Part shown: piece by piece, positions 1 to 64,000 of the stretch | Position numbering within the stretch: the stretch's first letter is position 1 | How the letters are laid out: the number at the start of each line of letters is the position of its first letter | Source: Dyadobacter fermentans DSM 18053 | Lineage (GTDB): Bacteria; Bacteroidota; Bacteroidia; Cytophagales; Spirosomataceae | Length of the DNA stretch: 64,000 nt | Assembly: GCF_000023125.1 (NCBI RefSeq) | Contig: NC_013037.1 | Coordinates: 1,054,001 to 1,118,000 of the forward strand | Direction: 5' to 3' | Program-made: the position numbers and the translations under genes | Notes under the pieces: generated by a model | The model's input: only the letters and a program-made list of their open reading frames with translations | Told to the model about the DNA's origin: nothing | Databases searched by the model: none

Positions 1-597
1 CATGATGGAATCGTAAAACGGATCGCCTACCGGCAGGCAGCATGGGGATATACGCTTGGGCGCTCCCTGCGAGGAAATGACCCACTCGCTAACCTGCAAC
101 ACCTCATCGACGCTGATGATCAACACAAGATCCTGGCACACACCAACAAACCTTTGGCAATATTGCAGCTTACGGTGCAGGACATCAGTGCAATGCGCGC
201 AATGGATGCATTGGACGTGCATGCACATATTCACCTTCAGGAGACAGTCATCCGGCTGACGGATTCCATGGGCGGCGCAGAGCGCATCAACCGGACCGTA
301 TTTCCCTCGACATACCGGCTAATCCTGCACTTGATCATTTACCTGTTTGTGATCACACTCACAATTTCGCTTAATAGCATTAACAATTTGCTCGTCATTC
401 CGCTGCTGATGCTGATTTCCGCCAGCTTTTTCTGCATCGAAAAGATCGCGTACCATTTACAAGACCCATTTAAAAATAGCCCAAGTGATATCCCCATCAC
501 GGAAATCGCCAAAAATATAGAAGTCAACACGCGGCAATTGCTGGGTGAAGAAGTGAAGGCGACAGAGTCGAATACGGAAAGCTATTTTGTTATGTAA
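1..597 (+). CDS. Bestrophin-family (UPF0187) membrane channel, 3' part only
   Basis: The reading frame is open from the first base, so the start lies outside the window; about 198 C-terminal residues are visible. A hydrophobic pair of segments (about residues 106-140 of the visible part) is followed by the bestrophin-type ending, where a short stretch reading DPFKNSPSDIPIT leads into an acidic tail with the RQLLGE motif. Bacterial bestrophin homologues form pentameric anion or cation channels in the inner membrane. The family call rests on this C-terminal pattern only. No partner gene is visible downstream; the next gene is a small unrelated frame. Confidence 0.75.
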   Translation, partial: HDGIVKRIAYRQAAWGYTLGRSLRGNDPLANLQHLIDADDQHKILAHTNKPLAILQLTVQDISAMRAMDALDVHAHIHLQETVIRLTDSMGGAERINRTVFPSTYRLILHLIIYLFVITLTISLNSINNLLVIPLLMLISASFFCIEKIAYHLQDPFKNSPSDIPITEIAKNIEVNTRQLLGEEVKATESNTESYFVM

Positions 598-683
598 ATG
601 TTTTGTGCAAATAAAACTGATGTAACACTCGTGTAAGCCCCGTAATAATTAGCTATACTGGTGATAAAACGTTATCTTCCTGA

Positions 684-857
684 ATGGAAAACAAACATGT
701 GATAGGATCAGTTGTGTCGTTGTTAACGGACGCTGATAAGCGGTTACGGATTTTGAACTACTTGAAGCGAATTTACTACTGCGAAGAAATTGGGGACTTG
801 GATCACAAAATGCTGGCCTATTTCGAGCGGGAGTTGATTCCGGTGCCGGCCAGGTAA
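684..857 (+). CDS. Small hypothetical protein, 57 aa
   Basis: An ATG-started frame of 57 codons, rich in charged residues (MENKHVIGSVVSLL at the start, ending in ELIPVPAR), with no membrane segment and no recognised domain. It is followed 28 bases later by a good intrinsic terminator, which supports its being a real transcription unit. No Shine-Dalgarno is obvious, as is usual in Bacteroidota. Function unknown; it could equally be a chance frame. Confidence 0.45.
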   Translation: MENKHVIGSVVSLLTDADKRLRILNYLKRIYYCEEIGDLDHKMLAYFERELIPVPAR

Positions 858-885
858 CACCGTTGCGGATTTGGATAAATGAATG

Positions 886-911
886 GGAGGCCTCGGTCTC
901 CTTTTTTGTTT
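886..911 (+). terminator. Intrinsic terminator after the 57-aa gene
   Basis: A six-base stem GGAGGC/GTCTCC (one G-T pair) with a four-base loop is followed by six T and a further T-rich run, a typical rho-independent terminator on the plus strand. Confidence 0.6.
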
Positions 912-935
912 TATAATGGATGAGTACAGGGCTAA

Positions 936-962
936 AACAAAAAATCCTCCATAGGGAGGATT
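936..962 (-). terminator. Intrinsic terminator of the cold-shock gene
   Basis: Read on the minus strand, a perfect eight-base stem AATCCTCC/GGAGGATT with loop CTAT is followed by a T-rich run. It lies 24 bases beyond the cold-shock stop codon, so it ends that transcript. Confidence 0.8.
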
Positions 963-986
963 CTCTTGCTTAGTATGTTTGGCCGC

Positions 987-1178
987 TTAGATAATTGTTA
1001 CATTAACCGCATTCAGACCTTTTCTACCTTCTTCTACTTCATAAGACACACTGTCATTTTCACGGATATCGTCGTTCAGACCAGTTGTGTGTACAAAAAT
1101 ATCGCTTCCGCCATTTTCCGGAGCAATGAAACCGAATCCTTTGGTGTCATTAAAAAACTTAACCGTTCCTCTATTCAT
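987..1178 (-). CDS. Cold-shock protein, CspA family
   Basis: A 63-residue single cold-shock domain that binds single-stranded RNA or DNA and acts as an RNA chaperone. The RNP1 motif KGFGFI (residues 13-18) and RNP2-like motif DIFVH (residues 26-30) are both present, and the length matches the family. Monocistronic, with its own terminator downstream. The long AT-rich leader upstream of the start (about 1180-1270) would fit the structured 5' UTR typical of csp mRNAs, but no specific fold is claimed. Confidence 0.95.
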   Translation of the reverse strand: MNRGTVKFFNDTKGFGFIAPENGGSDIFVHTTGLNDDIRENDSVSYEVEEGRKGLNAVNVTII

Positions 1179-1318
1179 AACTTTATTTTAAAATATTTAT
1201 CAAATGTAAAATAAAATTTTGTCAACAAAAAACAAATGGACTGTTTTTTAAAATAATATTTTATTTTGCCCTAAAAACACCTATCTTCCTTAATCACCAG
1301 CTATCCGCAACGTCAACA

Positions 1319-1765
1319 ATGCAAAACCTGCTTGAAATACATTTGAATCCTGACATTTTCGGTGTCCGTGAGCATTGTCTCGAAAAGTTGCGCCATCACC
1401 ATTTGCAGCGCCTCGATACCTTGTTGGGCCATTATCCTGCTTTGATTTCCGGAGCTTTTTTTCTGCGATCTACCTCACGGAATGGTATCGCTTTCAGCTT
1501 CCCCGAGGATGAAGCCGGTGACAAGAAAGTAGTTGCGTGGTCGCGCATCTCGGAAGGCAAAGAATTTTTATGCGCTATGAATCTGGACCAGGAAAAACAC
1601 GCCTTCGTGTATGTTACTGTGGACGATACGATGCACCTGATAGACAGCTCTATGCGTTGTCTGTTTGCTTCTGACCTGAGTCCGGCCGAATTGAATATTG
1701 AGGTTAGAAACGGGAAAGCGATCCGCCTGACTATCCCTCCTCACGCATTGGTGATTTATTCCTGA
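1319..1765 (+). CDS. Hypothetical protein resembling the C-terminal beta domain of GH13 amylases
   Basis: 148 residues. The order of elements (a helical stretch HHHLQRLDTLLGHYPAL, an aromatic beta stretch, then VVAWSRISEGKEFLCAMNLD and a closing strand PPHALVIYS) resembles the segment of GH13 alpha-amylases that joins the barrel to the C-terminal beta sandwich. The catalytic barrel itself is absent, so this would be a stand-alone domain or a relic. The resemblance is weak and by pattern only; treat the product as unknown. Start is the first ATG after an A/T-rich upstream region. Confidence 0.5.
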   Translation: MQNLLEIHLNPDIFGVREHCLEKLRHHHLQRLDTLLGHYPALISGAFFLRSTSRNGIAFSFPEDEAGDKKVVAWSRISEGKEFLCAMNLDQEKHAFVYVTVDDTMHLIDSSMRCLFASDLSPAELNIEVRNGKAIRLTIPPHALVIYS

Positions 1766-1785
1766 CAGTATTCAGCAAATTCAGG

Positions 1786-2547
1786 TTAGACATTATCCTC
1801 ATCCGCTAACAATTGCTTCAATTTTACGACGTTGTCGATCCCTAATTTAGCGAAAATGGCTGCTTTAAAGGTGCTGATCGTAGAGATGTGCAAACCCGTG
1901 TGCTCTGCGATGCCCGATGTTGTCAGACCCTGAACAAGTAGTTTGGCAACCTCTCTCTGGCGTGGGGTCAAAAGATCTTGCTTTCGGGATGTCTTGTAAT
2001 TTTCGATCAGGTAACGGAACAAGGATTTCAGATGGTCGTCGCTGAGATAAGTCCCGCCTGCATTCACTGTGAGCACGCAGCTGACGAGTTCGGTCAGGTC
2101 TTTATGCTTCGATATATAGCCTTTTACGCCATTCTTGAGATAATCAATAGCCGCTTCGGCCCTGAGCTCTTCCCCGTACAAAATAATGTGGGCATTAGGG
2201 TACGTGTTTCTGAGCTCTGTCACAGGATTATACTCTTCCTCTTCAAAGTCGGAATTGATTACCAAAATAAAAAGACCGGACGAAAGGCCAGGCTCGGATC
2301 CGGTCAGCTCATTGACGGTTTTCGCTTGGGCGATGGACCACTGCGGGAATTCGGCTGTCAACAAGGCGGCCAAACCTTGACGGGATACGGGATAGGTATC
2401 AACAATTATAATAGCTCTGGCATCGGCCCCTGAAAGTTCGGTCATGGTCAAAGGTAGGCCGAAAGCTGAGCGTGTCAAGGTTTTATTATCCCGCACCGGC
2501 GAAATCCGGTAACCCAGGTTGTGAGGGCCTGTTTTATTTTTGAGCAC
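1786..2547 (-). CDS. LuxR/NarL-type response regulator
   Basis: Receiver domain (about residues 44-160, core strands IIIVD and LFILVINSD) followed by a LuxR-type helix-turn-helix (about 190-250, LTPRQREVAKLLVQGLTTSGIA...). NarL-family regulators bind DNA after phosphorylation by a histidine kinase. Up to 34 residues precede the receiver fold; a second ATG at 2445 would give a standard-length protein of 219 residues and may be the true start. No kinase is adjacent; the PAS kinase at 3984 is on the other strand and two genes away. Confidence 0.85.
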   Translation of the reverse strand: MLKNKTGPHNLGYRISPVRDNKTLTRSAFGLPLTMTELSGADARAIIIVDTYPVSRQGLAALLTAEFPQWSIAQAKTVNELTGSEPGLSSGLFILVINSDFEEEEYNPVTELRNTYPNAHIILYGEELRAEAAIDYLKNGVKGYISKHKDLTELVSCVLTVNAGGTYLSDDHLKSLFRYLIENYKTSRKQDLLTPRQREVAKLLVQGLTTSGIAEHTGLHISTISTFKAAIFAKLGIDNVVKLKQLLADEDNV

Positions 2548-2768
2548 CTTGCCCAGCTCATGTAAATTTTGACCAGAAATCCCGCATCAGAAATGACTTT
2601 AAGTGCCTCGCACAGTGTGCTACGATTTATTTATCGTATTTATTTTACACGAAATTCAAACAAATTGGAATATTTAACGTTCTGATAACGAAAGGCTTCC
2701 TGACACTACGCTGGTAAAACTCTGTTCTCTCATCTGGTCCTTCGCCAACGAGTTTAAACCAGACCAAC

Positions 2769-3869
2769 ATGGAAAAGATCAGATTTGCCTCCCCCCATAA
2801 AAGCCAGTTTTTCCCTACACTTAAAAAGCGGGTTGACGCCTATTTCACCGAAAACGATAAGACCCGGTACGCCAACAAAACCATGGTTGTCAAAACCGTG
2901 GTGCTGCTTTCAGCCTACATTCTGCCTTTTTTCGCCATTTTGATCTTCACGCCGCCATTCTGGGTCAGTATGCTGTTATGGCTGGTGATGGGCGCGGGCA
3001 TTTCCGGCATTGGAATGAGTATCATGCACGATGCTAACCATGGCGCATTTTCAAATAATCCGGTGGTGAATAAATGGCTGGGGTATACCATTAACCTGGC
3101 GGGTGCCGGTGTAACAAACTGGAAATTACAGCACAATATCCTGCACCATACCTATACAAACGTCGCCAATCTGGACGAAGACATCAAAGACCGCGGCGTG
3201 ATCAAACTTTCGCCGCATGAAAAGACAGGGCCGCTGCACCGCTTTCAATGGCTGTATGCATTTTTCTTTTATGGCATCCTTACCTTGTATTGGGTGTTGT
3301 TAAAAGATTTTATCCAGTATGTTCATTTTATCAAGTCGGGCGTAAACCGTCAGACCAGGGCTGAGAACACCGAAATGCTGCTGGGGTTGATCCTGATGAA
3401 AGTCATTTATCTGAGTATCTTTTTTGCCATCCCGGTTTTTGTTTTTCATTTGCCCTTTTTAGAAATACTGGCGGGTTTTTTACTCATGCATTTTGCTGCC
3501 GGACTGGTGCTGACGGTTATATTCCAGCTGGCACATTCAGTAGAAGGTACTGAGCACCCGCTGCCCAACGATGCGGGGGTTATAGAAAAAGATTGGGCAA
3601 TCCACCAGCTGGAAACGACCGTCAACTTCTCGCCCCGCAACAAATGGCTGAGCTGGTACATCGGCGGACTGAATTTTCAGATTGAACACCACCTGTTCCC
3701 CAAAATCTGCCACGTGCATTATCCCAGGATCGCCCCGATTGTAAAAAAAACGGCGGCCGAATTCGGGCTGACCTATCTTGAAAACAAATCATTTGCTTCC
3801 GCACTTAGATCGCACATCGCAAGTCTCAAACGCTTTGGCGCGCCGAGCTTCAATGAGGCGATCGTCTGA
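2769..3869 (+). CDS. Membrane fatty-acid (acyl-CoA/lipid) desaturase
   Basis: 366-residue di-iron membrane desaturase that introduces a double bond into acyl chains. All three histidine boxes are visible: HDANH (87-91), HNILHH (122-127) and QIEHH (304-308). The last, with Gln in place of the first His, is typical of front-end desaturases (delta-6/linoleoyl-CoA type). Hydrophobic segments lie at about 42-85 and 205-255, as in the family. Stands alone, with no electron-transfer partner next to it. Probably tunes membrane fluidity. Confidence 0.93.
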   Translation: MEKIRFASPHKSQFFPTLKKRVDAYFTENDKTRYANKTMVVKTVVLLSAYILPFFAILIFTPPFWVSMLLWLVMGAGISGIGMSIMHDANHGAFSNNPVVNKWLGYTINLAGAGVTNWKLQHNILHHTYTNVANLDEDIKDRGVIKLSPHEKTGPLHRFQWLYAFFFYGILTLYWVLLKDFIQYVHFIKSGVNRQTRAENTEMLLGLILMKVIYLSIFFAIPVFVFHLPFLEILAGFLLMHFAAGLVLTVIFQLAHSVEGTEHPLPNDAGVIEKDWAIHQLETTVNFSPRNKWLSWYIGGLNFQIEHHLFPKICHVHYPRIAPIVKKTAAEFGLTYLENKSFASALRSHIASLKRFGAPSFNEAIV

Positions 3870-3983
3870 TAGGCGTGTCGACTAGGTGCCGGACCGGGGC
3901 ACGCTTTTAGTATAATATAACGCCGCTGTTATCACCAGCTTTAACAAGCTCCTACATGCGGCACCTCATTTTCAATTATTTCA

Positions 3984-5546
3984 ATGGAAAGTCAACGACA
4001 ATGGTCGTCCCTGTTCGAAAATATAGGGAGCGATCATTCAGGCCCGGATTTACTGTTCCGGCATCTACCAATGGGCATTTGCTTTTGCGATGCTACCGGG
4101 ACAATCACTTACGGCAATGCCATGTCGCAAGTGCTTTGGGGCGCAGAGGGCATTCCGTCACAGAAATTCTGTGGTTCTCACCGTCTTTTAAATGCCGACG
4201 GCTCATTGTTGCTTTTTGAAGATTCGCCCGTTGCTATCTGCCTTAGAGAAAACCGTCCGGTTGCGGGTTTTGACCTTACTATGGAGCGGCGCGACGGTTC
4301 GGTGACCAATGTCAGCTCCAATGTGTCCCCAGTTTATAACAATGCCGGTGATCTGCTCGGGGCAGTTAATTGTTTCCACGAAAACACGAGCCAAAATGCG
4401 GCCCAGCAAGCGCTTAGCAGAAAAACTTTTGAGTTGCAGGAGTACATCGACAATGCTTCTATAGGTCTGCATTGGGTCGACCATCAGGGCATTATCAAAT
4501 GGGCAAACCAGGCGGAGCTTGACATGCTGGGCTACACGCGTGAAGAATATGTAGGGCATCATATTTCAACTTTCCATCTGCACCTTGACAAAATCAATGA
4601 TATTCTCAGGCGCTTGCAAGAGGACGAGGTCCTGAATCAATACGAATCGGAAATGGTCTGTAAAGACGGAAGCATCCGTGTTGTACACATCAGTTCGAGT
4701 GTTTTTCGTCAGGACGGCCAGTTTGTTCACACCCGATGTTTCACCGTTGATGTAACAACCGTCAAACAGGCCGAATTGCAACTCATGGCCGACCAGCTAC
4801 AAATTATGAATAAAAAGCTCGAAAAGTCGAACAAGGAGTTGCAGGATTTTGCCTATGTGGCCAGCCATGATTTGCAGGAACCTTTACGTAAAATAACCGC
4901 GCTCGGCACATTGCTTGTTAACAGGCATTCTCATGCGCTTAGCCCGGATGGAACAAACCTGGTGATCAGAATGCAGGCCGCATCCAATCGCATGAATATT
5001 TTGATCGAGGACTTGCTGCACTTGTCGCAAGTGTCCAGTGTGAAAGAGAAGACGCGCGTTAATCTGCACGAAGAAATCAATGGGGTTTTGATGGATCTGG
5101 AATCGGCGATCACGGCAAAAGGTGCCGAGATACATCTGGAAGATCTTTATCCAATGAATGGATATGCTCCGCAAATCAGGCAGCTATTTCAGAATTTAAT
5201 CGGGAATGCATTAAAATTCAGCCGTCCAGGAGCAGCGGTAGTTGTTCGTATATCCTCGCAGCTTGTAAGGGGCGCTGATAGTGGTTTCCGTTTGTTTGGG
5301 CTGGAAGCCGAAAAACAGTTCCAGCTGATTGAAATCAAAGACAACGGTATAGGTTTCGAACCAAAATATGCACAAGATATCTTCGAGGTATTTCGGCGTT
5401 TGAACGGCAAACACGAATTCGCTGGAACTGGGATCGGCTTATCTATTGTGAAGAAAGTTATCGAAAATCACCAAGGCCATATCCTTGCAGAGGGGCGCAA
5501 AGGGGATGGCGCGACATTTCGGATATTGCTGCCAACGTTGGAATAA
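3984..5546 (+). CDS. PAS-domain sensor histidine kinase (soluble)
   Basis: 520 residues with no membrane segment. Two PAS-like domains (about 20-135 and 145-265, the second with GLHWVDHQGIIKWAN), a coiled linker, then HisKA with phospho-acceptor H295 in the sequence YVASHDLQEPLRKI and an HATPase domain with N box (NLIGNALKFS, about 404-413), G1 (DNGIGF) and G2 (GTGIGLSIVKK). The DLQEPLRK form of the H box is the type found in phytochrome-like kinases. No cognate response regulator is adjacent on the same strand. Confidence 0.92.
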   Translation: MESQRQWSSLFENIGSDHSGPDLLFRHLPMGICFCDATGTITYGNAMSQVLWGAEGIPSQKFCGSHRLLNADGSLLLFEDSPVAICLRENRPVAGFDLTMERRDGSVTNVSSNVSPVYNNAGDLLGAVNCFHENTSQNAAQQALSRKTFELQEYIDNASIGLHWVDHQGIIKWANQAELDMLGYTREEYVGHHISTFHLHLDKINDILRRLQEDEVLNQYESEMVCKDGSIRVVHISSSVFRQDGQFVHTRCFTVDVTTVKQAELQLMADQLQIMNKKLEKSNKELQDFAYVASHDLQEPLRKITALGTLLVNRHSHALSPDGTNLVIRMQAASNRMNILIEDLLHLSQVSSVKEKTRVNLHEEINGVLMDLESAITAKGAEIHLEDLYPMNGYAPQIRQLFQNLIGNALKFSRPGAAVVVRISSQLVRGADSGFRLFGLEAEKQFQLIEIKDNGIGFEPKYAQDIFEVFRRLNGKHEFAGTGIGLSIVKKVIENHQGHILAEGRKGDGATFRILLPTLE

Positions 5547-5565
5547 ATTCTCTTCTATCACTTTC

Positions 5566-6375
5566 CTACGGCAAGACCTCCGACGGGGCGCGGCCAAACT
5601 CCTTCTTGAAAGCATATGAGAAGTGAGACAAGTCTTCGAAACCCACTTCAAGGTAGACATCGCTTGGTTTACGGCTTTGCCGGTTGATTTGAAAATAAGC
5701 TTCTTCCAACCGTTTCTTTTTGAGCCAGTTTCCGGGATTGGTACCAAAGGTTTTCTGAAAATCCCTCTTAAAAGAAGACAAGCTTCTGCCCGTCAGGAAT
5801 GCAAAGCGTTCCAGGCTGATGTTGAACCGGAAGTTATGGTTCATAAAGGCCGTCAGGTCGATCTTGGCAGGATTGGCAAAGTTGAAGACGATACCGGCCA
5901 TTTCCGGGTCTGCTTTCAGGATAATCATCAGTAATTCCTCCCGTTTGATATCGGCAAATGCCTCGTCGAGCTCCATATTTCCCGTATAATAAGGTTCGAG
6001 CGAATGGATGTAGTGCTCGATCAGTTTGTTTTTTCCAAGAAAAAGAAAGGAATCGTCCGTATGCGACGGCTGCGTCTGAGAAGGATGCCGCTCCAAAAAT
6101 GTTCTCAGGAACGGTTCGTCAAACGTGATGATGATCTTTTCGAATTGGTTGTCGTCCTTGTACTTGGTGTATCGGATCAGATGGTTCTTCCTGGCGATAC
6201 AATAATCCCCAGGAAGAATCTGATAATGCTTGTTTCCATCGAATGCCTTCATCGATCCCCGCAGCAGATACAGGAAGAAGTGCTCGGGAATAAATTGCTC
6301 CGGTGATATTTCCGGGCCGATTTGACAGGACAGGATGTTGTTAACTTTCAATGTATCAGCTTTTGATGCCTGCAA
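5566..6375 (-). CDS. AraC-family transcriptional regulator
   Basis: 269 residues: an N-terminal cupin-like ligand domain (about 20-110) and a C-terminal AraC double helix-turn-helix (about 170-269; NISLERFAFLTGRSLSSFKR and the closing FEDLSHFSYAFKKEFG signature). Last gene of a probable three-gene minus-strand operon SDR, epimerase, araC with gaps of 10 and 2 bases. It is a clear paralogue of the regulator at 25798, which also sits beside an SDR gene; each locus has direct repeats with a 23-bp period in front of its SDR gene. Confidence 0.92.
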   Translation of the reverse strand: MQASKADTLKVNNILSCQIGPEISPEQFIPEHFFLYLLRGSMKAFDGNKHYQILPGDYCIARKNHLIRYTKYKDDNQFEKIIITFDEPFLRTFLERHPSQTQPSHTDDSFLFLGKNKLIEHYIHSLEPYYTGNMELDEAFADIKREELLMIILKADPEMAGIVFNFANPAKIDLTAFMNHNFRFNISLERFAFLTGRSLSSFKRDFQKTFGTNPGNWLKKKRLEEAYFQINRQSRKPSDVYLEVGFEDLSHFSYAFKKEFGRAPSEVLP

Positions 6376-6377
6376 AT

Positions 6378-7337
6378 TTACCGATTAAATAGCGAATCGA
6401 TACTGGCCAGAAGCGCCTCTTCCTTCGACCGCGGATGCCAGTCGAGCGTCGTCACCGCCTTTTGATTGGACATCCGAACGTAGTATGCTTTTCCGGTTGG
6501 CTCCATGCCGGCAACTTGGGATGCAAGCGACGGCCTGTGCCGTTTGATGAGTTGCGCCACGTCGTAAAAACTCATAGCGCCATCGGAGGTCGCAAGGAAC
6601 CGCTCTCCATTCGCCTGCGGATGCAGCATGGCCCGGATATGGAGGTCCGCCACATCCCGCACATCCACCACGCCAAATGTAAATGCCGGGCTTTCGGTGA
6701 TTTGGCCGGCCACAATCCCTTTGATGATCGTGTCCAGGGATGCCGATGAAATATCGCCCAATACCGGCCCGAAAATTCCCACCGGATTGATAACGGACAA
6801 TTCCATTTCGCCGCCCTCGCGCTCCATAAACTGCCAGGAAGCCTTTTCCGCAATGGTTTTCGACTTGATGTAGGGCATGATCGGCGCATGCTCGTCTGTC
6901 CAGTCGGCCTCGGTGAAAATGTGGTTTTCGATGTCCGTACTATAACCGATCGCGGCAAATGAAGACGTGAGCACAACCCTTTTTACGCCGGCATCCCTGG
7001 CTGCTTTCAACACGCGCAAGGAACCGTCCCTGGCGGGGATGATGAGCTCATTTTCATCTGTTGGCTGCTCGGCCGGAAAAGGGGAGGCTATGTGCAGTAC
7101 ATAATCACAGTTTTTCGTAGCCCCATCCCAACCGGTGTCCGCACTCAGATCGGCCTCGTAAAATGATAAATTGTCGGGGTTGGTCAGCCCGCCCTCGTTC
7201 AGCGCACGGATAATGCTTTCTTTTCTGCTGAAAGAACGAATGGTCGTTTTGACGGTGTAGCCCTGCCGGAGCAGTTGCAAGATCGTATGGACGGCCAGGA
7301 ACCCAGTCCCGCCCGTCACCAATACTGTTTTATCCAT
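6378..7337 (-). CDS. NAD(P)-dependent epimerase/aldehyde reductase, extended SDR
   Basis: 319 residues of the extended short-chain dehydrogenase fold, closest in pattern to dihydroflavonol-4-reductase-like aldehyde reductases. The nucleotide-binding motif TGGTGFLA is at residues 8-15 and the catalytic YxxxK appears as YIKSK; SFAAIGYS supplies the active-site serine region. Middle gene of the SDR-epimerase-araC operon. Substrate not predictable; a small carbonyl compound is the usual substrate class. Confidence 0.9.
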   Translation of the reverse strand: MDKTVLVTGGTGFLAVHTILQLLRQGYTVKTTIRSFSRKESIIRALNEGGLTNPDNLSFYEADLSADTGWDGATKNCDYVLHIASPFPAEQPTDENELIIPARDGSLRVLKAARDAGVKRVVLTSSFAAIGYSTDIENHIFTEADWTDEHAPIMPYIKSKTIAEKASWQFMEREGGEMELSVINPVGIFGPVLGDISSASLDTIIKGIVAGQITESPAFTFGVVDVRDVADLHIRAMLHPQANGERFLATSDGAMSFYDVAQLIKRHRPSLASQVAGMEPTGKAYYVRMSNQKAVTTLDWHPRSKEEALLASIDSLFNR

Positions 7338-7347
7338 GATTTGATTG

Positions 7348-8259
7348 TTAAAAAATAAACTTTGTACCCGTTACCATTTCTGCATAATCCCAAAGCTGCC
7401 GTGCCAGGTCCTGATCGTTCATGGCCGGCGTGGAATGCTTTGACAAAGCGGGATAGCCGGCATACTCGTTGGGGCCGTCGGGGCCGATGAATTCGCCGCC
7501 CCGAATGGAGCTGTCGGTGGCCGCAAACAGGCTTGGCAGCGCACCCTGCCATGGTTCCATCACTACTTCGTATTGTGCGAACATGCCGGGAAGCACTTCG
7601 CTGTCGATATGCCTTTGCAGGTCTGTGCGGGTAACGCCGGGGTGTGCAGCCACAGACAGGATAGGACTGTTGCTGGCTTTCATCCTGCGGTCCATTTCAT
7701 AGGTAAACAGGATATCGGCCAATTTGCTGATCGCGTATTCGCGCCAGGGGTCGTAGGACTTTTCGATCTTCAAATTGCCGAAATCAACTCCGGAGGCCAG
7801 CGTTGCAGCACCGCTGGACAGTATTACCACCCGGGCGTTTCCAGCCGCCTGCAATAGGGGGAACAAATGTGCCGTGAGGGCAAAATGCCCCAGGAAATTG
7901 ACACCGAACTGCAATTCAAAGCCCTGGTCTGTTTTGGATGCCGGTGGGATCATCACACCTGCATTGTTGACAAGAATGTCTAAATGACGGTGAGTTTCGC
8001 TGAAATTGTCGGCAAAGCGTTTGACTTCGTCAAGGCTTGCGAGGTTCAGTAAGCCAATTTCCAGGCCGCCCGCCTTTCCGGTTTCAGTCGTAATCCTTTC
8101 TATTGCCGACACAGATTTTTCAATGTCCCTGGCGGCTACCGTCACACTCGCTCCCTTGTCGTGCAGGGCCTTGGCTACCTCATATCCGATCCCGGTGTTA
8201 GCCCCCGTAACTATTGCTATTTTACCTGTTAAATCAGGTATATCATTTGATGTCCACAT
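7348..8259 (-). CDS. Short-chain dehydrogenase/reductase
   Basis: 303-residue classical SDR, oxidoreductin/retinol-dehydrogenase-like in length. TGANTGIG (residues 18-25) binds the cofactor, NNAGVM marks the core strand, and YAISK gives the catalytic Tyr and Lys. First gene of the operon with the epimerase and AraC genes. The 15-bp direct repeats at 8310-8347, directly upstream, are probable regulator sites. Confidence 0.92.
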   Translation of the reverse strand: MWTSNDIPDLTGKIAIVTGANTGIGYEVAKALHDKGASVTVAARDIEKSVSAIERITTETGKAGGLEIGLLNLASLDEVKRFADNFSETHRHLDILVNNAGVMIPPASKTDQGFELQFGVNFLGHFALTAHLFPLLQAAGNARVVILSSGAATLASGVDFGNLKIEKSYDPWREYAISKLADILFTYEMDRRMKASNSPILSVAAHPGVTRTDLQRHIDSEVLPGMFAQYEVVMEPWQGALPSLFAATDSSIRGGEFIGPDGPNEYAGYPALSKHSTPAMNDQDLARQLWDYAEMVTGTKFIF

Positions 8260-8309
8260 TGCTTGGCCGTTTTTTTATGCAAAATTCGGTAATCGGGTAA
8301 CCTAGCAAT

Positions 8310-8347
8310 TTGTTGTGAAGTCCAATTTTACTTTGCTGTGAAGTTCA
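8310..8347. promoter_or_regulatory. 15-bp direct repeat, probable AraC-type operator
   Basis: TTGTTGTGAAGTCCA (8310-8324) and TTGCTGTGAAGTTCA (8333-8347) differ at two positions and have a 23-bp period, about two helical turns. AraC-family proteins usually bind such direct repeats. The site lies 51 bases upstream of the SDR start, in the gap before the divergent sigma-54 activator gene. Confidence 0.6.
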
Positions 8348-8504
8348 GGTATACAGAGCCCGGTTGCAAAGACTTTACTGTTTCATAACTTTGCCTGATT
8401 TGCTTTCCAGATGCAAAGCACGCGTAGTCGCGGATTTGCATTGCCGCACGATTACGTGCAAAAGGTGGACAAATCAACCTAAATTCAGAGATCCCTCATC
8501 ACAG

Positions 8505-10586
8505 ATGAAGCAGTTTTCCAATACGATCTTCAATAAAGAAATCCTTGATAAGGAGCATGAAAAGTCATTCCTGCTCGATTTTAGCAATGATATGACCGCT
8601 GTTCGGAGCAGGGAAGATCTGGCTATTGTCGTGAACAAAGCATTGCGAAAGCTCAACCCTGACGGAGGTTATGTGATCCGCAAGATCAATGAAGATGGCG
8701 CGACTATGTCAGCCTACCTGTACAATACCGGCGCTTCTGCATTCGATCCGGCATTGTTGGAGCAGGTGCTTGCAGAAAAGTACCCGATCAACGACGGCCT
8801 GCAAAACCGCATCCTGGATAGCGCCGTTCCGCTGCTTTTCAATGTGAGAATTGAATTACAGCGCGGCTATAACCTGTCGTACCTGGATCTTTGGGAGAAT
8901 ATGGGTTTCAAAACAATGGTTGGCATTGCATTGCGGAACGGCAACACTAACATCGGCCTGCTCTGGCTGAGCATTGACGAAATCAATATTCCGATCCTGC
9001 AAGGCATCTGCTCGCAAATTGCCATCGCGATGGGCAACATCATGGCCAACGAGGACATTTTTCGCCGCCAGGCTGAGCAGGAATTGATGCTAGGATTTTC
9101 CAGCGATATTACTGGTGTCAAAACGAAGTCTGACCTGGAAATTGTGACGTCCAAGACGTTGGAGCGCCTTTTTAACACGAGGATTTCTGTATTGTATCTG
9201 CTGGACACAGATCAGGTCACGCTCCGGCCATACCTATACGATCGGCAGTTTTTCCAGGAAACTGAGGTCGCAGAGAACGAAGCGTTTTATTCTTTAAATA
9301 TCAATGAAGAGCATGTAAAACTGGTTTTCGAAAGCAGCCAGCCGGTCTTGCTGGACATTGATGAAAATCTGGAAGCAAAGTGCCTTAAACTCTCGATCCA
9401 GCGTGAGCTTTCGGGCTTCAATCGCGTCTATGCATCGGCGCTAAGGCTGGGAGAACAAAAGCTGGGCATGGTTTGGATGTTGGGTGACCAGGTCAGCGGG
9501 CCGATTTTGCAAGGTATTTGCGCTCAGATTTCGACGGCGGTTTCCAATGTCCTGGCCAATGAACAAATCCTGCGTTTGCAAAAGCAGCTGGAAGACGAAA
9601 ATCATTATCTTAAACAGCAGCTCAACAAGGATTTTGAAGAAATTGTGGGCGGCGGCGAGGCCATGCAGCAGGTGTACCGCCTGATTTCCCTGGTGGCTGA
9701 AAGTAATGCGACAGTGCTGCTGCTGGGCGAGACGGGTACTGGCAAGGAGCTGATCGCAAAGGCGGTACATCATACGTCTGCCCGGAAAGATAAGCTGATG
9801 ATCAAGGTCAACTGCGCGGCCATGCCCGCCAGCCTGATCGAGAGCGAGCTGTTTGGCCATGAGCGCGGCGCATTCACGGGGGCTGTGGAGCGGCGTATCG
9901 GAAAGTTCGAACTGGCCAACAACAGCACGCTGTTCCTGGACGAGGTGGGTGAAATGCCGATGGAAACCCAGGTGAAGTTGCTGCGGGTCTTGCAGGAAAA
10001 GGAAATGGAACGTGTGGGCGGCAAAACGACCATTAAACTGAATGTCCGGATCATTGCGGCCACCAACCGCGACCTGGAAGCGGAGGTGAAAGCGGGCCGG
10101 TTCCGTTCAGATCTGTATTATCGCCTGAATGTATTTCCTATCAACCTACCACCGCTTCGCGACCGCCGCGAGGATATCGAAAGCCTTGCCGGATTTTTCC
10201 TAGCTAAATTCAGCAAAAGCATCGGCAAGAAAACCGTGAAGCTATCCGCCAATGCATTGCGGCAGTTGCAGGCCTATTTGTGGCCCGGCAATGTGCGCGA
10301 ACTCGAACACCTCATCGAGCGCTCGGTGATCCTGGCCACCGACCCTATGATCCGCGAGTTCTTCTTACCGCAGGCAACAGGGGCAACGACCGATGAGCAC
10401 ACAATGCAATCCGATTTAACATTGGAACAAGTCGAGCGCATGCACATCATACAGGTATTGCGCCGGTGCGGGGGTAAGATTTCCGGTATTGGAGGTGCCG
10501 CAGAAATACTGGGCATTCCCGGGAATACCATTCATTCGAAAATGCGCAAGCTGGGCATCACCAAGGCGGAGTACTTCGCTAATTAA
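8505..10586 (+). CDS. Sigma-54-dependent activator (GAF-GAF-AAA+-Fis)
   Basis: 693 residues from the ATG at 8505; an in-frame start exists at 8364 but the extra 47 residues look like untranslated sequence. Two GAF-like sensory domains (about 15-180 and 190-350), a coiled linker, and the AAA+ sigma-54 activation domain with Walker A GETGTGKE (about 408-415), the GAFTGA loop (455-460) that contacts sigma-54, and Walker B TLFLDEVG. A Fis-type helix-turn-helix closes the protein. There is no receiver domain, so it is controlled by ligand rather than phosphorylation. The sigma-54-type promoter 120 bases downstream makes the next two genes its likely target. Confidence 0.95.
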   Translation: MKQFSNTIFNKEILDKEHEKSFLLDFSNDMTAVRSREDLAIVVNKALRKLNPDGGYVIRKINEDGATMSAYLYNTGASAFDPALLEQVLAEKYPINDGLQNRILDSAVPLLFNVRIELQRGYNLSYLDLWENMGFKTMVGIALRNGNTNIGLLWLSIDEINIPILQGICSQIAIAMGNIMANEDIFRRQAEQELMLGFSSDITGVKTKSDLEIVTSKTLERLFNTRISVLYLLDTDQVTLRPYLYDRQFFQETEVAENEAFYSLNINEEHVKLVFESSQPVLLDIDENLEAKCLKLSIQRELSGFNRVYASALRLGEQKLGMVWMLGDQVSGPILQGICAQISTAVSNVLANEQILRLQKQLEDENHYLKQQLNKDFEEIVGGGEAMQQVYRLISLVAESNATVLLLGETGTGKELIAKAVHHTSARKDKLMIKVNCAAMPASLIESELFGHERGAFTGAVERRIGKFELANNSTLFLDEVGEMPMETQVKLLRVLQEKEMERVGGKTTIKLNVRIIAATNRDLEAEVKAGRFRSDLYYRLNVFPINLPPLRDRREDIESLAGFFLAKFSKSIGKKTVKLSANALRQLQAYLWPGNVRELEHLIERSVILATDPMIREFFLPQATGATTDEHTMQSDLTLEQVERMHIIQVLRRCGGKISGIGGAAEILGIPGNTIHSKMRKLGITKAEYFAN

Positions 10587-10637
10587 CTCCTACCACAAGC
10601 CAGCGCATCTCATCAAATGAGGTGATGTATTTAATGC

Positions 10638-10657
10638 TTTCACTAAATACAGTGAAA
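10638..10657. promoter_or_regulatory. Inverted repeat, probable activator site
   Basis: A perfect inverted repeat TTTCACT-N6-AGTGAAA lies about 50 bases upstream of the -24 element of the sigma-54-type promoter. Position and symmetry fit an enhancer-like site for the Fis-type DNA-binding domain of the activator encoded just upstream. Confidence 0.5.
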
Positions 10658-10708
10658 ATCAAGAACCCTATAATCTATAAGTCACTGATTTCTATCTCTT
10701 TAAGTTTT

Positions 10709-10724
10709 TGGCATTGAAATGGCA
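10709..10724 (+). promoter_or_regulatory. Sigma-54-type promoter (-24/-12)
   Basis: TGGCATTGAAATGGCA has the required GG (10710-10711) and GC (10722-10723) separated by exactly ten bases, with the TGGCA form at -24. It lies 46 bases before the ATG of the first NmrA-like gene and just after the sigma-54 activator gene. Confidence 0.65.
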
Positions 10725-10770
10725 AGTTTAGAATCAGTTTTAAGATTTTAAACCAGAAAATTTCAATATC

Positions 10771-11511
10771 ATGAAAATTGTAGTGATTGGCGGTACCGGG
10801 TTAATCGGATCAAATGTCAGCGAGAAACTAAGGCTACTGGGCCATCAGGTAATCATCGCTTCTCCTTCGACAGGTATCAATGCATTGACTGGTGAAGGTC
10901 TTGCTGATGCCATGGTGGGCGCTGAGGTGGTGATTGATCTTTCCAACTCGGCTTCTCCCGAAGAAGATACCGCGATCCATTTTTTCCGGACGACGGGTAA
11001 AAACCTGATTGCGGCCGAAACGGCGGCTGGCGTTAAACACCACTTGGTACTTTCGATCGTAGGAACCGACCGGGCTTTGTACATCGGCTATCTGCGCGCC
11101 AAAAAAGAGCAGGAAGACATGGTCAAAGCATCCGGTATCCCCTACACGATCATCCGGGCGACGCAGTTCCACGAACACATCACGACCTTGATCGCTGTGC
11201 AATCCGACGAGGAGGCCATTCACATTTCAACTGTTGACTACCAGCCCATTGCTGCGGAGGATGTCGCTGCATTGGTCACGCAGCTCGCATTGGAACCGCC
11301 CAAAAATACGACGGTAGAAATTGCCGGGCCTGACCTGGCGCCCATGACCGAGTTCGTCAGCGAGTACCTTTCTCTCAAAGGCATAGATAAACCCTTAAAG
11401 GCCAACGACGAAAACAAATACATGTTCTTTGACATCCCCAAATCCCTGTTGGTCCCCCAGGGCGAGTTTTATCGTGGCGCAATCCGGTTCAGCGACTGGA
11501 TTAGCGAATAG
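10771..11511 (+). CDS. NmrA-like NAD(P)-binding protein, copy 1
   Basis: 246-residue atypical SDR. The nucleotide-binding motif GGTGLIGSNV is at residues 7-16. The middle part (VKHHLVLSIVGTDR, then YLRAKKEQE) is typical of NmrA/HSCARG-like and NAD(P)H:quinone oxidoreductase-like proteins, with Lys but no classical Tyr-x-x-x-Lys serine triad obvious. Tandem paralogue of the following gene, 42 bases away. Probably transcribed from the sigma-54-type promoter at 10709. Confidence 0.88.
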   Translation: MKIVVIGGTGLIGSNVSEKLRLLGHQVIIASPSTGINALTGEGLADAMVGAEVVIDLSNSASPEEDTAIHFFRTTGKNLIAAETAAGVKHHLVLSIVGTDRALYIGYLRAKKEQEDMVKASGIPYTIIRATQFHEHITTLIAVQSDEEAIHISTVDYQPIAAEDVAALVTQLALEPPKNTTVEIAGPDLAPMTEFVSEYLSLKGIDKPLKANDENKYMFFDIPKSLLVPQGEFYRGAIRFSDWISE

Positions 11512-11553
11512 TCAAGTTTTCCAATTTTTCAAACATACATCAAACCATACATC

Positions 11554-12309
11554 ATGAAAATTGTAATTATAGGCGGTACGGGCCTGATCGGCTCCAACGT
11601 CACCAGAAAACTTCGTCAGCTTGGCCACACGGTGATAGCCGGCTCACCTTCCACGGGCATTGACGCACTTACCGGCGAAGGGCTTTCGGATGCGTTGGCA
11701 AATGCAGATGTGGTGGTTGATCTTTCCAACTCACCTTCGTTTGAGGAGGTGCCTGCCATTCAGTTTTTTGAGACCGTGGGCCGCAACATTTTGTCGGCTG
11801 AATTGAACGCGGGCGTCAAACATCACGTGATCCTATCCATTGTGGGTACGCACCTGATGGAAGGCATGGGGTACATGCGCGCGAAGAAAATCCAGGAGGA
11901 TCTCGTAAAAAGCTCCGGAGTGCCCTACACAATAGTCCGCAGTACCCAATTCCAGGAATTTGTCCCGACGATTGCTGCCGGCGGTACGCAAGGCAATGAA
12001 GTTTACGTCTCGAAGATCGAGTTCCAGCCCATTGCCGCCGAGGAAGTGGCGCTGTTCATTGCCCGGTTTGCGATTTCCGAGCCTGCGAACGAAACGGTCG
12101 AAATTGCCGGCCCGGTCCGCGGGCAAATGAGCGAATTCGTGGAGAAATATGTCAAGGCTAATGACCCCGGCAAGATAGTGATCGCAAACGACAGCAGGCA
12201 ATACTTCGGCTTAACGGTTCCAGCCTCAACTTTAGTCCCGCAAGGAAATGCATATCTGGGTGAAACGCGCTTTGAGGATTATCTGCGTACTCTTTCTTCT
12301 AAGGCCTGA
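11554..12309 (+). CDS. NmrA-like NAD(P)-binding protein, copy 2
   Basis: 251 residues, closely similar along its whole length to the preceding gene (same GGTGLIGSNV motif, same VKHHVILSIVGT and YMRAKK stretches), so it arose by tandem duplication. Same probable substrate class: quinones or other small reducible compounds, or NADP sensing. The copies differ most in the C-terminal third, which in this family forms the substrate side. Confidence 0.88.
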   Translation: MKIVIIGGTGLIGSNVTRKLRQLGHTVIAGSPSTGIDALTGEGLSDALANADVVVDLSNSPSFEEVPAIQFFETVGRNILSAELNAGVKHHVILSIVGTHLMEGMGYMRAKKIQEDLVKSSGVPYTIVRSTQFQEFVPTIAAGGTQGNEVYVSKIEFQPIAAEEVALFIARFAISEPANETVEIAGPVRGQMSEFVEKYVKANDPGKIVIANDSRQYFGLTVPASTLVPQGNAYLGETRFEDYLRTLSSKA

Positions 12310-12397
12310 GCGCATTTCAGGCTTTGATTGTCCTAGTCATGCACGGTCGGGTAGTAGTTACCGGTCGTTCATTTCAAAAACTTCAATTGCGTATTCC

Positions 12398-13018
12398 ATG
12401 AACATTCAAAAAGATAGCAGAGCATTTGTCAAATCCCTGCATTACATTTCCGGAGTTACATTGTCAGTTTTCATTGCATTTCATTTGTTCAACCACCTCT
12501 TTGCACTGGACGGGCCGGACAAACATATCCAGATCATGGACCAATTCCGGCGCGTTTACAGACATCCGGTCGTAGAGACATTTTTACTATTAGTCGTTTT
12601 ATTTCAAATTGTTTCCGGCATCAGGTTAATCTATAAAAGGCACGCGCAAACTGTTGCGGAGAAAATCCAGGTGTATTCCGGCCTTTACCTTTCCTTCTTC
12701 CTCATTGCCCATGTAGGCGCTGTTCTTTCAGCGCGGTATATCGAGCACCTGGACACCAATTTCTACTTTGCGGCCGCTGGGCTTAACTACTATCCTGCAA
12801 CCTTTATTTTCATTCCGTATTACTTTCTGGCTGTGGCCTCCATCAGCCTGCACGTTTCCGCGATTCACTATTTGAAAACCAAATCGCAGGTAATGGCCGT
12901 TAGCATTGCAATTATTGGCCTATCCACGTCATTTGTTCTGATAGTTGCCTTTACGAACAGTTTTCAATGGTTTGACATGCCAATCCCGTATGAGAAATTT
13001 ATTAGAAGTTTATTCTAG
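12398..13018 (+). CDS. Five-helix membrane protein, fumarate reductase/SdhC-like cytochrome b fold
   Basis: 206 residues from the ATG at 12398; an upstream in-frame start would add 50 residues overlapping the previous gene and is unlikely. Five hydrophobic helices. Histidines sit inside helices 1 (HYISG, FHLFNH), 3 (IAHVG) and 4 (LHVSAIH), the pattern of haem-b-binding subunits of succinate dehydrogenase/fumarate reductase. No flavoprotein or iron-sulfur subunit is nearby, so a role in that complex is unproven. It may also be a stand-alone DUF-type membrane protein. Confidence 0.7.
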   Translation: MNIQKDSRAFVKSLHYISGVTLSVFIAFHLFNHLFALDGPDKHIQIMDQFRRVYRHPVVETFLLLVVLFQIVSGIRLIYKRHAQTVAEKIQVYSGLYLSFFLIAHVGAVLSARYIEHLDTNFYFAAAGLNYYPATFIFIPYYFLAVASISLHVSAIHYLKTKSQVMAVSIAIIGLSTSFVLIVAFTNSFQWFDMPIPYEKFIRSLF

Positions 13019-13143
13019 GTGTACGTTACAAGGTTTGTGTCTGCAATTCCCAATCAACACGCGCCTGCGCGCATCAAACGAGGGAAGATTTCGTCATGTG
13101 GCGCCAGAATTGCAGCATACCTACCAAGTAAATTCTCCACGAG

Positions 13144-13163
13144 AATCAATCGCAATATTGCGA
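13144..13163. promoter_or_regulatory. Probable ArsR operator 1
   Basis: AATCAAT followed by the perfect palindrome TCGCAATATTGCGA, 28 bases before arsR. The same 20-base pattern recurs at 13541 in front of the next gene, and inverted repeats with an AATATT centre suit a dimeric ArsR-type repressor. Confidence 0.7.
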
Positions 13164-13191
13164 TATAAAAAAACTTGTTTAAGTTTGCAGT

Positions 13192-13521
13192 ATGGGAGTA
13201 ACGAAGACAGAAATATTCACGGAGCAGCAGAACCGCATTGCGGATCTGGCGAAGGCATTTGCGCACCCGGCACGGGTAGCCATTTTGCAGCTGTTGATTG
13301 CGCGTAAGGCATGTGTCTGCGGTGATCTGGTGGATGAACTGGAACTCGCCCAGGCAACGGTTTCCCAGCATTTGAAGGAACTGAAACGGATCGGCATTAT
13401 CCAGGGGGAAATTAACCCGCCGCGTGTTTGCTACTGCATCAACCCACCGGTTTGGGAGGAGGCACGGCAAGCATTCGGCTCGATACTGGAATCCTTTGAG
13501 GGGGCGACCTGCTGTAATTAA
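13192..13521 (+). CDS. arsR: ArsR-family metalloid-responsive repressor
   Basis: 109 residues with a winged helix-turn-helix ([14 protein letters not shown], about 64-77). Cysteines C41 and C43 in ACVCGDL stand at the start of the helix that carries the As(III) site in ArsR proteins; a further CC pair ends the protein. Represses the operon until arsenite binds. First gene of the arsenic operon and flanked on both sides by related palindromes. Confidence 0.93.
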
Positions 13522-13540
13522 GCGGATATTTTTTTGAGCA

Positions 13541-13560
13541 AATCAATCGTAATATTACAT
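13541..13560. promoter_or_regulatory. Probable ArsR operator 2
   Basis: AATCAATCGTAATATTACAT matches operator 1 at 16 of 20 positions, keeping the AATATT centre. It lies 17 bases upstream of the DUF6428 gene, so the rest of the operon may have its own ArsR-controlled start. Confidence 0.6.
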
Positions 13561-13576
13561 TATAACAATAACAGCT

Positions 13577-14149
13577 ATGATCAACCAGTCAGACCCCATG
13601 ACGACCAGTGCGCTCACCTGGCAGGCTTTTAAAAGCACGCTTGAACAAAATGTCGACCTGCACCTGCAATTCGAATACGAAGCAGGGAAGTTTGTCGACC
13701 GATCATTTCACATAACCGAAATCAAGCAGGCACCGATTGTGTCGGTAGATTGTGGCGGTGTGATGAACAGCTGGACCGAGGTAATCGTGCAGCTTTGGGA
13801 ACCGCCGGTCAGTGAGACCGATCGCTCGATGCTGGTCAGCAAAGCACTTAAAATCGTAAACCTGGTGGAAAAGTCGTTACCGCTTAACCCCAACGCGGTG
13901 GTGAAGATCGAGTTCGGCAATTCGAAATTCGACACGCGCCAGATGTACCCGGCCGAATTCCTGCCCGAAGGTGATAACTTCACGGTCAGTCTGGTGCCCG
14001 ACTTTACGCAATGTAAAGCACGGACCCGTGAGCAAGCCTGTGGGGCAAGCTCGTCTGCGTCCTGCTGCGGCCCGGCTCTTGAAAAGAAAGAATTGGAACT
14101 TGTTACAGCCGCGGGCGCTGTGTGTGAACCAGGCTCCGGATGCTGCTAA
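13577..14149 (+). CDS. DUF6428-family protein of the ars operon
   Basis: 190 residues. The body (about 15-135) matches the DUF6428 type commonly found between arsR and arsC in Bacteroidota. The C-terminal 55 residues are cysteine-rich: CKAR, ACGAS, ASCCGP and a final GSGCC, giving a tail that could chelate As(III). The function is not established; a metallochaperone or an accessory to efflux are possibilities by context. A second in-frame ATG lies at 13598. Confidence 0.8.
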   Translation: MINQSDPMTTSALTWQAFKSTLEQNVDLHLQFEYEAGKFVDRSFHITEIKQAPIVSVDCGGVMNSWTEVIVQLWEPPVSETDRSMLVSKALKIVNLVEKSLPLNPNAVVKIEFGNSKFDTRQMYPAEFLPEGDNFTVSLVPDFTQCKARTREQACGASSSASCCGPALEKKELELVTAAGAVCEPGSGCC

Positions 14150-14168
14150 TTATTAATCAATACCCTTT

Positions 14169-14582
14169 ATGAAACGAATTTTAGTATTGTGCACAGGCAA
14201 CTCCGCCCGCAGCCAGCTGGCGCAAGGGTATTTGCAGCATTTTGCAGGCGACCGCGCGGAAGTGTACAGCGCCGGCGTAGACCCCAAAGGTGTAAACCCG
14301 GTGGCTATTCAGGTCATGGCCGAAGACGGGCTAGATATCTCGCATCACACTTCGAACCATGCCGACGAATATACCGGCATCGCTTTCGACTATGTGATCA
14401 CCGTTTGCGACAATGCCCGTGAACAATGCCCTTATTTCCCTTCGGCGGGCGAGTTGATCCACCATAGCTTTTCTGATCCGGGACATACGCCAGGTGAAGA
14501 CCTGGTAACTTCATTCCGCCGGGTTCGCGATGAAATCAAGGAGTACAGCCGTGAATTTATCCAACAAAAGATCCCTGCATAA
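14169..14582 (+). CDS. arsC: Arsenate reductase, low-molecular-weight phosphatase family
   Basis: 137 residues. The CX5R P-loop is C8-T-G-N-S-A-R14, and later Cys residues (VCDNAREQC) provide the redox relay of the thioredoxin-coupled class. It reduces arsenate to arsenite for export by Acr3. Its stop codon overlaps the start of the next gene (TAATG), showing translational coupling. Confidence 0.95.
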   Translation: MKRILVLCTGNSARSQLAQGYLQHFAGDRAEVYSAGVDPKGVNPVAIQVMAEDGLDISHHTSNHADEYTGIAFDYVITVCDNAREQCPYFPSAGELIHHSFSDPGHTPGEDLVTSFRRVRDEIKEYSREFIQQKIPA

Positions 14583-15079
14583 TGGCTTTCATCATTCGCG
14601 CCCTTATTGTATCAGACTGGCAGCAGGTAAAACAGATTTACCAGCTGGGCATGGATACCGGCGACGCCACGTATGAAACACAGGCTCCTGAAATGGATGC
14701 ATTAAAAGGAAAGTTCCTGGCCGAACCTCAACTGGTAGCCGAAGAAAACGGTGAGGTAATCGGGTGGGCGTTCCTGTCTGTCGTTTCGAGCCGGTGCGTG
14801 TATGGCGGCGTGGCCGAAACAAGCGTTTACATTCATCCGCAATTCCATGGTCGCGGCATCGGGCGGGCACTGTTATCAGCCATTATACCACTTAGCGAAA
14901 AATTTGGTTTCTGGACGTTACAAGCCCAAATTTTCCCCGAAAACAAGGCGAGCATTGCGCTTCATGAAGGCCAGGGTTTCCGGGAAGTGGGTTATCGGGA
15001 GAAGCTTGGGAAGCGTAATGGCATCTGGCGCGATGTGATATTACTCGAACGCCGCAGCCAAGTAGTTGGAAATGATTAA
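14582..15079 (+). CDS. GNAT N-acetyltransferase, ArsN1-like
   Basis: 165 residues of the phosphinothricin/ArsN1 branch of the GNAT family. The acetyl-CoA loop appears as [10 protein letters not shown] (about 90-99), with the family's opening R-x-L-I pattern and the [11 protein letters not shown] closing motif. ArsN1-type enzymes in ars operons inactivate organoarsenical or glutamate-analogue arsenicals by N-acetylation; here that is inferred from context. Overlaps both neighbours. Confidence 0.9.
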
Positions 15080-16172
15080 AAACCAAAATTTTATGCAAGA
15101 AAAGCGGCTTTCCTTCCTTGACCGGTATTTGACCGTCTGGATCTTCCTGGCCATGCTTTTGGGTACGTCCATAGGGTATTTTTTCTCGGGCACACCCGGT
15201 TTTATCAATCGGTTTAATGCTGGTTCGACGGCAGCGGCCGGCGCCGGTGCGCTGGGCGTGAACGTGCCGCTGGCCATCGGGCTGATCCTGATGATGTACC
15301 CGCCGCTTGCCAAAGTGCGCTATTCGGAACTTGCTCAAATATTCGGGAATACGCGCATTCTGGGCCTGTCACTGCTGCAAAACTGGATCGTGGGGCCTAT
15401 CCTGATGTTCGGTCTGGCGGTGATATTCTTGCCCGATAAACCGGAATACATGGCCGGATTGATCATTATTGGAATTGCGCGCTGCATTGCGATGGTGATC
15501 GTCTGGAATGACCTTGCCGGCGGCGACCGGGTGTATGCGGCCGGGCTGGTCGCATTCAACAGCATATTTCAGGTGTTGTTTTATTCGGTATACGCTTATG
15601 TGTTCGTGACGGTGTTACCGCCATTGTTTGGTTTGAAAGGGTTTAATGTCAATATCACCATCGGAGAAGTTGCGCAAAGCGTCTTCATTTACCTCGGCAT
15701 CCCATTCCTGGCAGGAATCATTTCGAGGGAAGTTTTGACGAGGCTATTCAGCAAGCATTGGTACGAGCAGAAGTTCCTTCCGGCGATCAGCCCGATTACG
15801 CTGATTGCCCTGCTATTTACCATTGTGGTGATGTTCAGCCTGAAAGGCCAGTTGATTGTGACGATCCCCATCGATGTGCTGCGCATTGCGATCCCGCTCT
15901 CAGCCTATTTCGCGATCATGTTCTTTTCCGCCTTTTATCTTTCAAAACGGGCAGGCGCGGGCTACTCAAAGTCTACTTCACTTGCATTTACGGCCGCAGG
16001 CAACAATTTTGAGCTGGGTATTGCTGTGGCTATCGCCGTGTTCGGTGTTGGTTCGGGCGCGGCATTTGCCGCAGTGATCGGCCCGCTGATCGAAGTGCCG
16101 GTATTGATCCTGATGGTGAGATATGCCAAGAGCCAGCGGCAATCATTTGCGGCTCTGAACAGAAATGTTTAG
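15072..16172 (+). CDS. acr3: ACR3-family arsenite efflux permease
   Basis: About 366 residues with ten hydrophobic helices. It exports As(III) from the cytoplasm. The family's [12 protein letters not shown] motif in helix 4 carries the conserved essential Cys, and [15 protein letters not shown] is the helix-9 signature. Start at 15072 overlaps the previous gene by 8 bases; an alternative ATG at 15093 would begin MQEKRL and is also plausible. Last gene of the ars operon. Confidence 0.96.
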
Positions 16173-16399
16173 CGCATACCAATCGTGTCTGTACAATAAC
16201 TTCCGCAAAGAATCTATTCCCGAACTTGTGAAGCCCTGTAGTGGAATATTTATAAAAGTCTCCCGCCAGCGACTCCGGAGCGTTTCGGCGGGCCAGATTA
16301 GTTTGTAACACAAACTGACATCTGGCCGATTGCGGTTAAGAGGCAATCCTCCGGATTTTTGATAGGCTCGCTTTTTGAAGGATCTGATTATAGCTGAGA

Positions 16400-17296
16400 T
16401 CAGAAATCATTTTCCGGAGTCTTACTAATGAGCCATTCGTTAAGGTCTTTGAACCCCTCGTAGAGCGAACTTCCATCCTTGTACTTTTCGCTGATCCCCC
16501 TAGCTGTCGAGCTGCACTTAAAACCGGCAGCATCGCGGTCGAGGTAAAGGTTGATTTGCTCGTGTCTTTCCAGGAAATCTTTTGACCGGCCAAAAAAGGA
16601 GACTGAGTTTAGGATCACATAGTCTTCCTGCATCTGGCTGGCGTTTGCCGTGATGGTTTTATAGGATAAAAAATCAAACAGTCCTTCGAAGACGGATACC
16701 ACTGAGGCTCCGTTTTGAATCGTGGTTATATCCTTGGGACTGCTGGCAACCTTGGCAAAAGAACTACGTAGTTCATAGCCACCTGAATCATTTTTTAAAC
16801 CAACAGCGAAATACTTTCGCTCTCGCACTTTGTAATAGATCTGCTGGCAGTACTGGGCAGCAATTTCTCCTGGGATGCATCGTGATGAAATGTACCGTAT
16901 TAACGACGGGCTCGTCAAGGCACCAGTATAAAGGATCTCAATATTCCGTCGGCTCACAGTTGAGATGTTCGGAGCCGTATGTGTTGTCGGTTGATGAAAT
17001 GATAGATAATCTGAAAAAATCCTGACGACTTCACGAACTGAACATTGGTAGAACGTTACTGCGAAATCCACTAGATTTCCTCCCAAGCCAATTCCGTGGT
17101 CATACCAACGGTTCAATTGCCGATTTACTTTGAATGAGGCCGTCCTTTCATTTCTAAATGGTGATAAATACCAATGATCGACATTCCTGATATTGACTGG
17201 TTTGAACCCGAGCTCAAACAGGTAGTCAACAATGTCAAATTCTTTGATTTTGGCCAACGTTAAGAGTTGACCGTTTCCCCTCGTTCTTTCCCACAT
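16400..17296 (-). CDS. Toprim-domain primase-like protein
   Basis: 298 residues. The N-terminal part (WYLSPFRNERTASFKV, then LGGNLVDFAV) resembles the DnaG zinc-binding region but lacks the cysteines. The C-terminal toprim domain shows the glutamate in SVFEGLFDF (about 207-215) and the D-x-D pair in LYLDRDAAG (about 255-263). This family is common on Bacteroidota mobile elements, where it serves in replication. Here it stands alone between chromosomal genes, so it is probably a leftover of an integrated element. Confidence 0.8.
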   Translation of the reverse strand: MWERTRGNGQLLTLAKIKEFDIVDYLFELGFKPVNIRNVDHWYLSPFRNERTASFKVNRQLNRWYDHGIGLGGNLVDFAVTFYQCSVREVVRIFSDYLSFHQPTTHTAPNISTVSRRNIEILYTGALTSPSLIRYISSRCIPGEIAAQYCQQIYYKVRERKYFAVGLKNDSGGYELRSSFAKVASSPKDITTIQNGASVVSVFEGLFDFLSYKTITANASQMQEDYVILNSVSFFGRSKDFLERHEQINLYLDRDAAGFKCSSTARGISEKYKDGSSLYEGFKDLNEWLISKTPENDF

Positions 17297-17471
17297 TTCA
17301 GTCTTTATTTAGTTCGTAATGGCGAAAATAAAGAGGCTGAATATTAGACACCTATCCTGTGTAAATTCTCCTTAGGAACAACCAGGCTGGAAATGCGCCG
17401 CGTCTGTCAAAGTTGGCAAACTAGTCTGGTCTGATTTTTCTGGTCAAAATACATAGCTAACCCAGTTTGGA

Positions 17472-18257
17472 ATGAAGATAGCGACCTACAATATCAACGG
17501 CGTTAACGGGCGCTTACCGGTTCTGTTAAAATGGCTCGAAGAAGCTAAGCCCGACGTTGTGTGCTTGCAAGAATTGAAAGCGCCGCAAGACAAGTTTCCG
17601 GAGCGGGCGCTGTTGGACGCAGGATACAATTCCATTTGGCATGGGCAAAAAATGTGGAACGGGGTTGCGATACTTTCAAAGGATCTACCAATTCAAGAAG
17701 TCCGAAACTCACTTCCGGGCGATGACAGTGATTTGCATAGCCGGTACATTGAAGCTATCGTCGGCAGGATGCTTGTATGTTGCCTTTATTTGCCAAACGG
17801 AAACCCTGCGCCAGGGCCCAAGTTTGATTATAAAATGGCGTGGTTCAAGCGGTTGAAGAAGCACGCGAAGTATCTGTTGTCGGAAGAAGTGCCGGTTGTA
17901 CTGGCAGGTGATTATAATGTCATCCCAAAAGAAAAGGATGTTTACAAACCTGAGCGATGGGTAGATAATGCATTGTTTTTCCCGGAGCCTCGCAAAGCGT
18001 ACAAAGAACTGGTCGGCCAGGGCTGGATCGATTCAATCAGGCATCTGCATCCCGACGAAACGATTTATACTTTCTGGGACTATCTTAGAAATGCGTACGG
18101 ACGAAATGCCGGTCTCCGCTTAGATCATTTACTTTTGAGTCCGCAAATTGCTCCGCGTCTGGTCGCAGCAGGCGTGGACAAGCACGTCCGGGGTTGGGAG
18201 AAGTCCAGCGACCATGCACCTACATGGATTATTTTAGCGGATGAAGAAGAAATGTAG
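17472..18257 (+). CDS. xth: Exodeoxyribonuclease III
   Basis: 261 residues of the ExoIII/AP-endonuclease family, which repairs abasic sites and 3' blocked ends. Seen: IATYNINGVNGR (N7-type metal site), CLQELKAPQ (catalytic Glu), GDYNVIP (Asp and Asn), and the closing SSDHAPTWI with the catalytic His. Length is standard. It is followed 8 bases later by an AraC gene. Confidence 0.95.
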   Translation: MKIATYNINGVNGRLPVLLKWLEEAKPDVVCLQELKAPQDKFPERALLDAGYNSIWHGQKMWNGVAILSKDLPIQEVRNSLPGDDSDLHSRYIEAIVGRMLVCCLYLPNGNPAPGPKFDYKMAWFKRLKKHAKYLLSEEVPVVLAGDYNVIPKEKDVYKPERWVDNALFFPEPRKAYKELVGQGWIDSIRHLHPDETIYTFWDYLRNAYGRNAGLRLDHLLLSPQIAPRLVAAGVDKHVRGWEKSSDHAPTWIILADEEEM

Positions 18258-18265
18258 ATTTCAAA

Positions 18266-19138
18266 ATGAATACTTACTACTTGCCTGATGATCTTTTAGA
18301 TGATGGTCCATCGCGGCCGGACGAGGTCGTGATCCGTTTTTACAATTCCGATCGCGATTCAGTCAAAAACAGGATTGTCCTCAATCAGAATATGATTAAC
18401 GTTCTTGTTAGCGGAACGAAGACGATCATTTATCCGGATGCGACGGCAGTTGTTCAGGCTGGCGAGCTGGTTGTCCTGTCTACCGGGAATGTGCTTACAT
18501 CCGAGCTGCTTGCCGGGAGGGATCTGTTCACAAGTGTTCTCTTTTATTTTAGCAATGAAGTGTTTAACCGTTTCCTGATCAAATATGAGCATTTAATAAA
18601 AGGCAATACTCCGACAGCAAGCAGGCAGCCTTTTTTGATTTTCAAACAGGACAGCTTTATAAGCCACTTCATTACGTCGCTGATGTCCTTGCTCAGCAAT
18701 GGCGGTAAGCTACCCGCCGAAGTCCGGCAACTTCGGATCGAAGAGTTGTTGTTATATATGCTTCATGCTGATCCTCAAAAGTTTCATTCCATTCAAATCA
18801 TCACCCGCGACAAACAACAATTGCAGATCAAGAAAGTGGTCGAAAGTCAGATCGGTAAGCCGACTACGGTGGATGACCTGGCATTCCTGTGCCACATGAG
18901 CACTTCGACATTCAAAAGGAAGTTTAACGAGATCTATCAAACATCACCTCAAAAATGGCTGCTCGCCAAAAGGCTCGAACTGGCCGCCGACTTATTGAGA
19001 TCTTACGATGAAAGCCCTTCCGGCATTTATATGAAAGTGGGTTATCAAAATCATTCAAGCTTTTCGGAAGCATTCCGGAACCACTTTGGCAGCACGCCCA
19101 GCGACTACCAGCAAATGCATTTGAACGTTTCGCCGTAG
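18266..19138 (+). CDS. AraC-family transcriptional regulator
   Basis: 290 residues: N-terminal cupin-type half (about 20-150) and C-terminal AraC helix-turn-helix pair (about 190-285; TVDDLAFLCHMSTSTFKRKF and NHSSFSEAFRNHFGSTPSDY). It differs from the two paralogous AraC genes at 5566 and 25798. Possibly controls the ester cyclase-like gene 70 bases downstream. Confidence 0.92.
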   Translation: MNTYYLPDDLLDDGPSRPDEVVIRFYNSDRDSVKNRIVLNQNMINVLVSGTKTIIYPDATAVVQAGELVVLSTGNVLTSELLAGRDLFTSVLFYFSNEVFNRFLIKYEHLIKGNTPTASRQPFLIFKQDSFISHFITSLMSLLSNGGKLPAEVRQLRIEELLLYMLHADPQKFHSIQIITRDKQQLQIKKVVESQIGKPTTVDDLAFLCHMSTSTFKRKFNEIYQTSPQKWLLAKRLELAADLLRSYDESPSGIYMKVGYQNHSSFSEAFRNHFGSTPSDYQQMHLNVSP

Positions 19139-19209
19139 ATCTTGGCCTTCTATCCCTAACACCCTCGCCGGCTGCAATGGTACTTTTGGGTCATCAAATA
19201 AACATAGCA

Positions 19210-19626
19210 ATGATGGAAACAATGACCGAAAACAAAGCAGTCGTCCGCCGCTTCAACGAGGAAGTAATCGCCGAAGGTAATCTTGAAAGCTTCAAGGAGT
19301 TGATGGACGAACAATTTATCAATCGCTCTGCACCTGAGGGTATGGATAACGGCCCGGCAGGTATGATTTACTTTTTCAATGAAATTCTCCGCCCTGCAAT
19401 GCCAGATATCCATGTGACAATCCACCAGCAGGTTGCCGAAGGCGACTTGGTTACAACGCGAAAAACGATTAGCGGAACCCAAACCGGAGCCCTCTTAGGT
19501 ATTCCGGCGACGGGTCGGGCGGTTAACATTGACGTGATTGATATCGTCAGGGTAAAAGACGGCAAGTATTTTGAACACTGGGGGATCACCTCGCTCCCGG
19601 AGGTATTATCTCAACTTCAAAACTAG
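19210..19626 (+). CDS. SnoaL-like ester cyclase-family protein
   Basis: About 138 residues of the NTF2-like fold used by SnoaL polyketide cyclases and many uncharacterised relatives. Seen: NKAVVRRFNEEVIAEGNLE at the start, then FINRSAPEG, and the closing DGKYFEHWGITS with the typical His-Trp. Three clustered ATGs (19210, 19213, 19222) fit the family length better than an upstream one at 19177. Substrate unknown. A strong hairpin follows. Confidence 0.85.
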   Translation: MMETMTENKAVVRRFNEEVIAEGNLESFKELMDEQFINRSAPEGMDNGPAGMIYFFNEILRPAMPDIHVTIHQQVAEGDLVTTRKTISGTQTGALLGIPATGRAVNIDVIDIVRVKDGKYFEHWGITSLPEVLSQLQN

Positions 19627-19647
19627 GGTACCTTCAACCAGCATTTG

Positions 19648-19692
19648 AACTCCTGCTAGCGTTCGGAAACGGACCGTCGGCGGGAGTTTCTG
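19648..19692 (+). terminator. Long hairpin, probable terminator after the SnoaL-like gene
   Basis: Outer arms AACTCCTGC and GCGGGAGTT pair with one wobble; inner arms GTTCG/CGGAC close over GAAA. A short T-rich run follows. The poor T-run makes a weak terminator. Confidence 0.5.
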
Positions 19693-19787
19693 TTTAGCAT
19701 ATGCTTGCACAATCCTGGGAAAATTCTCCTTAGGATCGTTTCAGGGGCGTTTTATAAATTTGGAACATCAAAATTTAAATCCAAAAC

Positions 19788-20066
19788 ATGATGAACGCGA
19801 AAGAACTGGCAAGTGTGTATGATACCATCATGAGTATCCCCGGCATGAATGACCCGATCAAGATCGACCTGAAAATCAGCAGGCGAAACGTCTTGCTATT
19901 GAGCCAGGCAATTAACAAAGCTTTGTCGTCGGAGGCATCTGCCGACTCAGTAAACTTGATTGACATTTGTTCTCCCGAATCGAAGGAGGAATTGACGGCA
20001 TTTTCTACTGAATGCTTGCACAAGTCCGGGTTGAATGAACTGAATGACCGGCTTTCCAAACTTTGA
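19788..20066 (+). CDS. Hypothetical protein, 92 aa
   Basis: No recognised domain. Charged and helical, with no membrane segment; the middle reads KIDLKISRRNVLLLSQAIN. Two adjacent ATGs at 19788 and 19791. Monocistronic between a terminator hairpin and a promoter-bearing gap. Confidence 0.6.
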   Translation: MMNAKELASVYDTIMSIPGMNDPIKIDLKISRRNVLLLSQAINKALSSEASADSVNLIDICSPESKEELTAFSTECLHKSGLNELNDRLSKL

Positions 20067-20139
20067 CCTCAGAGTATGAAATTTTCAAATGCTAATCGAA
20101 GTTTGGTGGCCCACAGCGAAAATTTAATGTGTCTGTGAC

Positions 20140-20170
20140 TTGAGTCTATGCATAGAAAAAGATACTTTTG
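20140..20170 (+). promoter_or_regulatory. Bacteroidota-type promoter (TTG, TAnnTTTG)
   Basis: TTG at 20140-20142 and TACTTTTG at 20163-20170 are 20 bases apart, matching the -33/-7 promoter of the Bacteroidota primary sigma factor. This puts the transcript start near 20175-20180 and favours the ATG at 20233 over 20182 for the next gene. Confidence 0.6.
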
Positions 20171-20232
20171 AGATCATGTAAATGATACTGAAAATATCTT
20201 CAAGCTTTCTTCATCAACAAACTTCTAATATC

Positions 20233-20808
20233 ATGGACTCAGCGCTTCAAACAACCGACAAGGAGATATTTCGGATAATTGGTATCTCTGATGCCGACTT
20301 TGACAAAATCGGTAATTCTGATTGGATTTGGTTGGTCTACCCGTTTGAAACTGGGGCTGGGAGGCCTGTGGCAGCTTTCTCCGAATTTGCAAGTGCTTTC
20401 AAGCTGGCGTGCCGGTTAAACGATTTCGTTGAAGGTGGTATGGGGGTTAAGCCAATTCTCAGAACTGACACCGATATCGAGCTTGACCGATATCATCAAC
20501 TTATTGAGGTAGGCATGACACCTTTTCTGATCCGTTTGAAAAGCCAGGGAGGCGAATTGGAAGTGATTGATGGGGTCAGTAATAATCTGGATGAAATCAG
20601 CCTGGAAAACGATATTTCGGAGCTCGTGACAAATTTGAAATTCAGAAGGAGGATTGGTTGGGAGTTTGATCTCGTTGGAACGTTTTGGGCTCCGAGCCGT
20701 CGACTAGCGATCAAAAAGGCTAGGACATTCAGTGCAATGATTTCCGAATTACAGGACCGAGTGCCGGGAGTGTTTGAGAAGGAAATTCTGTCTTACAGTC
20801 ATTCGTAA
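20233..20808 (+). CDS. Hypothetical protein, 191 aa
   Basis: Not recognised. An alpha/beta-looking soluble protein; distinctive stretches are DWIWLVYPFETGAG and RRRIGWEFDLVGTFWAP. The start is set by the promoter at 20140-20170; an ATG at 20182 would leave almost no leader. No signal peptide. No informative neighbours. Confidence 0.6.
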   Translation: MDSALQTTDKEIFRIIGISDADFDKIGNSDWIWLVYPFETGAGRPVAAFSEFASAFKLACRLNDFVEGGMGVKPILRTDTDIELDRYHQLIEVGMTPFLIRLKSQGGELEVIDGVSNNLDEISLENDISELVTNLKFRRRIGWEFDLVGTFWAPSRRLAIKKARTFSAMISELQDRVPGVFEKEILSYSHS

Positions 20809-20821
20809 GTTTAAATTATGG

Positions 20822-21325
20822 TCAATTCCGCTTCTTCTCCCAATCATTGCGGTCGAGTTGGTAGACCGCGCAAAAGTCCTCATCGAAAGTGCGGTTTTCA
20901 ACAAAAGAAAAGCCCAGCTTTTCATAAAACTTTCTGGCTCTCACATTGGAAGCAAGAGGATCGATAATAATTGCCGTCACTTCGGGCGATGCGAAACAAC
21001 GGGCAATGGCCTGACGCATCATCTCGGTGCCATAACTTTTACCGAGGTCACTAGCCTCGCCGATCCAAATGTCTATTGCGCGCAGGTTTGCAGGGACATC
21101 GCCCCAATAGTGGCTATCTTCCAGCAAAGGATCGATAATTTGTACAAAACCAATTGGCCGACCGTCCAACTCGGCAATGAGTTGCTCGCGCCATGGAGGG
21201 GAACGCAGCAGTTCGGTCTCCCATCCCCAATCGTCGTTCGGATCGGAAGCAACCGTATGAGGTTGCTCGTCCCAATGTTGTAGCAATGTCAGGTCATCAA
21301 CTGTTGCGGCTCGGAAATCAATCAT
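20822..21325 (-). CDS. GNAT acetyltransferase, AAC(6')-like
   Basis: 167 residues. The pattern (FRAATVDDLTLLQHW at the start, DIWIGEASDLGKSYGTEMMRQAI in the middle, SNVRARKFYEKLGF near the end) is that of the Acetyltransf_8 group containing aminoglycoside 6'-N-acetyltransferases and siderophore-type acetyltransferases. Whether it confers resistance cannot be told from sequence. It stands alone and converges on the preceding gene. Confidence 0.88.
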   Translation of the reverse strand: MIDFRAATVDDLTLLQHWDEQPHTVASDPNDDWGWETELLRSPPWREQLIAELDGRPIGFVQIIDPLLEDSHYWGDVPANLRAIDIWIGEASDLGKSYGTEMMRQAIARCFASPEVTAIIIDPLASNVRARKFYEKLGFSFVENRTFDEDFCAVYQLDRNDWEKKRN

Positions 21326-21409
21326 TCTGGGTTCTGTTTGCTTTTAGTATCTCGACATAGCCTTTGCCAATATACATCCTTCTGGCAGAGTATTTTATAT
21401 AGAAGCTGT

Positions 21410-21787
21410 ATGAAAACACTATTCGGAATAATGATGATCGCAATCATTGCAGCTGAGTCTCCGCGCCAAGTTTTACTTTTCTACACAAATAGCGGTTTAG
21501 AAAAGCAGAAATCGCAGATGGCGATCCTGAATGCGCGTCGAAAAGACATTCGGGAGCGTGATATCCAGGTATCCCAATATTCATCCACCCGGAACGATTT
21601 GTCCGAATGGAAAAAGTGGGACGTCGATAGTGTCAATGCATTCACTTTCATATTAGTAGGCCGTGACGGAGGCGAGAAGTTGAGGTCGAGTGAAGTGGTG
21701 AGTGCTGAGAAGCTATTTGGGCTGATTGATGCGATGCCGATGCGAAAAGATGAGATGAGGAGAAATGAAAACAATAAGCCCAGGTAG
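21410..21787 (+). CDS. DUF4174-like secreted or membrane-anchored protein
   Basis: 125 residues from the ATG at 21410. A short hydrophobic N-terminus (LFGIMMIAIIAAE) acts as signal or anchor. The body (QVLLFYTNSGLEKQKSQM, later FTFILVGRDGGEKLRS) fits the thioredoxin-like DUF4174 domain. The family is uncharacterised; an export site and a thiol-independent thioredoxin-like fold are all that can be proposed. It ends 6 bases before the next gene. Confidence 0.65.
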   Translation: MKTLFGIMMIAIIAAESPRQVLLFYTNSGLEKQKSQMAILNARRKDIRERDIQVSQYSSTRNDLSEWKKWDVDSVNAFTFILVGRDGGEKLRSSEVVSAEKLFGLIDAMPMRKDEMRRNENNKPR

Positions 21788-21793
21788 GAACGA

Positions 21794-22291
21794 ATGGGTA
21801 AGCGACGACCAAAAGAAACTCCATCTTACTTAAACTTTGACGAGGAAGCTTATTCATGGAAACCCGATGTCGACTATAAAAAGTACCCGGAGCTGTACCG
21901 CGTCGGCAGAGGCGAGCAGGGTGTTTTGATTTGCGAGCCTTACAAATCGGAAATCGGCCAGTTCTGGCGATTTAAGACCGAGGCTATTGCAGAGGAAAGC
22001 AGCAGCAAGATTTATGACCTCTTTCTTGGTTATGTGAACAAACAAGATTTTGTAGGTGCCGATATGGCCCGCAAATACCTGCAAATGGGTTTTACCCGCG
22101 CCCGGCGTTACGCCAACTATAGAGGCGGTAAGAAGTATGATAAGGAGAATGAGTATCAGCTTTTAGAGAGGGGGACGGGTCAAAAGGAAAAAGCGGAAGC
22201 TGCCGAAGTGTTTTATGTAAAGTGGAAGCTGGCGGAAAGCAACGAAATTTACGCCCAGATGAAGCAGTATTGGAAGAAGAGAATTGGATGA
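21794..22291 (+). CDS. DUF4385 family protein
   Basis: 165 residues. It matches the DUF4385 pattern (FDEEAYSWKPDVDYKKYPELYRVGRGEQG, split here as FDEEAYSW and YPELYRVGRGEQG; then GFTRARRYANYRGGKKY). Small cytoplasmic protein seen in many bacteria and some phages, function unknown. Probably co-transcribed with the preceding gene. Confidence 0.85.
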   Translation: MGKRRPKETPSYLNFDEEAYSWKPDVDYKKYPELYRVGRGEQGVLICEPYKSEIGQFWRFKTEAIAEESSSKIYDLFLGYVNKQDFVGADMARKYLQMGFTRARRYANYRGGKKYDKENEYQLLERGTGQKEKAEAAEVFYVKWKLAESNEIYAQMKQYWKKRIG

Positions 22292-22401
22292 GCTTTTGCA
22301 AATCTTGATACCAACATTTCTATAGACGCATTTGTCTCTGCTCGAATTCCAGACAAGCTTGCATCAACTTAATATTTAGAATTACGCACCGTTTCAGGCT
22401 T

Positions 22402-23739
22402 TTACCATTTTTGGCTCCAAAGTCGCGGAGCGAAAGATATCATTAAATAACTCCAAACCGGCACCTTCCCAGAATCCGGAACTTTGTTGAGCAGTTCTAT
22501 GCGTTTATCAGCAATTGTAAAAGAAAACCCGTAAATGATTTCCACGGCTTTGACCGGTTTGTAGTTTAAGGACAGATCACTTTCAAATCCCAGATAAGTC
22601 CCATCGATCGCCCGTTCGCCGGAGAGCAACGGATATTGCGAGTGAAATAAATGGGAATCCGCCCGAAGAGACAGCTTCTTACCGGCCTGATGAATGATGA
22701 ACAAATAGGGATTAACCAGACCTTTGTCGTTCACATCAGCAGGGAACCGGGTAAACAAATTCATATTGCCCATGAACTTCCAAGCCACACCATAAAGCGG
22801 CACAAAAGACGCCGACACATTACCCGGAGTTCTGCTATTACTTCCACTTAGTATTTCAGCGCCCAGCCGAAACAATGTTTTGCCGGTGTTCGCGCTCACT
22901 TCGGGCTGGATGTAATAGGCCCTGATCTTTTTTGACGCCGCATTTTGCCCGTATTGGTAGTACGCATTCACCGTTGCATAAAACCACTGTTTGCTGTATT
23001 CCAATCGCCCGCCATTGGTGACGCGCTGATAGTATTGCTGATCACCAGTTGCCCGACGGAATACATCCAGGGCATTGATGGTTGTCAGAGTAAACTGGTT
23101 TGTCAGTTTATGTTTGAGATGGTGGACAAACAAATATTTATAAGTATGCGCAGCAACGGGTGAAAATGCGGGATCAAAACGTTTGGCATACGGCCTGGTA
23201 AAGGCAATAGTCAAATCTGTTTCGAACTTCTTTTTGTAAAGGAAACGGATTCCCTCATGCGAGCGGCTTTGCTGTCCCCAAGGGGCTGCGGAAAATATTC
23301 GACCGTTGTCGAGCGATAATGCCTGCCTGCCAATCCGAACAGAAAGGTACTTTGAAACGCTAGGCTCTGCATATGCCTCGAAAAAATTCAGGTTGCCTAC
23401 CTCGGAGAATCGACCAGATTTACCCCAAACATGGATTTCCTGTGGAGAGGCGTGGAGCCTGAGGTGATTTGTACGGTATGTAATGCTAAGACGATTTCGC
23501 TGTGTTGCGAATAATTCCGGCATGACGGTATCGGCAGGCGTCCACATGAAATTATCGCGGTATTCAGCTCGTGGTCGCACTTCGAAGTCGATTATCAGTT
23601 CGCGACTTAAAGTGTCACCAGATTGTGCATATAGACTGCTGCCAATGGAAAGCAGCAAGAGAACTGTTACCAGATATCGATTTCTTCTGATCTGCTTAAA
23701 TTGGGGGCCCACTGAGACTGTTTCTCTTTGAGTGCGCAA
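22402..23739 (-). CDS. Outer-membrane porin-like protein, alginate-export family
   Basis: 445 residues. A signal peptide (hydrophobic YLVTVLLLLSIGSSLYAQ, about 22-39) and alternating beta strands throughout indicate a beta barrel. The stretch SVRIGRQALSLDNGRIFSAA resembles the alginate_exp porin motif. A role in substrate passage across the outer membrane is inferred; the substrate is unknown. No TonB-type features, and it stands alone. Confidence 0.75.
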   Translation of the reverse strand: MRTQRETVSVGPQFKQIRRNRYLVTVLLLLSIGSSLYAQSGDTLSRELIIDFEVRPRAEYRDNFMWTPADTVMPELFATQRNRLSITYRTNHLRLHASPQEIHVWGKSGRFSEVGNLNFFEAYAEPSVSKYLSVRIGRQALSLDNGRIFSAAPWGQQSRSHEGIRFLYKKKFETDLTIAFTRPYAKRFDPAFSPVAAHTYKYLFVHHLKHKLTNQFTLTTINALDVFRRATGDQQYYQRVTNGGRLEYSKQWFYATVNAYYQYGQNAASKKIRAYYIQPEVSANTGKTLFRLGAEILSGSNSRTPGNVSASFVPLYGVAWKFMGNMNLFTRFPADVNDKGLVNPYLFIIHQAGKKLSLRADSHLFHSQYPLLSGERAIDGTYLGFESDLSLNYKPVKAVEIIYGFSFTIADKRIELLNKVPDSGKVPVWSYLMISFAPRLWSQKW

Positions 23740-24038
23740 ACTACTGAAAAGAAATTGACATTGTCTATATTCTAAATAGGATAATTAGGTACCTCGTATG
23801 GTCAGTTGACTGCTATTTTGGGTCATCAACAATGTAAGACCCCCAGTTTCACCCCATCCCCATATCGGCATTGGCTCGTTATCGCTAATACGATCCTGTG
23901 AAATGGTTAATCTGGGGATACCAGAGTTGGACCACGATGGGAAGGAAAAGTTTCTTAAAAAATATAAAAGCAAATTCTGACAACTCCTGACATAAGGCTG
24001 TCACCAGCCGCCGGTAATTTCGTGTAATCATCAAAGAA
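23740..24038. other. Intergenic gap without a recognised gene
   Basis: About 300 bases between the divergent porin and VOC genes. It presumably holds both promoters. No convincing frame, hairpin or repeat was seen. Confidence 0.5.
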
Positions 24039-24581
24039 ATGGAACACATGGAAACCGACAAAACAGTGAATTTGACACCTGAAGGTCGCACAGCCGTAAC
24101 CCCCTGGATTATTTCGCCATCTTCCGAAAAACAGATCGCGTTTATGAGAGATGCATTCGGCGCTAAGGAAGTCCCAAATAGCAGAATCACAAATGCCGAC
24201 GGCTTGATCATCCACGTGGGCGTAAAGATCGGGGATGCGAACATCATGCTTTTCGATGCGCGCAAAGGCTGGCCGCCCACACCGACATTTCTAAATTTGT
24301 ATGTGGCTGATATTGAACAGACATATCAACGGGCAATCGAGCTGGGCGCACAGTCCGTTACAGATGTAACATTATTGTGGTTTGGCGAGAAGGTTTGCCG
24401 GATACTTGATCCGTTTGGTAATTTGTGGTGGCTGAACGAGCGCGTCGAAGACGTCGATTTTACAAATCCCGCCATTGCGGAACGTGCCGCTACGCCGGAG
24501 GCAAAGGCTGGCATCGCATACGTTCAACAAGCGCTCGACGAAGCGTTTCTGGCGCAAAAGGCATTTTTTAAAAATGATTAA
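24039..24581 (+). CDS. VOC-family (glyoxalase/PhnB-like) protein
   Basis: 180 residues with the paired beta-alpha-beta units of the vicinal-oxygen-chelate fold; FLNLYVADIEQTYQRAIELGA and ILDPFGNLWWLNERVEDV are typical of PhnB-like members. Several such proteins bind metal for lyase or dioxygenase reactions; the substrate here is unknown. It may start at the first or second ATG (24039 or 24048). Confidence 0.85.
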   Translation: MEHMETDKTVNLTPEGRTAVTPWIISPSSEKQIAFMRDAFGAKEVPNSRITNADGLIIHVGVKIGDANIMLFDARKGWPPTPTFLNLYVADIEQTYQRAIELGAQSVTDVTLLWFGEKVCRILDPFGNLWWLNERVEDVDFTNPAIAERAATPEAKAGIAYVQQALDEAFLAQKAFFKND

Positions 24582-24632
24582 TGTTGCCCCGTGACTTCTG
24601 CGACATCATTTAGGCTGCACGAAGGATTTCAT

Positions 24633-24673
24633 ATCGACCGTTTGAACAAAGTAAAATCGACCGTCTGAACAAA
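24633..24673. promoter_or_regulatory. 18-bp direct repeat, probable AraC-type operator
   Basis: ATCGACCGTTTGAACAAA (24633-24650) and ATCGACCGTCTGAACAAA (24656-24673) differ at one base and have a 23-bp period. The site lies 47 bases before the SDR gene that precedes an AraC gene, mirroring the site at 8310. Confidence 0.7.
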
Positions 24674-24719
24674 AGCAACTAATCCGGCGCTCCTGAAATT
24701 TGTTTCAAAAAAAGTCAGT

Positions 24720-25745
24720 ATGAAACAAAGCAATTTTCAGGGCGCATTGCAGCAGCCCATTGGCTCAGGGTTTGACAAAAACTCAACGGCGGCAGACGTA
24801 ATCAAAGGAATAGACCTCACCGGAAAAATAGCCATTGTGACAGGCGGGCATTCCGGTCTTGGTCTGGAAATCACTAAAACACTCGCCAGCGCAGGTGCCA
24901 GGGTGATCGTGGCAGCCCGTGACTTTTCAAAAGCCGAAAAGAACCTCTCGCAAATCTCCAACGTGGAACTCGCCGAATTAGAGCTCACCGATGCCGGATC
25001 TGTTGAAAGTTTTGCAGGATCTTTTCTGGCGTCAGAGCGGCCACTGCATTTGTTGTTCAATAATGCAGGCATCATGTGGGTTCCACTGCAACGTGATGCG
25101 AATGGCTACGAAAGCCATTTTGCAACCAACCACCTGGGGCACTTCCATTTAACAGCCAGGCTTTGGCCAGCTTTGAAAAAAGCGAACGGCGCGAGGGTCA
25201 TCAACACTTCTTCCTGGGGGCACCATGCATCTCCCATTGTTTTCGAAGATCCGAATTTTCAAAGCCGGGAATATGATCCGATGCAGGCATATGGTCAGTC
25301 CAAAACAGCGAATGTCTTGTTTGCATTGGAGCTTGATGAGCGTGGAAAGCGATTTGGTGTGCGTTCCTATTCTGCGCATCCCGGCCTGATCCTCACCACC
25401 GATCTAGGGCGTTCGATTACGCCGGACACGATGAAAAAGTTGGGCATGCTTAATGCCGACGGCAACCCAGTACATCGTGAATACACCGGCACTAAAACTG
25501 CCCAGCAGGGAGTGTCGACATTGATCTGGTGCGCCACAAGTCCTCAGCTCATAGATATCGGCGGCGTCTATTGTGAAAACACGGACATTGCTGTGTTAGA
25601 CACAGACTACGATCCTAAGGAAAACTGGGCCTATGACACGTCTAAGATCAAAGGAGTTATGCCTTTCGCCCTCGATGCTGATGCTGCCAGGCAGCTTTGG
25701 TCATTGAGTGAGGAACTAACTCAGGTCAAATTTGACGTTATATGA
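24720..25745 (+). CDS. Short-chain dehydrogenase/reductase
   Basis: 341 residues, longer than a classical SDR owing to about 30 extra N-terminal residues. Cofactor motif TGGHSGLG (about 40-47), NNAGIMW, and catalytic YGQSK are all present; the type is the retinol-dehydrogenase/oxidoreductase group. Followed by a terminator and an AraC gene, and preceded by the 23-bp-period repeats. Confidence 0.92.
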   Translation: MKQSNFQGALQQPIGSGFDKNSTAADVIKGIDLTGKIAIVTGGHSGLGLEITKTLASAGARVIVAARDFSKAEKNLSQISNVELAELELTDAGSVESFAGSFLASERPLHLLFNNAGIMWVPLQRDANGYESHFATNHLGHFHLTARLWPALKKANGARVINTSSWGHHASPIVFEDPNFQSREYDPMQAYGQSKTANVLFALELDERGKRFGVRSYSAHPGLILTTDLGRSITPDTMKKLGMLNADGNPVHREYTGTKTAQQGVSTLIWCATSPQLIDIGGVYCENTDIAVLDTDYDPKENWAYDTSKIKGVMPFALDADAARQLWSLSEELTQVKFDVI

Positions 25746-25753
25746 TTAATGAT

Positions 25754-25787
25754 CGAGGCCGGGCATTTACATCCGGTCTCGCTTTTT
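25754..25787 (+). terminator. Intrinsic terminator after the SDR gene
   Basis: CGAGGCCGG pairs with CCGGTCTCG (one wobble) over a ten-base loop, followed by five T. The next gene therefore probably has its own start. Confidence 0.7.
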
Positions 25788-25797
25788 CAAATTAGAC

Positions 25798-26601
25798 ATG
25801 GCCCAGAGACAAGTAAGTGCATACGCCGAAATGGTTTTGACGTGCAACGAAGACTTCCATTGCACCGGTGAAAAGGTGTTGCAAGAACATGCGTTGCTGC
25901 GTGTTGTCTCCGGCCAATTGACGGTCATTCAGGCAGAAAAATCGACGATCTGTGAGGCAGGGCAAACTTTGCTGTTTCCCAAAAATCAGCTATTCACGCT
26001 TAGCAAGCAATGCTACGATGGCAGGCCTTATAAGTCAGTCATCATTAGCTTACCGACGCAGCTTCTTCGGGCTTTCTATGAAAAAAATACATTGAAAGAC
26101 CTCCGGCCAGCCGAAGCGGAAATACTTAAACTCGATCAGGATGCACTTTTGGACAGCCTTTTTGCATCGATGCTACCATACTTTGACCTAAATAAACCTT
26201 TGCCTGAAAAGTTGGTGGAAATCAAAACTCACGAAGCGATCGAGATCCTGCGCAACGTGAGGCCTGACATTGACGGCATCCTGTCCGATTTCTCCGAACC
26301 CGGGAAAATCAATCTGGCCGATTTTATGGAGAAAAATTATATGTTCAACATATCGCTGGACAAGTTCGCAAGACTTACCGGCCGCAGCCTGACCACATTT
26401 CAGCGTGACTTCAAGAAGGCCTTTGAAATGTCACCCCAGAGGTGGCTTACGAGAAAGCGGCTGGCGCTGGCGCATTACCAACTTTCGGAAAAGAGAAAAA
26501 GGCCGGTCGACGTCTATTTTGAAACCGGCTTTGAAAACTTATCGCATTTTTCCTACGCCTTCAAAAAGCAATTCGGATACCCGCCGACAATGCTGCCATA
26601 A
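25798..26601 (+). CDS. AraC-family transcriptional regulator
   Basis: 267 residues; cupin-type N-terminal domain and AraC double helix-turn-helix (about 170-267; SLDKFARLTGRSLTTFQRDF and FENLSHFSYAFKKQFG). It is a paralogue of the regulator at 5566 over its full length, including the NFEFNISL-type helix before the first HTH. It likely controls the SDR gene upstream through the repeats at 24633. Confidence 0.92.
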   Translation: MAQRQVSAYAEMVLTCNEDFHCTGEKVLQEHALLRVVSGQLTVIQAEKSTICEAGQTLLFPKNQLFTLSKQCYDGRPYKSVIISLPTQLLRAFYEKNTLKDLRPAEAEILKLDQDALLDSLFASMLPYFDLNKPLPEKLVEIKTHEAIEILRNVRPDIDGILSDFSEPGKINLADFMEKNYMFNISLDKFARLTGRSLTTFQRDFKKAFEMSPQRWLTRKRLALAHYQLSEKRKRPVDVYFETGFENLSHFSYAFKKQFGYPPTMLP

Positions 26602-26606
26602 CCAAT

Positions 26607-27113
26607 TCAGTTGAAAAACTTACCTTTATCAACTGCACCAGAAAACCGAGCTAGTAGAATTTTCAATTTAGGATCAATGAACGTCTTGCAAAAAGGCTTG
26701 TCAGGATTTTTCGAATAGTAGTCCAGATACTTTTCATCATTCAGCTTAAATTCGCCGAACGGGATCACCTCAGTGATAATACTTTTGTCAAAATCCGCTT
26801 GCAATGTCTCAATGGCCTGGCTTGCGAAGGATAGTTGCTGCCCGCTGAATGCATAAACGGCAGATCTGTATTTGGATCGCATGGAGTGGTCGGACGTACA
26901 GCTGTGGGTATGGAGATGAATTTCGATGAGTGTTTCCAACGAAATTTGTACCGGATCGAATTCGACCACGACGGCTTCGGAAAATCGGGTTGGGTTATCA
27001 TCGGACGCAATCCACCCCTGGCTAACATGGAGCACGCCTTTTAATGATTGAAAGATGGCCTCGGTGCACCAATGACAGCTTCCGCCTAATCCGATTTTTT
27101 CAAGTGCTGTCAT
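26607..27113 (-). CDS. msrA: Peptide-methionine (S)-S-oxide reductase
   Basis: 168 residues. The active-site motif GSCHWCTE (C13 catalytic) replaces the commoner GCFW form, as in some Bacteroidota members. HLHTHSCTSD and the closing PFCKTFIDPK (resolving Cys) match the family. It repairs oxidised methionine. Stands alone; converges on the AraC gene. Confidence 0.92.
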   Translation of the reverse strand: MTALEKIGLGGSCHWCTEAIFQSLKGVLHVSQGWIASDDNPTRFSEAVVVEFDPVQISLETLIEIHLHTHSCTSDHSMRSKYRSAVYAFSGQQLSFASQAIETLQADFDKSIITEVIPFGEFKLNDEKYLDYYSKNPDKPFCKTFIDPKLKILLARFSGAVDKGKFFN

Positions 27114-27226
27114 AAAATCATATTACGCGTAACATATAAGCTTCGGACTTAATTGGCAGAATTTACGCAAGAACCGGGTTTTTATGGCGGCTAAGAATGA
27201 AGTGTTTTGTAAAAAAACACAAACAT

Positions 27227-27883
27227 ATGCATCAGGTAAGCAATCCTTCCATATTGTATTTTGGTACGCCCGTTGTTTTGGTTGGAACCACCAATAGCGA
27301 CAACACATTTAATCTAGCGCCCATTTCATCGGCATTTTGGCTCGGTTACCGATGCATGATCGGTATTGCGGCACATTCCAAAACAACAGAAAATATCCTC
27401 AGAACTCGCGAGTGTGTATTGAATTTGCCGTCTGTCAATCAGGCAGAAGCGGTTGACAAACTCGCACTTTTGACGGGAAGCAATCCAGTACCCGCCGGAA
27501 AGGTTGCGAAAGGGTATGTACATGAGCCAGACAAATTTTCCAGGGCTAAGCTCACACCAGGTGAGTCTGAAATAGTAAAAGCACCACGCGTTTTGGAATG
27601 TCCGGTCCATCTCGAAGCACAATTTGTGGGAATCCATCCTTTTGCAGCTGAAACGGGAATTGAAAACATCCGAAGCGTAACAATGGAGTTGAAAATTGTC
27701 CGCGTGCATTTAGACGACTCCATACTTTCTGACCAGAATCGTGACCATGTTGATCCTGAAAAGTGGAAGCCACTGATTATGAGTTTTCAGCAATTTTATG
27801 GACTTGGCTCTCGGGTACACTCTTCAAAACTCGCATCTGTCCCTCAGAAATTGTACAGGACGCCGGATACTGAGCGGGCGTAA
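27227..27883 (+). CDS. Flavin reductase-like FMN-binding protein
   Basis: 218 residues from the ATG at 27227; an ATG at 27197 would add ten residues. SILYFGTPVVLVGTTNSDNTFNLAP opens the split-barrel flavin-binding fold, with ISSAFWLGYRCMIGIA continuing it; ECVLNLPS and the CPVHLEAQFVG stretch follow. Binds FMN and reduces flavin or another substrate; exact partner unknown. Confidence 0.87.
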   Translation: MHQVSNPSILYFGTPVVLVGTTNSDNTFNLAPISSAFWLGYRCMIGIAAHSKTTENILRTRECVLNLPSVNQAEAVDKLALLTGSNPVPAGKVAKGYVHEPDKFSRAKLTPGESEIVKAPRVLECPVHLEAQFVGIHPFAAETGIENIRSVTMELKIVRVHLDDSILSDQNRDHVDPEKWKPLIMSFQQFYGLGSRVHSSKLASVPQKLYRTPDTERA

Positions 27884-27930
27884 GCGGCTATGGATCTGCG
27901 CCGCCTGGCAAGCCCATCTTAAATACCCGG

Positions 27931-27958
27931 TAACTTACATAGCTATGTGTGTAAGTTA
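27931..27958. promoter_or_regulatory. Inverted repeat, probable operator of the XRE gene
   Basis: TAACTTACA (27931-27939) and TGTAAGTTA (27950-27958) form a perfect nine-base inverted repeat, with an inner CATAGCTATG palindrome. It lies 61 bases before the XRE-type regulator, in the only gap before the defence genes. It fits an autoregulated operator. Confidence 0.6.
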
Positions 27959-28018
27959 TCCGATCACTTTCCGGCAGATTTATATAAATTGCCTTTTTTA
28001 ACCAAACACCCTTTCCAT

Positions 28019-28438
28019 ATGGCACATACTACATCTAATCCGAAGATCCACGAAGGCCGTAACTTAAAGAGATTCAGAGAAATGTTGTCTGTGAAGCAGG
28101 ACGCGCTGGCGTTTGAGCTCGGCGAAGATTGGAACCAGCAAAAAATCTCCCTGCTCGAACAAAAAGAAAAGATCGATTCCGATATTTTGGAGCAGGTGGC
28201 GGCGATTTTGAAAATTCCGGCTGAGGCGATTCGAAATTTTGATGAACAACAGGCAATCACTGTAATTTCGAGCACTTTCAACGACAATTCTCAGCTGGGC
28301 ACCCTGATCAACAACTACAACAATCCTATTGATGCGGTCTTAAAACTTCATGAAGAAAAGATGGCTCTCTATGAGCGGATGTTGAAGGAGAAGGATGAGA
28401 TGATGGAGCGTCTGGAACGGTTGATTACCAATCAGTGA
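28019..28438 (+). CDS. XRE-type helix-turn-helix regulator
   Basis: 139 residues from the ATG at 28019; the frame is open further upstream but that part overlaps the probable operator. Helix-turn-helix at about 12-65 (NLKRFREMLSVKQDALAFELG, then ISLLEQKEKI), followed by a linker and a C-terminal coiled coil (about 100-139). It stands 48 bases ahead of the Septu-like pair, same strand, so it is the likely regulator of the defence operon. Confidence 0.85.
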   Translation: MAHTTSNPKIHEGRNLKRFREMLSVKQDALAFELGEDWNQQKISLLEQKEKIDSDILEQVAAILKIPAEAIRNFDEQQAITVISSTFNDNSQLGTLINNYNNPIDAVLKLHEEKMALYERMLKEKDEMMERLERLITNQ

Positions 28439-28486
28439 TACTCGTGAGCACATAAAAACGAATTGAACTTCTCACATAACTCTAGC

Positions 28487-30220
28487 ATGATTGACATTAT
28501 CGAGCTAAACGAGCGTATTTTCCATCGTCTCGAACAATCCGACTTACTATACACATTCCGTAAAAGCAATTATGGAAGTCGACTGGAACAAGGTTATTGG
28601 TTTTACGGAAATGAAAATCAAATGGCTATTTCGTTTTGGTCAGGCATGGATTGGAAAAATCGAACTCCAAATATAGTATTTGTGATAACGCAAAACGGTA
28701 ATGTCTATTTGGAAATCAATGTTTCGGATTCAGATCGAAAAAGAGAATTTATCACTAACTATCTTGCTGATCCTTTGGAACTTGGATCTGATAGTCGGAA
28801 GTTCCGAAAATACTATGCTGACAATCTAGACCTTGATGAAGCTATATTCGAGTTTGAAAAATTTCTAAATAGTGACAAAATTATTATTGATGAAATTATC
28901 AATCGCGAGTCGAAAAGTTTCTTTCTTCCAAATGAAGAATCAATCAGCAACATTGATAGAAAAGAATTTCGCCAACGTCTACAAAACGTTCATAAATATA
29001 GACGTACAATAGTTGACATAGAACGCACCGAAAGTAAACAGGCACTTGAAAAGCCTACTAAATTACAATCTTTCAGAGTTTGGGATTCTGGCCCTATATC
29101 TTATACGGAACTAACGGACATACCAGCTGATAACAAATGGATATTTATTACAGGTGAAAACGGATCAGGAAAAACAAGTTTTCTTCGAGCAATTAGTACT
29201 GCCTTAGGATATCGGTCCTTAGATCGAAACGAACAAATGAGAAATCCCAACTTTCGATTTGAGGCAAGACTATTTAATGAAAGTAGCAATATAACTGAAA
29301 GCTTTACAAGAGAACATAATGAGGGGACCAAAAATCGCCGTCCAAAAGTTTCCGGGCTTTGTATGTACGGTCCATTTCGGTTGTTGAACAGCAGGAAGTT
29401 GTCAGAGGCAAAATTTAAATTACTCTACACAAAGAGTGGATCTTTCGAGTCTCTTTTTAGTGATAACTCTCCCTTGCTGGATATAGACAAGCAATTAGAT
29501 ATATGGAAGAAGGATAGAAAGTCCTTACATCTGCTAGAAAAGCGCCAATACCACATTAAAAATATTTTGACCGCAGTTGTCCCAAATCTCTATAATATTG
29601 ATTTATCTCTGTCGGAACTCGGAAAGCCAGTAGAATACCAGACCAGAAGAGATGACATCTCAAATCAATATTCAACGCCATGGGAAAATTTATCTTCCGG
29701 TACAAGAAGTGTCTTCTCACTAATTTTAGATATTTTGCTAAGACTTTACGATCAGCAACCGAAAGTCGTTGATCCGGCCGAATTGAAAGGTGTTGTTTTG
29801 ATAGATGAAATAGACCTTCACTTACATCCACTTGCGCAAAAAGAGCTAGTAGTAAATCTATCCAATGTTTTCAGTGATGTTCAATTTATTGTCACAACTC
29901 ATAGCCCTATTCCATTGTTGGGTGCACCTAGAAACAGTATGATATATGTTATGAGAAATTATGATGGCAATGTCTCGATTGAACGCATGGATGATAAGGT
30001 AATGTTCCGAAAAATTTTACCGAATGCCATTTTCACCTCTCCGATATTTGGATTTAGTGATCTTGTGCCGGATGCAAAAGGTAAGGACGAGATACCATAT
30101 CTCGACGATGACTTCAATCAAGTCAAACGACGAGAAAATTTGAACAGAGACATCAGAGAATATCTAAATAATGACAAACAAAAGGAATTATTGGCATTAT
30201 TTAATAAAGAAAAGCAATGA
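28487..30220 (+). CDS. ptuA: Septu-like AAA/ABC-type ATPase (PtuA-like)
   Basis: 577 residues from the ATG at 28487 (a TTG at 28463 is possible). About 200 N-terminal residues have no recognised domain (QGYWFYGNENQMAISFW). The ABC/SMC-type ATPase follows: Walker A TGENGSGKTS (about 220-230), signature LSSGTRS (about 402), Walker B GVVLIDEIDLHLHP (about 434-447) and the H-loop TTHSPIP. PtuA of Septu is such an ATPase paired with an HNH nuclease; that partner is the next gene, overlapping by four bases (ATGA). AT-rich codon use contrasts with the neighbours. Gene name is by analogy. Confidence 0.8.
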   Translation: MIDIIELNERIFHRLEQSDLLYTFRKSNYGSRLEQGYWFYGNENQMAISFWSGMDWKNRTPNIVFVITQNGNVYLEINVSDSDRKREFITNYLADPLELGSDSRKFRKYYADNLDLDEAIFEFEKFLNSDKIIIDEIINRESKSFFLPNEESISNIDRKEFRQRLQNVHKYRRTIVDIERTESKQALEKPTKLQSFRVWDSGPISYTELTDIPADNKWIFITGENGSGKTSFLRAISTALGYRSLDRNEQMRNPNFRFEARLFNESSNITESFTREHNEGTKNRRPKVSGLCMYGPFRLLNSRKLSEAKFKLLYTKSGSFESLFSDNSPLLDIDKQLDIWKKDRKSLHLLEKRQYHIKNILTAVVPNLYNIDLSLSELGKPVEYQTRRDDISNQYSTPWENLSSGTRSVFSLILDILLRLYDQQPKVVDPAELKGVVLIDEIDLHLHPLAQKELVVNLSNVFSDVQFIVTTHSPIPLLGAPRNSMIYVMRNYDGNVSIERMDDKVMFRKILPNAIFTSPIFGFSDLVPDAKGKDEIPYLDDDFNQVKRRENLNRDIREYLNNDKQKELLALFNKEKQ

Positions 30221-31158
30221 GAAATGTGACTCGTAGCTATCTAATAACTGATGCGCCCGACATCTTGCAAGCAGAGGATACTATTGCAGCTTCAACAATA
30301 ATTGCGAAAGCAGGTGATGCAAGCGGTATAAAAAGGTCGCTGTATAGCGATCCCTATACAGCTGGACCTGACGAAGGAAACCAATCCCGAGTCATAGACA
30401 AGCTTAACAATTGGTACTTTGGGAAATGTGCATACTGCGAGAGATTCTACAAGCTAGATGTCGAGCACTTCAGACCCAAGGGAGAAATTCGAGATGAAAA
30501 CAATGCGTTGACTTCGAATATAGGTTACTATTGGCTAGGATATGAATGGTCAAATCTGTTGCCTTCTTGTATCTCATGTAATAGAGATGGCGGAAAAAAC
30601 TCTAAGTTTCCCTACATAGCGGGGGGCAAAACAGTGACCGCACCAACTTTTAACGAAAGTGGTAATCTCGACAGAGAACATTGTATCGTAGACCACGAGT
30701 TACTCGTAGGAGAGCTCCCAGCTCTCCTTAATCCAGAAGTTGACTTGAATGTAGAAAGGTTTTTTGCCTTTGAAATTGATGACGATACGGAGGGAATTCG
30801 AATCAAAGGTGTTGATGCTGATCGTCGTGGTGAAATAACTGCAATTGTTTGTAAACTGAACAGATCTGAAATCAGGAGAGAGCGCCTACAACATGTAGTA
30901 ATGGAATTTGTAAATAGTGTTCATAACTCAGTAGCCGTACTAAAATCATCAGGAGATAACACTAACTTCAAAGATCAACTAAATTTACATATCCAGAAAA
31001 TTTATCGAGACTGCGACGAAATAAAGTTAAGCCACACATTGCTCAGAAAATATATTGTTGCTACGCCATTAAATTTTCAAAAAATCGTGATTCCCTTCAT
31101 CATACCAGAATTTAAGGCAATTTTATCAGAAGCCTTCACAAATTATGTTCATATCTAG
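30217..31158 (+). CDS. ptuB: HNH endonuclease (PtuB-like)
   Basis: 313 residues. CAYC (71-74), DVEHFRPKG (catalytic His about 84) and NLLPSCISCNR (Cys about 118 and 121, Asn 122) together form a zinc-supported HNH nuclease site. Overlaps the ATPase gene by four bases, the Septu arrangement, in which ATP binding controls cleavage of nucleic acid in phage-infected cells. The C-terminal half is unrecognised. No reverse transcriptase or ncRNA is nearby, so a retron of the Ec78 type is not indicated. Confidence 0.82.
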   Translation: MRNVTRSYLITDAPDILQAEDTIAASTIIAKAGDASGIKRSLYSDPYTAGPDEGNQSRVIDKLNNWYFGKCAYCERFYKLDVEHFRPKGEIRDENNALTSNIGYYWLGYEWSNLLPSCISCNRDGGKNSKFPYIAGGKTVTAPTFNESGNLDREHCIVDHELLVGELPALLNPEVDLNVERFFAFEIDDDTEGIRIKGVDADRRGEITAIVCKLNRSEIRRERLQHVVMEFVNSVHNSVAVLKSSGDNTNFKDQLNLHIQKIYRDCDEIKLSHTLLRKYIVATPLNFQKIVIPFIIPEFKAILSEAFTNYVHI

Positions 31159-31162
31159 TTCA

Positions 31163-33961
31163 CTAAGAATTATATTTGATTCCAGAATGGCAAATATGAT
31201 ATTGTAAACAATCTTTGCATACTTCCTTTTTATCGATCCTACTAAACGTTTGGCTTCTTATTACCGCGGCAGCATTCTGAATTCTGCTGTTTGTTTCTTC
31301 AAGATTATCCTCCCTTAGTGATTTGGGCGGCAATTGAGTGTTATACTCCAAATCATATATTTGAATGTAATCTGCTGTCTGGCCTGTAAGTTCTTTGTGC
31401 CCAAGAGCATAAAGATTTAATTGATCATAAGTTATTTTTTGGTTTTGAACATCTTGCTTGGATTTGAATTCAATTATAGTTGTCTCATACTTATCTTCGT
31501 ATAATTTTCTTCGTATTAGATCAATTTTTCCAGTTACTAAAATACCGTTATCCAAGTTCAGCTGTATCTCCTGCTCAACATATTCTATATTCTTGAAGGA
31601 ATCCTTATTCCTTTTGTAATACTCTGCCACCCTCTCTTTAACCAAATCTTTCATCTGTTCGAGAATGGTAGATTTGCCTAGATAGGGAAAGTGAGACTGC
31701 CCATTTGCAATATCCAACACGTCATCCTGAGACAACTCCTCTCCAAGCTTACTACGCTTGTGTATTTCCATCAAAGTGTTATGAAGCGATCTGCCGAAAC
31801 CCATGCGCTGGTCCAATGGATAGGAAAAATTATACATCGATACCAGTTTAAATCTGTACTGACATTCAAAGAAGTCTTTTAAAACGCTGAAATTTAGTGT
31901 AATCGACACTGCTTCCTTCTTAGGACTAGCTTCTATCTTCAAATTCTTCTCAAATGGCGGAAGATTCGTTACAATTGCGTCTGATTCTGCAAGCTCACTC
32001 ACAAATTGCGATGCTTTTCTATATAGCTGATTGTTTTCATCAGGTGCACGAGAAATAAATAAGAACTTTTGGGCGCGGGTAATGGCAACATAGAATAGCC
32101 GTCTTTCATCTTCCTCACTACCGATGTATCTCTGTTGATTCTTTATAAGAGCTGGGTTCAAGAAATGCCATTCGGTAAGCCCACCCACTTTCTTTGCAGG
32201 CATATAATTTTTGTTTAGTCCAGGAATAAAGACAACAGGAAACTCTAAGCCTTTTGCCTGATGGATGGTCATTATTTGGACGGCATTTGGTGCTCTGAAT
32301 GGATTGTTTAGCCAACCCTCAGGATAGTGATCTGCCGCAGCATATCGAATAAATTGCAAAAAAGAGAACAAATGATACGATGGAACTGACGAATTGAAAT
32401 AAATCTCTTCGAAATCGTTAATTACCTGACTAAATTTACCAAGATTATACATAACAATCTCAGCAATGTGCTGTGACTGAAATGCTTCCTCATTAATCTG
32501 AGATTTCTCTAAAAAATCCCAATATATTTGTTGTAAACTAAAAGCCCATATTGCTTTTCCATTTCTATCAACCTGCTTTTCTGGGAATTTACTATTTAAG
32601 TATTCGATTCCCAGCAGCAAATTATTTGAAGCAAAGTTACTATTCCGTATTTGAATCCACAATTGCAATAACTCTTCGGCCGAAATACTCTTATTAAGAT
32701 ATTGAAAGATTCCATATGCCGCTTTCACCTCGTTGACAGAAAACAATTGATTCACCCCCGCAGTTATGTATGGAATATCAAGCTTTTCCAACTCATTGAC
32801 AATCCCCGCTGTTTTACTCCAAGTTCGTAAAAGAATTGCAAAATCCGAATAATCCAATCCACGTTCTGGCTCGTTTGGGTCAGTTACATTCGATTTGAAT
32901 GGGGTTCCTCTCAAATCGACTATCATTTGTGCTATTGTACCATTCTCTTCAACTGTGGACACAAACTCATTATACAAAACATCGTTATTTTTACTAAATG
33001 TTTGCTTCTCTGCTGATATCATTGATTTTGGGATTCTATCGTTGCGCGAAATGATTGTTTCAGCTAATGCAGTGACGCCTTTCGAGCTCCGGAAATTTCT
33101 ATCTAATATTATCTCATGCGCCGGCTCATAGTCATGTAAAAAATCTTTGATAAAACTGCTGTTACTTCCACGCCATTGGTAAATATTTTGGTCGTCATCC
33201 CCCACGACGGTAATGACAGGTTTAGCAACCTGGTATAATTGATTGATTAGAATTCCCTGTATAGGATTGATATCTTGATATTCGTCAACAATCAAATACT
33301 TAAGATCCTTTTTGATTTTATTGTATAAATCCCTCTTTTCTTGGAGTTTATCAATTGCCTCCGTCATTATCATAGTAAAATCAAAATAGCAGTTTTCCTT
33401 CAATAGACCTTCGTACTTCTGTTTAGCTAATACAATATGTGAAGGCAACTCACCATCAAGTTCTGACTCTCTGATAACATTCATCAGCTGGATAAATCTT
33501 TTAGTATCGACAAAGATCTGCATAGTGATATCATCATTGCTCACCTTTGTCACATCGCTCATGCCGATTTTTTTATAGTTTTTATCTACAAAAAGTCTGA
33601 GCTTAATATCGTCTAGAACACTAAACTTTTGATACTGGTATTCATTCTCCTGCAGTGCTTTCAAACACCATCCATGTATAGTGCCAATATACATATCAGC
33701 AATTGCTTGAACGTTTTTTAATCGATCATCCTCTTTTATCGTTTTCAGGACCTTATTTCTAAGCTCGGCTGCCGCCTTTTCCGTATATGTAAAAGCAATT
33801 ATATTTCGAGGTTCAACCGCTGCATTATTTTCACCAAGCAGCAAATGAGTTATTTTGGCAGCTACGGTACTTGTTTTTCCTGAACCGGCACAGGCAATAA
33901 TCCGAAGATTTTTGTCATTCTCGCTGATGGCACGTTGCTGATCTGGAGTAAAATTTAGCAT
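31163..33961 (-). CDS. UvrD/AddA-like helicase with C-terminal Fe-S PD-(D/E)XK nuclease
   Basis: 932 residues. Superfamily 1 helicase: Walker A ACAGSGKTS (23-31), DEYQD Walker B, GDDDQNIYQWRGS, MTIHQAKGLEFPVVFI and VAITRAQKFLF. The last 230 residues are a RecB/Cas4-like nuclease: GKIDLIRR (Asp), IIEFKSK (Glu and Lys) and QLNLYALG. Four cysteines, C700 and C915/C918/C924, are placed as in the iron-sulfur nucleases AddB, Dna2 and Cas4. Helicase and nuclease are thus fused in one chain. It overlaps the upstream methyltransferase gene by seven bases, so the two are one unit. Its end is four bases from the Septu-like pair, convergent. Confidence 0.85.
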   Translation of the reverse strand: MLNFTPDQQRAISENDKNLRIIACAGSGKTSTVAAKITHLLLGENNAAVEPRNIIAFTYTEKAAAELRNKVLKTIKEDDRLKNVQAIADMYIGTIHGWCLKALQENEYQYQKFSVLDDIKLRLFVDKNYKKIGMSDVTKVSNDDITMQIFVDTKRFIQLMNVIRESELDGELPSHIVLAKQKYEGLLKENCYFDFTMIMTEAIDKLQEKRDLYNKIKKDLKYLIVDEYQDINPIQGILINQLYQVAKPVITVVGDDDQNIYQWRGSNSSFIKDFLHDYEPAHEIILDRNFRSSKGVTALAETIISRNDRIPKSMISAEKQTFSKNNDVLYNEFVSTVEENGTIAQMIVDLRGTPFKSNVTDPNEPERGLDYSDFAILLRTWSKTAGIVNELEKLDIPYITAGVNQLFSVNEVKAAYGIFQYLNKSISAEELLQLWIQIRNSNFASNNLLLGIEYLNSKFPEKQVDRNGKAIWAFSLQQIYWDFLEKSQINEEAFQSQHIAEIVMYNLGKFSQVINDFEEIYFNSSVPSYHLFSFLQFIRYAAADHYPEGWLNNPFRAPNAVQIMTIHQAKGLEFPVVFIPGLNKNYMPAKKVGGLTEWHFLNPALIKNQQRYIGSEEDERRLFYVAITRAQKFLFISRAPDENNQLYRKASQFVSELAESDAIVTNLPPFEKNLKIEASPKKEAVSITLNFSVLKDFFECQYRFKLVSMYNFSYPLDQRMGFGRSLHNTLMEIHKRSKLGEELSQDDVLDIANGQSHFPYLGKSTILEQMKDLVKERVAEYYKRNKDSFKNIEYVEQEIQLNLDNGILVTGKIDLIRRKLYEDKYETTIIEFKSKQDVQNQKITYDQLNLYALGHKELTGQTADYIQIYDLEYNTQLPPKSLREDNLEETNSRIQNAAAVIRSQTFSRIDKKEVCKDCLQYHICHSGIKYNS

Positions 33962-35193
33962 ACCTTCTGCATTATTACAATTGATTCAGTATTCATTAGA
34001 GGGTTTTTCTCGCCTTTCGTCCCATTTGCGCTATTTTGCCGCGGCATTCTTTTACTACTAATTTGCCGATTATAAGTAGTAACGTGCTTAAAGCCAACAT
34101 TTTCAAAGAAGTCCTTGGTAATCGTATCAGTTTGAAGAGTAACACCCCTTACATTTCTGTTACTTACAACATAACATGCGAAACCTCCAAGCTTTACTGT
34201 TTTCGACACATTTTTTATTGAATTTGAGTAGTCGTTGTAAAATGATACAACATCCAGTACTCGCTTTTGATCAATTTTGTTTATGTCGTTTATGTGCTCA
34301 TTTAAGATAGGTGACTTAAATTTTGATATTACTTTCGACTTTATGCCGCCCATAAGTTCATTATCTAGCGACCTGCCATGATCTCGGAGACCTAACCACT
34401 GGTTTGCCAATGCTGAAAACTGTCCGTATGCTACGGTAGTGGAAGAATCCCCATATGGTGGTGACGTAAGAACAATATCGACTGAACCTTCGGGGATGAT
34501 TTTTTTCGGGATTTTGAATATGCTGTTATCTCCTGTAATCAGTGGTTCTGCAAAATTAGCACGTGACTCCATGAAATCGCTAAGTCCATTCCTATTCCGT
34601 CCTAAAATTTTTTCGCAAATCGACAGTGAATCTGGCTTAAAGATTTTAATTCGCTCAGCACTCATCTTATACAGCTTAAATTCATTTTTTCGAGTCCATG
34701 AGCATTCTCTTATTGTTTGACTCAGGGCAACTTTGAAAAAGTTTTTAACTTGAACATTCTCAATATGATTAATATATTCTGAAATAATAGATAAGTCATG
34801 CTTCACCGCCCTGGAAAACCAAAAATCAATATTTTGAAATTCTGGGACAATGATAGAGTGCCGATTATTTCTATAACCAAATCTAAATGCAAAGAGATAA
34901 TCGTAAAAGTCCTTCAAATGAAGATCTAGGGTTTGTATCTCAATTTGCGTAGTCTTAACATTCGCAATCAACCTAGCTAGCGGATTCAGATCAAATCCGT
35001 ATGACTTTATTCCTCGGGTTGCAGCTTCTACAAGGGTTGTCCCGGTCCCGCAATAAGGGTCGAATAGCGAAAGGGCATTTTTTCCATATTCATCTAACAA
35101 AGCTGATGCAATCTGTGGAATCATCTTTGCCGGATATGTATGGAAGCAATGTGTCGAATATGCTGTGTTAGAATTCGTGAAATCGAAGTTCAT
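33955..35193 (-). CDS. DNA methyltransferase, N4-cytosine type
   Basis: 412 residues. SAM-binding motif I is FDPYCGTGTT (about 44-53), and the catalytic motif IV reads TSPPYGDS (about 244-251), the SPPY form typical of N4-cytosine methyltransferases; DLNPLARLIA is motif II. A target-recognition region separates the motifs. No restriction endonuclease of ordinary size is adjacent; the co-transcribed partner is the helicase-nuclease. The natural reading is that methylation marks self DNA against that enzyme, which is inference. Confidence 0.85.
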   Translation of the reverse strand: MNFDFTNSNTAYSTHCFHTYPAKMIPQIASALLDEYGKNALSLFDPYCGTGTTLVEAATRGIKSYGFDLNPLARLIANVKTTQIEIQTLDLHLKDFYDYLFAFRFGYRNNRHSIIVPEFQNIDFWFSRAVKHDLSIISEYINHIENVQVKNFFKVALSQTIRECSWTRKNEFKLYKMSAERIKIFKPDSLSICEKILGRNRNGLSDFMESRANFAEPLITGDNSIFKIPKKIIPEGSVDIVLTSPPYGDSSTTVAYGQFSALANQWLGLRDHGRSLDNELMGGIKSKVISKFKSPILNEHINDINKIDQKRVLDVVSFYNDYSNSIKNVSKTVKLGGFACYVVSNRNVRGVTLQTDTITKDFFENVGFKHVTTYNRQISSKRMPRQNSANGTKGEKNPLMNTESIVIMQKVC

Positions 35194-35827
35194 TAATATA
35201 ACCTATTACAATACGTTGTTAAAATTTACAAGATACAAATTTAGACCTAACAACGGGATTTTCGCCAACTAAACTTTTTAAGACACAGATATTCAGATAG
35301 AGCATCGAGATGCCTGAATTTGGGGACGCTGGCTGGTCTGCACTTTGGCTTTGTATATCAGCTCAATTTTTGCTACTTGATACAAGTTTGAAACATTGGC
35401 GAAGCTCCCCATAATTGCCTTGATTTTGAAGTGATTAAATGAATTATGCGCTTCATTCTGGCACTGGGCAAGCAAGTAATGGAAGCAACGGAATAAAGGA
35501 AGAGCTGTATGAATGCCGGGCTACGCGCCCCGGTGTTTATGCCGGATTTTCCACTGCGCCCGGCGTGGAACGCCCCGCAGCCCCGTGACTACCTTTGGGA
35601 CATCATTGATACAAGAAACTCTGTCAGGCATTCGAGCAATCCTCAAAACTTCGATAAGTATCTCCTAAATTGTAAAACATGTAACTAGCTGATTTTCAAA
35701 TATTCTGATCGGGTACGATTTGGGTACAACAAATAGTTGTACTTGAAGTGCCTTGATTTCTGATGTTGTTTTGTCATGTCCTTTCGAGAAAGGCAAAGGC
35801 ATTCTTCACTTCAAAACAGCAGGGCTT
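35194..35827. other. Gap between the defence island and the tra cluster
   Basis: No confident gene. A 59-codon ATG frame (35509-35688) exists but has no recognisable relative and no clear signal. The notable element is an inverted repeat at 35724-35742. The junction between the AT-rich defence genes and the conjugative element should lie here, but no direct repeat marks it. Confidence 0.5.
35724..35742. promoter_or_regulatory. Inverted repeat upstream of the tra cluster
   Basis: GTACAAC-AAATA-GTTGTAC, a perfect seven-base inverted repeat, lies 85 bases before the first small gene of the tra cluster. It has no T-run, so it is more like an operator than a terminator. Confidence 0.5.
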
Positions 35828-35995
35828 ATGTTACCACATTTCAACTGGACGGATTACTTTCTGGCAGTGGCCGTCATTGCGGCTGTCTATTACGTGATCG
35901 TCGGTGCGCTGTTCTACCGACATGAGATCGAAACCTTTTTCAGCTCGCAAAATAAGTTTTGGCAGCGGGTGGAGAAGCCTCCCTCGAGCGGCTAA
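35828..35995 (+). CDS. Small membrane protein, 55 aa, start of tra cluster
   Basis: One transmembrane segment (WTDYFLAVAVIAAVYYVIVGAL, residues about 6-27) and a polar tail. It stands 4 bases ahead of the next small gene, in the place where Bacteroidota conjugative elements have small accessory membrane proteins. Not recognised. Start chosen at the ATG just before the membrane segment. Confidence 0.6.
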   Translation: MLPHFNWTDYFLAVAVIAAVYYVIVGALFYRHEIETFFSSQNKFWQRVEKPPSSG

Positions 35996-35999
35996 CCAA

Positions 36000-36311
36000 A
36001 TGAGTGAGCCGAGTGCTGGTGAAAGCGAAAAAGCTATCGCGAACACACCAGCCTGGCAAAATGAAGAGGTGTTCGGTAAGGTGGAAGAGCTGGCCCACCA
36101 AATTAGGATCAGCATATCGGAAGCCTGCCAAAAAGGATACGAACGGAGAGACCTGATCTTTCTGATCCAGCTATTACTCAAAGACTTTTCTGCCATCAAA
36201 GGCAGCCCGTTCCGTCCGGCGATCGACAATGTGATCACAACGGAATCGGCAAAATATGGCTTCATCAACCTCAGTGCTGTAGAGCTAGAGGAAGTCTGGA
36301 AGGAGGTTTAA
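36000..36311 (+). CDS. Hypothetical protein of the tra cluster, 103 aa
   Basis: A soluble, helical and acidic protein with no recognised domain (QKGYERRDLIFLIQLLLKDF in the centre). The start at 36000 follows the previous stop closely. Its position between a small membrane gene and traE suggests an accessory transfer role. Confidence 0.65.
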   Translation: MSEPSAGESEKAIANTPAWQNEEVFGKVEELAHQIRISISEACQKGYERRDLIFLIQLLLKDFSAIKGSPFRPAIDNVITTESAKYGFINLSAVELEEVWKEV

Positions 36312-36410
36312 TGATGAGCCCGCTCTCCTGCGCTCCCGGGCCTTCGGGCTTGGGAGCCGCAAGGAGACAAACCAAGCAAATCAATTCAAAAACAATAATC
36401 AACGAGGCGT

Positions 36411-36737
36411 ATGAAATGTGGGAAAGCGGCCCTTTCGATCAGGGCAAAACAAGTATGGGCATCAGCATTGCTTGCAGTAGTGGCAAGCGTAGTCAAAGCG
36501 CAAGACGGTGCGGCAGGTATTTCAGAAGCGGACAGCCAGGTGCGTAGCTATTTTGAGCCGGGTACACAGCTCATGTATGCCATTGGCGCGGTACTTGGTC
36601 TGGTAGGCGCAGTGAAGGTCTTCCAGAAATGGAATGCCGGAGACAATGATACCGGCAAGGTCGCGGCGGCGTGGTTTGGCAGCTGTATTTTCTTGGTGGT
36701 GGTGGCTACCGTGCTGCAATCTTTCTTCGGCCTATAA
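36411..36737 (+). CDS. traE: TraE-like conjugal protein (DUF4134)
   Basis: 108 residues. A signal-like N-terminus (VWASALLAVVASVVKAQD) and two further hydrophobic helices with the GTQLMYAIGAVLGLVGAVKVF stretch fit DUF4134, the pilin-sized TraE of CTnDOT-type elements (VirB2-like position). First recognisable gene of the tra operon. Confidence 0.88.
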   Translation: MKCGKAALSIRAKQVWASALLAVVASVVKAQDGAAGISEADSQVRSYFEPGTQLMYAIGAVLGLVGAVKVFQKWNAGDNDTGKVAAAWFGSCIFLVVVATVLQSFFGL

Positions 36738-36748
36738 GGATAACCGTT

Positions 36749-37090
36749 ATGGCGAACACCAGCGTTTACCAAATCAACAAGGGGATCAATACGTCCATTG
36801 AGTTCAAAGGTCTCAAAGCGCAGTACATCTGGTACATGGGTGGGGCGGCAATCGTTTTGTTTGCAATTTATACACTGCTGTATATCTGCGGGATCCGTTC
36901 TTACATCTGCGTGGGGATTGTGGTTTGCCTAGGCATTCCGATGATCATGGGGATTTACCATTTGAGCTCGGCATATGGAGAGCATGGCGTTACCAAGATG
37001 CTCGCGCGGCGAAATATTCCCAGATATGTAAAGTCTAATTCGAGGCGCATTTTTAAAACCAGCACTATTAATGGAAAAGTTACTGGATGA
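36749..37090 (+). CDS. traF: TraF-like conjugal protein (DUF4133)
   Basis: 113 residues. It opens with SVYQINKGINTSIEFKGLKA, the DUF4133 signature, then has two hydrophobic helices (YIWYMGGAAIVLFAIYTLLY and the next). Corresponds to VirB3-like inner-membrane proteins. The next gene starts 20 bases before its end. Confidence 0.88.
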   Translation: MANTSVYQINKGINTSIEFKGLKAQYIWYMGGAAIVLFAIYTLLYICGIRSYICVGIVVCLGIPMIMGIYHLSSAYGEHGVTKMLARRNIPRYVKSNSRRIFKTSTINGKVTG

Positions 37091-38645
37091 TCTGATCCCG
37101 ATCATGGATGTGGAACACGATTGCATCCTATCCAAGCAGGGAGACATCACGGTGGTATTTCAGGCAGATTTGCCTGAAATATTCACCCTCTCTGATCACG
37201 ACTATGAGGCTTTTCACCAAACGTGGGTGAAAGCGCTCCGCGTGCTGCCACCACATTCTGTATTCCATAAGCAGGACTGGTTTGTCGACAGCCGCTACGA
37301 GCCGGACTTTTCGCGGGAGGATAAAAGCTTCCTGTCAATGCAGAGCGAACGTCATTTCAATGAGCGACCATTTTTGGATCACACCTGCTGCATCTACATC
37401 ACCAAAAAGCCAGGGGACCGGAAGGTATCAAGCTCGCTGGCCTCAAACCTGATCCGCCCGGCTTTGATGCCGGAGGAAACGATGGATGAGAAGGTATTGC
37501 AGGAGCTGCATAGCTGCGTAGGTCAGTTCAGGCATATTATGGAAGACAGTGGATTTGTAAAGCTGCGAAGATTAAAGGATGAAGAGCTTTGGAGCAGCGG
37601 CGTGAAGGCCGGGATCGTTGAACAGTATTGTTACCTTTCCGGCAAAGGTGAGCCATTGATCAAGGATATGCAGTTTGATGAGAACATCCGGATCGGCAGC
37701 CAGCACTGTCAGCTCTACACGCTGGCAGACACGGAAGACTTGCCCGCCACCTGCGGTTCACAGAATAGCTTCGACAGGTATTCCACAGACAAGACAAAAT
37801 TTAGCATTGGGTATGCTTCGTCGCTCGGTCAACTTTTGAGTTGCAACCACATTTACAACCAGTACATTTTCATCGACGACGGGCCGAAAACACTCAGGAA
37901 GATGGAAACGAAAAGGTTGCGGCTGCAATCGCTGGCGGCTTATTCCCGCAAGAATGCGATTGCACTCGACGCAACGAACGCTTTTCTGAATGAAGCAATA
38001 TCAGGTCAACGAATGCCGGTGAGGGCGCATTTCAATTTGCTGGTCTGGACTGAAAAGAAGGAAGAGCTCAACGAGCTAAACAACAAAGTTTCGGCAGCAC
38101 TAGCCCAAATGGAAGCTGTTGCAAAAAAGGAGACAACCGGTGCACCACAGATTTATTGGGCAGGCATTCCCGGCAACGCGGCGGATTTCCCGATGAACGA
38201 AACTTTTGATTGTTTTGCCGAACAAGCTTCGTGCTTTCTAAACCTGGAAACGGGTTATCGTTCTTCGATTAGCCCGGTCGGATTACGCTTGGGCGATAGG
38301 CTGACTGGTAAGCCGGTACACGTTGATATCAGCGACGAACCGATTAGAAAGGGAATTTGCACGAACCGAAACAAATTCATTCTCGGTCCCTCTGGAAGTG
38401 GTAAGTCGTTTTTCACTAACCACATGGTTAGGAGCTATTATGAGCAGGGTTCCCATATTGTGCTGGTGGATGTGGGGCATTCCTATAAAGGTTTATGCGA
38501 CCTGGTCAAAGGCTACTATTTCACATATCAGGAAACGAATCCAATCAAGTTCAACCCCTTCCACATTGCCGAGGGCGACTCGCTGGATACTGAGAAAAAG
38601 GAAAGCATCAAGACGCTGATCCTGGCACTTTGGAAAGGACAATGA
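37071..38645 (+). CDS. traG: TraG (VirB4-like ATPase), N-terminal part of a frameshifted gene
   Basis: 524 codons, ending at TGA (38643-38645). The N-terminal domain and the Walker A motif GPSGSGKSFF (about 441-450) are present. The stop follows LWKG; the proper continuation, reading DNEVFKRSEYVALSNALTLY, is in another frame starting at about 38638. One base is gained or two are lost within 38634-38640. TraG powers pilus assembly and transfer; without the second half it would lack Walker B. A sequencing error is possible. Confidence 0.88.
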   Translation: MEKLLDDLIPIMDVEHDCILSKQGDITVVFQADLPEIFTLSDHDYEAFHQTWVKALRVLPPHSVFHKQDWFVDSRYEPDFSREDKSFLSMQSERHFNERPFLDHTCCIYITKKPGDRKVSSSLASNLIRPALMPEETMDEKVLQELHSCVGQFRHIMEDSGFVKLRRLKDEELWSSGVKAGIVEQYCYLSGKGEPLIKDMQFDENIRIGSQHCQLYTLADTEDLPATCGSQNSFDRYSTDKTKFSIGYASSLGQLLSCNHIYNQYIFIDDGPKTLRKMETKRLRLQSLAAYSRKNAIALDATNAFLNEAISGQRMPVRAHFNLLVWTEKKEELNELNNKVSAALAQMEAVAKKETTGAPQIYWAGIPGNAADFPMNETFDCFAEQASCFLNLETGYRSSISPVGLRLGDRLTGKPVHVDISDEPIRKGICTNRNKFILGPSGSGKSFFTNHMVRSYYEQGSHIVLVDVGHSYKGLCDLVKGYYFTYQETNPIKFNPFHIAEGDSLDTEKKESIKTLILALWKGQ

Positions 38646-39528
38646 GGTCTTTAAGCGGAGTGAATATGTGGCTTTGTCCAACGCGCTGACATTGTACTAC
38701 GCCTACATTGATGAATACGAGGAATTCGCCTGTTTCAATACCTTCTACGAATTCCTGCGGGATGAGTTCGTGCCGATTCTGGACGAGGACAAAGTCAAAG
38801 ACCGGGATTTTGATGTGGCTAACCTGCTGTATGTCTTGCGGCCTTATTACAAGGGAGGAGAGTTTGATTACCTGCTCAACGCGACCGAAAATATTGACTT
38901 GCTGAACGAGCGGTTCATTGTCTTCGAGCTGGATAATATCAAAGACCACCCAATCCTGTTTCCGGTCGTAACGATCATTATCATGGAGGTTTTCATCAGC
39001 AAAATGAGAAAGCTGAAAGGGATCAGGAAGATGATATTGATTGAAGAAGCCTGGAAGGCGATCGCGAAAGAAGGCATGGCGGATTACATCAAATACCTTT
39101 TCAAAACGGTCCGGAAATATTTGGGCGAGGCGATTGTAGTTACTCAGGAAGTAGAGGACATTATCAGTTCTCCGGTAGTCAAGCAGGCCATTATTAATAA
39201 CAGCGACTGCAAAATCCTACTCGACCAAAGCAAGTATCAAAACAAATTTGGACAGATACAAGAACTGCTCGGCCTGACCGAAAAAGAGAAAACGCTAATC
39301 CTTTCGGTCAACAAAGCCAACGATCCGCTCCGAAAGTACAAAGAGGTTTTTATCAGTTTGGGTGGAACCCTTTCGAGAGTGTATCGAACCGAGGTGAGCT
39401 TAGAAGAGTATCTGTGCTACACAACCGAAGAAAGCGAAAAAATCAAAGTGATTGAGTACGCGGCTCGTTTCGGCAGCATGCAAAAAGGGATTGCGGCATT
39501 GGCAGAGGAGATCAGATCAACATCATGA
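38638..39528 (+). CDS. traG: TraG, C-terminal part of a frameshifted gene
   Basis: About 296 codons that continue TraG without a start of their own; a GTG at 38668 is the first usable start. Contains Walker B KMILIEEAWK and the VTQEVEDI region, ending with the family's RVYRTEVSLEEYLCYTTEE-type stretch. The start of the next gene overlaps its end by four bases. Together with the preceding part it is one gene split by a frameshift. Confidence 0.85.
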   Translation, partial: DNEVFKRSEYVALSNALTLYYAYIDEYEEFACFNTFYEFLRDEFVPILDEDKVKDRDFDVANLLYVLRPYYKGGEFDYLLNATENIDLLNERFIVFELDNIKDHPILFPVVTIIIMEVFISKMRKLKGIRKMILIEEAWKAIAKEGMADYIKYLFKTVRKYLGEAIVVTQEVEDIISSPVVKQAIINNSDCKILLDQSKYQNKFGQIQELLGLTEKEKTLILSVNKANDPLRKYKEVFISLGGTLSRVYRTEVSLEEYLCYTTEESEKIKVIEYAARFGSMQKGIAALAEEIRSTS

Positions 39529-40202
39529 GAAAGAACATTCTATTTTTCACATTGGCCTTCGCACTTGTCGCGACACCGGTCAAGGAAGCAGAAGCAGCGA
39601 ATCCTTGGGCGGCGATTATCAAAGCAGCGATTAAAAAGGTAGTGAAGGCGGTCGATTTGATGATCCAAAGGCGGCAAAACAAGGTAATCCGGCTCCAAAA
39701 TGCGCAGAAAGCTATTGAAAACACAATGGCGAAACTGCAACTGGATGAAATCACCGACTGGGTAAAAAAGCAGCGGGATCTTTACAAAAAGTACTACGAC
39801 GAGCTCAAAAAGGTCAAGGCAGTCATCGCTTATTACTTCAAGATCAAGCAGATTGCTGATAAAAATTCAAAGTTGGTCGACGAATACCGAAGGTTTTGGG
39901 GATTGGTTTCCAATGACAAGCATTTCACCACACAGGAGCTAGACTACATCTTCAAGGTGTATGTAGGCATCCTGGAAAATTCCTCCAAGAACGTTGACCT
40001 GCTGAAAATGATCGTCGAGTCCTTCACGATGCAGATGACCGATGCCCAGCGGCTCGAACTGATCAAAAATGCGGCTGACAAAACCGACCAGCTTTATAGT
40101 GACCTGACTAGGTTCAACCAGGAAAATGCGATGCTGAGTATCAGCCGGGCCAAAAGCCAGCATGAAGTGGATGTGGTGAAAAAGTTGTACGGGATCAACT
40201 AG
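39525..40202 (+). CDS. TraI-like periplasmic conjugal protein, copy 1
   Basis: 225 residues with a signal peptide (NILFFTLAFALVATPVKEAEA) and long amphipathic helices. KLYGIN ends it. It is the first of three adjacent genes of related design (signal peptide, helices, a MTDAQRLELI/MTDNERLKRI/MSDDERLAAI box near the C-terminus). They take the place of DUF4141/TraI in CTnDOT-type clusters. Confidence 0.75.
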   Translation: MRKNILFFTLAFALVATPVKEAEAANPWAAIIKAAIKKVVKAVDLMIQRRQNKVIRLQNAQKAIENTMAKLQLDEITDWVKKQRDLYKKYYDELKKVKAVIAYYFKIKQIADKNSKLVDEYRRFWGLVSNDKHFTTQELDYIFKVYVGILENSSKNVDLLKMIVESFTMQMTDAQRLELIKNAADKTDQLYSDLTRFNQENAMLSISRAKSQHEVDVVKKLYGIN

Positions 40203-40209
40203 TCTGATT

Positions 40210-40851
40210 ATGAGAACAATCTTGATTATTCTGGCCATGATTTTCATCAATACGAGCTTACAGGCGCAAACATTCAAGGAATGGTTCCGGCAAAAAAAGA
40301 CGCAGAAGAAGTACCTGATCGAGCAGATCGCCCAGTTGAAGATCTATTTGGAGCTCATAGAAAAAGGGTACAAGATCGCCAAGGAAGGCTTAACGATGAT
40401 CGGCGACTTGAAACGAGGTGAATTCAAACTGCATAAAAACTACTTCGATTCATTGAAGGTGGTTAATCCGAAGATTGCTGGTCTGCCGAAAGTTAAATGG
40501 ATCGGGACATTTTACGGAGAGGTCAAAAGCGTGTGTAGCTCCTGCATTTCGAAACTCGGTCAAAGTGGCTATTTGACAAACGATGAGCTAGCTTATTTAC
40601 GATCAGTTTTCGACCGTGTAACTGCTGACTCGGACCAAATCCAGGCGGCTGTAAAAGAGATTACCAGCGACGGAAACCTGGCCATGACCGACAACGAGCG
40701 ATTGAAAAGGATCGACGGACTTTACGATCAAATTCTGTTCAACTATACGTTCTCAAAAGCGTTTTGCAATGAATCCGCCGTGCTGGCAGCAGCCAGGATG
40801 AAAGAGAAAGAGGATGTGGTAACCGGCCGACAACTAAACGGCGCAAATTGA
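40210..40851 (+). CDS. TraI-like periplasmic conjugal protein, copy 2
   Basis: 213 residues, signal peptide (IILAMIFINTSLQAQ), then a helical body with GYKIAKEGLTMIGDLKRGEFKLH and the box MTDNERLKRIDGLYDQI. This stretch is shared with copy 3 (GYTTIKDISKGNFKLH). Such proteins are often annotated as TerB-like or conjugal transfer proteins; no tellurite role is implied here. Confidence 0.75.
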   Translation: MRTILIILAMIFINTSLQAQTFKEWFRQKKTQKKYLIEQIAQLKIYLELIEKGYKIAKEGLTMIGDLKRGEFKLHKNYFDSLKVVNPKIAGLPKVKWIGTFYGEVKSVCSSCISKLGQSGYLTNDELAYLRSVFDRVTADSDQIQAAVKEITSDGNLAMTDNERLKRIDGLYDQILFNYTFSKAFCNESAVLAAARMKEKEDVVTGRQLNGAN

Positions 40852-40857
40852 AACGCA

Positions 40858-41490
40858 ATGAGAATCGCCCTGATAGTACTTATAGTAATCGCGTTGGCCG
40901 TTCCGAACCAGACAAAAGCGCAAACTCCCGAGGTAACTCAATTGATCTTAAACATCCAAAAGCTGAACCAGCTGCGGAAGATCCTCAAAGAATTGAAAGC
41001 CGGGTATGACATTCTTTTTAAAGGTTATACGACGATTAAGGATATTTCCAAAGGAAACTTCAAGCTTCACGAGGCATTTCTGGACGGGTTGCTAGAAGTG
41101 AGCCCAGCTGTGAAACGCTACAAACGCATTGCAGAAATCGTGGATTTTCAATTGAAACTGGTTTCCGAATATCGAGCAGCGTTCGCACAATTCCAGTCAG
41201 GGAAGTACTTTAATAAGGACGAGCTGGAATATATGTCAAGGGTTTATGCCCGGTTAATTAACCAAAGCATTAAGAATCTGGACGCACTTACAATAGTGGT
41301 GACTGCCAAGAAAATGCGGATGTCGGATGATGAACGCCTGGCAGCAATCGACAAAATTCACGAAGAGATGCAGGATAAATTGATATTCCTGCGCCATTTC
41401 AATTCAACCGCCGCCACACTCGGCTTGCAGCGTGCCAAGGTTTTTGTGGAGGTAGAAACGAGTGCACACCTAAACGGCGTCAATCCATAA
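40858..41490 (+). CDS. TraI-like periplasmic conjugal protein, copy 3
   Basis: 210 residues, signal peptide (ALIVLIVIALAVPNQTKAQ), body parallel to copy 2 and the box MSDDERLAAIDKIHEEM. It ends 10 bases before traJ. The three copies probably form or line a periplasmic part of the transfer channel; this is inference from export signal and position. Confidence 0.75.
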   Translation: MRIALIVLIVIALAVPNQTKAQTPEVTQLILNIQKLNQLRKILKELKAGYDILFKGYTTIKDISKGNFKLHEAFLDGLLEVSPAVKRYKRIAEIVDFQLKLVSEYRAAFAQFQSGKYFNKDELEYMSRVYARLINQSIKNLDALTIVVTAKKMRMSDDERLAAIDKIHEEMQDKLIFLRHFNSTAATLGLQRAKVFVEVETSAHLNGVNP

Positions 41491-41500
41491 TCCAAATTTT

Positions 41501-42622
41501 ATGAATGCATTGATTAGAACCGCCTTAGTAGGGGTGATTGGCATCGCTTTGCCTCAAATAGCTTCTGCACAAGGGTTTCCAGATCAGATCAGCGGACTGC
41601 ATAGCGTGCTCGACAAGCTTTATGATGAAATGATGCCGATGTGCGCAAAGTTGATCGGCGTAGCTAGGGGAATAGCTGGGTTTGCGGCGATCTGGTACAT
41701 AGCGGCTCGTATCTGGCGGCATCTAGCCAATGCGGAAGCGATCGACTTTTATCCACTCTTCCGGCCATTTGCGATCGGGTTTTCAATTCTGATTTTCCCT
41801 TCGGTGTTGGCGATGATCAATGGGATCATGTCGCCCGTAGTCAATGCAACTGCTGCAATGGTGGATGGTTCGAACGAGGCAATCACTATCCTGTTGAAGA
41901 AAAAGGAGGAGGCAATTATGAAAACCAACACGTGGCAAATGTATGTGGGCGCAGCGGGCAATGGCGACCGGGACAAATGGTACAAATACACGCACGGAAA
42001 TGAGGAGCCTTCGGGTGAAGGGATTTTCGCAAGTGTAGGCAATGATATCAAATTCTCGATGGCCAAGGCTTCCTACAATTTTCGCAACTCTATCAAGGAG
42101 TGGATGAGCGAGATTTTAAGATTACTGTTTGAAGCAGCTGCACTCTGCATCAATACGCTGAGAACATTTCAGCTGATAGTGCTCGCCATAGTTGGGCCGA
42201 TTGCGTTCGGAATTTCAGTTTTCGATGGGTTCCAGTTTACGTTAACAGGCTGGATTGCCAGGTACATTAACATTTTCCTTTGGCTGCCAGTCGCAAACAT
42301 CTTCGGGGCAATCATCGGAAAGATCCAGGAAATGATGCTGACGCTGGATATTAGTCAGGTTGAAGGTGCGGGTGATACCTTTTTCAGCTCGACGGACTTA
42401 GCCTATCTAGTATTCCTCATTATCGGCATTGTCGGGTATTTCTCTGTTCCTGCGGTTGCAGGGTTCATTATTCAGGCAGGAGGCGGAAACCCATATCTGT
42501 ACAAGGTAACGACACTTTTCTCTCAAACGGCGACCGGTTTCGGCAACAGAGTATTTCCCGCTAGCGGCGGCTTCGGTACACTGCCAAGAAACACGGCGAT
42601 GCCTAAATCTCAGAATTCTTAA
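41501..42622 (+). CDS. traJ: TraJ-like polytopic conjugal protein
   Basis: 373 residues: signal-type N-terminus and about six hydrophobic helices (e.g. GIAGFAAIWYIAARIWRHL, then FRPFAIGFSILIFPSVLAMI, then three in the C-terminal half). The position and helix pattern match TraJ of Bacteroides conjugative transposons, the VirB6-like channel component of the inner membrane. Confidence 0.87.
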   Translation: MNALIRTALVGVIGIALPQIASAQGFPDQISGLHSVLDKLYDEMMPMCAKLIGVARGIAGFAAIWYIAARIWRHLANAEAIDFYPLFRPFAIGFSILIFPSVLAMINGIMSPVVNATAAMVDGSNEAITILLKKKEEAIMKTNTWQMYVGAAGNGDRDKWYKYTHGNEEPSGEGIFASVGNDIKFSMAKASYNFRNSIKEWMSEILRLLFEAAALCINTLRTFQLIVLAIVGPIAFGISVFDGFQFTLTGWIARYINIFLWLPVANIFGAIIGKIQEMMLTLDISQVEGAGDTFFSSTDLAYLVFLIIGIVGYFSVPAVAGFIIQAGGGNPYLYKVTTLFSQTATGFGNRVFPASGGFGTLPRNTAMPKSQNS

Positions 42623-42634
42623 CCAATCAATGTC

Positions 42635-43252
42635 ATGTTTACAAAAGCCAAAAATCTGGAAACAGCATTCCGGCATGTGCGCGGATTCACAATGCTGGTA
42701 GTGTTGGGCTGCATAGGTTTCTGCTGCTTTGCGATCTACAAAAGTTATCAACTGGTGGATCAAACGCAGGACAAAGTCTACATCCTGGCAAGCGGAAAAG
42801 TGCTCGATGCCTATGCGTCTGAACGAAATGAGAATATTCCTGTGGAGGCTCGGGATCATGTAGCCACCTTCCACCGGTACTTCTTTACCCTCGATCCTGA
42901 CGACAAGGTGATACAATCCAATTTGGTCAGGGCACTTTATCTGGCAGATGTCTCAGCCAAAGCGCAATATGAAAATTTGAAAGAGTCTGGCTACTACGCC
43001 AGCATCATCTCAGCGAACATCAGCCAGCAGATCAGCATCGATACGGTGGAAGTGAAGACCGAAGATTATCCTTACCAATTCCGATGTGTTGCTTCCCAGC
43101 GTATTATTCGCTCCACCAGTATCGTCACCCGGCGGCTGGTAACGGAAGGATTTCTTAGAAGCGTATCCAGAAGTGATAACAATCCACATGGATTCCTGAT
43201 CGAACGCTGGACGACGCTTGAAAACAAAGACATCAATGTTCAAAACCGATAG
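42635..43252 (+). CDS. traK: TraK-like conjugal protein
   Basis: 205 residues. An N-terminal anchor helix (FTMLVVLGCIGFCCFAIYKSY) is followed by a periplasmic domain with HRYFFTLDPDD and RCVASQRIIRSTSIVTR. This is the TraK family, equivalent in place to VirB8. It sits in the normal J-K-L-M-N order. Confidence 0.88.
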   Translation: MFTKAKNLETAFRHVRGFTMLVVLGCIGFCCFAIYKSYQLVDQTQDKVYILASGKVLDAYASERNENIPVEARDHVATFHRYFFTLDPDDKVIQSNLVRALYLADVSAKAQYENLKESGYYASIISANISQQISIDTVEVKTEDYPYQFRCVASQRIIRSTSIVTRRLVTEGFLRSVSRSDNNPHGFLIERWTTLENKDINVQNR

Positions 43253-43255
43253 CTT

Positions 43256-43678
43256 ATGTTTTACAATTTCAACAGACACAAACAGCTTGCCGCCCAAATG
43301 TCTGACAGCCCGGTCCGGCGTGCCCCAGCAACACCCAAGTTTCGAGGAAACAGGAAATGGGGACTTTGGAAAAGAATCACTGTGAGGCTGGCACGACTGC
43401 CGCTGAAATGGCAGCATGCGCTATCAATCGCGCTGCTCTCCGCCGGAATTGGATATAGCTTTTCGCTGATCCTGCCTGACTATCAAATTGCCGCATTGTC
43501 AAAGGTCTTCACAAGCGATAGCAGAAACCAAAAGACAATCAAAGCGGCGACGTCAAGTCCACGCCAGCAGGCTTTTGAAGTTTACGTCGACAGCTTAGAG
43601 CAAGCACACGTCCGGGACAGCATTTATCAATCACAACAAACCGCAAAAGATTATGCAGACCAAACCATACACCCGTAA
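43256..43678 (+). CDS. TraL-position membrane protein
   Basis: 140 residues with a basic N-terminus, one membrane segment (ALSIALLSAGIGYSFSLIL, about 62-80) and a polar tail. The position between traK and traM is that of TraL; the sequence itself is not diagnostic. It overlaps traM by 26 bases. Confidence 0.65.
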   Translation: MFYNFNRHKQLAAQMSDSPVRRAPATPKFRGNRKWGLWKRITVRLARLPLKWQHALSIALLSAGIGYSFSLILPDYQIAALSKVFTSDSRNQKTIKAATSSPRQQAFEVYVDSLEQAHVRDSIYQSQQTAKDYADQTIHP

Positions 43679-44966
43679 ATTCTTACAAAAGCGTAAGTTT
43701 TATACAGTCCTGCCACTGCTGGTTTTTCCATTTCTCACACTAATAGCCTGGGCATTATTCGGAAAGGGCGACGGAGGATTAGTTTTATCAAAAGAGAGAA
43801 AGGGGCTAATTATGAGCCTTCCAGATGCCTTTTTGAAAGATGAGAAAGACCTGAATAAAATGGGCTACTACCAAAAAGCGGCCGAAGATTCTGCAAGGCT
43901 CCGTAATCTGATCGAGAAAGACCCGTACTATCAGGACACGCTACTCGCCTCGAAATCCGGCCCTTTGGGTGTGCCGCTCAAAAGTCTGGAAGGGCCGGGA
44001 AAAACAAAGAAAGGAACCGCTGACCAAACTTCTGTAAATGCCGATCAGGCTGACAAAGAAGTGTTCCAAAAACTCCAAGAACTAGACAACGTCTTATCAA
44101 AAACCAGCAATCCAAATTTTGACGATCCCAGTAAGCCCAAAGCTGCGGCCCAAAAGGAGGATGTAAATCACGAGCGACTTGCGCAGTTAGAACAAATGAT
44201 GGCTGGCCTTGGGGAGGGAGACGAGTCAATCACTGAGGCCGATCCTGAGATGGCCGAGCTAAATGGAATGCTCGACAAGATTATGCAAATTCAAAACCCT
44301 GAGCTACAACTTGAACAGACTCGAAAGCAATCGCTACAAAATAGAAAGCAGGTCTTTCCGGTAGCAGCGGTTACTGATCAGGTACAATTTACTCTCCTTG
44401 GTGGTCAGGGCGAACTTTCGGACAGTTTAAAACATGGCACGTCAACTCAGCAAAAAGGTTTCCATTCCTTAGAAAATCAGAGGAGTGCCACGCAAACGCA
44501 AAACGCGATCGAAGCGATTATTGATCAAAATCAAACACTCGTGACGGGCGCTACAATTAAATTTCGGTTGACCACGGACATCTTTATAGCGGGCACTCGT
44601 ATCCCGGCCGGTAGTTTTCTGTACGGAAAGAGCAGTCTTAATCAGGAAAGGCTTCGCGTGAATATTGAGTCTGTCAAGTCTGGTAATTCTTTGTTTCCCG
44701 TCAGCTTGTCCGTTTATGACATGGATGGAATGGAAGGAATTTACGTTCCCGGCGCACTTTCTCGCGATGTTGGTAAAGAATCCTCTGACCGCGCGATTCA
44801 AGGGATTAACATTCCAATCATCGACCCTTCTCTCGGCGCACAAGCTGCAAGTGCAGGAATCGAAGCTGCGAAGACATTTCTCGGCCGAAAAACAAAACTG
44901 ATCCAGGTATCTGTGAAGGCTGGCTATAAGGTGCTTCTCAAAGACGCCAACGCCAAATCAATCTAA
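43653..44966 (+). CDS. traM: TraM-like conjugal protein
   Basis: 437 residues: one N-terminal anchor (FYTVLPLLVFPFLTLIAWALF), a long low-complexity linker (about 60-250), and a C-terminal VirB10-like beta domain (ATIKFRLTTDIFIAGTRIPAGSFLYG, then LFPVSLSVYDMDGMEGIYVP). It matches the TraM family of CTnDOT-type elements, which spans the periplasm. Confidence 0.88.
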   Translation: MQTKPYTRKFLQKRKFYTVLPLLVFPFLTLIAWALFGKGDGGLVLSKERKGLIMSLPDAFLKDEKDLNKMGYYQKAAEDSARLRNLIEKDPYYQDTLLASKSGPLGVPLKSLEGPGKTKKGTADQTSVNADQADKEVFQKLQELDNVLSKTSNPNFDDPSKPKAAAQKEDVNHERLAQLEQMMAGLGEGDESITEADPEMAELNGMLDKIMQIQNPELQLEQTRKQSLQNRKQVFPVAAVTDQVQFTLLGGQGELSDSLKHGTSTQQKGFHSLENQRSATQTQNAIEAIIDQNQTLVTGATIKFRLTTDIFIAGTRIPAGSFLYGKSSLNQERLRVNIESVKSGNSLFPVSLSVYDMDGMEGIYVPGALSRDVGKESSDRAIQGINIPIIDPSLGAQAASAGIEAAKTFLGRKTKLIQVSVKAGYKVLLKDANAKSI

Positions 44967-44994
44967 TCTCAATTCATTTTAAGATTCAACTATC

Positions 44995-45822
44995 ATGAGA
45001 AATTTTCTTTTGAGTCAGCTACTGCTATGCCTGAGCTTTGTCGGAATAGCCATTTGCCAAGGCGTCGAAACGAGCGCTATACAGGCAATTCCACTTGAAA
45101 TCACCACCAGCAAAACTACCCACCTAGTATTTCCATACAACATCAAAACGGTGGACCGAGGGAATGGAGGAATTCTCGCGCAAACGGCAGCAGGCTTTGA
45201 CAACATCCTGCAAGTCAAAGCCGCTATAGCATCTTTCGATACGACCAATCTGACTGTTATCACAGGTGATGGGACGCTTTACTCGTTTCTAGCGAGCTAC
45301 TGTCCGAATCCTGTCTCAATTAATATAAGAATCGGTAAATCAATTAACGTTGGCGCTACGTCAGTAGCAGAACCAAACGAAGCGGAGATCGAGGAGGCGT
45401 TGATCCAAGCAAGTCAAAACGATTCCAGTAATGTCAGTATAAAAGATCAATCTTCTCAGGCAAAATTGGAGCTATCAGGCATTTACATCTGCGGCGATAT
45501 TTTGCTTTGCAAACTGACGCTTACCAACAATTCGCATATAATATATGATATCGAGACCCTTAGGTTTTCCGTCAGGGACAAAAAACGGCCTAAGCGTACA
45601 GCGATTCAGGAAACCTTTATCACGCCATTCCGCGTGCTGAGTGATACGACCTCAGTCGGCCCAAACGCGGAGCACACTTTCATTTACGCAATACCCAAGA
45701 TGACGATTCCGGACAAAAAGCTTTTGTCAATCGCGCTCCATGAAAAAAATGGCGGCAGGCATCTAAACCTTAAAGTTCGAAACAGGCATATCCTGAAATC
45801 CCTTCCCTTGACGACTCATTAA
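44995..45822 (+). CDS. traN: TraN-like conjugal protein (DUF4138)
   Basis: 275 residues, signal peptide (FLLSQLLLCLSFVGIAICQG) and the DUF4138 opening EITTSKTTHLVFPYNIKTVDRG, followed by VITGDGTLYSFLASY. TraN is VirB9-like in position. It is the last recognisable core transfer gene; TraO, TraP and TraQ relatives do not follow. Confidence 0.88.
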   Translation: MRNFLLSQLLLCLSFVGIAICQGVETSAIQAIPLEITTSKTTHLVFPYNIKTVDRGNGGILAQTAAGFDNILQVKAAIASFDTTNLTVITGDGTLYSFLASYCPNPVSINIRIGKSINVGATSVAEPNEAEIEEALIQASQNDSSNVSIKDQSSQAKLELSGIYICGDILLCKLTLTNNSHIIYDIETLRFSVRDKKRPKRTAIQETFITPFRVLSDTTSVGPNAEHTFIYAIPKMTIPDKKLLSIALHEKNGGRHLNLKVRNRHILKSLPLTTH

Positions 45823-45845
45823 TCCAACCTTAAATCATAGAAATC

Positions 45846-46640
45846 ATGAACGAGAAAAATTTCGAATACCTACGCGACCAGGTAAAGTATTCAGGCTTCG
45901 GCGACGGCCTGGAGGCTCAGCTGAGGGAGAATATCAAAAAGCAGCCACTTGAATTCAGCGTGCACCATCAAACGGCATTCGGTAAAGACGAGGTAGAGAG
46001 CACACTGAATTTCAAAAAATCGTCGGTTACCGATATGTATTTTTTCAATAACTATCAGACCTCAGTAAAGCCTGATCAGGCCGCAGAGAAGGTAAACCAA
46101 ACCTTCTACATCGGAAAGGATAACAATATCACTTTGAAAGAAGGTTACAATTTGTTGAGTGGCCGGGCTGTAAATAAAGATCTGACCAATAAGGAAGGGA
46201 AAATTTACAATGCATGGCTCCAACTGGATTTCAAGCAAACTGACAGCGCAGGAAATTTTAAGCTCAAACAGTTCCACCAGAACTACGGCTTCGACCTTGA
46301 AAAGGAGCTTTCCCGGCTGCCGGTCAAAGAACTGCAAAATAATCAAGATCGTGGCAGAGTTCTGGATTCACTGCAAAAAGGGAACAGGCACGCGGTCACA
46401 TTCCTGGAAAATGGTAGCGAACACCGGAGATACATTGAGGCCAATCCTCAATTTAAAACGATAACCATATTCGATGCCAATATGCACCGGCTTCATACGA
46501 AGCAGTCTAAAGAGAATAAGCAGGAGAATACTAGCAGACACGAGCAAAAAGTGTCGAGTGAGTTAGCGACAGACGACGCACCTGGCGGCGCTCCGGAAAA
46601 AAAGACGAAGAAATCAAAAGCTATGTCTATCAGTCAATGA
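45846..46640 (+). CDS. DUF3945-type protein of conjugative elements
   Basis: 264 residues. NEKNFEYLRDQVKYSGFGDGL, then FSVHHQTAFGKDEVESTLNFKKS and a low-complexity basic tail, match the group of ICE-encoded proteins annotated DUF3945/DUF4099. Function unknown. It shares an ATGA-type overlap with the next gene. Confidence 0.75.
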   Translation: MNEKNFEYLRDQVKYSGFGDGLEAQLRENIKKQPLEFSVHHQTAFGKDEVESTLNFKKSSVTDMYFFNNYQTSVKPDQAAEKVNQTFYIGKDNNITLKEGYNLLSGRAVNKDLTNKEGKIYNAWLQLDFKQTDSAGNFKLKQFHQNYGFDLEKELSRLPVKELQNNQDRGRVLDSLQKGNRHAVTFLENGSEHRRYIEANPQFKTITIFDANMHRLHTKQSKENKQENTSRHEQKVSSELATDDAPGGAPEKKTKKSKAMSISQ

Positions 46641-46933
46641 ATATGGATATAGCTAAGCACTTGGAAGGATTCTTTACAAATATCAGTGCGGACGCCAGGA
46701 TTACGGTGACACATATCAGCGTCTACACTGCCATCCTTCAAACGACATACAAACTAGGGACGAACTGTCTGGCAATGTTCAGTTTTGAGCTGATGCAGAT
46801 TGCCAAGATTTCAAGCGGTAAAACCTACTATAAAGCTGTGCGCGAGTTGAATGAGTTTGGATATATCCGATACGAGCCGTCGTTCAACAAAAACCGGCCA
46901 AGTCGGATTGTCCTGCCGGACCCATTTAATTAA
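46637..46933 (+). CDS. Small winged-helix-like protein, 98 aa
   Basis: Similar in plan to the protein at 47233: a short N-terminus, then ITVTHISVYTAILQTTYKL and SSGKTYYKAVRELNEFGYIRYEPS, which looks like a winged-helix DNA-binding domain. Its paralogue has QTTYHKCLQDLESLGYIKYTPS in the same place. Overlaps the previous gene by four bases. Confidence 0.7.
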   Translation: MNMDIAKHLEGFFTNISADARITVTHISVYTAILQTTYKLGTNCLAMFSFELMQIAKISSGKTYYKAVRELNEFGYIRYEPSFNKNRPSRIVLPDPFN

Positions 46934-46957
46934 GTTAATCTTTTGAATCGGAGAGAT

Positions 46958-47233
46958 ATGAATGTTGAGCTAATTACGAGGGAAGATTTACAAAAACTGC
47001 GGCGCGACCTGTTGGAAGATTTGAAACAGTTTATTTCAAATTCACCCAGCGAGCCGAAGAAATGGTTGAAAAGCTCTGAGGTCAGGAAACTCCTCAATAT
47101 TTCTTCCGGGACATTACAGAATCTTAGAATAAATGGGGAGTTAAAGCCGAATAAGATTGGAGGAACCTTCTATTACGCGTTCCAAGACATTCAGTCCCTG
47201 CTTCAATCAAACAATCTAAAACCAAAAAAATAA
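46958..47233 (+). CDS. Excisionase/MerR-type helix-turn-helix protein
   Basis: About 91 residues. KWLKSSEVRKLLNISSGTLQNL and LKPNKIGGTFYYAFQDI fit the HTH_17 (excisionase/MerR-like) DNA-binding domain found beside Bacteroidota integrases. The start at 46958 (ATG) is preferred to a TTG at 46943. Possibly the directionality factor of the element. It abuts the next gene. Confidence 0.75.
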   Translation: MNVELITREDLQKLRRDLLEDLKQFISNSPSEPKKWLKSSEVRKLLNISSGTLQNLRINGELKPNKIGGTFYYAFQDIQSLLQSNNLKPKK

Positions 47234-47514
47234 TGGAGCGTCCAGTTTCAAAATACCTAAACCGTATCCTGGGGGATGCGCGGGTTAAAGTTTGGCATGT
47301 AGGTACTTACCTGGCGTTGGTTCTGCTCTGGGATAAAAACAAGCAATCAAGCCCTTTCCGTGTGACACGGCGACTGATCATGCAAATGTCCAGGGCACGG
47401 AGCCAAACCACGTATCACAAATGTCTGCAGGACCTTGAAAGTTTGGGATACATCAAGTATACGCCGTCTTACCACCCTGGAGTGGCAAGTAAAATATGGC
47501 TAATCGAATCGTAA
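47233..47514 (+). CDS. Small winged-helix-like protein, 93 aa
   Basis: Paralogue of the protein at 46637 (see TTYHKCLQDLESLGYIKYTPS), with WHVGTYLALVLLWDKNKQSS as its first half. Overlaps the stop of the excisionase-like gene. A role in regulation of transfer genes is possible from the company it keeps; nothing more can be said. Confidence 0.7.
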   Translation: MERPVSKYLNRILGDARVKVWHVGTYLALVLLWDKNKQSSPFRVTRRLIMQMSRARSQTTYHKCLQDLESLGYIKYTPSYHPGVASKIWLIES

Positions 47515-47606
47515 TATACTGTACAGGCCTGTCTCAGATCTTGTGGTAAAAGATGGCCGATGGTATTTTTGATAAGTTGTTGTCGTAGTCACTAATCGCG
47601 AAGATC

Positions 47607-47858
47607 ATGATTTTAGCACTTAGCATTTCGTCAGTTATGATGTATGGGGTAGTACTTATCGTAATTGGTATCGCTCTCCGGCTCTTTGTGAGCCAGCGCA
47701 GATTTAACAGAAGAGGGTACGGAGGAGCCCAACATTACGCCACATACTGGTCGGCCCTTTTTATATCAACGCTTGAGGGAATCCTGATGATTGTTTCAGC
47801 CTTGGCTATCGTCTCAGGAATATTTCTGCTAGTCGTCGAGCTTTTCAATAATCGATAG
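47607..47858 (+). CDS. Small membrane protein, 83 aa
   Basis: Two hydrophobic helices (about 2-25 and 52-78) around a basic loop with RFNRRGYGGAQHYATYW. Not recognised. It ends 31 bases before a long inverted repeat. Confidence 0.55.
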   Translation: MILALSISSVMMYGVVLIVIGIALRLFVSQRRFNRRGYGGAQHYATYWSALFISTLEGILMIVSALAIVSGIFLLVVELFNNR

Positions 47859-47889
47859 CAAAATCAGTTTTAAATATCTTTAAGATGAA

Positions 47890-47933
47890 CCGCCCACGAT
47901 GGGGAGCTGATTGAAGCTTCACATCGTGGGCGG
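47890..47933. terminator. Perfect 12-bp inverted repeat between convergent genes
   Basis: CCGCCCACGATG and CATCGTGGGCGG pair perfectly around a 20-base loop that itself holds the palindrome GAAGCTTC. It lies between convergent genes and is followed at 47953-47969 by a second hairpin, GGGGAG/CTCCCC. No long T-run, so terminator use is likely but not certain. Confidence 0.55.
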
Positions 47934-47974
47934 CTTGCATAGAAAAAGCTAAGGGGAGCCAGGCTCCCCCGTAC

Positions 47975-49027
47975 CTAATTCAGATTCAGGCTTGAAATTC
48001 CATTTTTGGCAAAGTCGGCACAAAGATTAAATGTCGTTTGTGCCCTCAGCTGTGCCGTACCGCCCAGCAGGATAGATTTTACTTTGGCTTCGTCATCCTG
48101 AAATTTTCGCACATTCTGAAAATAGCCTGTGACAGCATTATATGCCCCGAAAACCGTTCCCATAGTCGTAGGCAGCTGCTGCGTGGGATTTGAAAGCGCA
48201 TACTCATAGACGTCGTCCACGATATTTGTGAATTGTGTTGATAGCGCGTTAACCCTGCCGTCCCTAATATTTCCAAGAACCTCCCGGTTAGGGGCCATGG
48301 CAATCTCAATCAACTTTTTCAATTGAGGGTCGGTAATTGGCTTTTTGGCCCAATGATTAAAAATCTCTTCGACCTCGTGAGAAAATTTGTTGGCAATTCC
48401 CATAACCTTGTGAGCTGTTCTCAAACGTTCGACCGCATTACTGGTGTGCCTGATCTTAACGACATTGGTGATGTTTTTCATAGCGGCATTTAATGTATTT
48501 GCACAGACGATCCTTACCGGTGTGAACGCTGCCGTAATACTGCCGCTGCCGTCGTGTGACGTAGTCAGGAACAGATACTTTTCGATTAGATCGTTGCTAC
48601 CGACCTGGATGTATCCGGGTAGTTTCGCTGTGATAAAGATCCGCTCACCTTTGCCAAGTGCCCCGGCAGTTTCATAAAGGATTCCGTCATTCCCGACGAT
48701 ACTATCAAAAAACGTAAATGCGTCCCTGTTCTGAACAATCTGATAATCTTTGCCAACTACACCCAAGACTGCATTGTTGTCTGTTCTCACGGTCGCGAAA
48801 TATCCCGGAACAGGTGCGGAGCCGCTTACTTGTTGGTTTGATGAATTTTTGACCCGTGCGGTTAGATCTGCCTTTTCAACCTGATAGTCAAGTCCCGCGT
48901 GAGAAATAGCGTCTTTGCTGTTAGGGTACTGGTCGACAATTTGGCCGAGCCCGTGCCAAGCTTTTTCTTTCACCGAGAAGAAACTGTGTTTGCCTGTGTT
49001 TTCGTCAAAATTGATGTTGTGAGCCAT
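47975..49027 (-). CDS. DUF932 family protein
   Basis: 350 residues; the N-terminus AHNINFDENTGKHSFFSVKEKAWHGLGQ, the stretch GDFV-like YQIVQNRDAFTFFDSIV and the VCANTLNAAMK box match the DUF932/phage-plasmid protein family common on Bacteroidota conjugative elements. Function unknown; it is also found in phages and plasmids, where it behaves as a conserved early gene. Confidence 0.88.
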   Translation of the reverse strand: MAHNINFDENTGKHSFFSVKEKAWHGLGQIVDQYPNSKDAISHAGLDYQVEKADLTARVKNSSNQQVSGSAPVPGYFATVRTDNNAVLGVVGKDYQIVQNRDAFTFFDSIVGNDGILYETAGALGKGERIFITAKLPGYIQVGSNDLIEKYLFLTTSHDGSGSITAAFTPVRIVCANTLNAAMKNITNVVKIRHTSNAVERLRTAHKVMGIANKFSHEVEEIFNHWAKKPITDPQLKKLIEIAMAPNREVLGNIRDGRVNALSTQFTNIVDDVYEYALSNPTQQLPTTMGTVFGAYNAVTGYFQNVRKFQDDEAKVKSILLGGTAQLRAQTTFNLCADFAKNGISSLNLN

Positions 49028-49490
49028 GATTGTAGCTGTTAGAAGTTAGAAATTGTTTTCTTTCTTCTTCCTCTCGCTCCCTTAAATGAATGTTTGACAA
49101 AGAAAAAACGAGAAAAAAGAAAGCCCTCCTAACCGTGGCCCCGCAAATAGCCAAAAGGAAACGGAATAAGTGCCGCAGGCTGGCGGTCGGCTTTCGGGTA
49201 TCTACCAGCAATAAGAGAGGCCGCCATTATGCCGTAAGCTTTTGGCGACCTTATAGACCGTCTCGCAAAGTGGGGCCACTTATTTAGCTGCCCTTTTGCC
49301 GAGTTTTGTTTGTCCAAACATTGCTTTCCAGATCTCTCAGCTTTGTAAAGTCATCGACGAGGAGAAGCAGGTGCGCGATTGATAAAAGTCAGTGAAGAAC
49401 AATATATTTTTGTGGTGGCGGTGACATGGAAACGGTACACCAGCAAATACGCTAGACCGAGCCGCTTACTAAGTAACTCCAAGCTAAAAT
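49028..49490. other. Gap upstream of DUF932 and the DUF4365 gene
   Basis: Divergent promoter region. A 65-codon Arg/Lys-rich plus-strand frame (49090-49287) is present, but its composition looks non-coding and it is not called. The region is purine-rich; no clear repeats were found. Confidence 0.45.
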
Positions 49491-51392
49491 ATGATACAAA
49501 GAACTCGTAGCCACATTTTAGAACAGGAATCAAGATTTGAATTCCGTAAGGTCTTACCAGCAACATGGGTCTGCAGGGATAAACACGATGATTATGGTAT
49601 AGATTGTGAAGTGGAAATCTTCACCGAGTCAGGGCAGGCCACAGGTCTAGTCTTTTGGGTACAACTGAAAGCAACGGATTCGATTGATCCGTCTGTAACC
49701 AAAAAATTATATTTTGAGCGTGACAAGATTGGGCAATTTGTAAGCTATGATATTCCTGTCGTTATCGTCCGATACATCAGCGACAGCAAAGCGCTTTACT
49801 TTAGATGGGCCAAAGGGCTGGCAATCCCTCGTACAGAGAGCAAATCAATACCTGTATTTTTTTCCGATTCTTGCCAGTGGTCAGATGAAAGTCCTGCTGA
49901 CATAAGTTGCTATTTGCAGGCGCAAAACTGGGTAAAGCAAGGGAAAGTCAGTCTGCCAATACCTACTTTCATTGATAGAGCGCTGGATTTTGAGCCGATG
50001 GCGATCCCATACTCCAACGTCAACATTGTTAAAACGTGCCTTCGGAATTTAGGACGCCATATTAACATCCGCCGAGAACCACGGGAGGCTCTCTTGTTTA
50101 TTCGGATATCTGGAAATAAAATCTTCATGAGCCTCGCCGACATCCAATGTGCGGAGATGAAGGTCACCTTCGACAAAGTAGTTGGTGAGCATATCCCGGA
50201 GCTTAAAAAACATATCCTTGTTCTCTTCTGCTCCCTAATGTTTGACCTCGGGCGAAAAGAAATCGCCAATGATCTCATCATGAAAGAAAACCTACTGTCG
50301 GTCGTGTTCAAGAGCAAAAAATACCTCATTTCGATACTACCTGAGTTGCTGGAAAGCCAGCATTTCGGAGAAGTTTTGCAATCATTGGAAGAATATATAA
50401 GGAAAGATCCCGGCGGCAGTACGGATCTTCAGTTCGCTCTTGCATTATTGCTGACTGAAAGAAGAAATGAAATTGGCCAAGATAAAATCGCAGCAATCGG
50501 GAAATTCTACGAAAACGAACTGACCTTCCATGTGGGTCGTGGTGACAATATGGCCATTGCTCTTTCACATTACAACTTGGCGCAGCACTTTAAAGCGCAA
50601 GGCGAAACAGAATCAGCAATTATCCATTACTTGAAGGCAAGGAAACATGGCAAATTTTACAATAGTGCACACTATTTCTTTTCTGACTTTGCAGGACTGA
50701 TGTTCTCAATTGGCAAATTCCGATTTGCCGCGACCTTCTATAGTAAAGCTATTAATCTTGGCTCCCAAGATCCGGTCATGGTTGCGCTTCATGCAGACGC
50801 GTTGATGTATGCCGGATGTTACCAAGAAGCCAGAGATTGTTTTGATAAATATCTTCTTGCGAATCCAGACGCTGTGGACAACGAAGAGTGGCAACTGAAA
50901 TACACTCTATTAGCCACACACCTTGAGCACGGCTATCCGTCAGTGCAGAGTCGAAAACCTGCGGAAGCGGAGAGCATTGCTGGACAGGGAGCTGATGATA
51001 ATGCACTGGCATTAGATTTCTTGTGTCGGTTGGCCTGGTACGGTCGTGGTATTGAGTCGTCCAAAGCCGGAAATTTCGAGAAGGCATTCGCAGAGCTTGT
51101 TTTTGCTGCAGTTCTATACCGGGACGATCCATACGTATGGGCAGTATCCTTCGTGACTGGCCTGGATGCAAAAGCCGATAACAGCATTCTGACATTTTTG
51201 ATCCGAGTTGCCTATGAATATACGGAGCAAGATTTTATTCTGGAAGTCGGAAAGATTTTGGAAAAAGTTCAGCCGGAGAGCATCGACGCAGTGTTAGAAC
51301 TCATCGATTTGACGATTAAAGATGTTAAGCGAAAACAAATTAAAGTCCGGGTGTTTTCTGAGGATGGTGCGTTCGAGGAAATCCAGTTCTGA
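49491..51392 (+). CDS. DUF4365 nuclease-like domain fused to TPR-like repeats
   Basis: 633 residues. The N-terminal DUF4365 domain (about 1-145) has HDDYGIDCEVEIF and LVFWVQLKAT, where the Asp, the Glu and the Q-x-K suit a PD-(D/E)XK active site. The rest is helical with TPR-like repeats (about 330-470; MAIALSHYNLAQHFKAQG, AIIHYLKARKHGKF, FYSKAINLGSQDPVMVALHADAL). Such nuclease-sensor fusions are frequent in defence genes. It lies alone as cargo beside the integrase. Confidence 0.75.
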   Translation: MIQRTRSHILEQESRFEFRKVLPATWVCRDKHDDYGIDCEVEIFTESGQATGLVFWVQLKATDSIDPSVTKKLYFERDKIGQFVSYDIPVVIVRYISDSKALYFRWAKGLAIPRTESKSIPVFFSDSCQWSDESPADISCYLQAQNWVKQGKVSLPIPTFIDRALDFEPMAIPYSNVNIVKTCLRNLGRHINIRREPREALLFIRISGNKIFMSLADIQCAEMKVTFDKVVGEHIPELKKHILVLFCSLMFDLGRKEIANDLIMKENLLSVVFKSKKYLISILPELLESQHFGEVLQSLEEYIRKDPGGSTDLQFALALLLTERRNEIGQDKIAAIGKFYENELTFHVGRGDNMAIALSHYNLAQHFKAQGETESAIIHYLKARKHGKFYNSAHYFFSDFAGLMFSIGKFRFAATFYSKAINLGSQDPVMVALHADALMYAGCYQEARDCFDKYLLANPDAVDNEEWQLKYTLLATHLEHGYPSVQSRKPAEAESIAGQGADDNALALDFLCRLAWYGRGIESSKAGNFEKAFAELVFAAVLYRDDPYVWAVSFVTGLDAKADNSILTFLIRVAYEYTEQDFILEVGKILEKVQPESIDAVLELIDLTIKDVKRKQIKVRVFSEDGAFEEIQF

Positions 51393-51593
51393 CAGGGATT
51401 AAAGCGTCCTGGCACTCCCAAAGAATGTGCCTTTGCAGGGACAAGGTAGTTGAATACCATCACGTGAATGAAAGTGTGGTCGAAAGCAATCCCAAAGAGC
51501 AGACCTCTAATCCGATCACTATTTGACGCTGAAGTATTTGCTTCGAGAAGATTTACCTCTGCTTTTCTGACAATCTTCCTCGATGTAGCTCAT

Positions 51594-51628
51594 TAAAAAA
51601 GAGCCGCCAAATGTTATTTGACGGCTCC
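51594..51628 (-). terminator. Intrinsic terminator of the integrase gene
   Basis: GAGCCG-C-CAAAT pairs with ATTTG-A-CGGCTC around a three-base loop; read on the minus strand it is followed by six T. It sits 20 bases beyond the integrase stop. Confidence 0.8.
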
Positions 51629-51647
51629 AAAGTTTCTTGCACTTCTG

Positions 51648-52886
51648 CTACCGGCCTGCGCCGGTCTTGCTAGCCAATCTACCTTTCAAAGCTTGCATAT
51701 CTTCACTCACTTTCAAATCCAAGATTTTCGCATATATCTGTGTGGTTCGAATGTTCGTATGTCCAAGCATCTTGGAGACACTTTCTATCGGAACACCATT
51801 TTGCAAAGTTATTGTAGTTGCGAATGTATGCCTGGCAACATGCGACGTCAGGATCTTATCGATACCACAAACGACTGCGATCTCTTTAAGATAGTCGTTC
51901 ATTTTTTGATTGCTGGGTACCGGCAGTACAAGTCCGCGAGACTCGCAAGCAGGATCATCATTATATCGTGCTATTATCGCCAGCGCTTCGGGAAGAAGCG
52001 GGATGTGCGACTTAACGTTAGTCTTGGTGCGATGCGTGAAAATCCATTGATCGCCATCAATTCCTCGCGCGATATCGCTTCTCTCGAGGCTCTGAATATC
52101 TGAGTAAGCGAGTCCGGTGTAGCAACAGAACAGGAAAGTATCCCGAACCTGGGTGAGCCGATCACTCGCGAACTCCTTCTCGGAAAGGAGGCAAAGTTCC
52201 TCTTTTGTGAGGATTGCCTTATCAACTTTTTTGAACTTGCCCTTAAAATTTAAGTAGGGGTCAAGACTCATCCAGCCATTTCCAAGGCAGATATTCACAA
52301 TCTTGCGAAACATCTTCATGTGTTTGACCACGGCATTGTTTCCCATTTTGCGGACAGAACGGAGATGAAACTCGTAGTCGGCGATGAAGGCAAAATCAAT
52401 GCGACTAATATCGAAGTCGGTTGTATTGAAATTTGCTTTCAAAAAGCTTTCGGTGTGCCGTCTCAAAACCTCGTACCGTTTGAATGTTCCGATAGCGTAT
52501 TCCTGGCCAACTAGCGAGTGCATCCGCCGATTGTGCTCTACAATCACCGCCATCAACATCCGCTGTTTTGGACCGATTCCCAAGAATTTGTTTTTAATGC
52601 TTTCGGCTGTTGCAAGCTCGCCCTGGCGAATTAAGGAAGCATGTGCGTCCAGGAATTGTTGTTCAAGGTTGCCCAAATAAGCGTTGAGTGATTTCACGGC
52701 CTCCTTGTTACCTAGAACCCGACCTGCCCCCGTATTCCAGGTCTTAGGGTCGCACTCACGTCCGGTCGCAAGTTCTGACCTCTTACTCTCAACGGTAATC
52801 CTTAGGTAGATGGGCATAGGCCCGGTTTGATAATTTCTCGGCTTCTTCAAATAGAAAAGCAGACTCAGCTTTGTTTTCATAACCAT
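51648..52886 (-). CDS. int: Tyrosine recombinase/integrase of the conjugative element
   Basis: 412 residues: an N-terminal arm-binding region, a SAM-like core-binding domain (about 115-215), and the catalytic domain. HVARHTFAT (His, Arg), LGHTNI (His) and TTQIYAKI (Tyr nucleophile) are present. In the box that usually holds the first catalytic Arg the sequence is CYTGLAYSD, with Ala; this loss is known in IntDOT-type integrases. It is at the edge of the tra element, near a tRNA-like fragment, so it is the recombinase for this element. Confidence 0.93.
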   Translation of the reverse strand: MVMKTKLSLLFYLKKPRNYQTGPMPIYLRITVESKRSELATGRECDPKTWNTGAGRVLGNKEAVKSLNAYLGNLEQQFLDAHASLIRQGELATAESIKNKFLGIGPKQRMLMAVIVEHNRRMHSLVGQEYAIGTFKRYEVLRRHTESFLKANFNTTDFDISRIDFAFIADYEFHLRSVRKMGNNAVVKHMKMFRKIVNICLGNGWMSLDPYLNFKGKFKKVDKAILTKEELCLLSEKEFASDRLTQVRDTFLFCCYTGLAYSDIQSLERSDIARGIDGDQWIFTHRTKTNVKSHIPLLPEALAIIARYNDDPACESRGLVLPVPSNQKMNDYLKEIAVVCGIDKILTSHVARHTFATTITLQNGVPIESVSKMLGHTNIRTTQIYAKILDLKVSEDMQALKGRLASKTGAGR

Positions 52887-53080
52887 TCACAGGTTTTATA
52901 GTTGAACAAAAGTAGTCTTGCAAGCCTAGTCAGCGCAAGATGTCCACCGCATGGACATCTTGTAAATCAATTGGTTACGCGAATTCTGGTGAGTAAACTT
53001 TTGAGGCTGATTGACTCACCGAATTACTCACCAAAACTTTGAGAATATTTGAACGTTTTGGTATAGTAGGGGCAAACAAA

Positions 53081-53111
53081 AAAGCCTGCAATCGTTTGAT
53101 TTGCAGGCTTT
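53081..53111. terminator. Bidirectional terminator hairpin near the att region
   Basis: AAAGCCTGCAA (53081-53091) and TTGCAGGCTTT (53101-53111) form an 11-base perfect stem with a nine-base loop and A/T runs on both sides. Confidence 0.8.
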
Positions 53112-53135
53112 TGATGCTTTTTGTTACCTCTTCAA

Positions 53136-53153
53136 GTGATCCCGCTGGAATCG
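53136..53153 (-). other. tRNA 3'-end-like fragment, probable attachment-site remnant
   Basis: On the minus strand it reads CGATTCCAGCGGGATCAC. That is the T-arm 3' half plus acceptor 3' strand of a tRNA, of the sort CGAnTCCnAGCGGGATCA, one base shorter than a standard arm. No anticodon or 5' half follows. Tyrosine integrases of this kind often use tRNA 3' ends as target. The tRNA species (perhaps Lys) is a guess. Confidence 0.5.
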
Positions 53154-53492
53154 CAAAATATTGACGAAAGTGGTTGATTGTCAGATAAATTATTCGAGCG
53201 AATCGAATAGGTGACTGAATTGGGGACCGAATGAAATCACTTGATTTGGCGTCAATTCAAATATTTTCCGTATCAAATTTAGTGATTTATATGAATCTAC
53301 AACAGAGAAGCACGGACGGCAGTTTGATATTGAATTGTGGCATCTTGTGCCACATATGCTATTCAAGCTAATTCGCTGACAATAGATTATGTTAGCAGAA
53401 AACGTCCCGCACCAGTATGGTGCCTAAAAAAATTGCGAGTGCGAGCTTTGGGAACATCCGTTATCTCAGTAACGGAACTCCACCAAGGCATG

Positions 53493-54806
53493 TCATTTAA
53501 CCACTTTTGACAATTCTTCAATGTCTATTAATGGGATTCTCGTTTTATAAAATTTGTTAATTGTCTTAATAGTCTCATTCGCTAGAACAGCATTGCCTAT
53601 CGGTGTCAGGTGGATACCATCGTCGGAGAAAAAATTGCCACTAGGAAATGACGGGTTGATAAAGAATCCCTCCTCAGTACGATAGTCTCCCCGTAAAACT
53701 TGCTTGAAAAGTGCATGTAGATCTACCATAGGAAGATTGTACTGCTCTGCGAATGCCTCAGTTGCATTTTTGTTCAGAATATTTTGAACTGTGTATCTGA
53801 AACCCACCACCTCGCTTTCAGATAATATATCCTCTTCTTGGAGTAGGACATTTTGCTTGGCGGCAAACAAAGTTTTTACCCGATCATTTGGGATCAATAG
53901 TGAACTATCAGTCAACGTCTGACGCTTTATGTCGCCGTCAGATAATTTTTTTACATCGAAAAGGTGAAAAAATGGGAAATCTAAAAAATCCGGTATGTTA
54001 TAGAGCACAAGTTTTCTACCCTTCTCTAAATTGTTCTCGATGAAAATCCTCTTGGCTGTAAAATAGCCAGAATGCAAAATCTCTTCGATTCTTAGCTGTT
54101 TGGAGTACAAAGCCATTCCGACCCACAAATCCATATCATCAAACCGAAGCACGACATGCGTTTTTGCACCGAGGGAATCAGCGAAAAAGTCAAACGGATT
54201 GTCCTCAGTCCCGGATTTGCCAAAGAATCGGTGGAGATAGGCGAAGTATTGTTTCTGTTTGGGATATCTGAAAAAGAACAAGGATGAATCAGCCGTGGCA
54301 ACGGGACCTTCCGGACAAGCGATGTTATCGATGCGTTTTCCGTTGAATGGAAGCAGTTGCAATGGACTCGCCGATATAACAGCAGTTTGGTTAGTAACCT
54401 TTTTCCACGAAGGTAAACTCGCTTGTTTGTCAAAGAAATAGTAGCCGCTGCCGTTCCCATGTTCGGTTTGAAAGAGTGGAGACTCGAAGGTTTGAAGCTG
54501 CATTTGATGTGCAATGAGTTCAGGAATGGAAGTCAACTGTCCCTCACGAAATAAGCCGCCGTTTCGGAAACCGGCAAAATAAGAGCCGCCATAAGCGACT
54601 ATTCGGATTGGCGATGTATCGCCGGCGGGCTTTAAAGCACTAACGTCGGGCGTGAATGCTATTTTGGGTAGCCTCACATCTTCTCTTACTGGAACAGAAA
54701 TTTCCTCGGTGATGATCGATTCATAGCTTAGACTTGGAACGTCCGTTGAACGACAAGCGGACGCTCCGAACAGCAATAAGCAAAAGTACATCAGCCTGGC
54801 ATTCAT
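53493..54806 (-). CDS. Lipoprotein, SGNH/GDSL hydrolase-like
   Basis: 437 residues. A lipobox (LLFGASAC, Cys18) sends it to the membrane. The block YGGSYFAG (about 73-80) sits where the GDS motif with nucleophile Ser occurs, and SDDGIHLTPIGN (about 392-403) carries the Asp-x-x-His of block V. SGNH hydrolases cleave esters, often on sugars. The overall sequence is divergent and the middle part unrecognised. Not linked to neighbouring genes. Confidence 0.7.
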   Translation of the reverse strand: MNARLMYFCLLLFGASACRSTDVPSLSYESIITEEISVPVREDVRLPKIAFTPDVSALKPAGDTSPIRIVAYGGSYFAGFRNGGLFREGQLTSIPELIAHQMQLQTFESPLFQTEHGNGSGYYFFDKQASLPSWKKVTNQTAVISASPLQLLPFNGKRIDNIACPEGPVATADSSLFFFRYPKQKQYFAYLHRFFGKSGTEDNPFDFFADSLGAKTHVVLRFDDMDLWVGMALYSKQLRIEEILHSGYFTAKRIFIENNLEKGRKLVLYNIPDFLDFPFFHLFDVKKLSDGDIKRQTLTDSSLLIPNDRVKTLFAAKQNVLLQEEDILSESEVVGFRYTVQNILNKNATEAFAEQYNLPMVDLHALFKQVLRGDYRTEEGFFINPSFPSGNFFSDDGIHLTPIGNAVLANETIKTINKFYKTRIPLIDIEELSKVVK

Positions 54807-55105
54807 TGGACATCAAGTTAGGATAATTCCGGCCCGGTTGTTCAAATACCGGGCCCGGAAGCTATCATTTTTTTACTAAAAGTTTCTTTACGAGCGAGAT
54901 GTCATTTGCTTTTAATTGGCAAATAAATACCGTCTGGTAACCTTAGGTTTTATTAAATTGGAAATGTTTCCCAAAAAATTGCGCAGTAATTAAATATTCT
55001 TATTATTCGTATATATTTGGTCGCATTTGACCTCTCCCATCAAACGAGATGGCTAACAATCAGGGATTTTCGGTGATAAAAACACCTCAAAATTGGGATT
55101 TGTCA

Positions 55106-55240
55106 ATGTGAAAAATCGAAATTTAGGGAAGCTCAGATCGTTTTTGCGCTCAGGCAGTCTGAGACAGGAGCCCGGGTTGATGAGATATGTCGTCAGTTGG
55201 GTGTCTCCCAGGTATAACTATGGAAGCGCTCATTGAAGGA
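55106..55240 (+). pseudogene. Remnant of IS3-family transposase orfA
   Basis: The frame from 55113 reads KSKFREAQIVFALRQSETGA and then RVDEICRQLGVSQV, clearly the helix-turn-helix of an IS3-type OrfA, but is cut by a TAA at 55215-55217 before LWKRS. The start also carries an extra base (ATG-T-GAA). No OrfB or terminal inverted repeats are seen. Confidence 0.75.
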
Positions 55241-55405
55241 TTTACAAGGAAAGAAGCCCTTGCAGCCGCCGACCCTCAGATCAGGTAGATTTTTAGGGTT
55301 GTTACAAATCATTTTCAGAAACGCGCGCATTTTACACGGGTTTCTTTTCTTTGTTCACGGTCGCAAGGGAAAGAAACGAAGGAAAGAACAGGTACTCGCA
55401 TTCCG

Positions 55406-55453
55406 GATCCCGTAGGTCTGCACTCACGATAGAGGGAGTAGACCTACGGGATC
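55406..55453. repeat. 14-bp perfect inverted repeat with 20-base loop
   Basis: GATCCCGTAGGTCT (55406-55419) and AGACCTACGGGATC (55440-55453). It lies in non-coding sequence and has no T-run after it. It looks like a mobile or regulatory palindrome rather than a plain terminator. Confidence 0.65.
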
Positions 55454-55776
55454 GCCGGTAATTCCGTGCTCGGGATATCAGTTTCGTAGTGTCTGAGGAT
55501 CGAAACGGTCTAGGTTCCTGTAAATATCGTCTTTTTGATAGTGCCAAATTGCAATTTTGGCCTGTTCTTGCTACCAAAAATCCGGATTTATCAAATTTCT
55601 CTTTTGCCGATGGAAAATCAATATAAATATTCCCACTTCGCTTCACACTGTTGCCTTGCCCGTATTGTAAGCTTCCCTGAATCGATCCGAAAATTTAAGA
55701 GTCAAATTGTAATATGGGAAACCTTCCGATCTTGTAACAGGACTCTACCAACTTTTGGACAACAACTGCTAGACAA

Positions 55777-57000
55777 ATGAGAGCTAAAACTACCGCAATC
55801 CTCCAAAGTCTAAATAAGCTAACCGAAGTGTTAGATAGTTATCGAAATGACTCCGTGATTGCCTTTGACGACGTAACCGTTGGTGAGTTCAGGGAGATCT
55901 TCATGCAGTCGAGGGATTCCCTAAAGGAATCGATCCATACAGGGGCATTCGATCGTCTTTCCTTCTCAACTCGTAGAAGGGTGTATACAGCAGTAGAAGA
56001 TACAGCTCAAGAGGCACGCCCTAACTTACCGTTGATTAAGCTTGATAAAGTGGTTAGCGAGATAGAGTCTCTCCAACTTTCATACCTGTTAAATTCGTTG
56101 AAGAGAAACGATGCAACAAAGCAAATAAATAGAGTCATTGCCCAATACGATGATCTCGAAAATAAGTACAATGGAAAGTTGGTATTTATCCAACAACTGG
56201 AGCAAATTGAAATAGATGCAACGGCTCTCCTTAAAAAGGTCGATGACAGTGTAAAGGACGTCCAGGTCATAGTGGAAAAACTTGAGCGTCAACAAGTGGA
56301 GTTAATTAATATCGAAAGTTCAGCGAAGCTGCGTGAGGACCAAATTAGGGACGCTCAAACGGCAATTGAGTCCAGGCAGCTGTCAATCAATACGTTCGCA
56401 GAGAATATTGAAGAGTATAAAGCTAATATTACTGAATTGCAACAACAGGCAAAAACTCTGCTTTCAAGGGAGTCCGAAATTGACCATTTAATCGCGCAAG
56501 CAGAAAAAGCACTTTCACTCAGAAGTGCTGAAGGCGTCAGCGCGGCTTTTTCAGCTCAATTTTCGGTGGCGAAGAAAAATATCAACATTTGGCTATTCGG
56601 TGTTCTTGGATTTCTAATTCTTGCCGGAACCAGTACGGTGTGGATACTTTACGGATGGAACCTTCCCAATGCCGACAGCTGGGCCTCGATAATTGGCCGT
56701 ATCGCCGCTGTTGCTATTATGTTGACCGGTGCGGGATTTTGTTCAAAGCAATATGTGCGACAGCGCAGTATTGCGGAAGATTATGCCTATAAGACCGTGT
56801 TATCTAAGTCGATATTGGCTTTTACTGATGAAATAAAGAAAAGGAACGACACTCAAGTGACTGAATATTTGACAAAGGTACTTGATGAAATGTTCAAAGA
56901 TCCGCAGAGAATTAGAGTTTCAAAGAACACCGATCCTTTGCCAATCGACGTAAATGAAGTAGTGAAGCAGGTCCTCCAGAAGCTACCAGTGAGCAAATAA
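55777..57000 (+). CDS. Coiled-coil protein with two C-terminal transmembrane helices
   Basis: 407 residues. Residues about 100-255 form a long coiled coil (heptad-rich, with QQVELINIESSAKLREDQIR). Two membrane helices follow: NIWLFGVLGFLILAGTSTVW (about 268-287) and ASIIGRIAAVAIMLTGAGF (about 305-323). A short helical tail ends it. No recognised domain. This layout occurs in membrane effectors of defence systems, but also in ordinary structural proteins. It stands alone between decayed sequences. Confidence 0.75.
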   Translation: MRAKTTAILQSLNKLTEVLDSYRNDSVIAFDDVTVGEFREIFMQSRDSLKESIHTGAFDRLSFSTRRRVYTAVEDTAQEARPNLPLIKLDKVVSEIESLQLSYLLNSLKRNDATKQINRVIAQYDDLENKYNGKLVFIQQLEQIEIDATALLKKVDDSVKDVQVIVEKLERQQVELINIESSAKLREDQIRDAQTAIESRQLSINTFAENIEEYKANITELQQQAKTLLSRESEIDHLIAQAEKALSLRSAEGVSAAFSAQFSVAKKNINIWLFGVLGFLILAGTSTVWILYGWNLPNADSWASIIGRIAAVAIMLTGAGFCSKQYVRQRSIAEDYAYKTVLSKSILAFTDEIKKRNDTQVTEYLTKVLDEMFKDPQRIRVSKNTDPLPIDVNEVVKQVLQKLPVSK

Positions 57001-57010
57001 ATGTGTTAAA

Positions 57011-57916
57011 TTGTTCTTCAGTTATTACTCGGCTGCTTTGGACATTTACTCCCATTTTGGCTTCAAGTTCCTCAGTAAGGCTGTGACTATCATAGCCCAA
57101 ACGGCACAGTTTAAATTGCGGGAAGAAAGTGGGCTTATTTTAGAAGGGGAAAGCTTTCTACTGGCGGCAAGTGTTGTCGGCGAAGCCGCAGAGTGGTACA
57201 GGCAGGCGGATGTTGTTGAGCGAGCGGCGAAGGAATAAAAGAATTTCTTCACGTACTTCCTGGCGATCATTTTCGAGGCGAAGGGCGGTTATTTGTTTGC
57301 AGTAAATGTAGACCTTTTTGCTAGGGCCGAACTTGGCGAAGCTGAGGCTAGGATGGCGGACCAGAAACCGATATTGGAAGAGCTGCTCGAAAAGGCCGGG
57401 AGGGCCGGCAGCGTATTTTATGGACATTGGTGATAATGAGAATAGGGTCGCATGCCTGTCGGTCCGGTATGAAATCCAGCACTACTTGCAAATACAGATG
57501 GAGGCGGCAGGAACGCTGCGGCAGATGGAAGAGCTCATTGAAGCCAATGAGCTGGAGGAAAAACGGGAAAGGCTTGCGCAGCTGAGCATTGAGGGGACAA
57601 AGTATGAGCAGTTGAAGACTTTAAAAATGAAGGCATTGCGGCATGAGTCCCCTAAAGACAAGATCGAGGAACTATACCGGAGGGAACGCTCGCTACGGAA
57701 AGCGGAGCCTTCGAAGGGCCTGGCAGGCATCGATCTGTTTCCGATAGTCTTTTCCGATTCCCTGCTCATAAGCTAGAGACTGTGCACCGGGTACTGCGCG
57801 TTACCGATCCTGCCAAGAAGCAGTTCGCCGGGGTATTTGAGACAGCAATCCCGGTAGCGAACGTGCTTTATGATGCCATGACGAATGAAGGTTACCTGGA
57901 TGGTATGGCTTCCTAA
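57011..57916 (+). pseudogene. Degraded gene of unknown function
   Basis: Three protein-like stretches follow one another in different frames: a segment ending EAAEWYRQADVVERAAKE (stop near 57236), a helical segment IEANELEEKRERLAQLSI within 57318-57776, and VFETAIPVANVLYDAMTNEG up to TAA 57914-57916. Together they suggest one gene broken by several indels and stops. Not recognised. Confidence 0.4.
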
Positions 57917-58012
57917 TAGAGGCCTCGAGAGTATGCGGCGCCTGTACCAGGTGCGCAAGGACTTTTTTGACAACGGATTTTATGGCGATCCGGTGACGGA
58001 AAATTAGTGGTC

Positions 58013-58594
58013 ATGACGGCTTATTGTCATTCAACACTTGATTCTCTCTCCGGCAAAAGCGGTAAATATGTTTTCGGCAATGTAGGCTTCCCTGAAACCG
58101 TGGTGTTCAGGAGATATCCGGCGATATGGTACGCTTTAAACTGCACTATACAGTAATGGGTGGCAATAAGAAAATCGGAATGCTCTACCAGCAACATCAG
58201 GTTACTCACCGGCAGGAGAATGGCCTTCCGATCAGCTATCGGGATTTTGTACCAAGCTACCACAACAGAAGTAATGGACACGGATTTACCAGCAAATCGG
58301 ATTGCTCAATCCAAAAACAGGAACTTGGGAGGTTTCAAGCTATCGACAATCCTATCCGGGAATCGATGATGATCAACTGCTAAACAAGCGTGAAATTGAT
58401 ATTCTTAGACATATTGCGGACGGTTTAGGCAGCATTTTGATAGCAGATAAATTATCCATTAGCCACCATACAGTAAACACACATCGGGACACTTACAGTT
58501 TCGGGACACTTACAGAAAGAATATGCTGCTGAAAACGAATTCCCTTAACACAGTGGAGTTGCTTAAATTCGCACGGTCAGCCAATATTCTCTGA
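58013..58594 (+). pseudogene. Decayed PAS-LuxR regulator, broken by a 17-bp duplication
   Basis: Protein-like pieces in several frames: MVRFKLHYTVMGGNKKIGML and RQENGLPISYRDFVPSYHN (PAS end), then LLNKREIDILRHIADGLG and ISHHTVNTHRDT (LuxR helix-turn-helix), and finally RKNMLLKTNSLNTVELLKF up to TGA 58592-58594. The last break is exact: the 17-base unit TCGGGACACTTACAGTT (near 58486-58519) is duplicated in tandem, and removing one copy restores a single frame with HRDTYRKNMLL. Confidence 0.8.
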
Positions 58595-58832
58595 GCTTTT
58601 GTTCTTTATGTTCTCGACAGTTCAAATCGCAATTTTTACTTTTGTTCTTGCTAAAAGGTGAATCCCAAACCCATTCAGATGGAGTATTTCAAGGTGCCTC
58701 AGCTTCACGCAGGTTGCATAGATGCGGGAAAGCTTACAGAACCATTTAATAATATTTACTTAAAATTCTTCTGAATAACTAATTATTTGAGCTTCTTGGT
58801 GTTCTTTAAATTCGCACTGAGGTTCCCTTATT

Positions 58833-60035
58833 ATGAGCAGAACGGCTGACTATACTATTCAAGGCTTCATCTATCAGTTTACTGTAACATTACATGTGCT
58901 ACTGCAAGCAAACATCAACGACAGCATAGTAATCGAAGGACCAATCGAAGACATCGATGTTGCTACCCCGGCAGGTATTGAATCAACGCAATGCAAATAC
59001 CACGAGGAAAAAGAAAAGTTTACACTGTCATCAATCTACAAACCCGTATTGTTGATGATGGATCACTATTTCAATAAATCTTCACAAAAGACAAAATACA
59101 AGCTTTTTGCTCATTTCCCTAGTGAACCAGTCAACTCCAAAAGATCGCTCACAAAGGAAGAGCTTGCCAAGATTCTTTCGAGCCAGGATACTAGCTACAA
59201 AACAATCATAGAGAGTCTGGTGCACGTAAGTGATAAGAATACTTTTCTTTCACATTTCGAAATTGAATTTGGGCCATCTCTTGGGGATCTCCAGAAAAGC
59301 ACAATTGTGTTGCTATCGAAAGAAGGATTTAGCACTCAGGATGTTGAAGATTTATTTTACCCAAATGCATTACAATCGATCGCCAATCTTAGCATAAAGC
59401 ATCTTGAAAGTGAAAGGACGGTCACGAAAGACTCCTTTATAGATGCATTAAAAGCGAAGAAGAAAACGGCGATAAGCAGATGGACTAGGGAGTTGTCGAG
59501 CTATCAAAATCTCTTAAAAAGACGGCGAGACCAAATGCGCGACCTATTATCACGGAATCAGCGCATCAGATGTCTAGTGCTAGATTCTGACTTCGTTCTG
59601 GACTTTGAGTCAAAAATTGTGAATTTTATTGAGGATTTCGTAAAAAAGTACAACAACAAAATAAGACTCCATGAGTGTCCAATCTTCTGCATAGTTGGCG
59701 ACAATGCACTGATAAATACTATTTGGAGGCGATTAAATGAAAAGAATGTCATTGTCGAGCGAGGGCATGTAGCGGGAGAATTCAATGTAAAACATTTTCT
59801 TAGGAAGCCTTTGAAGGAGATCAAAGATGGGAGATCGGAGTTTAAAGTGAGAATTTGTTCCTACGCTAATGAGTTTGAACTTGTCGAGAAGCAGGAGCAA
59901 ATGGATGATGTTTATGTGATTTCCAAGCGGAATATATTTACATGGGAAGCACGACCTGATTTGAATATTGAATTAATTGAAACAAACGAAATAGCGGAAA
60001 TCAAATATCTATTTCAACTAGCCACGACCATATGA
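58833..60035 (+). CDS. DUF4297-like PD-(D/E)XK nuclease, partner of HerA
   Basis: 400 residues. The N-terminal nuclease-like domain shows TIQGFIYQFTVTLHVLLQ, then EDIDV (Asp about 40-42), E50 and QCKY (Gln53, Lys55), the Asp-Glu-x-Lys set of the PD-(D/E)XK fold used by DUF4297 and Cap4. The C-terminal part is unrecognised. The next gene, a HerA ATPase, overlaps by four bases. DUF4297-HerA pairs are reported anti-phage systems; both assemble into a nuclease-ATPase complex. Confidence 0.8.
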   Translation: MSRTADYTIQGFIYQFTVTLHVLLQANINDSIVIEGPIEDIDVATPAGIESTQCKYHEEKEKFTLSSIYKPVLLMMDHYFNKSSQKTKYKLFAHFPSEPVNSKRSLTKEELAKILSSQDTSYKTIIESLVHVSDKNTFLSHFEIEFGPSLGDLQKSTIVLLSKEGFSTQDVEDLFYPNALQSIANLSIKHLESERTVTKDSFIDALKAKKKTAISRWTRELSSYQNLLKRRRDQMRDLLSRNQRIRCLVLDSDFVLDFESKIVNFIEDFVKKYNNKIRLHECPIFCIVGDNALINTIWRRLNEKNVIVERGHVAGEFNVKHFLRKPLKEIKDGRSEFKVRICSYANEFELVEKQEQMDDVYVISKRNIFTWEARPDLNIELIETNEIAEIKYLFQLATTI

Positions 60036-61819
60036 AAGAGATTGGAAAAGTCCTTGACAGTTCGCCAAATAATATCACAATATCAGTCAAGGATTACAAA
60101 ACCTTTGAAGAAAACAAGAAGGAACTTCAAATTGGACGATATATACAGATATCAGATGGTAATTTGAACTTTGTGGTTGCACAGATTCAGAATATCAAAT
60201 CTACCGTAACCACGGATCCAGAATCAAACCTAAAATTTGTTCTGACCACGCAGCCAATTGGTTATATCGAGAGCGATATTTTCAAACGTGGATCATCTTT
60301 GATTCCAAGTCCAACTGAACCAGCCTTTATTGTTGACGATACCTCATTAGATATAATATTTAAGAGCCAAGCTCAATATAATTTTCCATTTGGAAAAATA
60401 ATTCATAGCAATATAGATTTTTTAATCGATGCAAATAAATTTTTCAGTAAACATATCGCATTGGTTGGGTCTACTGGATCTGGCAAGTCGTGTACAGTAG
60501 CCAAGATCTTGCAGGACGCAGTGGGTATATCTGGAAAGAAAAACCTATATTTTGAAAGAAAGCGAAATTCGCACGTAATAATTTTTGATATTCACTCAGA
60601 ATATCAATCTGCCTTTTCACTCGATTCAGCTGAGCAATTCAGCTTGAACGTACTGGATGTTGATACGCTTAAATTGCCCTATTGGCTAATGAATTCGTCA
60701 GAACTGGAAGCGCTTTTCATTGAAGGAAATGAAATGAATCATCACAACCAAATATCTCAGTTTAAGAAGGCAGTCATTTTAAATAAGGAAAAACACAATC
60801 CTGGGTTGAAGGAAAATATAACTTACGACACGCCAGTATTCTTTGATATTAATGAAGTGTTCAACTATATATCCAATATTAACTCATTAACCGTCTACAA
60901 AGAGGACGATAAATTGCTATTAGCATCATTGACAGCAAAAAACTTAGAGTATTCAGAAAAAAATCTCTGGAATCTTATCGAGTTTGAAGATTCTACCGCT
61001 ACCTCAAAACATGAACTATTGAAAGCTAAAGTGTCGCGGCATGGGGGATTTTATGGTGAATTTGATCGATTTATATCTAGGTTAGAAACTAAGCTAAAAG
61101 ACAAAAGACTTAAATTTATCCTCGATCCTCAAAAATTGGATAATTCGAGGTACATTACTTCTGACTTTGAAGGAATACTTCGACAATTTCTTGGATATCT
61201 CGACAAATGTAATGTTACAATTGTCGACCTGAGCGGAATTCCATTTGAGGTACTGAGCGTTTGCGTTAGTTTAATCTCTCGTCTGGTCTTTGATTTTGCT
61301 TTTCACTATTCAAAATTACAGCATAAGGATTCTAAGCACAATGACATCCCATTTCTCATTGTGTGTGAAGAAGCACATAATTATGTTCCAAAAAGCGGAG
61401 GTGCCGAATATAATGCGTCGAAAAAATCGCTTGAAAGAATCGCAAAAGAAGGAAGGAAATACGGACTGAGCTTAATGGTCGTAAGCCAGAGGCCATCTGA
61501 GGTTTCAGAAACTATCTTTTCCCAATGCAACAACTTTATTTCCCTCAGACTTACCAATGTGAATGATCAGAACTATGTCAAAGCTCTGATGCCAGAGAAC
61601 TCAAATTCAGTGTCAGATATTCTCCCAAATTTAGGGCAAGGGGAGTGCTTAATTGTCGGGGATGCTACTTTGATTCCATCCGTTGTTAAACTCGAAAAGC
61701 CGAATCCTGAGCCAAAATCTCAATCTATTAATTTTCAAGATGAGTGGAAAGAAGACTGGAGAGACATTGATTTCACCGATATAATCAAAAGATGGAAAAG
61801 AGAGGTTGCCCAAAAGTGA
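60032..61819 (+). CDS. HerA-like DNA translocase/ATPase
   Basis: 595 residues. N-terminal HAS-barrel-like region (about 1-110), then the FtsK-HerA ATPase: Walker A VGSTGSGKSC (about 143-152), Walker B FLIVCEEAHNYVP (about 438-450), and the arginine-finger/closing part ISQR-like SLMVVSQRPSEVSETIFSQC and LGQGECLIVG. HerA proteins form hexameric motors that pair with nucleases. Here it is translationally coupled to the DUF4297-like gene, so the two are one system. Confidence 0.9.
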   Translation: MKEIGKVLDSSPNNITISVKDYKTFEENKKELQIGRYIQISDGNLNFVVAQIQNIKSTVTTDPESNLKFVLTTQPIGYIESDIFKRGSSLIPSPTEPAFIVDDTSLDIIFKSQAQYNFPFGKIIHSNIDFLIDANKFFSKHIALVGSTGSGKSCTVAKILQDAVGISGKKNLYFERKRNSHVIIFDIHSEYQSAFSLDSAEQFSLNVLDVDTLKLPYWLMNSSELEALFIEGNEMNHHNQISQFKKAVILNKEKHNPGLKENITYDTPVFFDINEVFNYISNINSLTVYKEDDKLLLASLTAKNLEYSEKNLWNLIEFEDSTATSKHELLKAKVSRHGGFYGEFDRFISRLETKLKDKRLKFILDPQKLDNSRYITSDFEGILRQFLGYLDKCNVTIVDLSGIPFEVLSVCVSLISRLVFDFAFHYSKLQHKDSKHNDIPFLIVCEEAHNYVPKSGGAEYNASKKSLERIAKEGRKYGLSLMVVSQRPSEVSETIFSQCNNFISLRLTNVNDQNYVKALMPENSNSVSDILPNLGQGECLIVGDATLIPSVVKLEKPNPEPKSQSINFQDEWKEDWRDIDFTDIIKRWKREVAQK

Positions 61820-61986
61820 CGTTTGGTAATACTTGACCTCGTCACTTCGACATCAAACAATATTATCCATTTAGCTGTCTTCCTCCATGTATGTTCGTAA
61901 GAGTCTAAAACCTGAGGCAAGTTAGTGCCTATCTGATTAGCTTCTGGAACTTGTTGAAGGTTAGAGACACAAAAGGTTTCGGGCAA

Positions 61987-62086
61987 AAGCGAACAATTTC
62001 AAACGCTTTCGAACGAATTCAAACACTTTCAAACAAATCCGAATTTTTTAGAGCGGAAGCGAACTCTTTCGAACAGATTCGGACAT
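61987..62086. repeat. Ten tandem 10-bp units (iteron-like)
   Basis: Ten consecutive 10-base units of consensus WTTCRAACNN, for example TTTCAAACGC, TTTCGAACGA, ATTCAAACAC, TTTCAAACAA, TTTCGAACAG; two of them (62037-62056) are degenerate. The period is one DNA helical turn, so every unit shows the same face to a protein. It ends three bases before the inverted repeat, so the two may form one site. Confidence 0.75.
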
Positions 62087-62089
62087 GGG

Positions 62090-62172
62090 CAGGGGTTTTC
62101 TCCTTAGCCAGCTATCGCCGGTACGTCGCAAAAAGCGACTCCCCGGCGGTGCTGGCCATGGGAAAACCCCTG
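62090..62172. other. Probable oriT/mob-region palindrome
   Basis: CAGGGGTTTTC (62090-62100) and GAAAACCCCTG (62162-62172) are perfect inverted repeats 61 bases apart. Between them is the hairpin GTCGC-AAAAA-GCGAC (62125-62139). Palindromes with AGGGGTTTTC arms are a feature of origin and mobilisation regions in Bacteroidota conjugative elements as I remember them; no relaxase gene follows in this window. Confidence 0.5.
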
Positions 62173-62631
62173 GACCCCTGCTATTCGCCTTCCGGCTCAT
62201 AGTCGATAGGGGTGTCAACTAAACTCCTGGGGACGTTTCTACTTGTACACGTACCTTGATTTACCTCTGTGGAACCAAGGTCACCCGATTGTAAGGCTTG
62301 AAGACGTATTGCCGTTTTTCATCCCAAGTATTAACTAGTTATTCGGAGGCCGGTCAAATCAGAAACGCCCCCTGTCGGGAAATTACGAAAAGTGGGAGGC
62401 TAGCTGTCGGCAGCCGAAAGCCGAATGGGATATTCACGCTCATTCGCATCCACAACATCTGTCCTGCTCTCACTGGCCAACGTGAATCCAGATGGTGTTG
62501 AAATAGTGACTGGTCCGGGCTAATCCCTTCGGTTCTAGCTTTACGATTTTAACTTGCCGGCGAGGTAATATGGTGTGGCGACAATCCCAGAATGACGCGG
62601 TCGCCGAGCTTTGCATCGTTAGCACGAATAG

Positions 62632-62889
62632 TCAAAATGTGGTTAGGTGGTTATTATGCCTATCGTCGCGATTTTCGCCACTATTCGTTTTTGTCTTTTT
62701 TGTAGCCATTCTTCTCCAACGATAGAGAACTCGCGGCGGCCGTTTCTTGGCAATTCCGAAACCCTCCGAAATTTCCCCGACACGTCTGCCCGAAACGAGT
62801 ATTCTGATCATTTCTTGTTTGAACTCAGCATCATAGCTCCTCCGAGTTTTCACAGATTTTGGTCTTTCATTTTGCATCAAGTTGTACAA
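62632..62889 (-). pseudogene. IS3-type transposase orfA remnant
   Basis: RRSYDAEFKQEMIRILVSGRR and VGEISEGFGI match the helix-turn-helix of IS3-family OrfA. From there the sequence departs from the family (KKRPPRVLYRWRR, with extra residues before LYRWR) and runs into unrelated residues, so it is damaged and lacks OrfB. Confidence 0.7.
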
Positions 62890-63020
62890 AAAAGTGTGCG
62901 GTTTTTCGAAACCATCTCAGTAAGCGACCTTCATTCGATTTGTAACTTACTGCTAGAGCAGATATATTGTTTGTATCAACAAGATTGTTTTGTTTATTGT
63001 CTAATTTTCGAATTCTGAGC

Positions 63021-64000
63021 ATGGGAACGTTTGTAATATCTAAGCGGGCTAACGGAGAATTTCAATTTAACTTGAAAGCCGGCAATGGTCAAGTGATATT
63101 GGCAAGTGAGGGCTACACGACTATGGCGGCGTGTGAGAATGGTATAGAGTCAGTTCGTGTCAATTCGTTAGAAGATTCTCAATTCGATCGCCTGACTTCG
63201 AAAAATAATAAATATTACTTTCTATTGAGAGCCCGTAACGGGCAGGCCATAGGAAGTTCTGAGATGTACGAATCGGCTGCAAGCAGAGATAACGGCATAG
63301 AGTCGGTGAAGAAAAATGCTTTTGGTGCGACTTTACAAATTGTACCGAACACAATTGCAACGGAATCGCAGGCAGACTCAGGAAAGCCCAATTCGGAGGA
63401 ATCCAGGCATGTACAGGTGGGAATAGGGCTCCAGAATGAACTTGCCTATGAAAGTTTTCAGAGGTTTCTCAACGAATATAAAATCTCAGAACGTCTGCTT
63501 GAGATTGCACTGAAAGAAAAGGAGTTTAGGGCTAGCGCTGCTCAGCCGGAAACTAGTGAAAACCTTCCAGATCTATCAGCTGATCTTCAGGAGATTAAGA
63601 ATCTTGTAGGATTGGTTAGCGTAGAACAACGACTACCGTCTAAGGCCCTGAGCGAGTTGAAAACCAATAAATTGTTTCAAGAAGCGTTTGCAAATAATTC
63701 AGAAATGAAGGCTGTGGTTGTTTCGATAGACATTCGAAAGTCAACGGAATTAATGCTCAAATCGAGAAGTCCCAGGCAATACGCTGAGTTTATTACCAAA
63801 TTGTCGAGTGAGCTATCGAATGTGATAACTTCAAACTTTGGCATTTACGACAAATTTACGGGAGATGGTATTTTGGCTTTTTTTCCAGATTTTTATTCTG
63901 GAAAGGACTCGATTCTGCATGCACTTAGAGCATGTGATGAGTGCCACGCAGTGTTTCGAGAGCACTATGAGAAGTACAAAAGCATTTTTACTGTTTTTCT
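63021..64000 (+). CDS. YegP-like (DUF1508) repeat protein fused to class III nucleotide cyclase, 3' end outside window
   Basis: 326 residues are visible and the frame is open at the window end. Two DUF1508/YegP-like repeats: residues about 2-49 (FVISKRANGEFQFNLKAGNG and ACENGIESVRVNS) and about 62-105 (YYFLLRARNGQAIG and DNGIESVKKNA). After a linker, a class III adenylate/guanylate cyclase domain starts: VVVSIDIRKST (metal Asp about 236) and KFTGDGILAFF (metal Asp about 282). The substrate-specifying residues lie beyond the window. Class III-related cyclases serve in Pycsar defence; by its neighbourhood this one may too. Confidence 0.8.
   Translation, partial: MGTFVISKRANGEFQFNLKAGNGQVILASEGYTTMAACENGIESVRVNSLEDSQFDRLTSKNNKYYFLLRARNGQAIGSSEMYESAASRDNGIESVKKNAFGATLQIVPNTIATESQADSGKPNSEESRHVQVGIGLQNELAYESFQRFLNEYKISERLLEIALKEKEFRASAAQPETSENLPDLSADLQEIKNLVGLVSVEQRLPSKALSELKTNKLFQEAFANNSEMKAVVVSIDIRKSTELMLKSRSPRQYAEFITKLSSELSNVITSNFGIYDKFTGDGILAFFPDFYSGKDSILHALRACDECHAVFREHYEKYKSIFTVF

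Follow-up and report, generated by a model that had tools for sequence, protein, structure and literature searches.

Organization of the locus

The window that we analyzed, a 64-kb stretch of DNA from Dyadobacter fermentans DSM 18053, carries a pair of genes on the reverse strand that encode a DNA methyltransferase (MTase) and a helicase-nuclease fusion. The features of the pair and of its immediate neighbors are the following:

33955..35193, reverse strand: first gene, a 412-aa MTase of the MvaI/BcnI-type family, probably m4C (ORF, Pfam, PADLOC, alignment, tree)
35038..35061, reverse strand: AdoMet-binding motif DPYCGTGT of the MTase, residues 45-52 (sequence, alignments)
34453..34464, reverse strand: catalytic motif SPPY of the MTase, residues 244-247 (sequence; kept in 35/35 paired MTases)
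31163..33961, reverse strand: UvrD-like SF1 helicase fused to a RecB/Cas4-type PD-(D/E)XK nuclease, 932 aa; second gene (ORF, Pfam, structure comparison)
32042..33949, reverse strand: SF1A helicase core, about residues 5-640, with Walker A GSGKT at 26 and DEYQD at 226
31187..31897, reverse strand: C-terminal PD-(D/E)XK nuclease, residues 689-925, with H734, D814, E831-x-K833, Q847-x3-Y851 and Cys 700/915/918/924 (Pfam, alignments)
35194..35752, no strand: gap 5' of the MTase gene, probable promoter region; no ORF of at least 80 aa and no restriction-enzyme gene seen
28463..31158, forward strand: Septu genes PtuA (28463-30220) and PtuB (30217-31158), neighbors that are not part of the pair (PADLOC, 947 and 390 bits)

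The two genes overlap by 7 bp (33955-33961), which suggests that they are co-transcribed. A preliminary description of this DNA had reported a seven-base overlap between an SPPY MTase and a helicase-nuclease fusion, and the ORF coordinates agree; the four cysteines that it placed at C700, C915, C918 and C924 are all exactly there. It had also noted that no restriction subunit lies alongside, and we likewise found no restriction endonuclease adjoining the pair in the window.

The helicase-nuclease matches the Pfam families UvrD-helicase (PF00580, 168 bits), UvrD_C and PDDEXK_1 (PF12705, 61 bits for a cut-off of 22), with a match to Cas_Cas4 just under threshold (20.1 vs 22.7). Its closest solved structures are AddA, RecB, UvrD and PcrA, in a comparison that covers mainly residues 1-670. 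No target-recognition domain was seen in this protein. The tested helicase and nuclease residues are conserved across 35 paired loci, with the exception of residue 831, which is D in two of them, and of a single row in which Y851 and the three C-terminal cysteines fall in gaps (locus L184 was omitted from one conservation count only). The four cysteines of the nuclease, which are invariant in an alignment of 32 sequences including that of the window, may hold an Fe-S cluster.

The MTase matches UPF0020 and N6_N4_Mtase in Pfam and MTase_II in PADLOC (PDLC03322, 387 bits, residues 2-410). Residues D45, P46, C48, G49, G51 and T52 are invariant in the alignment of its relatives as well as in the 35 paired MTases, all of which keep the motifs DPxCGxGT and SPPYGDS at the tested positions. 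The SPPY motif and the source annotations indicate that the enzyme is probably specific for N4-cytosine. Structure searches with Foldseek retrieved general class I MTase folds only (TMq <= 0.35).

Recurrence of the pair in other genomes

The preliminary description had proposed a search for co-occurrence of the two families elsewhere, and the pair does recur. Among the best 120 helicase matches, 33 (window included) share a contig with one of the 119 MTase matches listed, shared contigs being inferred from identical size in bp; shifted sizes gave a mean of 0.41 shared contigs and a maximum of 2. One shared contig is only 4461 bp long, so the two genes must be close there. The other 87 of the 120 helicase matches have no matched MTase among the matches listed. 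The helicase was found in two other genomes, G618 and G619, and both carry the MTase just upstream in the same order, with a gap of 2 bp in G618 and an overlap of 4 bp in G619. The gene order is thus kept in the three loci, which have no third gene in common. Over 35 pairs, helicase and MTase distances co-vary (Mantel r = 0.34; 0/5000 permutations as high), and this modest correlation suggests that partners have probably been reshuffled.

We further inspected the neighbors of the pair in these two genomes. An HNH endonuclease gene lies divergent from the MTase gene in G619 (PADLOC, 250 bits to an undescribed model and 92 bits to a type II restriction enzyme model), and a separate cutter may therefore work with the pair in that genome. 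Using the best 120 matches for each family, this HNH family shares no contig with the helicase list and two with the MTase list, one of which is G619 itself; the idea that an HNH endonuclease is a regular third member was rejected, since its family shares no contigs with the helicase matches listed. In G618, a 391-aa ORF near the pair presents a sub-threshold PDDEXK match (YhcG_C, 16.8 vs 32.5 bits), and none of the ORFs tested is a restriction enzyme above cut-off. No transfer gene was identified among the ORFs tested beside the pair in G618 and G619 (matches to RtcB, PKD and HNH). A 326-aa membrane-type protein is also encoded downstream in G618, with no Pfam or PADLOC match and no homologue among the loci compared.

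The helicase-nuclease belongs to the UvrD-Cas4 family

UvrD-Cas4 fusions beside MTases were described by Hudaiberdiev et al. 2017 (PMC5704561), who predicted an ancillary role in restriction. They report two conserved settings for the fusions, with type III Mod/Res and with Dcm/Vsr, and mention stand-alone and non-conserved contexts as well. The helicase-nuclease of the window is a member of this family: it combines a UvrD SF1 helicase with a C-terminal pfam12705 nuclease and groups with members from Mod/Res and Dcm/Vsr loci. In our own helicase tree of 70 rows, which is not a reproduction of the published one, the clade of the window lies next to L175, L198 and L177/L200, then to a group with L176. 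These outgroup proteins neighbor Dcm, Vsr and MspI (L175), Mod and Res (L198 and L176) or Dcm and a restriction endonuclease (L177 and the near-identical L200). Four rows from Actinomycetota (L026, L027, L039 and L087) group with L176 in the same tree.

No Res or Vsr was detected among the neighboring ORFs tested in the window, which is not decisive for membership because stand-alone contexts are also known, according to the excerpts of the 2017 paper. Among 59 viral helicase loci, we viewed the ORFs of seven (L198-L202, L205 and L209). Tested neighbors include no MTase in L199 (two ORFs) or in L209 (an integrase and an SspD-like protein), and this counts against a universal link between the helicase family and restriction-modification (RM).

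The preliminary description had considered the pairing to be of no recognized kind, a claim that must be dropped in view of the 2017 account of UvrD-Cas4 beside MTases (PMC5704561, as excerpted). What is new is the context, a recurrent two-gene unit with an MvaI/BcnI-type MTase. In the literature searched, outside of which most subscription papers lie, we found no description of an MTase/UvrD-Cas4 pair.

Origin of the methyltransferase

The MTase is 32-47% identical to MTases that adjoin MvaI/BcnI enzymes, and the MTase tree places it among them, as a member of that family. Of the 18 loci of MTase relatives that we fetched, 14 have a type II restriction enzyme next to the MTase. MvaI/BcnI-like enzymes are found there in 7/7 fetched plasmid loci and 6/11 fetched genome loci (plasmid loci were fetched for 7 of 17 MTase matches and 3 of 3 helicase matches). 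None of those 18 MTase loci contains a helicase relative at E <= 1e-8, and restriction-enzyme queries revealed no partner in the MTase loci L193, L195 and L197.

In a quick tree without bootstrap, a single branch (SH-aLRT 99) separates 35 helicase-linked MTases from the other sequences; the helicase-linked rows are the matches nearest to the window sequence, which favors clustering. The tree left out 85 of the 120 MTase matches and took 33 directly (the window among them) and two via L185 and L186; 32 of the 35 helicase-linked labels (all but the window, L185 and L186) rest on contigs matched by identical size. The helicase-linked MTases are nested among MTases linked to MvaI/BcnI and BsaWI. 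Whole-genome searches, which covered the PF15515 family, found no MvaI/BcnI enzyme in the genome of D. fermentans, G618 or G619; the same search was positive in 5/5 genomes known to have the enzyme and in 0/14 built-in controls. The genome of the window, lacking PF15515, thus has no cognate endonuclease of an MvaI/BcnI type II RM system. The nested MTase branch and the lack of this enzyme in three genomes suggest that the helicase-nuclease occupies the slot of the restriction enzyme.

Distribution and genomic context

The helicase-nuclease was found in one of 222 genomes of the family and in one of 390 genomes of an order sample. The two samples overlap, and absences are soft because only a few candidates were scored per genome (the four best and the two best, respectively). 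It had no match in 72 genomes of another genus or, at E <= 1e-40, in phage records, and viral scans with a single helicase protein and with a DNA pattern found no close family members. Scanning contigs for the pattern VVGDDDQ returned generic UvrD genes, with no close family members among the matches listed. The pair is accessory, as its presence in 1/222 family genomes indicates.

The pair is flanked by a Septu system and conjugation genes (TraG, TraJ) and is cargo of a Bacteroidota integrative conjugative element (ICE). Its GC-content is 0.37, versus 0.43-0.48 around it. The Septu genes, with the PtuA ATPase and the PtuB HNH protein in tandem, are convergent to the pair, end 4 bp from the helicase stop and form a separate operon; the preliminary description of the pair makes no mention of them. 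The setting is that of a defence island, and the 64-kb window contains two defence systems other than the pair.

Possible functions of the pair

We favor, by a modest measure, the view that the pair is a two-gene RM-like defence cassette carried as ICE cargo, with the helicase-nuclease replacing the restriction enzyme. The MTase would methylate the host and the element at a short site, and kinship suggests a target probably related to CCNGG. The helicase-nuclease would load on unmarked DNA or on DNA ends, gaps or forks, unwind it and then degrade it with its RecB-type nuclease. That DNA is methylated, at which site, that unmarked DNA is attacked and that another endonuclease is dispensable are all predictions from sequence. 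A more specific version, which we hold tentatively and at somewhat less than even chances, is that an MvaI/BcnI-type MTase exchanged its endonuclease for UvrD-Cas4 once in the ancestry of these cassettes. The MTase would then mark self DNA and also recognize the target, and unmarked DNA would be destroyed by the motor-nuclease alone, processively rather than site-specifically.

Enzymes of the UvrD type load only where DNA is single-stranded or has an end. It is conceivable, if rather less likely, that the helicase-nuclease does not discriminate and clears fragments cut by an HNH protein, an unlinked endonuclease or the Septu nuclease, the MTase being the protective component that remains of an RM system. 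An ancillary role is suggested by the fusion often accompanying a complete RM system in relatives, several of which were identified here, and it is the role proposed by Hudaiberdiev et al. 2017 (PMC5704561, in the excerpted text). The UvrD/RecB/AddA-like fold of the protein, the HNH gene adjoining the pair in G619 and the weak nuclease-like ORF in G618 point the same way. However, no restriction enzyme was found next to the pair in the window or, above cut-off, among the G618 ORFs tested, the MvaI/BcnI enzyme is missing from all three genomes, and the unit has a constant order in three loci, with spacings that run from a gap of 2 bp to an overlap of 7 bp and no common third gene. The idea of a minimal restriction-like system in the preliminary description is retained in part: the RM-linked kin of both proteins fit its restriction-like character, whereas the adjoining HNH gene of G619 weakens the claim that two genes suffice.

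Mobile elements commonly carry orphan MTases, and the presence of the pair in ICE cargo, with TraG and TraJ, would also fit two unrelated functions, with the MTase laying an anti-restriction mark on element entry and the helicase-nuclease serving in element repair or replication. We consider this unlikely: the pair recurs elsewhere, no transfer gene appears among the tested neighboring ORFs of G618 and G619, and the nearest helicase kin are RM-linked. A housekeeping AddAB/RecBCD-type repair unit lying beside an MTase by chance, an outcome that the preliminary description had named as contradicting its reading, is highly improbable. Although the closest solved structures are of that kind, presence in 1/222 family genomes and 1/390 of the order sample, with no AddA/AddB partner alongside, argues strongly against a core-genome enzyme with a partner subunit, and NCBIfam matches to AddA, RecB and PcrA are far under cut-off (PcrA, 234.5 vs 911.2 bits).

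Helicase-nuclease fusions next to RM genes have been known since 2017, and we found no paper settling their job. With its context stripped to two genes and sister MTases that keep a restriction enzyme, the cassette offers a clean comparison for asking if UvrD-Cas4 can itself act on unmethylated DNA. If the favored reading is true, type II RM modules can turn motor-driven by partner exchange.

Comparison with known systems

Several known systems resemble the pair in part. Gabija shares a UvrD-like helicase, and PADLOC reports GajB matches (up to 184 bits), but the window protein has an extra C-terminal nuclease. These matches look like generic SF1 since they are about as strong in RM-linked relatives; no OLD-type GajA adjoins, the immediate neighbors being the MTase and Septu PtuA/PtuB, and Gabija was rejected. 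A match to RTasHel (206 bits) likewise reflects the helicase core.

Type III RM systems combine an ATP-driven motor, an MTase and a nuclease. The pair does not qualify as one, for which a Mod-type MTase and an SF2 Res would be expected: the best PADLOC match of the MTase is MTase_II and the helicase is SF1. The likeness to type III RM (Mod/Res) and to CglI/NgoAVII (PMC4267653, as excerpted) is in the set of MTase, ATP-driven motor and nuclease; the difference is that the window has an SF1 UvrD motor and a RecB/Cas4 nuclease in one chain, and not an SF2 Res or the separate R and N proteins of those systems. Type-1 BREX-related systems also include an MTase with a helicase-nuclease effector and use a DUF499 ATPase and a Swi2/Snf2 helicase (PMC12839542, in the excerpted part), neither of which was found among the neighboring ORFs tested in the window.

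The closest counterparts are the UvrD-Cas4 loci, which share the UvrD SF1 helicase with a pfam12705 Cas4-like nuclease, an MTase alongside and a predicted part in defence. Relative to the contexts given in the excerpts of PMC5704561, the partner in the window is an MvaI/BcnI-type SPPY MTase, and no Res, Vsr or restriction enzyme was found alongside. MvaI/BcnI type II RM systems have the same MTase family, whereas the window locus and its genome are without the MvaI/BcnI enzyme and present the helicase-nuclease in its place.

Recurrence and setting of the pair

The methyltransferase and helicase-nuclease pair was confirmed as first described, and homology searches found it as a single copy in the 6.97 Mb genome, with one additional weak partial match (E 2e-7). 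The protein database holds no neighbourhoods, and co-location was tested as identical size of the longest contig of each match. Among the best 120 helicase matches and 119 of the best 120 methyltransferase matches (one lacked a contig), an exact contig size was common to 33 helicase/methyltransferase matches, the window counted in; with sizes shifted by 1-50 either way, coincidences averaged 0.41 with a maximum of 2. At E <= 1e-120, the helicase was found in 3/395 genomes of the class sample: the own genome, G618 and G619. In the latter two, a methyltransferase 58-61% identical to the window's lies immediately upstream of the helicase; the two genes are 2 bp apart in G618 and overlap by 4 bp in G619. 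Helicase and methyltransferase distances were correlated across 35 pairs (Mantel r 0.34; none of 5000 permutations was as high, maximum 0.28), which suggests a common history of the two proteins, but reshuffling too.

The distribution of the helicase is sporadic. It occurs in 1/222 genomes of its own family, 1/390 of the order sample, 1/395 of the phylum sample (at 1e-100) and 0/72 of another genus, and G618 and G619 are the sole carriers in their respective orders (1/42 and 1/45), counts that are soft because, in the large scans, only a handful of candidates were scored for any one genome.

The 3' end of the pair lies 4 bp from a convergent Septu system. Beyond the methyltransferase, about 560 bp without any ORF of at least 80 aa are followed by genes for conjugative transfer (TraG P-loop, CtnDOT TraJ) that belong to a Bacteroidota element. 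The GC-content of Septu, helicase and methyltransferase is 0.37-0.38 vs 0.43-0.48 in the surroundings, which fits the expectation for acquired cargo.

Defence and mobility features in the window
28463-31158 (+), Septu system (PADLOC: PtuA 947 bits, PtuB 390 bits)
51648-52886, tyrosine integrase
58833-61819 (+), known DUF4297-HerA type defence system, overlapping genes (DUF4297 135 bits, HerA 577 bits)

A gene upstream of the Septu genes (27947-28438) has a weak PADLOC HTH_VI match, and a DUF4365 domain protein with TPR repeats next to the integrase (49491-51392, +) is possibly a further defence gene. The TraG-like conjugation ATPase at 37071-39528 (+) looks interrupted: its first ORF ends after 119/413 profile positions, the next is in a different frame and no frame is open throughout. 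The element may be transfer-defective, or this may be an assembly error.

Partners of the methyltransferase family

The methyltransferase matches a type II methyltransferase in PADLOC (387 bits), with relatives at E <= 1e-30 in 19/395 genomes of the phylum sample, own genome included. Genome regions were fetched for 11 of 22 places, the window's among the 22. An MvaI/BcnI-type restriction enzyme adjoins the methyltransferase in six of the 11 (G228, G096, G314, G160, G279, G200), at 22-616 bp in the five measured, and a BsaWI-type enzyme in one (G390, assembly 13% contaminated); another (G364) has a weak HNH match within about 2 kb, and no partner was named in the remaining three. At locus L187, the BsaWI-type enzyme (8686-9348, +) lies directly upstream of a methyltransferase 51% identical to the window's; found in a genome without an MvaI/BcnI match, it is an additional partner of the family. 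On plasmids (17 matches), an MvaI/BcnI-type enzyme adjoins the methyltransferase in 7/7 fetched loci, one being split in two pieces and one, on a Geobacillus plasmid (L180 6337-7047, -), annotated merely as hypothetical. None of the 18 fetched loci (11 genome, 7 plasmid) had a helicase relative at E <= 1e-8.

In a tree of 56 methyltransferases (quick search, midpoint root), a branch with SH-aLRT 99 separates the 35 helicase-linked ones from the rest, and they sit inside those linked to restriction enzymes. The simplest history would be a single exchange of partner, from restriction enzyme to helicase-nuclease.

The pair may be self-sufficient, acting without a separate restriction enzyme. None was found at the window's locus, and the three pair loci share no third gene: the window has none, G618 a membrane-type protein and G619 an HNH enzyme. 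Nor is an MvaI/BcnI enzyme present in trans, this one family having been covered genome-wide: PF15515 (MvaI_BcnI) had no match in the own genome, G618, G619 or G390, in a search that recovered 5/5 genomes known to carry it and matched none of 14 built-in control genomes. However, three observations argue against self-sufficiency: G619 has the HNH enzyme next to the pair, G618 has a nearby ORF with a sub-threshold nuclease match, and distant relatives adjoin complete restriction-modification systems. The HNH family had 0/120 exact contig sizes in common with the best 120 helicase matches and two with the methyltransferase list, one being G619 itself.

Third genes beside the pair
L186 (G619) 5567-6649 (-), HNH endonuclease, divergent from the methyltransferase
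L185 (G618) 5519-6499 (-), 326-aa protein, following the helicase at a distance of 1 bp; visual inspection suggests a membrane segment; no match in Pfam and PADLOC searches

A homologue of the HNH endonuclease lies near a distant methyltransferase in locus L023.

A UvrD-Cas4 protein in a new context

Fusions of UvrD to a pfam12705 Cas4-like nuclease were described as a monophyletic group, chiefly found with type III Mod/Res and secondly with Dcm and Vsr, and were predicted to be ancillary to several defence systems (Hudaiberdiev et al. 2017, PMC5704561). These contexts recur in all three plasmid relatives found and in five of seven viral-collection loci inspected (59 in all).

Neighbours of relatives of the helicase-nuclease
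Priestia plasmid (36%), adjoins Dcm, Vsr and an MspI-type enzyme
Athalassotoga plasmid (28%), overlaps a type III-like methyltransferase, then a DEAD/DEAH helicase
Vibrio plasmid (28%), adjoins Dcm and an MvaI/BcnI-type enzyme
L198 and L205 (viral collection), Mod and Res
L201 (viral collection), Vsr and C5 methyltransferase
L200 (viral collection), C5 methyltransferase and restriction enzyme; near-identical to the Vibrio plasmid
L202 (viral collection), C5 methyltransferase
L199 and L209 (viral collection), no methyltransferase among the neighbours tested

In a 70-row helicase tree, the window clade adjoins plasmid locus L175 (Dcm, Vsr, MspI) and L198; next come L177/L200 (Dcm, restriction enzyme) and after them a group that includes L176 (Mod, Res), whereas L205 is placed farther away, in another clade. 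Given these neighbours and this placement, the UvrD-Cas4 family is the best assignment for the window protein, in a context other than those named in the 2017 paper.

The minimal restriction-like system proposed in the preliminary description is plausible, and that paper partly anticipates it by placing UvrD-Cas4 beside restriction-modification genes (PMC5704561). What is new, judging by sequence comparison, is a recurrent two-gene unit in which a UvrD-Cas4 protein apparently fills the place of the restriction enzyme in an MvaI/BcnI-type system; this unit lends itself readily to testing.

In the most likely mechanism, the methyltransferase would mark self DNA, and the motor-nuclease would destroy DNA without the mark. 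The methyltransferase's kinship points to a target resembling CCNGG, based on the sites of MvaI and BcnI. Reading of the mark is the weakest step of this mechanism. The helicase might start at ends and forks, the ends being made by another enzyme; or the methyltransferase might recruit it to unmarked sites, which would resemble type III restriction-modification, where Mod does the same for Res.
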